Assembly: GCF_040054535.1 (NCBI RefSeq)
Contig: NC_090777.1
Coordinates: 15,787,501 to 15,851,500, forward strand
Length of the DNA stretch: 64,000 bases
Reading direction: 5' to 3'
Origin: Antennarius striatus
Taxonomy: Eukaryota > Chordata > Actinopteri > Lophiiformes > Antennariidae
Shown here: in pieces, positions 1 through 64,000 of the stretch
Position numbering within the stretch: position 1 is the first letter of the stretch
How the letters are laid out: the number at the start of each line of letters is the position of its first letter
Position numbers and translations under genes: made by a program
The notes under the pieces: generated by a model
What the model was told of the DNA's origin: nothing
Database searches by the model: none
The model's input: only the letters and a program-made list of their open reading frames with translations

Positions 1-253
1 CAATTCCAGGACTGAATCACAAGTGGAGGTTTACTCAGTCAGGAATAATTTGTTCAGTTGGTTTTTTTTATCACGAATGATGCTCAAAGTGCGGGTTTCC
101 AGTACGGCCCTTTAATTCATTTTTTTGAACTGTAATATGATTGTGATACAAAGATGGAACTGATATGTAAACCAGGGATACAAAACATCTACAAACGAAT
201 CTCTGGTTTTCTTGTGCAACTAGTGAAAGAGTTCACTATGAGAAGCTCCTTAC

Positions 254-2425
254 GTGACGTAGGGTCCTTTGGCCAGACGGGCTAAATACAGACCTGCTCC
301 ACCCATTCCCAAACAGATGAAGATGACCTGGGGGATGAGCTGAAAGAGAGAGATCATCAGAACATTCAATGATTTCAGTCGTATTTTATTTAACATATGT
401 GATTCATGTTGCTGGTCTAACACCTCAGTTCCTCTTTTTTTTCTTTTTTTTTTCTATTTTCTTTCCTTGTGTCTTTTTCTGAAACTTCCTCTCTGTTATT
501 TCCAACTCTGGGATTCTTGACTTCGTTCATTTCCCAAGATCTCTGTGGATTCGGTCTTTGAGCTCCCACCTCAGCTTTCTGGTTTGTCTTTGAACCACAA
601 GTCAAATCTTCCAGTGTTATCATTGGTATTGGGATTTTTGGCTCTTACCCCGAGCCTTTAAGTTTTTACATCACATTAAAGGGAATGTATTGTAATTGTC
701 AGTGTTTGTGTGTTCGTCCGTCCGTCACTCTACTAAATGTCTTCACAACCGTTGTGAATAGATTGATGAAACAAAAAGCACATTACTCAGGCAGCAAAGG
801 GGATGAAAATGAGATGATGACCTCGACCTTGAGAAAACTAGGTCAAGGTCAAATGTCAACTTTTGTACACTCAGGAACCAGATAAGATAGAAAGACGAGG
901 GAGAGGGCAAGTATGAGTAAGACTAAAGATCAAAGCTACAGCTTTGATCTATGAAAGTAGGTCAGAGCAATACCTTTGATCTTTGACCTATGCAAATAAG
1001 TGAGGGTAAAATTTTGAATTCAGGGGTGTTGCGGAATGCTGCAGTCTCTGACTGCATTGGTTCTAATTTGTGTTTGCATCTGGTTCGTCCAAATTGGACT
1101 TATTCTGCTGAACTGACAGACCTGTGATTTAACCAGGAAGGCATCTCTATTCACCTTAGCTTGCTGCTCACCAAACTAGCCAATACTGGCCAACCTAAGC
1201 CTTATTGATGGGGGATGGAATTGAGTCCTTATTATGACAGAAAAGATAAACTTATTCTCTGCTTTGCATCAGCCTCAGTCAGCTGAAAAACTTTTAAAAA
1301 GGGCAGATGCAGCATTTTTCTATTGTTATTCAACTGCAAGAAACTCTTCTCTGAATAGTGTCATTCATCAACAATGAAACCAGCGGAAAGTTATTATATA
1401 TTCTGACTGATTTGTACTTGAGGAGATTTACATGAAGTGGGTAGTGAAGTAGTGAAGTAGTTAATGTTTCCTGTGCCTGATTTTGGACCACATGCATCAT
1501 TTATTTGACACTTCTTGTCTACAGATTATTATGAAGATTAATTGGTGGCCTCACGATGCAGTAATGAGCATCACAGATATAGCAGAACTATACATACATC
1601 TTCTTCTTTTCCTTTCGGCTTTTCCCTTCAGGGGTCGCCACAGCGAATCAGTTGCCTCCATCTAACCCTGTCTTCTGCATCCTCTTCTCTCACACCAACT
1701 ACCTTCATGTCCTCTTTCACTACATCCATAAACCTCCTCTTTGGTCTTCCTCTAGGCCTCCTGCCTGGCAGTTCAAAACTCAGCATCCTTCTACCAATAT
1801 ATTCACTATCTCTCCTCTGGACATGTCCAAACCATCTCAGTCTGGCCTCTCTGACTTTATCTCCAAAACCTCTAACATGTGCTGTCCCTCTGATGTACTC
1901 ATTCCTGATCCTATCCTTCCTGGTCACTCCCAGAGAGAACCTCATCATCTTCATCTCTGCTACTCCTAGCTCTGTCTCCTGTCTTTCCCTCAGTGACACA
2001 GTGACATAACCCACTGTCAGAGAGGCCAGACTGAGATTGTATATATTTCAATTCTCAAAAATTTCAGAAACAACTTTAATACCTTATTCCTATTGTTCGA
2101 ATGGACCAAGACGAACGTGTCAAAACATAGCATTACTCTTGAATGTGTCACGTCATACTATAAAACATTCCATTACAGAAATCAGCCACAGGGTTGGGGT
2201 TACCCAGTGGTTACTCCAACACTGTCATTCTATTAGCATGTTTGTTTTCCTATTTAATTAATTTTTTTTTTTGTATTTTTATTTGAATTACTAATCTTCC
2301 CAACATATTATTATTCAGTTTTTTCTACCATCATTTGGTTTCTTTACAGAGGATTCTATGCACGCTGAAATACTATTTCAATTATAAAAAATTTGCCAAA
2401 TTCGAAGATCCTCCATGTCGCCACA

Positions 2426-2524
<99 letters not shown>

Positions 2525-3353
2525 TGTGTGTGTCTGTGTCTGTGTCTGTGTGTCTGTGTGTGTGTGGCCTGCCTTTCTGTCTGTCAGGATAATCAGTCTT
2601 ATCAAGGAGCTGTAGAGTCTCACAGGGTTTTCCTCCCTCCCTCTAATTCTCCTGGGAGTCCAAAGACAAGTTCAAACTCACTGTCACTTCACTCTCTGAC
2701 AGCATACCTGCTTAAAAGTGTAGAAATAATTCTGTCCCCTGTAGGAACAAGTCAGATTTTTTAACTTTATTTTATTTTAGCAAGTAACATGTTGTCAGTT
2801 TTCTGTGTAAAAAATAAGGATGTCAGCCAAGATGCATTAACTTGAATTTTAAAGTAAGTATTCAGAAATGGGCACAGCATACAGAGACTGAGGTCACCAT
2901 AGTGATCCACCAAGAGTCAGAACTATTTGGATTCTTTAACACCTAACAATAGAGACTTTGATTTTGTTACACACTTTTAATGATAGGACTAGTGTGTGAT
3001 TTCCCAGTTGTCCCAGTTCTTATGACCAGGTCTTTGCAGCAGCCAAAGAGGAATATTCGGTGGCATTAAAGGGAAACATGAGAGTTACACCAGGCCATGT
3101 TCATTAAGGTGTGCATCTTTATGCATCTGTTACATGATCCATCTACTGGATCCCTTCAGAATTAAAATAAGATCAGACAAGACTTTTAAGCCATTTATTT
3201 ACCAACACTACACATTTAATCAATTGTCTTTGCATGTGGTAACAAAGTGCTGTCTGCACATTTAAGGGTAAAAAAGCAACATAAATGCTAGAAATAGAGA
3301 TTACTTACGCCTGGGTACCTCTTAACCTGCCCTGCTAGTGTCCGAAAAATCAT
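254..3353 (-). CDS. NDUFA4/COXFA4-family protein, first two exons (3' part off the window)
   Basis: Minus strand. Exon 1 runs 3353-3309 (15 codons, ATG at 3353-3351, peptide MIFRTLAGQVKRYPG) and ends at a GTAAGT donor. Exon 2 runs 339-254 after a CTCTCTTTCAG acceptor and starts LIPQVIFICLGMGGAGLYLA, then RLAKGPYV, ending in phase 2 at a GTAAGG donor. The joint is in frame. The short basic N-terminus (Q-x-K-R-x-P), one membrane helix beginning L-I-P, and L-Y-L-x-R-L-A are the pattern of NDUFA4, NDUFA4L2 and NMES1, small inner-membrane proteins associated with cytochrome c oxidase. The conserved C-terminal half (W-D-x-K-N-N-P-E-P-W region) would be in exons left of base 1. The intron holds a LINE fragment and a TG array. 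The family is fairly certain; which paralogue is not. Confidence -1.
690..1030. repeat. Probable unclassified interspersed repeat with short palindrome
   Basis: AT-rich non-coding sequence with repeated AGGTCAAGGTCAAATG/GGTCAAAG-type words and a hairpin at 927-950 (two 11-base arms, AGATCAAAGCT and its complement, 2-base spacer). This looks like fish dispersed repeat sequence, but no terminal repeats or coding remnant were found. Low confidence. Confidence -1.
1595..2017 (-). mobile_element. 3' end of an RTE-like LINE, truncated
   Basis: The minus-strand frame 2014-1628 reads as the C-terminal tail of a LINE polyprotein: K-M-x-R-F-S-L-G-V-T-R, D-R-I-R-N-E-Y-I-R-G, R-L-R-W-F-G-H-V-Q-R-R, then G-R-R-P-R-G-R-P-K-R-R-F-M-D-V-V-K-E-D. 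It ends about 30 bases before a short 3' UTR. Reverse transcriptase and endonuclease are missing, so this is a 5'-truncated dead copy. It lies in intron 1 of the NDUFA4-family gene. A second, shorter copy of the same family is at 63634-63800. Confidence -1.
2431..2568 (+). repeat. (TG)n microsatellite
   Basis: About 137 bases of TG, with TCTGTG interruptions at the 3' end. The right flank GGCCTGCCTTTCTGTCTGT is also found right of the TG array ending at 40661, so both arrays probably came with the same dispersed repeat. Confidence -1.
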
Positions 3354-4104
3354 TTCAGATGTGTCAAAGCAGCCTGTGAGATGGACACTGATTTGGTCTT
3401 TCAGGTCCTGGTTATCAGCAGCCAAAAGATTTTCACAACTGCGCACAGATAGAATTTGGACCTGTTGCTCTCTGCATGAGGAGGAAGGAGGAGTGGGAGG
3501 AAGAAGAGGAGGAGAACAAGGTCATTTGCATCTGATTACAGCCTCTTCTGTTCTTTTGTTGGCGTGTTTAGCCTGAGCTGGACACTATGGAGCAGTTCCT
3601 CCTCAGATGATTATGTGTTGTTGACTTTTGTCCAGGGCAGACTCGGCTGATGTTGGTATCGTGGGGCTCCATCAGTTTGTTTCCTTCACTGAAAAATTCT
3701 CAGTCCTTTGGGAGCTGACTGGAGGAAATGGAAAAGTATATAAACACTGTAGCCTAGCAAAGGTCAATGGGCTAATATGTGTGTCCAGCTCATGTTAATG
3801 AAACATAATGACATTGCACATGACAGAAAATCAACTGATATCTACATTGACAAAGACTCACACATAGGGATGCTGCTGTTTGAGGCCGGAGTGTTGCTGC
3901 CACTGAAAACAATGAGACAAACAACAAATAATGAACCCACAACTGTTGGATTTGCAGAGAAGTATGTTGTTGTTTTGTGGAGCATTTTTTAATTTTTTGA
4001 TGGTTAATGATTTATGTTCTAACACTCAGTTTTGTGTTATAATCATCATGTTCGCTTTTTTGTTATAGAGCAGTCACCAATCACTGAGAAACACACCAAC
4101 AGAG

Positions 4105-5504
4105 TGTAGCCAGAGGCTATTTTCCTCCCTGTCACTGTTTGGCACTGTGTCAGCCTTTTACGCACAGCTGTGGCGCACTGATGGGGGGGGCGGTGCTACG
4201 CACACTGTTATATTCAGGTGCGTGCGGTCGCGCCCGCTCTCCCCTGCTCCTCGTGCACTCCCGTAGTGGCTGTGGCTCAGCGTGGCCGCAAATTGTTTGG
4301 CGTGGCATCGGCAGCTCAGTTTCCCCAGACGGCTTCCCATTTGGGTGGTTTGAACCTGTCGTGTGGTCGCCATTTAGGTACCCAACCGTCTCGCCCAGGT
4401 AAGCACCCTGCCATCTTTCCCTCCTGTGGGTGCGTAATGCGCACTGTGGTGACGCGATCTCCACCTGTTCCAGTGTGGCTGGCTGTCGGGGGCCGAGGGA
4501 GAGGGGCTGACCTGTGTGGAGCTCTGCTCAGCGCGTCTGTCTACCTGCCCGCTCTGGTATGTTAGTTTGCGCTTTGTCCGCCTTCGTTTGCTGTGTTTCC
4601 ATGCACCAGCTCATTAACATCTCTGTGTAAATCCCAGGCTGTGTACCCCAGGCGTGTTTGAGACGCACATCCTCCCGTTGCCTGGGGTGTGCTGTGCTTG
4701 CGGCGCGCTGGCCATTACAGGACACCACGGACCACTACTCCTTGGGCCACGCTGCTACCCTGGCTCTTCTCATTAGCCCTGGCTCTTCTCATTAGCCCTG
4801 GCCTTTTTTTTATAATGGCTTAGTCTTGGCCCTTTTATACTGGTTTTATTTCATACTGGCCCTCTTAACCATTTTATTGAAGTATGGCACATTTGATTTT
4901 GGATTATTTGGCTCTTTGACTTTACTTTTGTTCATTTGGTTCTTATTTTGGTTCTGTTCTTATTTTGGTTAATTCATTCTCAGTTACATTTTGTTATTTA
5001 CCATTAGTTTATTGAATTAGTTTGTATATTTAAATCATGTGAATTATCATTTAGTCCACACCAGTTTGTGCTGTTCTGTTGTTTTAATTGTTTTTCCTTT
5101 TCTGTTAGGTGCTGCGGGCTGACAGCGGCAGTTTTATCCTTGGTGGTGGCGCGTTCTTCACGATCCCTTTTTTTGGTTTGAGTGTGTGCAGTGTCACTGG
5201 GTGATTCGTTTGATTTTGGTTGTCCCTGCCGCTTGGTAAGCCTGGAGCCCCAGCCCTTATTTCCTTTTGACCCCAGTGCTCACCCTATAGTACGGCATAA
5301 CTGGTGTGTGCCACATATTGTATTATTTTAATTCTTTTGTTAATAAAAATTTGTTTGTTTTAATGGAAAACAGTCTCGCCCCAGTGGTATAACGGACCTG
5401 TGTGATCAATCTGAGTTTAGGATTTCCTGGGGTGCAATTCCCCAGGTGGCGTTGTCGACTCAATTCCGGTATTCCTCACCACCCCATACTCTGCTCTCGC
5501 CACA
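4105..5504 (+). mobile_element. 5' LTR of Ty3/Gypsy element
   Basis: Starts TGTAGCCAGAGG, ends CGCCACA, 1,400 bp. The 3' LTR at 11063-12462 has exactly the same length. The only difference noticed is T at 4126 versus C at 11084. It carries an AATAAA at 5342-5347, a short tandem duplication near 4760-4796, and a tRNA-like stretch near 5376-5456. The flanking AGAG (4101-4104) matches AGAG after the 3' LTR, a probable 4-bp target-site duplication. Open frames inside the LTR are the same in both copies and are not considered genes. Confidence -1.
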
Positions 5505-5507
5505 TTC

Positions 5508-5586
5508 TGGCGTTGTCGGCAGGATTCCGGTATTCCTCACCACCCCATACTCTGCTCTCGCCACATTCTGGCGTTGTCGGCAGGAT
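5508..5586 (+). other. Duplicated tRNA-Ser-type primer binding site
   Basis: TGGCGTTGTCGGCAGGAT occurs at 5508-5525, three bases after the LTR, and again at 5569-5586, exactly 61 bases on. Its complement matches the 3' end expected of vertebrate tRNA-Ser (AGA/UGA type) with one mismatch; the tRNA sequence is recalled, not computed. The 61-bp unit carries the primer site plus a copy of the U5 end. A third, imperfect copy starts at 5447 inside the LTR. Confidence -1.
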
Positions 5587-5757
5587 ATCACATTTAAAGG
5601 GGCAGAGACTTGTTTTCCTTTTTGTTATTAGTTCCCCCCCCCCCCTTCTTTGGTATATTTGTGTTGCTAGTGAGAGCCAGGGCAGCAGTGTTGTCCTAGG
5701 ATCCAAATTTTTTTTTTGTTAGTAGTTAGGGTTTGGTGCAGCGTACCCGCCGTCAGC

Positions 5758-6843
5758 ATGGAGGAGGAGGTGCAGCAGCTTAAGGAGCTGGTGTTGCAGC
5801 TTAAGGCGGACAATGAGCGACTTCGTCAGGAGCGGGCTGCTCCCATGGCGGGCTCTGGCGGGGCCGGCTCCTCTTCCTCCGCCCACGACAGTCATGTCCC
5901 ATCTGCAGGAGGTGCCACTGCTGCTCTCGAGCGGCTGGTGCTAATACCAAGAGAACGGAAGTGTCCCATGTTCAATGGTAAGACCGGTATTGGGATAGCT
6001 GAATGGGTAGACGAAGTGCAGGCGTGTGTGCGGGCCCGCCACCTTTCTGCTGCTGACCAAGCCTTTTTCATCTTTGATCATTTGGAGGGAGAAGCGAAGG
6101 AGGAGATCAAATTTCGATCTAGTGCAGAGCGAGGAGACCCATCCCGGGTACTCGCCATCTTAAAGGAGCTATATGGCTGTCCTCAGTCCTATGTCAATCT
6201 ACAGCAAGCTTTCTTCTCTCGTCACCAACTTGAGGGAGAGACGCTCCTGGAGTTCTCCTTGGCTCTTATGGCTCTGATGGCCAAGGTCAAACAGTGTGCA
6301 CCTGATGGGATGCCCAATGCCGATGTTCTCCTTCGTGATCAATTTACTGAGCATGTTCTTGATAGTTCTCTCCGGAGGGAACTTAAACAGTTTTCTCGCA
6401 GGCAGCCCACTGCCACTCTGTTGGAACTACGGGGTGAGGCTATCCGGTGGGAGAGGGAAGGTCTTCCAGGGGGTGCTAGGGGCCGCAGCTTCTCCTTGCC
6501 ATCAGCTTATGGCCTGCAGTACGGAGTGCAGGGTTGTGTTCAGCCAACTCCTACTGTCACTTCACAGGGCCCAGGTTTCGGTGAGCTGATGGATCTCTTG
6601 GAACGCCAACAGGAGCAGCTTAATCGTCTCACGCAGACTGTAGCCTCCCTTGGGGCTTCTCGCCCCCAAGGTCGGGCTCCCCGCAATGGCCCTGTAATCT
6701 GCAGGAGGTGCCAGCAGCCTGGCCATTTTGCTTGTGAGTGTGATGGAGAGCGGGCTCCCCCTCGAGCCAGGGCTAATTCTGTTGCTGGGTTAAGTGCAAA
6801 TACTGTGGGACGCCCACATTCTTCCCATCTGTCGGAAAACTGA
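5758..6843 (+). CDS. gag: Gypsy gag (capsid and zinc-knuckle) protein
   Basis: 361 codons from ATG 5758, the first ATG in a frame opening after the leader. The N-terminus (about residues 1-40) is a Glu/Gln/Leu-rich coiled coil. The middle resembles a retrotransposon capsid (W-V-x-E-V, later Y-G-C-P-Q-S-Y and L-L-E-F-S-L-A-L). One CCHC knuckle, C-x2-C-x4-H-x4-C, starts at residue 315. It ends with TGA at 6841. Gag packages element RNA into cytoplasmic particles. The pol frame is -1 relative to gag and opens at 6777, overlapping by 67 bases. The frame is intact and consistent with a recently active element. Confidence -1.
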   Translation: MEEEVQQLKELVLQLKADNERLRQERAAPMAGSGGAGSSSSAHDSHVPSAGGATAALERLVLIPRERKCPMFNGKTGIGIAEWVDEVQACVRARHLSAADQAFFIFDHLEGEAKEEIKFRSSAERGDPSRVLAILKELYGCPQSYVNLQQAFFSRHQLEGETLLEFSLALMALMAKVKQCAPDGMPNADVLLRDQFTEHVLDSSLRRELKQFSRRQPTATLLELRGEAIRWEREGLPGGARGRSFSLPSAYGLQYGVQGCVQPTPTVTSQGPGFGELMDLLERQQEQLNRLTQTVASLGASRPQGRAPRNGPVICRRCQQPGHFACECDGERAPPRARANSVAGLSANTVGRPHSSHLSEN

Positions 6844-9800
6844 AGCCCGCTGAGCTGTCGAGCCACAGCTCAGCTGGGGAGTCTTTAGGCTCACAGGGAG
6901 GTGCAGCAGCTGAATTGGTTGCTTCTTGTCCTAACATTGATGTCTCCATTGGGGGAGTCACTGTCTCCTGCTTGGTGGACACAGGATCCATGGTGTCTAC
7001 CATTACAGAGAGCTTCTTTCTGGAGCGGTTTGCACCTTGGGGCCATGATCGCCTTCATTCTTGCCACTGGCTACAGCTGCGAGCAGCTAACGGCCTGGCA
7101 ATTCCATACATCGGCTACTTGGAGCTCGACGTAGAACTTTGTGGCAAGGTGATGCCTCGCTGTGGGATCCTTGTTGTTAAAGACCCCCCAGGTGCCATCT
7201 CTTCTGTTCCTGGAATCCTGGGAATGAATGTGCTTCGCCGATGTTATAGAGATCTCTTTGGTACATTCGGCCCTTCTCTTTTTGATTCTCCTTCGGTCTC
7301 ACAGGCACCTGGCCCAATCATTGCAGCTTTGCAGAAGTGCCATCAGTCAGTCAGCCCAGCCCCAGAAAGCCCTACAGGTGCTGTGCGGGTTCGGGGCAGA
7401 CAAGCCGTGCGCATACCTGGGGGGATGATGAAGTTGGTTGCTAGCACCTGCTCTGAACGGTTTTCTGGCCAAAGCGTATTGTTCGAGCCTCCTGAAGGTG
7501 GTCTGCCTGCTGGTCTGCTGGCATCTCCTTGCTTGGTACCGGTCGTCCGGGGTACAGTGTATGTCCCTATAGTTAATGTTGGGACAACTGAGGTTCTCCT
7601 TTACCCACGGACTGGTCTTGGCACCTTAGGAGTTGCTCAGGTTGTCAGCTTGCCTGCTGGTGTGACAGAGGAGGAGTCCATGTTGGCAACTGTTTCCTCC
7701 CAAACCGTGCTCCCCTCAGTGTTAAGTAAGGTAGAGTCACTTGACCTGTCTGCACTGACTGATCAGGAGCAGACCAGTGTAAAGTCATTGTTGCACAAGT
7801 ACTACTCAGTGTTTTCTGCCCATGATGGTGACCTGGGCTGCACCAACCTCATTTCACATGAGATACCGCTACTGGATAACGTTCCGGTTAAGCAGAGGTA
7901 TAGGCGCATTCCTCCATCGGAATACGAAGCCGTGAAGACTCATATTAACCAACTGTTAGAATCTGAGGTCATTAGGGAGAGCAGCAGCCCCTATGCGTCA
8001 CCCATAGTGTTGGTCCGGAAGAAGGATGGCAGTTTGCGTCTCTGTGTGGATTACCGCCTCCTGAACAGCAAAACCAGGAAGGATGCATTCCCCTTGCCTC
8101 GTATCGAGGAGAGCCTGGATGCACTTTCAGGGGCCCGCTGGTTTTCCACGATTGATCTGGCCAGTGGTTATAACCAGGTTGCCGTATCTGAGCCAGACCG
8201 GCCTAAAACCGCCTTCTGTACACCTTTTGGCCTTTTCGAGTTTAACCGCATGCCTTTTGGTTTGTGTAATGCCCCAGGCACGTTCCAGCGGCTGATGCAG
8301 AGGATGTTTGGTGATCAGCAGTGTCAGTCCTTACTGCTTTACCTGGATGACATCATCGTATATTCCTCCTCTGTTGAAGAACATCTGCAGCGGCTGGAAA
8401 TGGTGCTCGGGCGACTTCAGAAGGAGGGCCTAAAGGCAAAGCTTGAAAAATGTGCATTCTTTCAGCGGGAGGTTGGTTACCTGGGGCATGTGATTTCAAG
8501 CCAGGGGGTCTCCACAGACCCCAAGAAAATTGAAGCGGTGGCTAACTGGCAGCGCCCCAGCCATGTGTCCGAACTGCGCTCCTTTTTAGGTTTCGTCAGT
8601 TACTATCGGCGTTTTGTAGAGGGCTTTGCCAAGCTGGCAGCTCCCTTGCATCGACTGGTGGCCGAGTTGGCAGGCACCAAGTCAAAGAGGAGGTCTGGTC
8701 AGGATCTGCGAGCTGCGTGGACAGCTCAGTGTGAAGACAGCTTTGAGGCCTTAAAGGCAAAGTTGCTGTCTGCCCCGGTCCTCACCTATGCCGACTTTTC
8801 ACGCTCCTTTATTCTGGAAGTCGATGCAAGTCATAGTGGCCTTGGTGCTGTCCTCTCCCAGGAGACTGACAGCGGTGTCCGACCGGTGGCCTATGCCAGC
8901 AGGGGTCTGCGGCCCACTGAGCGCAACATGTCCAACTACAGCTCTATGAAGCTGGAATTCCTTGCGCTCAAGTGGGCCATGACCGAGAAATTCCGGGAAT
9001 ATTTGTTGGGGCATAAATGTATTGTCTACACTGATAACAACCCATTGAGTTATCTCCAGTCTGCAAAACTTGGGGCCACGGAGCAGCGTTGGGCTGCGCA
9101 ACTTGCCGCTTTTGATTTCGACATCAAGTATCGTTCTGGCCGTAGCAACAAGAATGCTGATGCGCTGTCACGACAGTATGTGCCTGGTCCCCTCCATGGG
9201 ACTGAGTCTTTGCCTGGTACTGCAGTTCCAGCTGATTTTCAGCTTGACTCTAACCTAGGCCCTGTAGTGTCAACCACTCAGCATATGGTTTCTGTTCTCC
9301 CCTCTCATTCTGTTGCTGACCTCCAGTCCTTGCAGGAGGATGATCCCCTCCTAAAGACGGTGTTGCCATTTTGGCGACGTAAGGTACGACCAAACTGGGA
9401 TGAGCGCCAGCAACTTTCTAAGGAAGCCCTGGTTCTGTTGCGTCAATGGGACCGTTTGGTGGAAAAAGATGGGGTACTTTTTCGTCAGGTCTTCCGCTCA
9501 GACGGGGGAGAAGGGTGTCTCCAACTTATCTTGCCTGCAGTTCTAAAGCAGGAGACCTTGAACCAGCTCCACCAAGAACACGGTCACCAGGGCATTGAAA
9601 GAACAACAGACTTGGTCAGACAGCGTTGCTATTGGCCAAACATGTCTGCTGACCTCAAGCAGTGGGTCTTGGCATGCGAGCGCTGCCAGGTCGCCAAGGA
9701 CTCTGGACCTAGGACTCACAGCTTCATGGGCCGCTTGCTTGCCTCCCGACCTAATGAGATCTTGGCCATAGATTTCACGCTGTTGGAGCCTTCTCGAAAC

Positions 9801-11009
9801 GGGTATGAAAATGTCCTGGTTATGACCGACGTGTTCAGTAAATTTACTGTGGCTGTCCCAACACGTGATCAGCGGGCCTCCACTGTTGCACAGGTGCTGA
9901 TCTCCGAGTGGTTTTACAAGTTTGGCGTTCCGAGCCGCCTTCATTCGGATCAGGGAAGGTGTTTTGAGAGTTTGTTAATTAGCCAGCTCTGCTCCTTGTA
10001 CAGTGTTGCAAAATCCCGTACTACCCCATACCATCCGGCAGGTAACGGCCAATGCGAGCGGTTTAACCGAACTCTGCATAACCTCCTTCGGACTCTTCCA
10101 GTAACACGGAAATGTGACTGGGCCTCCTGTTTGCCTCAGGTTCTATTTTGTTATAACACCACTCCTCACCAGGGTACGGGCGAGTCTCCGTTTTACTTGA
10201 TGTTTGGGCAGGAACCTCGGCTTCCTGTAGACTTCCTCCTTGGTAGAGTTGATGATCCAGAACCAGGCAATGTACAGGATTGGGTGGTGGAACATCAAGC
10301 CAGACTCAAGGTTGCTTTTGAGGGTGCCCGTGAGCGGTTGCTCGCAGCGGCTGACAAACGAAAGGAGCGACACGACCAACGTGTTCGGGAGGTGCCTCTT
10401 TCAGTGGGCCAGTTGGTGTATGTGAGGGACCACAGCGGTAGGGGGCGCCAGAAGATCCAAGATCTCTGGAGCTCAGTCGTCCACCAAGTGGTGAGGGCTC
10501 CTATTAGCGAAGGAACGGTTTACACTGTTGCCCCGGTGAATGACCTGCACAAGGTTCGAAACGTGCATCGGGACATGCTAAAGGCAGTGGTCCGGCCTGA
10601 GGCTGCACCTCCTTCATTGGAGGTGTCCACTCCGCCTGCCCTGGCCGCACCAGATGAGTCTTCGAGCGATGGTGAGTTGTGGGTCTTGCTTCCTGAAACA
10701 CCCCGTCCACCACCTGTAGCTGTCGCTTCATGTCCCCCAGGCACCTCTGTCGTGACCCATTTGCCAGCCCCGCTCGCGCCGCCAATCTCTCCAGTGCCTG
10801 AAAATCTCTGGTTGCCAACTCCTTCGTCTCCCAATGATCAACCAAGTACAAGTCAGCAGGCCCTGCGCAGGACTGCTCGCTGCACTGCTGGTCACCACTC
10901 AAATGTACATAATCTCCCCCGGTCTGCTGGTCGCAGTGATGGTGCTGTTGGTGTTGCCGCTAGTCCAGTGTCCAACACCCAGCTAGCCATTTTCCGGCCT
11001 TGGTGTTAG
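6777..11009 (+). CDS. pol: Gypsy pol polyprotein (protease, RT, RNase H, integrase)
   Basis: Uninterrupted frame with no early ATG, so probably made by -1 frameshifting from gag. Numbering from TTG 6915: aspartic protease D-T-G at 22-24; reverse transcriptase with Y-L-D-D at 476-479; RNase H with D637 and later T-D-N-N-P; integrase with an HHCC zinc motif (His near 886-891, Cys 921 and 924) and a D953, D1012, E1048 catalytic triad, the last two separated by 35 residues as expected. Domain order PR-RT-RH-IN marks Ty3/Gypsy, not Copia. A proline-rich tail follows; no envelope gene is seen. All catalytic residues checked are present, so the element may be competent. Confidence -1.
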   Translation, partial: FCCWVKCKYCGTPTFFPSVGKLKPAELSSHSSAGESLGSQGGAAAELVASCPNIDVSIGGVTVSCLVDTGSMVSTITESFFLERFAPWGHDRLHSCHWLQLRAANGLAIPYIGYLELDVELCGKVMPRCGILVVKDPPGAISSVPGILGMNVLRRCYRDLFGTFGPSLFDSPSVSQAPGPIIAALQKCHQSVSPAPESPTGAVRVRGRQAVRIPGGMMKLVASTCSERFSGQSVLFEPPEGGLPAGLLASPCLVPVVRGTVYVPIVNVGTTEVLLYPRTGLGTLGVAQVVSLPAGVTEEESMLATVSSQTVLPSVLSKVESLDLSALTDQEQTSVKSLLHKYYSVFSAHDGDLGCTNLISHEIPLLDNVPVKQRYRRIPPSEYEAVKTHINQLLESEVIRESSSPYASPIVLVRKKDGSLRLCVDYRLLNSKTRKDAFPLPRIEESLDALSGARWFSTIDLASGYNQVAVSEPDRPKTAFCTPFGLFEFNRMPFGLCNAPGTFQRLMQRMFGDQQCQSLLLYLDDIIVYSSSVEEHLQRLEMVLGRLQKEGLKAKLEKCAFFQREVGYLGHVISSQGVSTDPKKIEAVANWQRPSHVSELRSFLGFVSYYRRFVEGFAKLAAPLHRLVAELAGTKSKRRSGQDLRAAWTAQCEDSFEALKAKLLSAPVLTYADFSRSFILEVDASHSGLGAVLSQETDSGVRPVAYASRGLRPTERNMSNYSSMKLEFLALKWAMTEKFREYLLGHKCIVYTDNNPLSYLQSAKLGATEQRWAAQLAAFDFDIKYRSGRSNKNADALSRQYVPGPLHGTESLPGTAVPADFQLDSNLGPVVSTTQHMVSVLPSHSVADLQSLQEDDPLLKTVLPFWRRKVRPNWDERQQLSKEALVLLRQWDRLVEKDGVLFRQVFRSDGGEGCLQLILPAVLKQETLNQLHQEHGHQGIERTTDLVRQRCYWPNMSADLKQWVLACERCQVAKDSGPRTHSFMGRLLASRPNEILAIDFTLLEPSRNGYENVLVMTDVFSKFTVAVPTRDQRASTVAQVLISEWFYKFGVPSRLHSDQGRCFESLLISQLCSLYSVAKSRTTPYHPAGNGQCERFNRTLHNLLRTLPVTRKCDWASCLPQVLFCYNTTPHQGTGESPFYLMFGQEPRLPVDFLLGRVDDPEPGNVQDWVVEHQARLKVAFEGARERLLAAADKRKERHDQRVREVPLSVGQLVYVRDHSGRGRQKIQDLWSSVVHQVVRAPISEGTVYTVAPVNDLHKVRNVHRDMLKAVVRPEAAPPSLEVSTPPALAAPDESSSDGELWVLLPETPRPPPVAVASCPPGTSVVTHLPAPLAPPISPVPENLWLPTPSSPNDQPSTSQQALRRTARCTAGHHSNVHNLPRSAGRSDGAVGVAASPVSNTQLAIFRPWC

Positions 11010-11046
11010 CTCCAGCATCTTGCACACGTCGTCGGGCCGACGATTC

Positions 11047-11062
11047 AAAAAGTGGGGGTAGG
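11047..11062 (+). other. Polypurine tract of Gypsy element
   Basis: AAAAAGTGGGGGTAGG ends immediately before the 3' LTR. This is the expected place and composition for plus-strand DNA priming. Confidence -1.
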
Positions 11063-12462
11063 TGTAGCCAGAGGCTATTTTCCCCCCTGTCACTGTTTGG
11101 CACTGTGTCAGCCTTTTACGCACAGCTGTGGCGCACTGATGGGGGGGGCGGTGCTACGCACACTGTTATATTCAGGTGCGTGCGGTCGCGCCCGCTCTCC
11201 CCTGCTCCTCGTGCACTCCCGTAGTGGCTGTGGCTCAGCGTGGCCGCAAATTGTTTGGCGTGGCATCGGCAGCTCAGTTTCCCCAGACGGCTTCCCATTT
11301 GGGTGGTTTGAACCTGTCGTGTGGTCGCCATTTAGGTACCCAACCGTCTCGCCCAGGTAAGCACCCTGCCATCTTTCCCTCCTGTGGGTGCGTAATGCGC
11401 ACTGTGGTGACGCGATCTCCACCTGTTCCAGTGTGGCTGGCTGTCGGGGGCCGAGGGAGAGGGGCTGACCTGTGTGGAGCTCTGCTCAGCGCGTCTGTCT
11501 ACCTGCCCGCTCTGGTATGTTAGTTTGCGCTTTGTCCGCCTTCGTTTGCTGTGTTTCCATGCACCAGCTCATTAACATCTCTGTGTAAATCCCAGGCTGT
11601 GTACCCCAGGCGTGTTTGAGACGCACATCCTCCCGTTGCCTGGGGTGTGCTGTGCTTGCGGCGCGCTGGCCATTACAGGACACCACGGACCACTACTCCT
11701 TGGGCCACGCTGCTACCCTGGCTCTTCTCATTAGCCCTGGCTCTTCTCATTAGCCCTGGCCTTTTTTTTATAATGGCTTAGTCTTGGCCCTTTTATACTG
11801 GTTTTATTTCATACTGGCCCTCTTAACCATTTTATTGAAGTATGGCACATTTGATTTTGGATTATTTGGCTCTTTGACTTTACTTTTGTTCATTTGGTTC
11901 TTATTTTGGTTCTGTTCTTATTTTGGTTAATTCATTCTCAGTTACATTTTGTTATTTACCATTAGTTTATTGAATTAGTTTGTATATTTAAATCATGTGA
12001 ATTATCATTTAGTCCACACCAGTTTGTGCTGTTCTGTTGTTTTAATTGTTTTTCCTTTTCTGTTAGGTGCTGCGGGCTGACAGCGGCAGTTTTATCCTTG
12101 GTGGTGGCGCGTTCTTCACGATCCCTTTTTTTGGTTTGAGTGTGTGCAGTGTCACTGGGTGATTCGTTTGATTTTGGTTGTCCCTGCCGCTTGGTAAGCC
12201 TGGAGCCCCAGCCCTTATTTCCTTTTGACCCCAGTGCTCACCCTATAGTACGGCATAACTGGTGTGTGCCACATATTGTATTATTTTAATTCTTTTGTTA
12301 ATAAAAATTTGTTTGTTTTAATGGAAAACAGTCTCGCCCCAGTGGTATAACGGACCTGTGTGATCAATCTGAGTTTAGGATTTCCTGGGGTGCAATTCCC
12401 CAGGTGGCGTTGTCGACTCAATTCCGGTATTCCTCACCACCCCATACTCTGCTCTCGCCACA
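11063..12462 (+). mobile_element. 3' LTR of Ty3/Gypsy element
   Basis: 1,400 bp, TGTAGCC...GCCACA, practically identical to the 5' LTR, including an AATAAA at 12300-12305. It is followed by AGAG (12463-12466), the probable target duplication. Unlike the 5' side, the 61-bp U5 unit is present once here. Confidence -1.
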
Positions 12463-12466
12463 AGAG

Positions 12467-14203
12467 TCTGGAAGTGTTGTGACTCAGCTTTTGTTTTGTT
12501 TTTTAAAGACCTACAGCAGTTGGATGTCTTTTGGAATATTTTTTAAATGTAGGTTTACGTACAAAAACCTATTCCAGGCAATATTCAACTCAAAAGGTTG
12601 TTGTGGTTCAGAGACATTATCTCCTTGTGGTTTTGATGCCTCCTTTCTTTATTCATCCCACTTCAGTGTCATTTGAAGGTCAAACAAATAAATTTAATTT
12701 AGGCCTTTTCAAATTTTTCAGAAAACAAAGGTGTCTGTAAATTCAAAATGAAAAATATAAATTTTAACAAAAAACAACAAGATAACAAACTATCTAAGAA
12801 AGCATCAGATCTTATTAAATTTATATCAGTGATCATTAGTTTGTGAGTCATGTTATTTGCATATTTGCTTCTGGATTTATTGTTTGAATCCCAACTAACA
12901 TGTTAACCTCCTTCTGGATAATTGTTCCTCTTCTTGGGGATTCAATGCAATGGAATGCATGAGGACATAGACACGCAGCACCCTCTGAAACTATTACAGC
13001 GTTGTTTTCATGATTACTGAAAATCTAAACTCCTAACCAGCAACAATAACTGCAGTAATTGCGTTTCTATTGGAAACATTCAGTTTAGAATGGTGTTACA
13101 ACTGATTCCTGAAACTGGTCTTTAGAATGAACATTAAGAAAAGGTACAATAATGAAATAATTATGATGGTTCAAGGTTTAGGGTTTTTATTCATCTCTCG
13201 CTGTCATACATGTCCGACTTGTTTCTTCTTGTTCATTCGATGAACGATAAGCCTTGGCTAAGGACCTTTCTACATACGGACAGTCCAGATTCTGCATCTC
13301 CTGATGTGAATGTCCTGCATGGCCAGAAGTGAGCCCCTGATGGTTTTCTCAGCCAACTGTTCCATGCACTGTAGAACTTCTCTGAAGTAATTTTTAATCT
13401 GAGATAGGATCATATTTTAATCCTGAATATAAATCAGATTGAACAGTGATTATTAAAACTCAGTGTGCATCTGCAACACCTCGGGCTCTGGGTCCTTATT
13501 TTATCCTCAGGACTGTGTGACATGAGCTCATTCCTGCCTGGCGCTCCTGCTCAACTGTAACAAACATAAATCCTCCTAATTGGACGTTTGCACACTCTGT
13601 GGCACAAACAGGGTCCAATTCAACACTGGGTTGTATAAAAATACACAAAATGTGCACAGTATTTCTTGACTTGTTTGGTAGAGAATTTATTTATAACCCT
13701 GACCTAATGATGATTTTTATTGGTCCTAGCAGTAAACTCAACTTTTGCATCCCTGACATTTGCAGCAGTGACAATACATGCAAAGTAGGTATGAACACAG
13801 ATGAAAGGAACCTTAATAAACTTAATAACTTAACTACTTTCAAGATCACCGATCATAAGCATATTATATGTTTATATCAAATAAGTTGCAAATAAATATT
13901 AGATCAGGGAGCCTACAGTCATTGTTTACATGTGTAGAAAACCAAGAAAGACACAATTACCTGAACACGATAACTATGAACTGTGTTTTAATTCTGCACC
14001 TACAGTTCTCTAAGTATTATTGTGAAATGTTTTGTTGGAATATAAAGTAGGCATACAAATAACTTCAGCTAATATGTTTTTATGCATGACACACTGCCAT
14101 GTTTATCCTCTTTAATCTCCCTTGTTAAATTTGAGCCCATTATCCTACACTTATAGGCCTGCTCTGAGTCTGATTAGCCCCAATCTGCCCTAGACCTGCA
14201 AAT

Positions 14204-14296
<93 letters not shown>

Positions 14297-15374
14297 TCGT
14301 GCTTCTTGAGCAGAAGCAGGACAATTTGTTGCAGGATTTTCACCTTGAGCTGCAGCTCTGTTGGTAACACAACATAATGCTATTAATTTTCAGTGGTCTG
14401 CTGTTTAATGTGGACCAACATGGAGCAGAGCAGCACAGATCACACCCCTGAGAGTAAACACGTCAGCAGAGGGAGTGCATTTGATGTGAAAACCGGACTG
14501 CGTAGTTTACAGGCGTGTGTAGAACAAGTATGTGCCTGGATTCTGTGGGTTTGTCAGGTCAGGATGTGTCCCTCTTTAATGCTAGGAGTTCAGACAAACC
14601 CAGATTCTCTGTGAAAGTTGAAAACTAATGCTTTTCAGAAAAATTGAAAAAACTTTTTATAAAAATACTTTTATATTGTGCAGAAAATCAGATTTACGCA
14701 TGTGCATAATTTCAGTCCAGTCGTTACAAAGGAAAACCATATTCTGAATAGAACTGTCCCACCTAGTGGCGGAAATCTATAATTAAATACAGTATATAAT
14801 TGTGAGCTACAATAAATTCACCAACTTTTATATTAAAAACAATTTGTCAGGCAAGTTAGGTTTTGAGTTAGGTAATTATTTGATTTATTCATCATTTTGG
14901 GTTTATTTTTGGGATATCAGTAGCTCTGGCTCAGTCCCTCACACATTGATTTTTCTAAATTAAAACTAATTTTCACTGTGGATAGATTATTGATTAGTCA
15001 ATCAACAGAAAGATGAAGATGCTGTAAATCTATGGACTTTCATCGTAGTAAATATCCTAGACACTATTTCTGAAAAACATTTTTGCTGTAAAATTTCAAA
15101 GCCCACAAACTAAATGTTATACAATTAAACAATTAAAACACCGTCTGCAAATGTAGATTCAATTACAGGTAAGTTATGTACTGTTCTGTGCATGTATGTG
15201 TGCATGATTGTAATATAAATCCAATGACCATTTAACTCAAAAGTGATGTTAGAGGAAAGAAAAAAATAGATGTATTAAAAAAGTTTCTGTTTGACATCGA
15301 ACAGTTTCTACATTTATGTCTCAGCTTTTCATTGAATCACAAGAAAACAGCGTCTATCAAGACATTAAAATATA
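12467..15374. other. Intergenic, no gene seen
   Basis: AT-rich sequence between the Gypsy element and the ACTR5 3' end. Apart from a (TG)n array at 14205-14295, no splice-coherent coding sequence, RNA gene or recognisable transposon was found. Confidence -1.
14205..14295 (+). repeat. (TG)n microsatellite
   Basis: About 91 bases of uninterrupted GT/TG repeat. Confidence -1.
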
Positions 15375-15380
15375 TTTATT
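15375..15380 (-). promoter_or_regulatory. Poly(A) signal of ACTR5
   Basis: AATAAA on the minus strand about 190 bases past the ACTR5 stop codon, at a plausible end of the 3' UTR. Confidence -1.
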
Positions 15381-15566
15381 CATCAAACTCTATTTACATA
15401 AAAATACATGAAATATTCTTAGCAGACCTTATAAGATCATTAGATTAACCACCATTCAATATGAACAGTCATGATGAACATAAATTGTATTTAGTTTCAT
15501 TTTCAGCTCCAGCCAGGATTCAAAGGAGAACAAAACAAAACTACTTGGAATATCTGAGATCCAAGT

Positions 15567-18500
15567 TCAGGAGATAACCATGGAAACCTCAGCAGGAGCA
15601 GCAGCTGAGCAGGAAGGGCCCAGAGCGGATTCGACTGTGGAGAACACGGCCGATGCTCCAGCTGATGTTAGTGTGGAAACAGGCGGCTCAGTGGGGCGGG
15701 CAAGTCGGGCAATTTTCATGGGAATGAAGACGTTTGAGGCACGGTGCTCGCTCAGGTACTCGCCCCCTTTCTCCTCGTAGTCCTGTCTGCTGATCCACCC
15801 TTCTTCCACTCCACCACCACCTGGAGGCAGATTCTCCAAGGCCCAGTCTCTTGCCCCGTACCAGGCATCCAGGGCCGGCCGTGACGCCATGGTAACCTGA
15901 AAATGAGTCAGTCAAGAATATCTTTGAGATTCCAAATTGATAATCTCCATCACCTGTATGACATCTGACCATTTAGCAAAACTACAACATCTGTTATTAG
16001 TGACCCCCACCAAGCTAGTGGGGATTATCGATAAAAGTTTTTCAAGATTGACGACCTTGAAGTGCGACTGGAACGGCCTCATAGTCAGCAGCTCTCGCTC
16101 CACTCGTTCCTTCATGCCGGGATACTGCATGTTCCCTCCTGTCAAAAACACATTGCTCACCAGCGCCTCCTGCTGCTCTGGAGTGTACCTGCAAGTGATA
16201 TGGAGGACACGAGGAAGGCATTGTAACATCAATATTTAATTAACTTCATTATTCTTCTGAAAGTCTGTGTGAGAGTCTTATCCCCACGTGTTTTTGTGTA
16301 ATGTGTATGAGAGGCTTGTCGTTATTGAGAGCTCCTCTCGTGTCGTTACCTTGCCAGGACGTACTGCAGCGTCTCCATGAGGCCCATTTGGTCCTCTCCA
16401 GTCGATGAAGGCTGGAACAGGATTTCAGGACAACGCAGTCGCTCCGTTCCCACAAACAACTGGTGATACTCTGCCATGTTGAATACGGGCTGAGGATCAA
16501 AGTTATTCTTCATTCACTTCAACATGCAGCAAGCATTAAACCACATCTTTAAGCTCATGACCAAAGTTTGCTAGTTTAACTCCAACAACATTATTCTCAA
16601 CAAAAAGTTTTCTCACTGAATGTTAAGCCGGAAGATAATACCTGCATGGCACTAATGAGTATCTAAATATCTGTCTGGGAGTTTCCCGTGTCTATATGTC
16701 ACTACCTGTGTCACATTAGCAGATTTTTCTGGAAGCGTGTCCTCAGGGAAATCAGGATCCATCAGTGCCACCCCGTCTCCCTCGTCCAATGGCTGCTCGA
16801 GCTCAGACACCTGGCAGAGAGCAACAGAACAGCCTCAGGCTTCGTGTCGGCTGCAGAACATCCACTGCAGCAAACAAGGACGGCCCTGGAGAGCCTGGTA
16901 GCACATTCACGGTAATGACATAGTCCTACATCACTGAGTACATCTGAATACGACCTCAGTTCACTGGCTCCTCCAGAAAGATGATCAGCCCTTGTCATTA
17001 AATGTCTGGAGAATCCAGTCTAGTTTGATAACTTTGCCACACTGGTACCATTAGGAGCTGATAGTGAAGTCCATAGATAGAAACACGCCTTATAAACTTC
17101 TATACACTAAGTATTACATTCTATTTTTTTATTAGACAAACAACTGTTATGTTTAACGGGAAACGTAGACGTGGTAGGTGGAGTAACACTCACCTCTGTC
17201 CTGATTTCTGCTCCATCACTGTGCAGCAGTTTCTGTCTGCCTTGCTCCACAGCCAGCTGCAATTTGTTGATGTATGACTGCAGCTCTTCAGCGGAGTCCA
17301 TGTTGAGCTCCACCAGGTTCTTATGAAATTGATCCAACAGACCGTCCTCCAGCAGTTCCTGCATGTACAAACACCTCTGGTCACTGTGCAGTAAACACCA
17401 GCTGTGTTTCAGAATCAAAGTACAGGCAAACCTCGGTTTCCGACCACAATGCGTTCCAGAAGGCTGTTCAAATACCTATTTGTTCGAATTCCAAATACAT
17501 TTTTCCCATTACAAATAATGTAAATGGTCTTAATCCGTTCCAAGACACTAGAAAACTATCTTTTTTCAACATAATATCCATCCATTTTCTGCCTCTTTAT
17601 CCACATACTATATGTTATTTCATACTGTCATTTATATATCAAATTGTATAGTAATGAAACATATCAAAGAAATGTAAAAGAAAGGAGCAAACACGAGAAA
17701 GAAAGAAAAAAAAACATCGACGTAATCTGGTTAGCATAAGGTATGAGTTACCATCGTCTTTTGGAAAGAAGTTTACGGTACCATAACTCGTACCATAGGC
17801 AGTGTAACGCAATTTAAGTGAAAAATTATTGAATACAGTAAACTAAAGTAAAAAGCACATTACAATTAAAGTAATACATTACAATACAAAAGAACAATAA
17901 AGATAAGAATTTTATCTTTGTGGTGGTGAGCAGTTGACATATGTGAATGTTGGAGAGGAGGATGGATGTTACTGCGTTTGTTTCGCGTTCGACTTCCAAA
18001 TTTTGTTAGACTTCTAAGACAAAAAAATTCTGAATTTTTTGGTTCAATTCCGATTTGTTCCATGTCTAAAGCATTCGAAAACCAAGGTTTGCTTGTAGAT
18101 CCCTTTGAATATTAGTTGGTCTTGTTCTGGGTGCTTCCTTACAATTAGTAGATATAAATGAGTCAAACATCTTTATTAAAGCCAAACCTGGACAGTCGGC
18201 CTCTTACTTGCACAGCAATGAGCCTGTCCAGCCTCTCTTGGTCCTGCAGCAGCTTCTCCTCTCGCCGGCGAGCGTTGATCTCCTGAAGCCTCCGAAGCTG
18301 CTGAGCTCGTCTCTCCTGCCTCTCCTCCACACTCACACACCCACCCGGAACCTTTCCAGAGTAGGGAAGCTGCATGCGGTGAACCTCCCTCTCATAAAAC
18401 TCTGGGCTGCGCCACTTTTCCAGCTCTTTGGAGAAAAGTAAGTTCAGATGAAAGGAGGAGAGGCATCTGCATGCAGCTCCATGTTGTCTTTTAGCTCCTT

Positions 18501-20139
18501 TACATTTACCAGAATGAGAATTTTAGAAAATCTAATGTTCATTCTCTGCTTCATTGCTGTGTTCTACGCTTCCCTAGAAGAGCACAACAAATGACATGCT
18601 GTACCTTCATGATAATCCACAGCAGTATAACTGTGTTCGTGCAGCAGCTCCTCCACGCGGCTGAGTGTGATGGCAGCAAGGTGGCCTGGATATTTCAGCT
18701 GTAGTAAACGCTGCAGGTAGAACGCTGCCTGACTCCCAGCGACATTCACACGCTTACAGTTCGCTGCGTCCAACCTGGAGGAAAAGCATGTTAAAAATTT
18801 AAACTCAGGAAAACCAGGGGTGTAAAATGCAAACATGATATTAATAGAATTCAAAACAACCACAAATTGCTATAAAATAAACTTTGAAAGGGCGAGTGGA
18901 ACAAAGGAACTCTCACTTGCTGTTGATAACTGGCAGAATGTGTGAGCAATGGTATCCTGAGGACAGAACGATGCCAGTGTGTGGAGGCCGGACGTTCCGC
19001 TGCGTGTTGTTGTGGTAGAAACTGTACAAGCTGTCCACACCATAGGAGACATACGGGACGTTATAGCACTCAAACAGCAGCTCCGACATCATCTGCCGAC
19101 AGTGCAGTGGGTTAGAGGGAGCCTCAGTCAGCACAATGGGATGTTCAACTCTGCCCTGTAAAAGCAGAGAAGAGGAAAGTAACGGTGACTGATTATCTGA
19201 TTAGTCGCTGGCGTTACATATAAAACAGTAATGGGAGATTATTATACGACAATATTAATGGAATGTTTGATGATCTGAACTTGTTCTATAGAACATCTGG
19301 TGAATTATACAAATAGAACATTACAGGTAAAAGAACTATTTCCTCTGAGGCAGTTTGAGACACTTTCATGCTGACCAGCTGACATTAGTAATGTAATTCA
19401 TGAAATTGAGATTCAAAATATTTATGACTCTTTATGTTCAATACGATTCAGAGACAGAACTGACGTGAAGGAATGTGTCTTATTTTACTTGTAAGTTGGT
19501 AAAAGGTTTTGCATCCCACCTAGAAACACTTCACAAACTATCAACAGGATTGAGATCACCAGAGGACAGAATGATGTCCAGAATGATGCTTTGAGTTAAT
19601 GACAAAAGAATCCTTTGACAGCATAGAAACAAAATCAATTGTTTGCTAAATGGTTTAAGAAACTCTCTCTACTTTCTTCTGAGACGACACAGAAAAAAAT
19701 TCTTCCATTTTCATAAAAAGAGAAGTCATGACAGAAGTAACGGTCTACCACTAACCTCTGAGGCGACGCCCAGGTGAGAAAACACATAATCGAAAATGAG
19801 CTCCTGGATCTCGAAATTCACCACCACGTTTCGGTCGAACTGGCTCTTCAGCAGCCACCGCAGCGGCTCCAGGTTCGGAATATCGTTCCCGATCTGGGTC
19901 TCGCTGCGGGCAGCGCCTCTGCTGCGCGCCGCCACCGACCGAAACAGCAGCCTCGGAGAGTCAAAGTCCGCCTCCGGAGCCGCCCAGCCGGCCCGGGTCT
20001 GAAAAGATCCGTTATCGATCACTATCGGTACCGGTGCGTGGGTTCGGCACTGCGTGGGCAGCTCAAAGATGGGATCCGGGTGGTATTTAACGTCCTGAAA
20101 CGAGAAGATTTGACCAAGCGGTTCATTGATAGAGGCCAT
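15567..20139 (-). CDS. actr5: Actin-related protein 5 (INO80 complex subunit), complete
   Basis: Nine coding exons on the minus strand: 20139-19756, 19155-18917, 18774-18605, 18425-18208, 17358-17194, 16810-16706, 16489-16350, 16188-16056, 15896-15567. All joints keep the frame, giving 627 residues (human ACTR5 is about 607). Landmarks: actin-fold start [13 protein letters not shown] in exon 1; H-P-I-V-L-T-E-A and [12 protein letters not shown] in exon 2; G-S-Q-A-A in exon 3; a charged Arg/Glu/Gln-rich coiled-coil insertion in exons 4-5; F-L-T-G-G-N in exon 8; D-A-W-Y-G-A-R-D-W in exon 9. ARP5 works in the nucleus in INO80 nucleosome sliding. Most donors are canonical; exon 8 uses the weak AAG|GTCGTC, chosen because it matches the family. 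Intron 4 carries a mariner-type MITE. Confidence -1.
17423..18095. mobile_element. Non-autonomous mariner/Tc1-type element (MITE)
   Basis: 673 bp in ACTR5 intron 4, flanked by TA at 17421-17422 and 18096-18097. The left end CAGGCAAACCTCGGTTTCCGA and the reverse complement of the right end, CAAGCAAACCTTGGTTTTCGA, form 21-base imperfect terminal inverted repeats. TA target duplication and such ends are typical of Tc1/mariner. No transposase frame remains. Confidence -1.
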
Positions 20140-22050
<1,911 letters not shown>

Positions 22051-22136
22051 CTGTGCTTAAGTGTGCTTAGCGGGTCTACTCTCGTTCGCCCCCTGTAGGC
22101 AGGAGCAACAATTGCACACAACACACACTTAAGCAC

Positions 22137-22155
22137 ACTTCCGGATGTGACGTCA
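22137..22155 (+). promoter_or_regulatory. ETS plus full CRE motif, probable promoter
   Basis: CACTTCCGGATGTGACGTCA: an ETS-type CTTCCGG next to the perfect palindromic cAMP-response element TGACGTCA at 22148-22155. Such pairs are common in TATA-less vertebrate promoters. It sits about 135 bases before the ATG of a candidate first exon at 22290. Actual transcription start is not shown by the sequence. Confidence -1.
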
Positions 22156-22289
22156 GCATGGGTTAGTTAGATTGGACAAAGGGACATTTCAGGCGGGTGG
22201 AGATGTCTCTCCACCATTACCCGCCCTTACCGACTGTTACTGACTGTAACAAACACATGCTCCTTCATCTACCAACATGAACAGACCGC

Positions 22290-24586
22290 ATGGCATGGAT
22301 TAAATCACTAAGGAGAAGAGTTTGGGATAAATTAAGTGGAGGAGCAACTCCTGCCAACTTTGAGGTAAGCCATGCTTTCAGTTTATTTTATTTTTTTTGT
22401 TTTAGGAGTGTCTTGTTGGGTTTCTTTGTCGATTGAAGTGCTTTGTCTGCTGAGTGATTAATTTTATATAGCTAGCTAGCTAGCTAGCTAGCTTGATAGA
22501 GATAGCTAGGTAGAGAGCTAGATAGCTAGCTAGCTAGATAGCTAGGTAGAGAGCTAGATAGGTAACTAGCTAGATGGATAGATAGACAGTAGCCAGATAG
22601 ATAGATAAATAGATATAAAGATAGCAAGATAGCTAGATAACTAGCTAGAGAGATAGCTAGATAGTTAGCGAGATAGCTATATAGAACAAAAATAGCTAGT
22701 TAGACAGATAGCTAGATAGACAGATAGCTAGATAGCTAGTCAGACAGACAGACAGACAGACAGACAGACAGTAGCTAGATAGATAGATAAATAGATATAA
22801 AGATAGCAAGATAGCTAGATAACTAGCTAGAGAGATAGCTAGATAGTTAGTGAGATAGCTATATTGAACATAGATAGCTAGTTAGACAGATAGCTAGATA
22901 AATAGCTAGTCAGACAGACAGACAGGCAGTAGCTAGATAGATAGATAAATAGATATAAAGATAGCAAGATAGCTAGATAACTAGCTAGAGAGATAGCTAG
23001 ATAGTTAGTGAGATAGCTATATTGAACATAGATAGCTAGTTAGACAGATAGCTAGATAAATAGCTAGTCAGACAGACAGACAGGCAGTAGCTAGATAGAT
23101 GGATAAATAGATATAAAGATAGCAAGATAGCTAGATAACTAGCTAGAGAGATAGCTAGATAGCTAGATAGACAGATAGCTAGATAGCTAGTCACACAGAC
23201 AGACAGACAGTAGCTAGATAGGTAGATAGAAAGATAGCTAGATAGCTAGCTAGAGAGATAGCTAGATACTGTAGCTAGCCAGTTAGCTATATTGAAGATA
23301 GATAGCTAGTTACACAGATAGCTAGATAGACAGATAGCTAGATAGCTAGTCAGATAGACAGACAGGCAGATGGATAGCTAGATGGATAGATAGACAGTAG
23401 CCAGATAGATAGATAAATAGATATAAAGATAGCAAGATAGCTAGATAACTAGCTAGAGAGATAGCTAGATAGTTAGCGAGATAGCTATATAGAACAAAAA
23501 TAGCTAGTTAGACAGATAGCTAGATAGACAGATAGCTAGATAGCTAGTCAGACAGACAGACAGACAGACAGTAGCTAGATAGATAGATAAATAGATATAA
23601 AGATAGCAAGATAGCTAGATAACTAGCTAGAGAGATAGCTAGATAGTTAGCGAGATAGCTATATAGAACATAGATAGCTAGTTAGACAGATAGCTAGATA
23701 GACAGATAGCTAGATAGCTAGTCACACAGACAGACAGACAGTAGCTAGATAGATAGATAAATAGATATAAAGATAGCAAGATAGCTAGATAACTAGCTAG
23801 AGAGATAGCTAGATAGTTAGCGAGATAGCTATATTGAACATAGATAGCTAGTTAGACAGATAGCTAGATAAATAGCTAGTCAGACAGACAGACAGGCAGT
23901 AGCTAGATAGATAGATAAATAGATATAAAGATAGCAAGATAGCTAGATAACTAGCTAGAGAGATAGCTAGATAGCTAGATAGACAGATAGCTAGATACTG
24001 TACCTAGCCAGTTAGCTATACTGAAGATAGATAGCTAGTTACACAGATAGCTAGATAGACAGATAGCTAGATAGCTAGTCAGATAGACAGACAGGCAGAT
24101 GGATAGCTAGATGGATAGATAGACAGTAGCCAGATAGATAGATAAAAGGATATAAAGATAGCAAGATAGCTAGATAACTAGCTAGAGAGATAGCTAGATA
24201 GTTAGCGAGATAGCTATATAGAACAAAAATAGCTAGTTAGACAGATAGCTAGATAGACAGATAGCTAGTCAGACAGACAGACAGACAGTAGCTAGATAGA
24301 TAGATAAATAGATATAAAGATAGCAAGATAGCTAGATAACTAGCTAGAGAGATAGCTAGATAGACAGATAGCTAGATAGCTAGTCACACAGACAGACAGA
24401 CAGTAGCTAGATAGGTAGATAGAAAGATAGCTAGATAGCTAGCTAGAGAGATAGCTAGATACTGTAGCTAGCCAGTTAGCTATACTGAAGATAGATAGCT
24501 AGTTACACAGATAGCTAGATAGACAGATAGCTAGATAGCTAGTCAGATAGACAGACAGTAGCTAGATAGATAGATAGATAGATAGC

Positions 24587-24617
<31 letters not shown>

Positions 24618-24693
24618 CTAGAGAGATAGCTAGATACTGTAGCTAGCCAGTTAGCTATATTGAAGATAGATAGCTAGTTAGATAGCTAGTTAC

Positions 24694-24734
<41 letters not shown>

Positions 24735-25906
24735 CGGATGGATGGACAAATAGATATTTTGTTAATACTGGAGGAAAATATGTCATTACATAACATACAA
24801 ATTGGATAAAATTGTGTATTGTGAAAACATTAATAACATAAAATTGTGTTTTATGTTATCAAGTCCTGTCCTGATGTGCTGGTTTTTATTTGTACAAAAT
24901 TCTATAATTGGTTTTCCATGTTCCTTAGTTACGTTAAACTAGGCTACCTCAAACACACTAGTTGGAAGGACAATATCTTTCGGCTTGCCTGGGAATGCAT
25001 ATGTTTTATGTTATCAAGTCTTGTCCTGGTTGTGCTGGTTTTTATTTGTGTTAAATTCTATAATTGTTTTTCTCCATATTCCTTAGCTAAGCTAAGCTAC
25101 CTTAAATACATTTGCTGGAGGGACTATGTCTAACGGCTTGCCTGGGAATGCGTGTGTTTTATGTTATCAAGTCCTGTCCTGGTAGTGCTTGTATTTATTT
25201 GTACAAAATTATATAATTGATTTTCTCCATATTCTTTAGCTAAGCTCAGCTAAGCTACCTTAAATACACTAGCTGGAGGGACAATGTCTCTCAACTGGCC
25301 TGGAAACGCGTGTGTTTTATGTTATCAAGTCCTGTCCTGGTTGTGCTGGTTTTTATTTGTACAAAATTATGTAATGGTTTTCCATATTCCTTAGCTAAAC
25401 TAAGCTACCTTAAACAGACTAACTCTAACCATAACCTACCCCCACCTCCACCCCATGAAGGCCTGGCCTCTGCTCTTTCTACAGCATGCCCAAGCACGGT
25501 TGTGTACTGTACATTATACAGAGTAAAAGAAATGTTTTAAACATATTTGGCTCTGGTGACGGTAAACCAAGTGGTGCAATTTACATCATTTTGTGAACTA
25601 TAGTGTTGTATATATTGATTTAAATTGTGTGTTTATTTGAGTTATTTTCCTGAAAATGTTATGTCACGAAAGAGAAAATACCTATCCTTGGTGAAAATAA
25701 TAGTGAAAAATGATAATAAGTGAAAATCGATCAGAAATTAACCGTCTTTTAGCTTTACATGCAAAAGTCTCTTATTTACGTGACTGCACTCGAACGCATT
25801 TCAGGTGAGGTTCCCCACAATAGAGGAGAAGGCTCAGCGGTTGGACTTTAAAACAGCTTGCTACTGTTACACTCGAGAAGAATCGAACCCTTCCTTACTG
25901 TTTTGA
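22290..25906 (+). CDS. Candidate two-exon small protein (58 aa) or 5' exons of the tandem-exon gene
   Basis: Exon A, 22290-22364, has ATG, 25 codons (MAWIKSLRRRVWDKLSGGAT, then PANFE) and a strong GAG|GTAAGC donor. A TTTCAG acceptor before 25805 opens a frame of 33 codons (VRFPTIEEKAQRLDFKTACY and onward) ending TGA 25904-25906; the joint is in phase. Exon A could equally join the acceptor at 30109, which is also phase 0. An upstream ATG at 22277 starts an eight-codon overlapping frame. No family is recognised. Support is the promoter motif, the splice sites and the phase agreement only, so existence is plausible rather than secure. Confidence -1.
22471..24741. repeat. TAGC/TAGA satellite with higher-order repeats
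   Basis: About 2.3 kb made almost only of 4-mers TAGA, TAGC and CAGA. It is not a plain microsatellite: a complex unit of roughly 160-180 bases (marker GATAAATAGATATAAAGATA) recurs about ten times, e.g. near 22605, 22785, 22945, 23415, 23585, 23755, 23915 and 24305, with block deletions. AGCTAGCT stretches are self-complementary. It lies downstream of candidate exon A. Confidence -1.
24847..25430 (+). repeat. Four-copy ~155-bp tandem repeat with LINE-like segment
   Basis: The word TGTTTTATGTTATCAAGT starts at 24847, 25002, 25155 and 25313. Each of the first three full units carries a GGA..GACNATRTCT..CNTGCCTGGGAATGC-like segment resembling the LINE 3' region at about 47000-47045. It has open frames but no coding signature. 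Confidence -1.
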
Positions 25907-25929
25907 GAGACGATTCTGAGTGTTGGATT

Positions 25930-26965
25930 ACTTTATGACACGAAAACGTGACTATTATGGACGCGGTGACAGGTAGGCCGGAAGCCTGTCCACGAGGCGA
26001 GAGCGTCATCATTCAGCTTTTATTTTAATCGTGTAAATAAGGAGATCGTTTGGGAACACTACCCTGGAGCCTGGCGGTATTTATTAACGATTTATTGTGC
26101 ACCGAAGAATGGACTGAGATAGTAATGCGAAGACAAAGGTGTACGGATTTATACCCCAAACACACTAACACAGGAAAGTTATATGCAAGAGGCCTGACAT
26201 ATCTTCTAATGGTGAATTATAACGTTTCATATTTTACTGATGCTTTATGATGAAACGGGCTTACAGCTGAGATTGATGCGATTGTGTTTGACTCGAGTTG
26301 GTTAGGATAATGTTTCCTATGTTCACCGGTAACCGGACGTGCTCATGATGCTTAGTACCCCTGGCAATAGTATTGGCATTATTATATTTGTATTTATGGT
26401 CCGACATCTGAATAGAGAATATGTTTGAGTCTTAATCGGTTTTATTTGTGGTTTGTTATGAAGCTACAATTGTAAAGATCTCATGCTTCCTTGTTATTGT
26501 GAAGGACAAATATAAGAATGTGATTACTTTTGTGCACGTAACATGACTATTACGGCACTATTAATAACGTGACGACAAGTACCTTAGAGACTACATATAT
26601 TCGTGATGTATTTGTTGTGCGCCCCAGAAGCAGTTAAGGGTTCAACGTGTGATTAAATGTGTACGGAGTCAAACTCCAGACACACAAAGCCATATTTTCT
26701 GGCAGTGAGTCATGACGTTTCTTAATTTTACCAATACTAAAGAGTTTACGGCTGGGATCGATGTGATTGCGGTAAGTTGTGCGCGGATTTGACTACTGGC
26801 TAGTATAATGTTAACTGTTAGCTGCTAACAGGACATGTTAATAAAGTTGATAAAGTAAATTTAGCTGTAATATTTGGGGTCGCTCTTAGTATTTATGGTC
26901 CGACAACTGAATGGAGAGGATGTTCGAGTGTGACAAGGTTTTATTTGGGGTTTGTCAGCTAAGCA
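25930..26965. repeat. Diverged tandem duplication of ~0.5 kb
   Basis: Segments of 25935-26460 recur in order in 26530-26960: GTGACTATTATGG / ATGACTATTACGG, GTGTACGGATTTATACCCCA / GTGTACGGAGTCAAACTCCA, and GGTCCGACATCTGAATAGAG / GGTCCGACAACTGAATGGAG. Spacing between matches falls from about 595 to 499 bases, so the copies have different indels. Function unknown. Confidence -1.
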
Positions 26966-27297
26966 GCAGCCTTAAATTGAACGTTAGTATATATTTTAAT
27001 TTTACATCGCTGTGCTGTGTGTACATCGGCATTCATACCGGTAAAGTACCGCCTGTCCGCCACATGAGGAGCATCAAAACATTACCACGTGCGTCTGTGC
27101 TGAGCTCTGTTCAGGCCGGTAAAGCCACACAAGTGACGTTATCCTAGTCTGTGAGTTATGGGGCAAAAGTTACCAGTTTAAGTTACTCAGTGTCATAGAT
27201 GGTAAATTAATCTTTGTCCGAAAGGTGTACCCGTCTTTACATGAATTGTTAGGTAATGCTAAGTAAGGACAAATGTGAACTACCCTAAATTGATTGT

Positions 27298-29045
27298 AAT
27301 TTAGTTTAGTTTATTTGTTTAGCACATGTTCAGTACAAGTACAAAAACTGTGCAAGGTGGGAACGAAGCCTTATTAGGCTTGTACAGAGTTCCACACCTG
27401 CCTGTATCAAATTTAAGACATGTAGGCCAAACAATCAACTGAAGAAAACAACAAAAAATTGCGTATTCCAAAAACAAGAAGGCAGCAAAGACAAATCACG
27501 CACAATCAGTACAAAAAATGGATTAACACATCTGTCAGAAGAACAAATGCAAAGATCAGGAAGACAGAAGTATTTTTTTAGACAATTTTTGAAAACAGAG
27601 AAGGAGGATATTGATCGCAGTGTTGGGCTTAATTCACTCCAGAGCTTAGAACCTCTAAAAGTGATGTTGAATTGGTGTTTTGAAGGTCGGTATATGGTAA
27701 AAGTAGACTGTTGTTGCTATATGTAGTTTGATATGTATGGACATGTGTAGTGGGGGTGAATACATTCTGTAGGGTGACTGGAAGTTCTTGATTCCTATAT
27801 ATAAATTTGTGTGTGAATAAGCATGTTTGATAAATATTTATTTTGTCAATGGATAGTACCTGGTATTTGTTGAATAGGGGTGCCGAGGGTGCATATCTGT
27901 TAGAGTGAGGAATCATTCTAAGGTATTTTTTTTGTATGACACATAGTTTTCTTAAGTATGTAGGATATGTAGCTGCCCAGACGATGTTGCAGTAATTGAT
28001 GAATGGAAACATAAAACTAATATAAAGTTAAGTGAGCTGTGGAGTGAATTAAGTGACAGACCTTTCTCAATATGCCGAGCATTTTTGCAGACCTTCTTGA
28101 GTCAAGGTCAATATGATCAGACCATTTGAGACTGCTATCTATAATAACTCCTAAAAATTTTGTACGGTGAACTAATTCTATTTCAGCATTATTAATAATT
28201 ATTCTGGCTAAATCTATGGGATAATGTTTGTTTGTATTACAGAAGATCATGAAATTACATTTTTTCACATTGAGGGTGAGTTTGTTCAAATGAAACCATT
28301 TTGCGATAGAAGATAATTCTTGATTGACGGTTTGAATTAAAATAATGAAATCTTTGTGTGAAGTTACAAGGTTGGTATCATCTGCAAATAATACTGGGAG
28401 GAGTTTGGTGCATGTCATGGCCATATCGTTAATATAAATTAAAAATAATAAAGGGCCCAGGATTGATTCTTGGGGAACACCATACGATATTGATAATTTC
28501 TTGGAGGAAAAACCAGCTAGATGGACATATTGTTCTCGATTTGTGAGATAGTTTCTGAACCATTTCAGGGCAATATCCTCCACTCCATATCTATTTAGTT
28601 TTGCGATCAATATGTCATGACTAACCGTATCAAATGCCTTACTCAGATCCAAGAACACTCCTAGGGCAAATGTTTTATTATCAAGAGCTGATGAGATATA
28701 ATTAACGAGTTGTATAAGGGCGTGTTCAGTGGAATGATTTTTGCGAAAACCATATTGGTGTTGATATACTGTAGAATATTGTTGACTGCTAGGTGATTTG
28801 ATAATCTGGAATAGATTAGTTTTTCCAAGATTTTGGATATGGATGGTAGAATAGATATTGGCCTGTAATTGCTGAATTCCTTGGAGTTGCCTGTCTTGAA
28901 AATGGGTATAACTTTTGCAATTTTTAAGTCCTGGGGGACATTTCCAGTTTTGAGAGACAGAGAGAGGATATGAGTGAGGGGTTTGATAATGTAGTCAATA
29001 GTCTCCTTAAGAAGGACACTCTTAATGATATGGTGAACTGATGCT
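27298..29045 (-). mobile_element. Degenerate non-LTR retrotransposon (L2/CR1-like LINE), 5'-truncated
   Basis: Minus-strand frame 28658-28017 is reverse transcriptase: D-L-S-K-A-F-D-T-V-S-H-D, W-F-R-N-Y-L, G-V-P-Q-E-S-I-L-G-P-L-L-F and F-A-D-D-T. Upstream (29040-28690) another frame gives A-K-V-I-P-I-F-K and N-Y-R-P-I-S-I-L-P. Downstream the frame shifts at about 28015 into the usual C-terminal tail (28012-27629). At least two frameshifts and a missing endonuclease make it inactive. The 3' end is an AAATAAACTAAACTAAAT tail near 27298. Clade assignment is approximate. Confidence -1.
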
Positions 29046-30108
29046 GTTAAATCATTTGTATAGAAAATACACCAGGAAACTATTCAGTTGTCAGCTTGAA
29101 CAGCATTTGTGGTAAATTAGACAAATAACTCATATATATACAAAGATGACATAAACATCACTGATGCTTGAATAACACTAGCTATGAATACTGTTTTCCC
29201 CTATGGTGAACTTCTCTGTGAAAGACTTTGAAATGTGGTGAAGCCTGATTTTGCTGTAACATGTAAACACACTTGATGAACTGAACGATATACATCTTAA
29301 GCATTGTTCATCATGTGATCTGCAACAGAGCAGTCCTCAATATCTGATTTTTAGCCCATCCAGATTGATATCGGAAGTCTCTTTTGTAGTCTGAACTGTC
29401 CCATACCACATGAAATTTGATTTTTGCGGGACAGATTGAAACTGCATTCGGGAGGTAGTTTTGTATTGGACATGGACAGATGCGTCTCAATCTGAAGAGC
29501 TCCAAACATAATGATCGGATATGGCAGTCCATTACGCCACTGTACATGATGCAAGAGCAACGCACTAGAAGGAAGAGCGACGCATTACAGAGCAGTAAAA
29601 AATGGATATAGAAGTTGACAATGTCTCTTGTGTCACAGATTTTCTCCATCTCTACTAGACAGTGGCACTGCCAATACACTAAGGTAAACAACGTCCATGA
29701 TTGTCATCATTGTTGCCGTCGTTGCAGTTATATGACCTCACACATTACACGCACTGAACAATGCCTCCGCCCCGACTTGCTGCTACAGCAACCTGTCAGA
29801 TCGGCCAATAATGTGGCCCAGTCTGAACAGAGCAAGATTGCATTTGGACACTTGCTAAAAACAGTCAGCCCAGAAATCAGGTATGGAAAGAAATCTGATT
29901 GGTATCTGATTTGCCTGCAGTCTGAACAGAGCAAAATAGCGCCCTTCAGTACCTCCCATTATAACTGTTAAAAATAGATCAGACCTTGTAATGAATGGAT
30001 TTTTTTCAACAATGACTTGCTGTTGTGATGTTATTGTTTTTGTGATATATCCCATGAAATTACCAAAGCTATACATGTCTATTTTGACATTTCATCTCCT
30101 CTTTCAAG

Positions 30109-33100
30109 GGTCTTGAAACATCTACACGGTCATGTCACTCTAGTGTTCATGCAACAATGAGCCGTAGGAAGGCCCCTGAAACAGATGCGATTGAACATGC
30201 AGCGAAAGAGCTTTACAAAACTGGAGAGTTGGAAGTAAAGGTTTGTAAAGGTTCCTCAGGCTATGGAACAGGAAACTTTGGCCGGAACCTCTGAAGTTAA
30301 GCTTGTCATCGACACTGAGGAGGAAGCACTGGACTGCCCACCCTCACCAAACAAGGTACCACTTGTTAGTTTAAGGCTTAAACACTCAGATGTCAGGTTC
30401 GAGGTATTTGAGGGGACTGTGTGCACTGTTCCTGATGGGTGGGGGATGGGCCAGTTTCTTGCTGATTTGATAGCAAGCACACTGTCACATGTCAGGTGAG
30501 AGGTATTTGTGGGGACCCCGTGAGGTGGTTGATATAAAGCACATTTACTGATTTGCTAGCAAACACACTGTCACATGTCAGGTGAGAGGTACTTGTGGGG
30601 ACTCCGTGAGGCAGTTAATATGATGCATGGTTGTAGACATTAATTTAGCCTTTTTTGTCCATGGACTCAGAGAATCCTTTTGCATTCTATATTGTTTTTA
30701 TATTGCACATAATTGTTTAGCTTAACATAAATTTTATGGTGATTAAAGTACTGATGTTAATGTTGAAATTTTTCCTCAGACTGGAACAGGAAACTTTGGC
30801 TGGAACCTCTGAAGCTAAGCTTGTCATCGACACTGAGGAGGAAGCACTGGACTGCCCACCCTCACCAAACAAGGTACCACTTGTTAGTTTAAGGCTTACC
30901 TGGTTTATTAAATGTCAAACTAATTGTGCTTGAAAAGGGCAGTAGGTTAGTTATACTCTTAAAGTTGCTGTTAAGCACACTCTCAGATGTCAGGTCCGAG
31001 GTATTTGAGGGGACTTTGCAACTGTTCCTGATGGGTGGGGGATGGGCCAGTTTCTTGCTGATTTGCTAGCAAGCACACTGTCACATGTCAGGTGAGAGGT
31101 ATTTGTGGGGACCCCGTTTGGTGGTTGATATAAAGCACATTTAATGAGAGTGATTTACTGTTTTTGCCCATGAAGTGGGAAGAATCTTTTGCTTGCCATG
31201 AGACAGTTAATGTGACCAGAGATCAGAACTGGTTTTCACATGAGCTTGTAGATACAGATTGGTTTCCTTGGCCCATGCTTGACCACTACATGTTGTTACC
31301 CATAATTAGTCATTACTGTGTAACTGTGAGTTATATTCATGTAATAAAAGTTATAGCAGTGGTTAGTATTTGTATTGTATTAACATCAAGGTGAAATCTA
31401 TTCAGGATACATCTATTTTACTCCCAAGCACACTCAAGTGTCAGTTAAAAGGTATTTGTGGGGACTCCGTGAGGCAGTTAATATGATGCATGGTTGTAGA
31501 CATTAATTTAGCCTTTTTTGTCCATGGACTCAGAGAATCCTTTTGCATTCTATATTGTTTTCATATTGCACATAATTGTTTAGCTTAACATAAATATTAT
31601 GGTGATTAAAGTACTGATGTTAATGTTGAAATTTTTCCTCAGACTGGAACAGGAAACTTTGGCTGGAACCTCTGAAGCTAAGCTTGTCATCGACACTGAG
31701 GAGGAAGCACTGGACTGCCCACCCTCACCAAACAAGGTACCACTTGTTAGTTTAAGGCTTACCTGGTTTATTAAATGTCAAACTAATTGTGCTTGAAAAG
31801 GGCAGTAGGTTAGTTATATTCTTAAAGTTGCTGTTAAGCACACTCTCAGATGTCAGGTTCGAGGTATTTGAGGGGACTGTGTGCACTGTTCCTGATGGGT
31901 GGGGGATGGGCCAGTTTCTTGCTGATTTGCTAGCAAGCACACTGTCACATGTCAGGTGAGAGGTATTTGTGGGGACCCCGTTTGGTGGTTGATATAAAGC
32001 ACATTTAATGAGAGTGATTTACTGTTTTTGCCCATGAAGTGGGAAGAATCTTTTGCTTGCCATGAGACAGTTAATGTGACCAGAGATCAAAACTGGTTTT
32101 CACATGAGCTTGTAGATACAGATTGGTTTCCTTGGCCCATGCTTGACCACTACATGTTGTTACCCATAATTAGTCATTACTGTGTAACTGTGAGCTATAT
32201 TCATATAATAAAAGTTATAGCAGTGGTTAGTATTTGTATTGTATTAACATCAAGGTGAAATCTATTCAGGATACATCTATTTTACTCCCAAGCACACTCA
32301 AGTGTCAGTTAAAAGGTATTTGTGGGGACTCCGTGAGGCAGTTAATATGATGCATGGTTGTAGACATTAATTTAGCCTTTTTTGTCCATGGACTCAGAGA
32401 ATCCTTTTGCATTCTATATTGTTTTTATATTGCACATAATTGTTTAGCTTAACATAAATTTTATGGTGATTAAAGTACTGATGTTAATGTTGAAATTTTT
32501 CCTCAGACTGGAACAGGAAACTTTGGCTGGAACCTCTGAAGCTAAGCTTGTCATCGACACTGAGGAGGAAGCACTGGACTGCCCACCCTCACCAAACAAG
32601 GTACCACTTGTTAGTTTAAGGCTTACCTGGTTTATTAAATGTCAAACTAATTGTGCTTGAAAAGGGCAGTAGGTTAGTTATACTCTTAAAGTTGCTGTTA
32701 AGCACACTCTCAGATGTCAGGTCCGAGGTATTTGAGGGGACTTTGCAACTGTTCCTGATGGGTGGGGGATGGGCCAGTTTCTTGCTGATTTGCTAGCAAG
32801 CACACTGTCACATGTCAGGTGAGAGGTATTTGTGGGGACCCCGTGAGGTGGTTGATATAAAGCACATTTAATGAGAGTGTTTTACTGTTTTTGCCCGTGA
32901 AGTGGGAAGAATCTTTTGCTTGCCATGAGACAGTTAATGTGACCAGAGATCAAAACTGGTTTTCGCATGAGCTTGTAGATACAGATTGGTTTCCTTTGCC
33001 CACGCTTGACTACTACATGTTGTTACCCATAATTAGTCATTACTGTGTAACTGTGAGCTATATTCATGTAATAAAAGTTATAGCAGTGGTTAGTATTTGT

Positions 33101-36100
33101 ATTGTATTGACATCAAGGTGAAATCTATTCAGGATACATCTATTTTACTCCCAAGCACACTCAAGTGTCAGTTAAAAGGTATTTGTGGGGACTCCGTGAG
33201 GCAGTTAATATGATGCATGGTTGTAGACATTAATTTAGCCTTTTTTGTCCATGGACTCAGAGAATCCTTTTGCATTCTATATTGTTTTCATATTGCACAT
33301 AATTGTTTAGCTTAACATAAATTTTATGGTGATGAAAGTACTGATGTTAATGTTGAAATTTTTCCTCAGACTGGAACAGGAAACTTTGGCTGGAACCTCT
33401 GAAGCTAAGCTTGTCATCGACACTGAGGAGGAAGCACTGGACTGCCCATCCTCACCAAACAAGGTACCACTTGTTAGTTTAAGGCTTACCTGGTTTATTA
33501 AATGTCAAACTAATTGTGCTTGAAAAGGGCAGTAGGTTAGTTATATTCTTAAAGTTGCTGTTAAGCACACTCTCAGATGTCAGGTTCGAGGTATTTGAGG
33601 GGACTGTGTGCACTGTTCCTGATGGGTGGGGGATGGGCCAGTTTCTTGCTGATTTGCTAGCAAGCACACTGTCACATGTCAGGTGAGAGGTATTTGTGGG
33701 GACCCCGTTTGGTGGTTGATATAAAGCACATTTAATGAGAGTGATTTACTGTTTTTGCCCATGAAGTGGGAAGAATCTTTTGCTTGCCATGAGACAGTTA
33801 ATGTGACCAGAGATCAAAACTGGTTTTCACATGAGCTTGTAGATACAGATTGGTTTCCTTGGCCCATGCTTGACCACTACATGTTGTTACCCATAATTAG
33901 TCATTACTGTGTAACTGTGAGCTATATTCATATAATAAAAGTTATAGCAGTGGTTAGTATTTGTATTGTATTAACATCAAGGTGAAATCTATTCAGGATA
34001 CATCTATTTTACTCCCAAGCACACTCAAGTGTCAGTTAAAAGGTATTTGGTGGTTGATATAAAGCACATTTAATGAGTGTTTTACTGTTTTTGCCCATGA
34101 AGTGGGAAGAATCTTTTGCTTGCCATGAGACAGTTAATGTGACCAGAGATCAAAACTGGTTTTCACATGAGCTTGTAGATACAGATTGGTTTCCTTGGCC
34201 CATGCTTGACCACTACATGTTGTTACCCATAATTAGTCATTACTGTGTAACTGTGAGTTATATTCATGTAATAAAAGTTATAGCAGTGGTTAGTATTTGT
34301 ATTGTATTAACATCAAGGTGAAATCTATTCAGGATACATCTATTTTACTCCCAAGCACACTCAAGTGTCAGTTAAAAGGTATTTGTGGGGACTCCGTGAG
34401 GCAGTTAATATGATGCATGGTTGTAGACATTAATTTAGCCTTTTTTGTCCATGGACTCAGAGAATCCTTTTGCATTCTATATTGTTTTCATATTGCACAT
34501 AATTGTTTAGCTTAACATAAATTTTATGGTGATTAAAGTACTGATGTTAATGTTGAAATTTTTCCTCAGACTGGAACAGGAAACTTTGGCTGGAACCTCT
34601 GAAGCTAAGCTTGTCATCAACACTGAGGAGGAAGCACTGGACTGCCCACCCTCACCAAACAAGGTACCACTTGTTAGTTTAAGGCTTACCTGGTTTATTA
34701 AATGTCAAACTAATTGTGCTTGAAAAGGGCAGTAGGTTAGTTATACTCTTAAAGTTGCTGTTAAGCACACTCTCAGATGTCAGGTTCGAGGTATTTGAGG
34801 GGACTTTGCAACTGTTCCTGATGGGTGGGGGATGGGCCAGTTCCTTACTGATTTGCTAGCAAGCACACTGTCACATGTCAGGTGAGAGGTATTTGTGGGG
34901 ACCCCGTGAGGTGGTTGATATAAAGCACATTTAATGAGAGTGATTTACTGTTTTTGCCCGTGAAGTGGGAAGAATCTTTTGCTTGCCATGAGACAGTTAA
35001 TGTGACCAGAGATCAAAACTGGTTTTCGCATGAGCTTGTAGATACAGATTGGTTTCCTTTGCCCATGCTTGACCACTACATGTTGTTACCCATAATTAGT
35101 CATTACTGTGTAACTGTGAGCTATATTCATGTAATAAAAGTTATAGCAGTGGTTAGTATTTGTATTGTATTGACATCAAGGTGAAATCTATTCAGGATAC
35201 ATCTATTTTACTCCCAAGCACACTCAAGTGTCAGTTAAAAGGTATTTGTGGGGACTCCGTGAGGCAGTTAATATGATGCATGGTTGTAGACATTAATTTA
35301 ACCTTTTTTGTCCATGGACTCAGAGAATCCTTTTGCATTCTATATTGTTTTCATATTGCACATAATTGTTTAGCTTAACATAAATTTTATGGTGATTAAA
35401 GTACTGATGTTAATGTTGAAATTTTTCCTCAGACTGGAACAGGAAACTTTGGCTGGAACCTCTGAAGCTAAGCTTGTCATCGACACTGAGGAGGAAGCAC
35501 TGGACTGCCCACCCTCACCAAACAAGGTACCACTTGTTAGTTTAAGGCTTACCTGGTTTATTAAAAGTCAAACTGTTTGTGCATGAAAGGGGCAGTAGGT
35601 AATTTATACTCTTAAAGTTGTTGTTAAGCACACTCTCAGATGTCAGGTCCAAGGTATTTGAGGGGGCTGTGGCAACTGTTCCTGATGGGTGGGGGATGGG
35701 CCAGTTTCTTGCTGATTTGCTAGCAAGCACACTGTCACATGTCAGGTGAGAGGTATTTGTGGGGACCCCGTGAGGTGGTTGATATAAAGCACATTTAATG
35801 AGAGTGTTTTACTGTTTTTGCCCGTGAAGTGGGAAGAATCTTTTGCTTGCCATGAGACAGTTAATGTGACCAGAGATCAAAACTGGTTTTCGCATGAGCT
35901 TGTAGATACAGATTGGTTTCCTTTGCCCACGCTTGACTACTACATGTTGTTACCCATAATTAGTCATTACTGTGTAACTGTGAGCTATATTCATGTAATA
36001 AAAGTTATACCAGTGGTTAGTATTTGTATTGTATTGACATCAAGGTGAAATCTATTCAGGATACATCTATTTTACTCCCAAGCACACTCAAGTGTCAGTT

Positions 36101-38074
36101 AAAAGGTATTTGTGGGGACTCCGTGAGGCAGTTAATATGATGCATGGTTGTAGACATTAATTTAGCCTTTTTTGTCCATGGACTCAGAGAATCCTTTTGA
36201 ATTCTATATTGTTTTCATATTGCACATAATTGTTTAGCTTAACATAAATTTTATGGTGATTAAAGTACTGATGTTAATGTTGAAATTTTTCCTCAGACTG
36301 GAACAGGAAACTTTGGCTGGAACCTCTGAAGCTAAGCTTGTCATCGACACTGAGGAGGAAGCACTGGACTGCCCACCCTCACCAAACAAGGTACCACTTG
36401 TTAGTTTAAGGCTTACCTGGTTTATTAAAAGTCAAACTGTTTGTGCATGAAAGGGGCAGTAGGTAATTTATACTGTTAAAGTTGTTGTTAAGCACACTCT
36501 CAGATGTCAGGTCCAAGGTATTTGAGGGGGCTGTGGCAACTGTTCCTGATGGGTGGGGGATGGGCCAGTTTCTTGCTGATTTGCTAGCAAGCACACTGTC
36601 ACATGTCAGGTGAGAGGTATTTGTGGGGACCCCGTGAGGTGGTTGATATAAAGCACATTTAATGAGAGTGTTTTACTGTTTTTGCCCGTGAAGTGGGAAG
36701 AATCTTTTGCTTGCCATGAGACAGTTAATGTGACCAGAGATCAAAACTGGTTTTCGCATGAGCTTGTAGATACAGATTGGTTTCCTTTGCCCACGCTTGA
36801 CTACTACATGTTGTTACCCATAATTAGTCATTACTGTGTAACTGTGAGCTATATTCATGTAATAAAAGTTATAGCAGTGGTTAGTATTTGTATTGTATTG
36901 ACATCAAGGTGAAATCTATTCAGGATACATCTATTTTACTCCCAAGCACACTCAAGTGTCAGTTAAAAGGTATTTGTGGGGACTCCGTGAGGCAGTTAAT
37001 ATGTTGCATGTTGAAAGACATTAGTTTAGCCTAGTATGTACATGGATGTAAAAATCTATTCAAGATACATTCATTTTACTAATGAGCACACGCATTATGC
37101 GTGTGTAAGGTTGTGCAGTTATCAGTTTACTTCCTACCTTGTGATTCAATTTTGATCGTATTTACCACATTCTTTTTTTTTTTTGTCATGCGTCATTCAG
37201 TGTATTGTTGTTGTTTTTATAGGATTTCAGATGACTCTGACACCCAGCCCACATAGGAAATGTTTTTATTGAATTCTTTTATTGTGAACTATGTAGTGTC
37301 TTAGGTGTAAAGATGTCAGTCAAAGCTTTCAGGCATTATAATTCTATGTTTATGTTTCCAAGCTGTTTTTGTCTTTTGCTACACTGGTTCGAATTAAAAT
37401 TACATAACATTCGCTTGAACTTCCATACAGACTGGAAATCCAAAGAATCCATTCTCCAAACATTGCCTTTACAATCAAAACCAGGCTGAGAAGGACAAAA
37501 AGCATACAGGTAAAGAACACAACTTTAGCATAACAATAGTGCATGTACTACATATTTCTTTATTCATATTGTTCATCAAATATTCATTGTTAAGGACAAT
37601 TTTAGATTCTAATTCAGTTTTGTTTTGTTTTTCTGAAGATCTTATCAAGATGACACATTAGTGTCATTAGTGTAGGTTAGCATCCTACAGATTCTGTCTT
37701 TATCAAAATTTTACTTTGCAATATAATCTCGTCTGGTTTTCAGAATGTCCAGTTGTCAGATCAAGCCAGAGAAGAGAGACAGAGACCAAAGTGCCAGATG
37801 TAAACGATAATATTGCAAAAACAGCGGAGGACAATAATAATAATACAGCAATGGAGCAGGACACTGTAACACCTTCACAAAGCTACCGTTGCCTCTCACC
37901 AGAAAGGAAAGGACGTAAGGTTTCTAAGAGTATTTCTGTCACACAACTTTCAGCCTATGATTGTAGAATACTGATGGCATTAAAGTAACAGAAGTGTGTA
38001 TGTTTAACTGTTTAATAGGCCTGCATCCTTTCAAGAGACGGCCGTGGCAAACAGAGGAGATACTTGCAGTTTAA
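30109..38074 (+). CDS. Uncharacterised gene with tandemly amplified exon and truncated C-terminal domain
   Basis: Exon-by-exon reading: 30109-30240 (acceptor CTTTCAAG, phase-0 frame with ATG at 30157); the array exon (eight copies, see separate entries); 37431-37509; 37744-37914; 38019-38074. From the array exon's AAG end onward every joint is in frame: ...CPPSPNK, then TGNPKNPFSKHCLYNQ..., then ECPVVRSSQRRETETK..., then RLHPFKRRPWQTEEILAV and TAA. The encoded chain is acidic, then Asn/Glu-rich and probably disordered, ending in a basic W-x-x-E-E-x-x-A-V start of a Myb/SANT-like domain. The rest of that domain lies after the stop. An AATAAA at about 38464 fits a 3' end. No function is assigned; it may be an expressed truncated gene or a pseudogene. 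How the 5' exon enters the array in phase is unresolved. Confidence -1.
30260..30355 (+). other. Founder copy of the amplified exon
   Basis: 96 nt between TTCCTCAG and AAG|GTACCA, reading A-M-E-Q-E-T-L-A-G-T-S-E-V-K-L. It differs from array copies by GCTATGG for ACTGG at the 5' edge (giving its own ATG at 30263), G-C-C for G-C-T, and V for A. It lies only 19 bases after the exon ending at 30240, too close for a normal intron, so it is either a first exon, a fused exon or unused. Its downstream intron lacks about 100 bases present in array copies. Confidence -1.
30780..36990 (+). repeat. Seven-copy tandem array of an 863/864-bp exon-plus-intron unit
   Basis: 94-nt exon copies at 30780-30873, 31643-31736, 32507-32600, 33370-33463, 34570-34663, 35433-35526 and 36297-36390. 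Spacing is 863, 864, 863, 1200, 863 and 864. Each has TTTTTCCTCAG before it and GTACCA after it. The coding version reads L-E-Q-E-T-L-A-G-T-S-E-A-K-L-V-I-D-T-E-E then E-A-L-D-C-P-P-S-P-N-K. Only two exon substitutions were noticed: P to S in copy 4 (33370) and D to N in copy 5 (34570). Introns are nearly as similar, so amplification is recent. Copies 6 and 7 share distinctive intron changes, suggesting stepwise duplication. The last unit decays after about 36990. Confidence -1.
34050..34386 (+). repeat. Extra partial array unit without exon
   Basis: The interval between exon copies 4 and 5 is 337 bases longer than the others. A second copy of the intron segment that includes CCCATGAAGTGGGAAGAATC follows a GGTATTTGGTGGTTGATAT junction, where two GGTATTTG-containing sub-repeats have recombined. 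Confidence -1.
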
Positions 38075-38463
38075 AGGCACATGATGTTCATCACTTCCTG
38101 TCGGGCTCCAGGGAAAAATGACTGTGATAAGTGTCTTCAAATGGAAAACTTAGCACTCAAACACAGAAATTGGCTAGCCATAAAATTCTACATCAAAAAC
38201 TGAATCATAGCTGTGAAAAAGGAAGTCTAAATTTGGTCACTGTATGCTGATAGAAGTTCCAGAGACCATTAGGTTTTTTATATTTTTTTAAGTGTGAAAT
38301 CTAAAGTTGCAGAAATTTTATTTATTTTTAGTTGCACTTTAAGTTTTAATTTAATGTTAAAGTATTTTCTGAGAATTTATCGTATAATGCAACTTTTAAG
38401 TTATTAGTTTTGTTACAAATTTTGTTTAAATGTTCTTACAAAGCATTAAAAAAAATTAAAAAA

Positions 38464-38469
38464 AATAAA
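38464..38469 (+). promoter_or_regulatory. Poly(A) signal of the tandem-exon gene
   Basis: AATAAA in an A-rich context about 390 bases after the TAA at 38072-38074 and about 260 bases after the next in-frame stop. Confidence -1.
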
Positions 38470-39210
38470 GTTGTAACTAGAAAATTCAACCAAACAGCCT
38501 GAGTCTCTAATCATTAGCAAACAATACATCACAAGGTGTAAAAGTGTAATTTGACTTAGATAAATTATGGAATATCTAGATGAAACATTCCAAGATGGCA
38601 TGCTATTGCAAAACTATATTTGCCTTCTGTGTCTATTTGACTTCTGTCAGTGTTTTTCAAGATGTATCAAGGTTTTGCATTACTTACCTCCACAGTAAGT
38701 ATATTAGGTTCAACAGAGTAAGTTTAACCTGAATGTGTGTCAAGTGGTGCCCAGTAAGGAAGATAAACTGGATACTGTGCTTACGTACCCCCACATATGA
38801 CTAAATACCAGATATTGTGCTTATGTTTCCCCACATATGTTTAAGAACCTGACAAGTCCCCACAGGTACGATCCTTGTCAGGTCTGGAAATTTTACTTTC
38901 TCTAATTGATAATTTGAAGTGAGATTTCTGTTGAGGAAGCATTCAGGATGTTTCCTGATTTTTTTCAGAGCTGTAGGTGCACTGGAAAGGCCGGTTCCCA
39001 CAATTGGCCGGCGGCTCTTGTGGCATGACGATGTAATACAGACAAGGATAGGTGTGTGTGTGTGTGTGTGTGTGTGGTGTTACTGTATGAAGCTTGATGG
39101 TGTGTCACTGAAGCACAACCACAGTTCACTGCTCAGGCACAAAGCTCCAAGAGACTGGCGTCCCCCTCCTCCTGATGCTAATAAGCAGATCTGGGTCAGC
39201 TCACCATCTC

Positions 39211-40926
<1,716 letters not shown>

Positions 40927-41399
40927 AGCCTGTCCAACCATGGCCAATCAAGTGAGACCAACAATGATTTTCATCGGCACACATTAGTCATTATTTAAAG
41001 GACAGTGGGAGGAAACAACAGGTCAATCTGCACACTGTAAAGTCTCGGGATCAAACACACAAACTTCTTGCTTTGAGTCTTTGTCGAAATGAAGAACGAT
41101 AAATGTCTCATTTGTTTCTCTTACCATACAGAGTGACAAGATAACTGCTTGTCGCCACTTTATAATTCCACAGTCCCATAATTAGAAATGCAACCTGTTT
41201 TGTTTCTTTCTTGTTTTTTTCCATCATTTCTCATGAATTTTGATTTAATTTTCACTACATGCCAAACACCTTTGACATTAATTGCAACCTTCATTGATTT
41301 TTGTGTTGATTTCCATATTCCAGTAAATCCCAAATTTTTCTCACCGCAGATTTTCAAGGAAGCCACTGAAGGGTACAAACAGGAAAAACTGTCATGGTT

Positions 41400-41790
41400 C
41401 AGTGTGGCTGTGCTGATGTGTGGCAGGGGGAGAGGCCAAACTCGTGGGTGGAGCCAAACTCGTGGGTGTTGCTGGTCTTCACACCTCGACTCAATTGGGA
41501 TGATGAACATGAGGCTTCTTAAGCCAGGTTTGGTCAGAGCTCTTTGCCAGTTCATTTTTTCCTGGAGTCTGTTCCTAAAGGTTGTCCTGGAATTTTGTCC
41601 TGAAATCTTGCATTTTAGTTTTGTAGTTCTGTCCTGTCCTGCAGATGTTTTTGTATATCTGCTTACGTCTTTTGTTTGATTTTGCCTGTATCCGGAGATT
41701 GAGTTTTCTGATTAAATCACGGACAAGAGCTGTGCCTACGGTGTCCTGCATTTGGGTCCACACCCCAACCCTCTTGAGAAAAAACATCTA
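41400..41790 (+). mobile_element. Possible solo LTR
   Basis: The sequence ends in a stretch (GTGTCCTGCATTTGGGTCCA near 41741-41760) that resembles the U5 end of fish LTR elements, with a TTAAGCCAGGTTTGGTCAGA stretch before it. No paired LTR or clear target duplication was found. Tentative. Confidence -1.
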
Positions 41791-41859
41791 GACCAATATA
41801 TCATTAAAAACATGGGCACTTCACCTGTTTAACATTATTATAAGCTACAGAGTTTTTTT

Positions 41860-42905
41860 GGGCTCCCACCAGAGGTGCCACCTGATTGTGGTGGGGGAGT
41901 TTGAGTGACCGAATGATCAGGAGCTATGTTGTCAGGGGCTTTATGCTCCTGCTAGGGTCTCCCTTGGCAAACAGGTCCTGGGTGACGGGCCAGACTGAGA
42001 GCAGTACAAAAACCCCTATGGCAAGTAAAACACCAAGGACCATGGTGTCACCCGGTATGGCGCAACCGGGGCCCCACCCTGGAGCGAGGCCTGGGGTTTA
42101 GGCTCGTATACGAGTGCCTGATGGCCGGGCCCCTGCCCACAGGCCCCAGCCGGCCTCAGCCCGAAAGGACGACGTGGGCTTAACCTTTCGGTGGACTTAC
42201 CACCTGACAAGAAAACCATAGGGGACGGGTGCAGTGTGGATTGGGTGGCAGTTGTCTGCATGGGGCTCGACGACCCAATACCCAGACAAAGAGTCTGGCT
42301 CTAGGGACATGGAAGGTCACCTTGCTGGAGGGAAAGGAGCCAGAGCTTGTGATTGAGGTTGAGAGGTACCGACTAGAACTCCACCTACAGGTTGGGCTCT
42401 GGAACCCAAACCTTTGAGAGGGGCTGGACTCTCCACTTTGCTGGTATTGCCCGAGGTCAGAGGTGGCAGGCTGGTGTGGGCTTGCTTGTAGCCCCACAGT
42501 TTAGCCGTCATATGTTGGAGTTCACCCCTGTGAATGAGAGGGTCACGTCCCTGCGCCTTCAGTTTGGGGACTACGGGCCAAACAGCAGTGTGGAATACCC
42601 GGCCTTCTTAGAGTCCCTGGGAAGGATACTGAATAGTGCTCTGACTGGGGACAGCATTGTTCTCCTTGGGGACTTCAACGCTCACATGGGCAATGACAGT
42701 GACACCTGGAAAGGGGTGATTGGGATGATCTGAACAAGAGTGGTGTTCTGTTATTAGACTTCCGTGCTAGTAACAGTTTGACCATAACGAATGCCTTGTT
42801 CAGCCACAGGGATGTCCATAAGTGCACATGGCACCAGGACACCCTAGGCCGGGGGTCGACAAAGAATCTAGACCAGGCTTGCCCTGGTCCGGTCCATGTC
42901 TGTGG
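41860..42905 (+). mobile_element. LINE A, 5' part (5' UTR and AP endonuclease)
   Basis: A 5' UTR-like region (GTTGTCAGGGGCTTTATGCT near 41928-41947) is followed by broken frames of an apurinic-type endonuclease: [32 protein letters not shown] and later C-T-W-H-Q-D-T-L-G-R. Several frameshifts are present. The same element resumes at about 45395; some 1 kb of its middle is missing and another LINE lies between. Confidence -1.
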
Positions 42906-42959
42906 ACAACACCTTGTCATGATGGATGATGATCAGTCTTTTGATGATGATCAGTCTTA

Positions 42960-45255
42960 TTTTTTTGTTTGTTTTGTTTTTGCTGAGGATGGCAGCGCGT
43001 GCACACGCAGCGGCTCCTCTCTCTCCCGATACAGCGGTGTTTTTGTGTTTTTTGTGTCTTGTCTCTCCGTGTGTTTGTCCATCTTTGTCACGCCCATCTT
43101 CGTCATGTCCACTTACCCCAAGGCACTCATACTCCCGTGAGTTTCTGCTCGACATGCGCAGAACAACTTTTTTGGACTTAGACCCAGCAGACGCAGAATT
43201 GCTGCGCGAGTGCGGCCTGCTCCGGAGGCCTGCTCAACCACCGACCCCCACTCCTGCACCCAGCCCGCAGTGGAATCGCCACAGGCGGAACATGCGGAAG
43301 TATAGGCTGTGGCAGGGATTCAGTCCATTACGGACTACAAGACCCTTCCACAGTCCTGGAACCACTCCACCACTCTGCTGAACCAGCTCAATGACTTCTT
43401 TGCACGCTTTGAGGCAGACACCAGCATCCCCTCCTGGCGCCCCCTCCTGGCGACCAGGCATTGACGCTTTCTCGAGACAACGTGAGGCAAGTCCTCAGAA
43501 GGACCAATGCACGGAAAGCCCCAGGTCCTGACAACATTCCTGGTCGTGTCCTGAGAGACTGTGCTGATGAGCTCACAGATGTCTTCACAGACATCTTCAA
43601 TATCTCCTTGAGCCAGGCTGTTGTCCCCACCTGCCTCAAAGCCACCACCATCATTCCAGTCCCGAAGAAGTCACCCCCATCTGGCTTCAATGACTACCGC
43701 CTGGTTGCACTCACTCCCATCCTCATGAAGTGCTTCGAGCGGCTAGTCATACACCACATCCAATCTGCCCTCCCTTCAACCCTGGACCATTTTCAGTTTG
43801 CTTACCGGTCCAAGCGCTTGACCGAGGACGCCATCTCCACTGCCCTACATTCAACCCTCACCCACCTGGAGACCAAAGACTCGTACGCCATAATGCTGTT
43901 CATTGAGTTCAGCTCAACATTCAACACAATCATCCCCCAGCAGCTCATCCACAAACTCAACACCTCCACACGCAACTGGCTGCTGGACTTCCAGACAGGG
44001 AGACCACAGGTAGTTCGAGTTGGTAACAACACCTCCAGCACTATCACGCTGAACACGGGAGCCCCCAAAGGATGCGTACTGAGCCCCCTCCTCTTCACTC
44101 TGCTAACCCATGACTGTACACCGACTTCCAGCTCCAACCTCTTCATCAAGGTTGCAGACGACATGACTGTAGTGGGTCTCATCAACAACAATGATGAGAC
44201 AGCCTACAGAAATGAGGTGAGCCACCTGGCTATGTGGTGCAAGGACAACAATCTCCATCTGAATGTGGAGAAGGCGAAGGAGATTGTTGTGGACTTCAGG
44301 AGAACACACATTCAGCATGCTCCACTAACCATCGACGGTGCTGCAGTGGAAAGGGTCAGCAACACCAAGTTCCTGGGTGTGCACATCTCCACGGACCTGT
44401 CCTGGGACCGCAACACCGCATCCCTGGCCAAAAAAGCCCAACAGCGCCTCTACTTCCTCCGCAAACTGAGGAGAGCAAGAGCCCAACCCCCCATCATGCT
44501 CACCTTCTACAGAGGCACCATTGAGAGCATCTTGACCAGCTGCATCACTGTGTGGTACGGCGCCTGCACTGTTTCCTGCTGTAAGACCCTGCAGCGCATT
44601 GTGAGAGCAGCTGAAAAGATCACTGGTGTCTCTCTCCCTTCCCTCACAGACATTTACAACACCCGCCTCACCCGCAAAGCCATCAGCATTGCAGGTGATC
44701 CCACCCACCCCTCTCACAGCATTTTCAGCCTGCTGCCATCAGGTAGGAGACTGCAGAGTCCGCGGGCCAGAACCAGCAGGCTCAAGTACAGTTTCTTTCA
44801 TCAGGCGGTCAGGAGGCTCAACTCCCTCCCTGCTCTGCCCCTGCCATAGCCTTGAACTCTACCCTCACACTGCCCTGCCCTCTCCCCAGCACCTGACTAC
44901 CTATTCTCTCTCCCCCCATCAACTCAGGGACTACGCACACGTCACTTCCCCTACGGGATTAAAGAGTGTATAGAGATGTTTACCATCCTTGTGTTTTGTC
45001 TAATACTTCGTGCTGTACTGTCTGATGTACTGCTTGTGTTGTCCTGCCTGTGTTGTACTGCCTGTGTTGCCCTGCCTGTGTTGTCCTGCCTGTGTTGTCC
45101 TGCCTGTGTTGTACTGCCTGTTGTACTGTCTTGTTGTACTGCCTGTTGTACTGCCTGTTTACCGTGGGTCAGAGAGAACTGCAATTTCATCTGTGCTGTA
45201 TGTTATGCATATATGGTACATTTGACAATAAAGCTGACTTTGACTTTGACTTTGA
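42960..45255 (+). mobile_element. LINE B, L2-type element with endonuclease deleted
   Basis: Frame 43461-44849 (462 aa) is an L2-like reverse transcriptase: [43 protein letters not shown] (usual Y/F-A-D-D-T altered), T-K-F-L-G-V-H-I and the I[13 protein letters not shown] tail. Upstream at 43139-43380 is an N-terminal piece (F-L-D-L-D-P-A-D-A-E-L-L-R) joined almost directly to the RT, so the endonuclease is deleted. It ends with TGTTGTCCTGCC repeats and a (TTTGAC)n tail at about 45235-45255. It interrupts LINE A. Confidence -1.
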
Positions 45256-45394
45256 GGAGGAAGATGTCAAAGAAAAGACCTGCTCAGTCTCCTGCTGCCA
45301 AATCTCAGAAAAAAGATTTGGTAGCAAATGACACGACAGCAGATGATACGACAACTACGTTGATACTACGTTGATGATACTACGTTGTCATATC

Positions 45395-47180
45395 ATCAGA
45401 CCAAATAATCACCCTCTTCAAAAAGGGTGAACGGAAGGTGTGTTCCAACTATAGGGGGATCACACTCCTCAGCCTCCCAGGGAAAGTCTATTCCAGGGCA
45501 CTAGAGAGGAGGATTAGACCTATAGTCAAACCACGGATTTAGGAGGAACAATGCGGTTTTCGTCTCAGTCGCAGAGCACTGGACCAGCTCCACACTCTCC
45601 ATCGAGTGGCCGAGGGCCCATGGGAGTTTGTCCAACCACTCCACATGTGTTTTGTAGATCTAGGGAAGGCATTCAATCATGTCCCTCGTGGTATCTTTTG
45701 GGGAATGCTTTTGGAGTATGGGGTTCGGGGCTCTTTGCTGAGGGATGTCCGGTCCCTGTATGACTCAGCTTGGTTCACATTGCCGGCAGTAAGTCAGACC
45801 TGTTCCAGGTGCATATTGATTGGGGCGGCAGTGGCTCAGCGGTAGAGCAGATGTCTTGAAGACGGATCGCCAGGCCATCGGTGGATCGATTCCCACTCCC
45901 ACCATGACATCCCTTGGAGTGTGAGCTGACAGTGGGAGGTGTCAGCTCACCTCCCAGCCACTGCCGAGGCGCCCTTGAGCGAGGCGCCCTTGAGCGAGGC
46001 GCCCTTGAGCAAGGCGCCGTCCCCACCACAAGCTGATCATTTGGAGCGCGACCTCCGAGCGCGACCCGTCACTCTTCCTCCCCTGGACTAACTGCATGAT
46101 TACAGGCCCCTAGTGTGCTGTGTTTCGGGGGCGTTGTTCACAACACTGTGTGATGTGCTAAAAACTAACACAAATGCATGTACTGAGCGTGTAAAGAGAA
46201 TTTCCCCTCTGGGGATCAATAAAGTTTGAATTATTATTATTATTATTATTATATTGGACTTAGGCAGGGCAGCTGTTCACAATATTCATGGACAGAATTG
46301 CTTGGCGCATCCAGGATCCGGAAGGAGTCTGATTTGTGGACCAAAGGATTTCTTCTCTGCTTTTTGTGGACGATGTTGTCCTGTTGGCTTCATCAAACCT
46401 GGACCTTCAGCGTGCACTGGGATGGTTTGTAACTGAGTGTAATGCGATTTGGATGAGGATCAGCACCTCTAAATCTGAGGCCATGGTTCTCGACCGGAAA
46501 AGGGTGGTGTGCCCTCTTCAGGTTGGTAGAAAGTCTTTGCCCCAAGTGGAGGAGCTTAAGTATCTTGGGGTCTTGTTCATTAGTGACGGAAGGATGGAAC
46601 GTGAGATTGACCGACGGATCAGTGCAGCGCTGTATAGGTCTGTCGTTGTGAAGAAGGAGCTGAGTCGCAAAACGAAGCTCTCGATTTACCGGTCAATCTA
46701 CCTTCCTACTCTCACATGTGGTCATGAGCTTTGGGTCATGACCAAAAGGACAAGATCCAGGATACAAGCGGCTGAAATGAGTTTCCTCCGTAGAGTGGCC
46801 AGGCGCACCCTTAGAGATGGGGTGAGGAGCTCAGTGACCAGGGAGGAGCTCGGAGTAGAGCCACTGCTCCTCCACCTTGAGCGGAGCCAGCTGACGTGGC
46901 TCGGGCATTTGTTCCGGATGCCTCTTGGACGCCTCCCTGGGGAGGTGGTCCAGGCATGTCCTACTGGGAGGAGACCTCAGGGACCTAGGGACCTAGGACA
47001 CATTGGAGGGACTATGTATCTTGCCTGGCCTGGGAACACCTCGGGATCCCTCCGGAGGAGCTGGAGGAGGTGTCTGGGGAGAAAGAAGTATGGGCATCCC
47101 TCCTGAGACTGTTGCCCCTGCGACCCGCAGTAAGCGGTTGAAGGGGGGTGGGTGGATGGATGGATGGATGTATGGATGGA
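45395..47180 (+). mobile_element. LINE A, 3' part (RT and C-terminal tail), interrupted by a SINE
   Basis: It resumes with T-L-F-K-K-G-E-R-K-V-C-S-N-Y-R-G-I-T-L-L-S, H-M-C-F-V-D-L-G-K-A-F, then after the SINE G-L-R-Q-G and frame 46336-47106 with L-L-F-V-D-D-V-V-L-L-A-S (usual F-A-D-D changed), Y-L-G-V-L-F, G-H-E-L-W-V-M-T and L-L-H-L-E-R-S-Q-L. It ends in a (GGAT/GATG)n tail at 47152-47180. Frameshifts and stops make it inactive. Confidence -1.
45827..46250 (+). mobile_element. tRNA-derived SINE
   Basis: It begins GGGGCGGCAGTGGCTCAGCG with A-box TGGCTCAGCGG and B-box GGATCGATTCC (about 45893), the RNA polymerase III promoter of tRNA-derived SINEs. It has a GAGGCGCCCTTGAGC block repeated about four times (45964-46015) and an AATAAAGTTTGAATTATTATT...(ATT)n tail. 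ATATTG flanks both sides (left about 45816-45821, right at the end of the ATT tail), a probable target duplication inside LINE A. Confidence -1.
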
Positions 47181-50139
<2,959 letters not shown>

Positions 50140-52376
50140 ATGGCTCACCTCATCCGACACAAGCTGACCAACAAGCTGACCAACGCGGCCCACACGGTGT
50201 CCAACAAATCCCAGGCCAAGGTCAGCGGGGTGTTCGCCCGGCTGGGCTTCCAGGCCGCCACGGACGAGGAGGGTTTGGGCTTTGCAGAGTGCGACGACTT
50301 GGATTATGACTACAGGCAAGGGATGCAAATGGATGTCCTCCAGGGAGAGGAGGACGGGAGGCACATGAACGGAGAGGGGGAAATGGACGGGGACAGCCAC
50401 TACCAGAGGGACGGCACCGGTCGGAGGCCCTCCACCCTCAAGACAGGAGGGTCCCTGGAGGAGGACAAGCCCAAAATCACGACGTGGGAAGCTGGCTGGA
50501 ACGTCACCAATGCTATTCAGGTATTGTGGGATTACATCCATCCTGAATGTGCTGTTTTAGATTAAGATTAGGCCTGCAAAATGTCACCTTGAAGATTTTC
50601 ACATTTATAGGTGAAAACAAAGATGAGAGTCAGACTAAAAACGCTGCATTAAATAATGGCGCTAAGATGATGTGGAGTTTTTGATTGTATTAAAGATTGT
50701 ATAAATAAATTGTCAGAATATGAGTGATTTCATGGTAACCGACTGTTCCTATATGTATTTATTCAAATCTCTTTATCAGTGGGGCTGCAGGCAGGGCCTG
50801 CTGGATTTTGATTGTCCTGCACCTCAGTTCTTATCGGCGTTTAAATCAAATTAAAATAAAAATCCAACCAATTACAATTCTTTTGTGTGTGTAACGCCTT
50901 AATTCAAGTGTTAATTCAACCTACAGCATATACAAGTGAAATATCTTTTTTTTTTTTCACGAGCGAAGCAAATTAGAAATTAATTCCTGCTTGTATGAGT
51001 GATGTTGAAATGAGTCAGCTAAGAAAAATATAAGAAAGAAAAATGCAAAACGTATTATAATTTTATTTCTTGAGTCTTATTCCGGACATGAGCTGCGTGA
51101 GACATTGGTTGCATGCCTGTGCTGCTCGGCCTGTCATTGCGATGTGGGCCTCGTCCATTACCACTCAACTGCGCTTCTCTGTCCGCAGGGCATGTTCGTC
51201 CTCGGCTTGCCGTACGCCATTCTCCATGGCGGATACCTCGGTCTCTTCCTCATTATCTTCGCGGCTGTGGTTTGCTGTTACACCGGCAAAATCCTCATTG
51301 CGTGTCTGTACGAGGACAACGAGGATGGCATCAAAGTGCGCGTCAGGGACTCCTATGTTGACATCGCCAACGCCTGCTGCGCACCCCGCTTCCCATCTCT
51401 GGGCGGCCACGTGGTGAACGTGGCTCAGATCATTGAATTAGTCATGACGTGCATCCTTTACGTCGTGGTCAGCGGGAACCTGATGTACAACAGTTTCCCG
51501 GGCTTCCCCGTCTCCCAGAAAGCCTGGTCTGTGGTGGCCACGATCGCACTCCTGCCCTGCGCATTCCTGAAGAACCTCAAGGCCGTGTCCAAGTTCAGCT
51601 TGCTCTGCACCCTGGCACACTTCGTCATCAATGTTCTGGTGATTGCCTATTGCCTCTCTAGGGCGCGTGAGTGGGCGTGGGAGAAGGTCAAGTTTTATAT
51701 TGATGTCAAGAAATTCCCAATCTCAATTGGCATCATCGTTTTCAGCTACACGTCCCAGATCTTCCTCCCCTCCCTGGAGGGTAACATGCAGAGGCCCAGT
51801 GAGTTCCACTGCATGATGGAGTGGTCTCACATTGCAGCCTGCGTCCTCAAGGGGCTCTTCGCCTTGGTGGCCTACTTGACATGGGCAGATGCTACCAAAG
51901 AGGTCATCACAGATAACCTGCCGTATACCATCAGGGCTGTGGTGAACATCTTCCTCGTCGCCAAAGCATTGCTTTCTTACCCACTGCCGTTCTTTGCTGC
52001 AGTTGAGGTTTTGGAGAAATCATTGTTTCAGGATGGCGGGAGAGCACTCTTCCCTAACTGCTACGGCCCTGGAGGACAATTGAAATCGTGGGGTCTGGCT
52101 CTTCGAATTGGACTTGTAGTTTTCACCCTGCTTATGGCTGTCTTTGTCCCACATTTTGCACTACTTATGGGTTTAACTGGGAGCCTCACCGGTGCTGGTC
52201 TGTGTTTCCTCTTGCCAAGCCTCTTCCACCTTAAACTCCAGTGGAGGAATCTCCAATGGCACCACGTCTTCTTCGACGTTGCCATTTTTGTTATTGGAGG
52301 CATATGCGCCATATCTGGCTTCATCCATTCAATTGAAGGGCTCATAGAGGCGTTCAAGTACAATATCCAAGACTGA
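50140..52376 (+). CDS. slc32a1: Vesicular inhibitory amino acid transporter (VGAT/VIAAT), complete
   Basis: Two coding exons, 50140-50520 and 51189-52376, split in phase 0 at A-I-Q|G-M-F-V-L-G; 522 residues against 525 in human. The start ATG 50140 gives M-A-H-L-I-R-H-K-L and the conserved [14 protein letters not shown] cytosolic segment, then an acidic tail up to the first helix. Exon 2 holds the Aa_trans membrane domain with landmarks [34 protein letters not shown] and [10 protein letters not shown]. It is a proton-coupled antiporter loading GABA and glycine into synaptic vesicles of inhibitory neurons. The two-exon structure matches the vertebrate gene. Neighbouring ACTR5 and BPI/LBP agree with human 20q11.23 synteny. 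Confidence -1.
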
Positions 52377-52829
52377 GATCGTCAGAGATGACCTTTGCTG
52401 AAGGACGATGTCCTAAAATGTCACCGGTTGTCACAACACAGACCTTATTGATGCATCGTGTAAACCTTTTGACATCTAAGCTCATGAGGAGGATTATTTG
52501 TGTGAAATGTACATCTTTTTATTTTGCCTTCGTGATAATGTGCAATAATTAACTCTACAATCATAGTGTCAAGTAGTTTACTCATTCAAGAACACTTTTC
52601 ATGAACTGGACAGAAAAGGCAACCTCCGAATGGAAGGAGGTGAAAAAATATGTGGGTGTTGAGCCTGTCCAGATATCAGTCTTCATACAAAGTTGTTGAA
52701 GATCCAGTGAAATTGTCTGCCATGGGTATAACTGTGAGTGTATACGTGTTCATATCTGGGGAATGAAATATGTGAAAATGATGCAGTGATTATGTTTGTA
52801 GATATATCGGTAATCCCACTTCCGAAAAA

Positions 52830-52835
52830 AATAAA
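52830..52835 (+). promoter_or_regulatory. Candidate poly(A) signal of SLC32A1
   Basis: AATAAA about 450 bases after the stop; a second AATAAATAA lies near 52858. Confidence -1.
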
Positions 52836-53897
52836 CCAAGACACCCATCGTTCTTTGAATAAATAATCCATGACTTACTTCTGTGTAGGCCAAATGGTGA
52901 AAGAGTTTTTTTTGTTTTGTTTTTGTGTTTTATTTTCAGTCCTATGCTACCAGTAGTTCTCGTTGGTTCATTTGTTTTCTTGGTATTTCACGTGTCATTC
53001 TGGATGAAGTGAATTCAAAGTGCAAGCAAGTTGTTCGTAATCTTGTTTATGAAAAATGTCTGTCTGATAATATTCTCTTCCTATTAAACGTGTTAATCGT
53101 TATTTAAAGGAACTAATCTTGGTGTGTGAGACAAAGAGTATTTGTTGAATTAAGAGACAAATAAATCAAATATTTTGTGGCTGGTGATTGTAACGTTTCT
53201 TTGAAATGTAGGCAGGGATGACTGAGAAGTCAATGATGATGCATTGTCTTTCCTTTCTGCTCCTGCAGTCCTTCTTTCTTGAAATAACAGAAACTTTCCA
53301 AACTTTTCTCTTAGCATGGGGTTTAATATTGTGTCTCAGCTGATCTACAGTCAATCTGAAATTTTCAGTATTTACTTTAATGTTGCAGAGGCCTGAAGAA
53401 CAGGTTACAGGAGTTGAAACCTGATAAGATATGTAAATATGAGAGAAGCAACAGAACAGATACTGTACCACTGTAAAGCTGAGTCTGGCTGACAGATCAC
53501 AGAACATATTAAAGCTGCTGTTAACTGAAGTTGCAAAAGAATTAACAAACAGGAGACTTCACTTTCTTACCTTATTTTTTAAAAATAACTATTAGATATC
53601 TATTCAAATTCAAGTGTATGAACGTTTACTTTAATGGTTTAGCAACCATAGTTCCCGTTTACTCTGCTAAAAACAGTAGTAGGTCTCATGATATTAGATA
53701 TCAGTTTCACTTCTCAATGTACACAGGCTGTGTTCTGTGAAGACAGATGTGTTCAAAAGCTGACTTTCACGGCACATACACTCAGTTCTGCAGTGCTTCA
53801 GGTAAGCCAATGATATCATTGATCATGTTTTTTGTGACTAAAGTGTTTGATTCCTGAACTTGATATTTCAGCACACAGCAGGCTGCCGGGGAGAAAA

Positions 53898-56800
53898 ATG
53901 CTTCCATCTTTGATAACCCTGCTCATTTTCCTCTTTTGTACCTGTGGAGAAAATCCTGCTGTACGATTCATTCTGACTGATAAAGGACTTCAGTACGGTG
54001 AGGTCATGTGTGATGGTGTAATTTATACACTTTTATCCTTTTTAAAGTAGAAATAATGACTTAATGATTTCAAGTGATAAAACTTTATATGTGCTGTTCA
54101 GGAAAGCATGTAGGAGCAGGTTGGGTTCAAGATAAGTTGGGGCTAATCACCCTCCCTGACATCAGTGGTGAAATTCCCATCAGCATCTTTGGCACCTTGG
54201 ACTACACACTAACAGGGTAATGTGTCAGGATAGCACTGCATGCTAACAGGGTAATGTGTCAGGATAGCACTGCATGCTAACAGGGTAATGAGTCAGGATA
54301 GCACTGCATGCTAACAGGGTAATGAGTCAGGATAGCACTAAATCCTAAAGGGGTAATGTGTCAGGATAGCACTGCATGCTAACAGGGTAATGTGTCAGGA
54401 TAGCACTACATGCTAATAGGGTAATGAGTCAGGATAGCACTACACGCTAACAGGGTAATGTGTCAGAGTAGCACTACATGCTAACATGGTAATGTGTTAG
54501 GGTAGCACTACATGCTAACAGGGTAAGTGTCAGGATAGCACCACACGCTAACAGGGTAATGTTTTAGGATAGCACTACATGCTAACAGGGTAATGTGTCA
54601 GAGTAGCACTACATGCTAACAGGGTAATGTGTCAGAGTAGCACTACATGCTAACATGGTAATGTGTTAGGGTAGCACTACATGCTAATATGGTAATGTGT
54701 TAGGGTAACACTACATGCTAACAGGGTAATGTGTCAGGATAGCACTACATGCTAACAAAGTAATGTGTCAGAGTAGCACTACATGCTAACATGGTAATGT
54801 GTCAGAGTAGCACTACACGCTAACAGGGTAACGTGTCAGGGTGCCATCCTGACACATTAACAGGGTAATGTGTCAGGATAGCACTACATGCTAACAGGGT
54901 AGTGTGTCAGAGTAGCACTACATGCTAACAGGGTAAGGTATCAGGGTAACACTACACGCTAACAGGGTCATGTTTCAGGCTAGCACTACATGCTAACAGG
55001 GTAATGTGTCAGGATAGCACCACTACATGCTAACAGGGTAATTTGTCAGGTAGCGCTACATGCTAACATAGTAATGCTTCAGGGTAATGACTGCTGCTGA
55101 CCATACTTTTGATTTAGTTCGTTCAGAGTTCTTCCCAGAACTCAGATCTTCACTCTTACTTTGGTCTTCTCTCTCCTGGCGTCCTCCAGCACCACCATAA
55201 CAAAGTGTGACTTTCCAGAGCCGTCTGTTGAGTTTGATCAGAACGTCACAGGATTTAAGACATCCATCTCCGGCCTCAGCGTTGCAATGACCGGCTCATG
55301 GATGTCACAATATTTATTAATGTGAGTCTTCACTTATTTCTACACAAGTACAAACTCAAAGTCAGTCAACTTTATTGTCAAATGTACCATATATGACATA
55401 CAGCACAGATGAAATTACAATCCTCTCAGACCCACTGGCAGTAAAAAAACACACACAAAAGAACCTCTTTAGTGGGAGAGAGAGGAGCCTATACCAAATA
55501 GGTTTGTCACAGTGAAACCCAACAAAACCCAACAAAACCCTCCAGAGCAAGTATAAGCAACAGTGGAAGGATAAAACTCCCTCATTGAGGAAGAAACTCT
55601 GGGCAGGACCCAGACTGCCCGCCTTGACCGGTTGGGTGGGAAAGGAAATATACTGGGGATAGAGACACGGCAAGGAAAAGAGAGAGACACAGAGAGGGAG
55701 AGAGTGGCATATAGATCAGAATTTCCAGTCCAAATTGTGCTGTAGTTGCTGAAGTGGAGTCGGAATTCCAAAGCCTTTGGATTTCCTGACTTTGATAATT
55801 GTTCCCCACCTGTCAACAAGAAGCACAAAGACAGTATCTTGCGTGGAAAAAGCCTCCCACTCTCCAACAATACTCATTTCTGGTTTGATCTTCCAACAGT
55901 TAGCTTCCATAACAGGGACTGCAGAAAAGTTATCAGAGTAGAAATGGGGTTAATGATTTTTAGCTTTACTCTGAATGAAAGAAAGACGATTAATTAACCA
56001 ACATGAAGCAATTACTGCTTCATGTTGACCACTTAATTTAAACTTAATCCAGAACCCAAAGCAAAAACTTACTTACTTACTAAAATGCAACAAATCTGCC
56101 TCAGCAGTTTACATCTCAAAATAAAGTTAACGTTACGTTAAAACAAGTAGAAAGAGTGGAAAAACAAAATAAACAAGGAATATTTAGTGACGTACCGGGC
56201 AAGATGTTATCACAACATCAAAGAACTTATTTCTTCAAGGTTCCCAAGTTCACTACTGCTGCTGTGACGTTTGCTTGTCTGACGTCATTTATGTATTAAA
56301 GGAAGAGTCTCCATTACTATTTTGTCTATAATTCATTCTCTCTTATATGTGAAACGTCATTGTTTTTTGGCACATCAATACATTTAAAATGGAATTGTTA
56401 TCCCAAATTAAACAGAGTCAGTTTAAACTAGTAGTTTAATGATTGCAAATCAATGAGCGATGAGAGATTTATTATTTCCAACAAGAACGTTCTGTGATCA
56501 ACATCCAGTGCATCTTAATTGTTCTTTAGTGCAGGCATCCCTTACTGCAGAAGGTTCTCTGAATATGTCCACCAACCTGGCCTGACTTTGTCTGTTCCCT
56601 GCGTGTCTAGAGAGAGCACAGGATCATTCAACATTGCTGTGTTTGGTGTGGGTGTGACCTCTGTGTTGAAGTTGGGGAAAGATGCTGATGGACATTTGTC
56701 CATCACCTGTGTCATCTGTGACGCTAATGTTGGAGATGTGGACTTACAGGTCAACGGAGGAATCAGGTAAATTAGAAACAAGGGGGGAAAGGATGAAGTC

Positions 56801-59800
56801 CCGACGGATATAAGCCCTGTATTTTCATTTGTCAGTGCTTGGATCTTCCAACATGCTGTGAACCATTACAAAGAGCAAATCAGGAGTGAAATAGAGGGTA
56901 GAGTGAGTGTTTCTCTCTATTTTTGATACACATACACGTGGAGGCTCGATCTATTCTATATGAATTTCAGATTAAGAACTGTTTTCACCACAGATCTGCT
57001 CTGGAGTGAAGGAATTCATTATGAACATGGAGCACCACCTGGAGGCCATGAACGGTACTGAAGCACTCTTCTGAGAGGCCCTGAAATAAAATAAAATTGT
57101 ACAATTGAAATCAGTTACAGAAGTCAAAAGTGTCTTCAGGTTTAGTCAAAAGTAAAACATCAGTCAAAATTCTAATAAAGAGATTAGTGAGTTGACCCAT
57201 TATTTCTATTCTGGTTAGTTTCGTTTGATGTGGATCAATATGTTACTCTTGAGCTCCCTCTCACTGACTTACCTGATGTCAATACTTCAAGTCTGAATTT
57301 GGGTTTTAAGGTAAGCAAAACATGTAAAAGTACTTTCTTGAATGGTTTCATTTTCCCTGACAACTGGACACCTCATCTCTTTCATTTCTTTGAACAAAAA
57401 TGTCACTTCTTTGAAAAAAAAAAACACAAGAAGAATTTAGCACATTCCTAAACAGTCCTTTTAATTAATTTTAATCCTTATCCAAATTCCAGTTAAAAAA
57501 ATGCATTGTGAAATTTACCCATTCCAAATTCTGACAGTTACATACTTGATGTATGATTAACCCCCAAACCACCTTCATAGTCATCCATCACAGGGTTTAT
57601 GGACAAAAAAACCCCAAATGTTCATGCAGTTGGACAAAATTCCTGAATTCAAATCAAATTATATGATAAGACAGATGAACACAAAATCTTGAACAGCTTT
57701 TGATCGATTATTTTCTCACCTTTATTTATAGGGAGAGTTCTACAGCACCAGAACTCACAAAGACCCCCCCTTTGAGGCCCAGCCATTCGCTGTTCCTCAG
57801 CAGCCGGACTACATGCTGTCAGTCAGCCTGTCTGAATACACTTTGAACTCTGCTTCATATGGATACTACTCATCTGGGTTGTTTCAAGTCCTCGTCAATG
57901 ATAGCATGGCAAGTAAAAGCTCTCCTGTTTATTTTTGTGAGCTGTAATTTTTTACTGCCCTAAATCACATCTGTGGTTAATCATTGTTGTTTCCCTCTCA
58001 GATACCTCCATACATCCCTGTGCGCTTAAATACTAGCTATATGGGGCATTTGGTTCCTCAGGTAGGTTTACCTGTAATCTATGCATTATAAGGATGTATG
58101 TGATTTAAAAAGGATCATGTTTTTTTGGAGATATAATCTCGGCGATTCATGGAAATTAGGATTAAGTCAAAAATTCTGTTTTTCTGTCTCATTTACATTT
58201 AGCAGGTTAACCCAAAAACTACTGGATAGGTTTTCATGAATTGTTGTGGGAGGGTCGGACACATGGCAGACAAGTTCAAATTAAACTTTGAAATCAATCT
58301 AGATTAAAGTATGGATTCATGATTTTTTTTTTTTAAACCTACATTAGACCATTACAAGAAATGAAACCATTTGTGCCCATTAAGATTGAACTGATGGATA
58401 AATTACTACAGATGGATGGAACCAGCTTCTGAACTCAAATGGTTACAGGCATGATTGCATGAAATGTACACCAGAGGCTGCAGTCAGAGATGGAAACAGG
58501 TGACTGAATTTTAGGAAGTGTCATCTGAACAGCTGAAAATAGCTAAACAGGAAATGCAGAAGCTGCTTTTCTTATGACAAAAGGAATGATCCAAGTCACT
58601 GGTGTCTGTTTTTCAAGGTGAAAGAATCTAAATGCAGGTGATTAGAAATAAATGCAACATTTTAGCTGGCACTCTCCTCTTCGGTTGAGGTTTGACGGAG
58701 CCTATCCTGTTTTCCTCCTTGCTCTGTTCAAGAAAACAGCTCTTTGTTATAGAAATATCCTAGAATTGCACATCCTCCATCTACTTCCTTTCTCTCTGCA
58801 GCTCCCCAAGATGTTTCCAGGTCTGATGATGAATCTGCAGGTTTATGCCAGAGAGTTTCCTCTGTTTTTATTTCATCCTGCTGCAGTTAGTCTGGGTGTC
58901 TTGGGTGCCATCAAGGCTTTTGCCATCCAACCAAATGGTACCAAGATCCCACTGTTCACACTCAATGTTGTGAGTACTTTTAGTTTTTGGCTGGTGAATA
59001 TACTGTATAAACCCATCATGAATACCTAATAGTGTAAGCCAGCAGTGCATCAAACAAGCTCTAGTGGATACTTAGGTACAATCACATCTTGTAGGTGATC
59101 CAGGAGTAGGACTTGCTCTTAAACGTTTCTACATTTGCTGAAAATTAATTAATCATAGAACTATTTTCAATATTGATTAATTATTAAAGTAAAAGTATGC
59201 AATATCAAATATAGAATTACATTTAGTGTTTATATGTAAAATTCTATCATAGACCAAAACATTAACTGATGAAATGTTAAATACAGATGAGTTTAAATAA
59301 ATACAATCACTGGCTGCAGACGTAATTCAGGCCTCTTTCTTTCAGAACTCAGAATTCAGCAGTAAAGCGTGGATTACTGATGGGAAACTGAAGGGCTCTG
59401 TGGGAATGAGCAGGTCAGGATCATCTTGTTTTAAAGCACACATCTGACCCAAAGCCTATCAAGTCAAACTTAAATTAATTAAACTTTACTTTCAGTCTTA
59501 CATTGACGCTGGCATCGAGTGAAGTGGGAAGCTTTAAGGTACATGAAAAATAACGTACTAAACTACATTTTTTTCCCATTAAATAAATATTCATTACATT
59601 GAAGCTGAGAAAAGCAAAGAGACAATCTTTAACATCCAATCCAATCCAATCCAAACTTTATTTGTTGAGCACTTTACCACAACCGCAGTCGACCAAAGTG
59701 CTGTAGCACGACAAATGACAAATGACATGACAAAATACATGTCCGCGTTATCTTAGAGATCAATAATGCTGTTTGTCAAACTCATTGGCAGGCATTGATT

Positions 59801-60851
59801 ATTAAGGGACCTGAGACATGTCTGTGGAGCATGTTCACGTTCTGTCTGTGTTTGTAAGGGTTCCCTCTGGATTCCTGGATTCCTCCCACCACCAACAGCA
59901 TAGTATGAGTTACTCTAAATGGGCGGAAGGTGTGGATATTTATCTTCTGTTGAACTGACAACTTGTCTAAACTTAAGTTAATTCAACTCAATTCAATTGG
60001 ACTCCTTCTGGTCAGCAATGATTTTAATTGAATGGAAATGGAGCTTGCGTTCAAGTCGCTGCATAACTTCATCAACGCAAGTGTTATGCTGCTGGAAAGC
60101 TGTTCAAGCTACTAAAAAAGGTGGTTGAACCAGCAGCGATACTACTTTTAGCACTGCAAACATATAGTATAGGAAAGAGCCCCAAAAGATTTTATGCTAG
60201 TCACAGGTCACATTGCGCTTTTTGCAGACAGATGCTCTTGAAAGACTTGTGAGGATGGGATCAGTGGTCGCCATGATGGAACTGAACGGTAAGTCTGTTT
60301 GTGCTCAGCGCTGACTTCCTGACTGTCATGTCAGTCATTAACCAGTGTCCTGTTAAAATCAATAAATGTCCACCCTCAACACGTGAGGTTAAATATCACT
60401 TGCTTCCACACATTCATTTATATCCACTCCAGTCACTTGTATTTTTAAATAAAGATCATCAAAGGCTTATAAGGTTGACTATAAACATGTTCATTATATC
60501 CATCATAGTAAACTAGAACAGTCTAGAGGGGCATATTCTGCATTTCCTTCATAACATAATCGTAAAATATTGAGGAAATTTCACAATGATATAGATGGAA
60601 AATAATGTGTCTGCAGGACATTCTGCTTTTCTTTAACAGCAACTTTTCTATTTCAGAGAGGCTGGGTAACGGTGTGGATTTACCCCGAATGAAACAAGCA
60701 GAGCTGGTCAACACAGTCCTGGAGCTGTATGAGGTCAGTTTTATTACAAGGACACACATTTGAGCATAAATGTCATCCGTCTAATTACTGTCTTCATTCC
60801 TAACAGGGATTTATAGCCATTTCTACAGATGCTCAGATATTGCTGACATAA
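53898..60851 (+). CDS. bpi/lbp: BPI/LBP family lipopolysaccharide-binding protein, complete
   Basis: Fifteen coding exons: 53898-53997, 54102-54216, 55190-55321, 56611-56766, 56836-56902, 56994-57054, 57219-57310, 57732-57908, 58002-58061, 58802-58969, 59346-59413, 59496-59538, 60228-60288, 60657-60733, 60807-60851; 473 residues, frame kept at every joint. Residues 1-17 (MLPSLITLLIFLFCTCG) are a signal peptide, so the protein is secreted. N-terminal BPI1 domain: R-F-I-L-T-D-K-G-L-Q-Y-G and I-S-I-F-G. Cysteines in I-T-C-V-I-C-D (exon 4) and I-C-S-G-V (exon 6) can form the family disulphide. BPI2 domain: I-P-P-Y-I-P-V-R-L, L-P-K-M-F-P-G-L-M-M-N-L. The family binds lipid A in innate defence. Intron 8 is GC-AG. 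Fish BPI and LBP cannot be told apart here. Confidence -1.
54206..55090 (+). repeat. ~34-bp minisatellite built from the exon 2 splice donor
   Basis: About 25 tandem copies of CTAACAGGGTAATGTGTCAG plus GATAGCACTRCATG. The first unit starts inside BPI/LBP exon 2 (its last bases CTAACAGG, donor GTAATG), so each copy repeats the exon-intron junction. Variant units carry GGGTAAGTGT, ATGGTAATG or small indels. Confidence -1.
55357..55445 (-). mobile_element. L2-type LINE 3' end fragment
   Basis: The reverse complement of this segment closely matches the 3' end of LINE B at about 45165-45255 (CAGAGAG..ACTGCAATTTCATCTG, then ACATTTGACAATAAAG and the TTTGAC tail). It lies in BPI/LBP intron 3. The next 300 bases to about 55730 look like another fish dispersed repeat of unknown class. 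Confidence -1.
59636..59745. repeat. Short dispersed repeat fragment in BPI/LBP intron 12
   Basis: A (CCAAT)n start followed by TTTATTTGTTGAGCACTTTA and GTCGACCAAAGTGCTGTA, a form common in dispersed fish repeats. Class not determined. Confidence -1.
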
Positions 60852-60928
60852 GACTTCAAATGACAAAGACACCAGACCTTATGTGGCACCACATGATGAA
60901 AGTGCCTGTGCTTTTTTCTCAGGGCCAC

Positions 60929-60934
60929 AATAAA
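60929..60934 (+). promoter_or_regulatory. Poly(A) signal of BPI/LBP gene
   Basis: AATAAA 78 bases after the stop codon, followed by a TTTCTTT stretch. Confidence -1.
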
Positions 60935-61477
60935 CCTTTCTTTACAAATCAACAGTCTCTATATCTCACGCCTACATCTGCAGTATTATAAATGCTTCTT
61001 GGGTGAATATGTAGTAATGGCTCACGCAAAAACTTTTTTGAATATTGTGTGAAGTCTGGCTCATTACTACAAAACAGTAGCTAAGGAAAGGGGTTGTCAG
61101 TAACTTTGTTTTACAAATTTTAGATATCTACTCATAAAAAAATGGCTAAATTGGTATTTATATCACCATATGTAGGGTTGTTATGGGCCTAATGTTTCTT
61201 TTTCATAAGATTTCAATGGTGAAAATTAAAGCAATCACAGCACTCTGTATATCGCTGCATTCTTTACATTACCACCAGAGGGCACTGCACCTCCTCACAC
61301 TCCATACTACAGTATACAGTATATAAATCGCAGGGTGGCAAAACTGGAGTCAGGATCAAACTACTGTACAACCTTTTTAACTGAAGCTAAACATATGGAG
61401 GTAAAAGTAACTACTGGAGGTGAAATCTACAAGACATTTGAAAAACCCACTTCAATTTCATGAAACAATTATAACTC

Positions 61478-61483
61478 TTTATT
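61478..61483 (-). promoter_or_regulatory. Candidate poly(A) signal of PRELID3B
   Basis: Minus-strand AATAAA about 1.5 kb past the PRELID3B stop. The intervening 61484-62965 has no other gene and is best read as a long 3' UTR. The genes BPI/LBP and PRELID3B are therefore convergent, their 3' ends about 0.5 kb apart. Confidence -1.
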
Positions 61484-62965
61484 TCCAAATATTCAAGCGC
61501 ACTTTTTAGCTTTTAAATGTTCACATTCTTGGAATACGAGACCATCAAAATATAAATATGCCTATTTACAGCCACTGTTCCTAAAATGTTCCCCATAGAA
61601 GAAAAAAATACAAACACAATTAACACATGAAAGGAGATTGGACAGAATGATCCTGTACCTAATTATGAGAAATTTTAGACGAATGGGGAGTAAGTACTGT
61701 TGGTACTCGACTACACAGACTGTGAACATGGAGCGAGACGTGAGGAGCATCAATTTAAAGTAGAGTGGCTGACCTTCATTTTCAGATGTACTGTAACACA
61801 AAAACTGTCATAATCATAACACAAACCCATTTGATGTAAACTTAGATTGTTAGAACTGTTCTTCCGAGAAACAAAGCTAAGTTGTGTTGCCTTCATCTTA
61901 ATGTTGCATCAATGAAAGAAGCAAAAACGGAAACTGATGACGCTCAATAATGTAGAACCTGAAAATCTGTTAACGCTGGAACAAAGAACATGTATGAAAA
62001 CACTACAGGTTAACTGCTTTGAAAAATCAAACAAGTAAGAAAACGTTTGTCAGTGTTCAGTAATACACACATGAATCACACCATCTATGAAGAACAGAGT
62101 GTTGACATGCTCAGTGATCCTGAACGCACCCTTTCGGGGTCCTACAACACCGATGAATGTTTAGCACTTTAAACAGATGACTGCAAACATGTTGATCATT
62201 GCTCATAATTTCATTTTGCAGCTTTGTACTTCCACTACATGTGAATCTCAGTGCATATTGAAAATAAGTTAAACATTCAAGTACGGGCAGTCATAAAGTA
62301 ATACTGGACAGTATTATAAGTGAGAGAAAACATTAACAGGACATTTGTACCAGAACAGGACCAAACTGTGACCCAACAAAAGCAGACTTTCAGTGTCAGT
62401 ATCTGACATAATAGGACAGCAGTGAATAAATGCAGCATTAACTTTCCTTTTAATGCCAAAAATTATTATTAGCTACTTTATATTGGGGTGATTTTGTTTT
62501 AATGTGGTTTATGTTTGGTCAGTTCTGTGGTACAAAGCTAGAAAAAGACGCAGGGACTACAGACAGTACTAGATTTGCTAAGGAATTTGGAAATAACTGA
62601 ACATTTACGAGACGACAAGCATGGAATGAGGGGAAAACACTAAAGATTCTTCTTATGAGGTGACGTGTAGGCACAATGTGACTTTTTTGTTTTAAGAGGT
62701 TTAACGTCACAAGACAACATCTTGTGAGCTTCAAGTGCAGTCAAACCCAACCCTGTGGTTTCTTAAGCCTTCATCAGCTCAGCAGTGCCCTCCCACAGCA
62801 AGAACGAAGGTCGTCTGAGTAGACTTCTGAGGAGGCACCAACTGAGTTCATGTGGCGTCACAAACAAACATGAGGGACCAAAGGATGGAGCTGTGGTCAT
62901 CAGGCTGTGCTGGCAGCCTACTGGTCTACTGGTTCATGACGGTGAGTGGGGCAGCTGGAGAAGGA

Positions 62966-64000
<1,035 letters not shown>

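What the first reader, a model, noticed from the sequence alone, without database searches (positions are those of the whole stretch)
30260..36990. Recent tandem amplification of a single coding exon (eight copies)
Seven 94-nt exons plus a founder copy, each with its own acceptor and GTACCA donor, are spaced 863-864 bases apart and nearly identical in both exon and intron. The sequence shows the array and splice sites. In a fish gene this could give a repeat-length polymorphic protein, mutually exclusive choice among near-identical exons, or simple junk expansion. The exact 863/864 spacing and shared intron variants in copies 6 and 7 point to repeated unequal crossing-over.
Basis: partly seen in the sequence, partly recalled or inferred. 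Interest (0 to 1): 0.8.

Follow-up and report, generated by a model that had tools for sequence, protein, structure and literature searches.

The report
Intronic array of frame-breaking exon copies
A vertebrate (probably fish) gene carries seven near-identical copies of one 94-base exon-like block in an intron, apparently made by repeated unequal crossing-over, but the copies break the reading frame, so on this sequence they cannot lengthen the protein and are most likely skipped or lead to non-productive transcripts.

Summary
The array is real: eight 94-nt blocks start at 30262, 30780, 31643, 32507, 33370, 34570, 35433 and 36297, and none elsewhere in the window on either strand. The spacing is not uniform: 518, 863, 864, 863, 1200, 863, 864. 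The 1200 interval holds a 336-nt partial duplication; the 518 interval a shortened intron. Copies 1-7 differ pairwise at 0-2 exon sites; introns of copies 1-6 differ by 0.26-3.64%. Incompatible sites point to exchange between units.

The founder is not a free exon: it runs on from an upstream coding exon (ATG 30157). The copies lack two bases that the founder has, so each is 3n+1 long. Of 127 possible sets of copies, none with three or more is open in any frame; single copies and pairs are open in one frame each. After the upstream ends that I found, the first copy stops ten codons in. A repeat-length protein is excluded on this sequence. A choice among copies offers little: five of seven are identical.

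Best reading: a neutral expansion of an exon tail plus intron, skipped or, if included, poisoning the transcript. Nothing is shown at RNA level. No relative was found. A known kind of event.

The parts
30109..30355 (+). Upstream coding exon that runs into the founder block; acceptor TTTCAAG|G, ATG at 30157 (MSRRKAPETDAIEHAAKELYKTGELEVK...), donor AAG|GTACCA
   Evidence: acceptor 10.6 bits on a recalled matrix; frames; read straight through it stops at TGA 30292, 61 nt before the exon end
30235..30254 (+). 10-nt tandem duplication (9 of 10 bases alike) that breaks the frame between ATG 30157 and the founder frame
   Evidence: read with one unit left out, the frame is open to the last exon, 164 aa
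30262..30355 (+). Founder block u0, 4 ungapped differences from the copies, own ATG at 30263
30780..30873 (+). Copy u1
31643..31736 (+). Copy u2
32507..32600 (+). Copy u3
33370..33463 (+). Copy u4 (P to S in the LEQ frame)
33708..34385 (+). 336-nt intron segment twice in tandem, without exon
34570..34663 (+). Copy u5 (D to N in the LEQ frame)
35433..35526 (+). Copy u6
36297..36390 (+). Copy u7
36990..37094 (+). Right edge: diverged relative of the unit's intron (82% over 57 nt; 73% over 75 nt in a second alignment), trace of an older intron repeat
37431..37509 (+). Next exon, 79 nt, starts in phase 0, donor CAG|GTAAAG
37744..37914 (+). Exon, 171 nt
38019..38074 (+). Last coding stretch, ...LHPFKRRPWQTEEILAV and stop

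Best explanation
A segment made of the 3' part of a coding exon, its donor, and the following intron was duplicated in tandem and then amplified by unequal crossing-over (helped by diverged repeats already in the intron) to seven extra copies. An early copy lost two bases at the exon start, and all seven copies carry this. The copies keep a fair acceptor and a weak donor, but they are out of frame with the upstream exon that I could find. They are most likely skipped; when included they bring a stop ten codons in and should send the mRNA to nonsense-mediated decay. Shown: anatomy, divergence, frames. Inferred: order of events, direction of the two-base change, skipping, decay.
For: Unit structure and spacing; partial 336-nt duplication; exchange between units; older related repeats inside the intron and past the right edge. 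Frames: copies after ATG 30157 (ends 30240, 30234) or after the founder from ATG 30263 stop ten codons into the first copy; leaving all copies out gives 129 aa (donor 30241), 127 aa (donor 30235) or 132 aa from ATG 30263 through the founder. Among copies 1-7, 2 of 94 exon sites and 31 of 606 intron sites vary, Fisher p = 0.30, and both exon changes are missense in the LEQ frame: no sign of selection on the copies. The copies' donor scores 3.8 bits, and 12.8% of GT on the + strand of the window score as well (recalled matrix).
Against: The copies' acceptors score 6.1 bits (5.1% of AG on the + strand score as well), higher than the exon-3 acceptor at 4.6, and are kept in all seven, as one might expect of used exons, although recent duplication alone keeps them. 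The LEQ frame is open in all seven copies and continues in frame into exon 3. With two variable exon sites the selection test has little power. No transcript and no outgroup, so the two-base change is polarised by frame alone. The 10-nt duplication leaves the founder itself out of frame with ATG 30157, so the working form of the gene is uncertain.
Confidence: 0.62

Rival explanations
1. Poison-exon array: the copies are included at a useful rate, and copy number sets how much of the transcript is destroyed.
For: Seven identical acceptor/donor pairs; stop at nt 31-33 of the exon, 61 nt before its end, with further junctions downstream.
Against: Weak donor; no sign of selection on the copies; a block of 3n+1 length carries such a stop by chance in about 77% of cases (own arithmetic for 31 codons).
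Confidence: 0.15
2. Mutually exclusive choice: exactly one copy is used after an unseen upstream exon that ends in phase 2; the shifted-frame stop removes any transcript with two or more copies.
For: Each of the 7 single copies is open in the LEQ frame through to the last exon, and no set of two or more is open in that frame. One 16-nt site before the upstream exon (30080-30095) is 88% complementary to a site in five of the seven units (u1-u5), formally a one-to-many pattern.
Against: No such upstream exon found; five of seven copies are identical, so choice has almost no product. The 16-nt match is short and AT-rich, is missing in u6 and u7, and any chance match to one unit repeats in its copies.
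Confidence: 0.1
3. Repeat-length polymorphic protein: several copies translated in series.
For: Two copies in series are open in one frame (21 of 21 pairs), but then the first is read in a frame (WNRKLW...) other than the LEQ frame.
Against: None of the 99 sets with three or more copies is open in any frame.
Confidence: 0.02
4. Assembly artefact (false tandem duplication or misjoined haplotypes).
For: The 10-nt duplication and the shortened founder intron look irregular; reads were not available.
Against: Units carry distinct variants: intron divergence 0.26-3.64% among u1-u6, with clear groups and a partial duplication.
Confidence: 0.08

Closest known systems
Tandem exon duplication, including unannotated intronic copies (PMC9013439; listing with start of abstract and eight passages seen)
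   Same: Exon sequence copied in tandem inside one gene; the survey reports many unannotated copies.
   Different: Here copies are near-identical, numerous, and out of frame with the upstream exon.
LPA kringle IV-2 copy number array (PMC4378929; listing with start of abstract and five passages seen)
   Same: Intragenic multi-copy unit of exon and intron with little divergence between copies.
   Different: KIV-2 units are 5.5 kb with exons of 160 and 182 bp (paper), together 342 = 3 x 114 (own arithmetic), so they add in frame (that they are all translated is recalled); the 94-nt unit here does not.
Mutually exclusive exon clusters such as Dscam (PMC6071210; listing with start of abstract, 12 of 25 passages, one longer passage)
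   Same: Array of similar exons between other exons.
   Different: Five of seven copies are identical; only a weak, incomplete one-to-many complementarity was seen. The paper says that decay cannot enforce single choice in clusters of more than three because lengths can add up to a multiple of three; here stops in the shifted frames would block that.

Membership tests
Tandem exon duplication | Two or more homologous exon-sized blocks with splice motifs in one gene, same strand | tested here: met
   eight blocks, seven with the same acceptor motif, eight with donor GTACCA
Tandem exon duplication | Blocks are spliced into mRNA | not testable with these tools
   no transcript data held
Repeat-array coding exons (LPA KIV-2 type) | Unit's exon content is a multiple of three, so copies add in frame | tested here: not met
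   94 nt; 0 of 99 sets of three or more copies open in any frame
Mutually exclusive exons | Each alternative fits the flanking phases on its own | tested here: inconclusive
   each copy fits 37431 on the right (7 of 7) but not the upstream ends found on the left; an unseen exon ending in phase 2 is not excluded
Mutually exclusive exons | Alternatives give different sequences | tested here: not met
   five of seven copies identical over 94 nt, two with one change each
Poison exon | Inclusion gives a premature stop more than about 50 nt before a junction | tested here: met
   stop 61 nt before the exon end with the upstream ends found; the 50-nt rule is recalled
Poison exon | Inclusion occurs and lowers mRNA | not testable with these tools
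   no RNA data

The most novel reading that the evidence does not exclude
A copy-number-variable poison-exon array: each 864-nt unit adds one more chance of non-productive splicing, so unequal crossing-over tunes the gene's output; and stops in the shifted frames make any transcript with three or more copies fail whatever their number, a way round the stated limit of decay-based single choice in clusters of more than three exons.
Probability: 0.1. Interest if true: 0.6.

Novelty: new member of a known kind. Interest (0 to 1): 0.3.

Why it matters
It is a clean, young-looking example of how unequal crossing-over multiplies an exon-like unit inside a gene, and a caution: near-perfect exon copies with splice motifs need not be coding. 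If copies are ever included, it would be a natural test of how copy number of a non-productive exon changes expression.

Tried and rejected
Identity of the gene: Pfam gave nothing above its cut-offs for a 132-aa model (best E 0.15) and nothing at all for the upstream ORF. Two protein searches accepted none of 11 candidates at E 0.001 and none of 18 at E 10. PDB gave three matches, best E 0.37. In viral contigs two stretches matched a pattern and none was confirmed. I ran no positive control for how many vertebrate genes these collections hold, so the absence says little. No outgroup could be used.

A shrunken intron (19 nt, 30241-30259) before the founder was weighed against a 10-nt tandem duplication inside one exon. 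The duplication is favoured: 9 of 10 bases match (three overlapping or low-complexity windows of this kind in 2352 flank bases against 0.065 in mononucleotide shuffles; two of the three are this one duplication), and a reading with one unit left out is open over 164 aa. The good look of the copies' acceptor region, which would be natural for a real intron end, keeps the other reading alive.

Docking/selector structure: the inverted-repeat scan gave eight pairs, five of them one 16-nt site against u1-u5; judged weak. Rfam: no match at gathering scores. Literature: searches found no paper; 26 listed 20 of 56, 32 listed 15 of 60, 34 listed 1, 41 listed 2; nothing in these listings names this locus or a like array. 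No paper was read in full; passages of PMC9741552 were also seen. The splice matrices are recalled, rough and human-like.

Full report
Observation. A scan with the modal 94-nt block finds eight places at 30 or fewer ungapped mismatches on the + strand and none on the - strand of the 64 kb. Seven have the same 12 bases before (ATTTTTCCTCAG) and all eight the same 8 after (GTACCACT). Five of the seven copies are identical, two have one change each, and the founder has four. Intervals are 518, 863, 864, 863, 1200, 863 and 864. The 1200 interval holds two copies of a 336-nt intron piece (33708-34385; one search shows eight copies of a 300-nt intron stretch against seven exon copies). The founder's intron lacks two pieces of the unit (alignments).

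How it arose. Introns of u1-u6 differ by 0.26-3.64%. Of 33 variable sites up to unit position 700, ten have u6 and u7 apart from the rest and six u1, u2 and u4. Of 231 pairs of 22 informative sites, 16 are incompatible with one tree, with at least two intervals of recombination. The unit itself holds sub-repeats 71-84% alike, and the intron beyond the array holds faded relatives (82% over 57 nt, 73% over 75 nt). This fits unequal crossing-over in an intron already rich in old repeats, with some exchange between units. I give no age: the rate for this lineage is unknown and exchange resets divergence.

Gene model. Exons at 37431-37509, 37744-37914 and 38019-38074 join in one frame to a stop after ...RRPWQTEEILAV. 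Upstream, an exon starting at 30109 (acceptor 10.6 bits) has ATG 30157 and reads MSRRKAPETDAIEHAAKELYKTGELEVK. It runs into the founder block with room for an intron of 19 nt at most. Between them lies a 10-nt tandem duplication (30235-30254). As the sequence stands, reading straight on stops at 30292, inside the founder; with one unit left out, the frame is open from ATG 30157 through the founder and the later exons, 164 aa. Alternatives on the sequence as it stands are leaving out the founder through donor 30241 or 30235 (129 and 127 aa) or starting at ATG 30263 inside the founder (132 aa). Which is used cannot be told without RNA.

The frame test. Each copy is 94 nt, one more than a multiple of three, and its first frame has a stop at nt 31-33. 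One search took all 127 sets of the seven real copies in genome order, followed by the later exons, in three entering frames: single copies are open to the natural stop in one frame (7 of 7), pairs in one other frame (21 of 21), and sets of three or more in none (0 of 99 sets in each frame). One search gave the same with one modal copy repeated. With the upstream ends found: after end 30240 (one to seven copies) and after the founder read from ATG 30263 (one to seven copies) the stop falls ten codons into the first copy, likewise after end 30234 (one and two copies tried). If the upstream exon is read straight through the founder, the stop already lies in the founder, whatever follows. So the copies cannot lengthen the protein. 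The two bases that the copies lack relative to the founder (ACTGG against GCTATGG) are what puts them out of frame with the upstream reading.

Selection. Among u1-u7, 2 of 94 exon sites and 31 of 606 intron sites vary (gapped columns left out; Fisher p = 0.30). Both exon changes are missense in the LEQ frame. This gives no support for constraint, but with two events the test is weak.

Splice signals. On recalled, rough matrices (two positions mended): copy acceptors 6.1 bits (5.1% of AG on the + strand do as well), copy donor 3.8 (12.8% of GT do as well). Later exons: donors 8.0 and 5.7, acceptors 4.6, 8.2 and 6.5. So the copies' acceptors are ordinary and better than that of exon 3, their donor weaker than both later donors. 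The founder's CAG scores 5.0; it is discounted for its position, 19 nt after the best-scoring donor of the upstream exon, and could serve only from a more distant exon.

Setting. Nearby are the start of ACTR5 on the minus strand at 19728-20139 (four PDB sequences matched, all named Actin-related protein 5, best E 9.6e-38) and an amino-acid transporter of Pfam Aa_trans at 51009-52376 (E 1.6e-95), which I take from memory to be SLC32A1. The gene between them has no recognised relative.

Verdict. A real, recent-looking, intragenic tandem expansion of an exon-like unit. The serial-protein reading fails; the exclusive-choice reading is unsupported though not excluded; the neutral or non-productive reading is best. 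The bold reading, a copy-number-tuned poison array, is not excluded and is testable with long-read cDNA.

Noticed in passing
4102-12465: Two direct repeats of 1406 nt (4102-5507 and 11060-12465), 99.6% identical at a fixed offset, flank ORFs that look gag-like and pol-like (5674-11009): by look a young Ty3/gypsy-type LTR retrotransposon.
   Followed up: partly
27629-28994: Minus-strand ORFs that read like a LINE reverse transcriptase, just upstream of the gene.
   Followed up: no
22468-24756: Very long imperfect ATAG tetranucleotide tract, about 2.3 kb, followed by a 153-158 nt tandem repeat at 24845-25421.
   Followed up: no
25868-26955: Old diverged duplications (64-67% identity) upstream of the gene.
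   Followed up: no
54201-55083: 34-nt minisatellite, about 26 copies.
   Followed up: no
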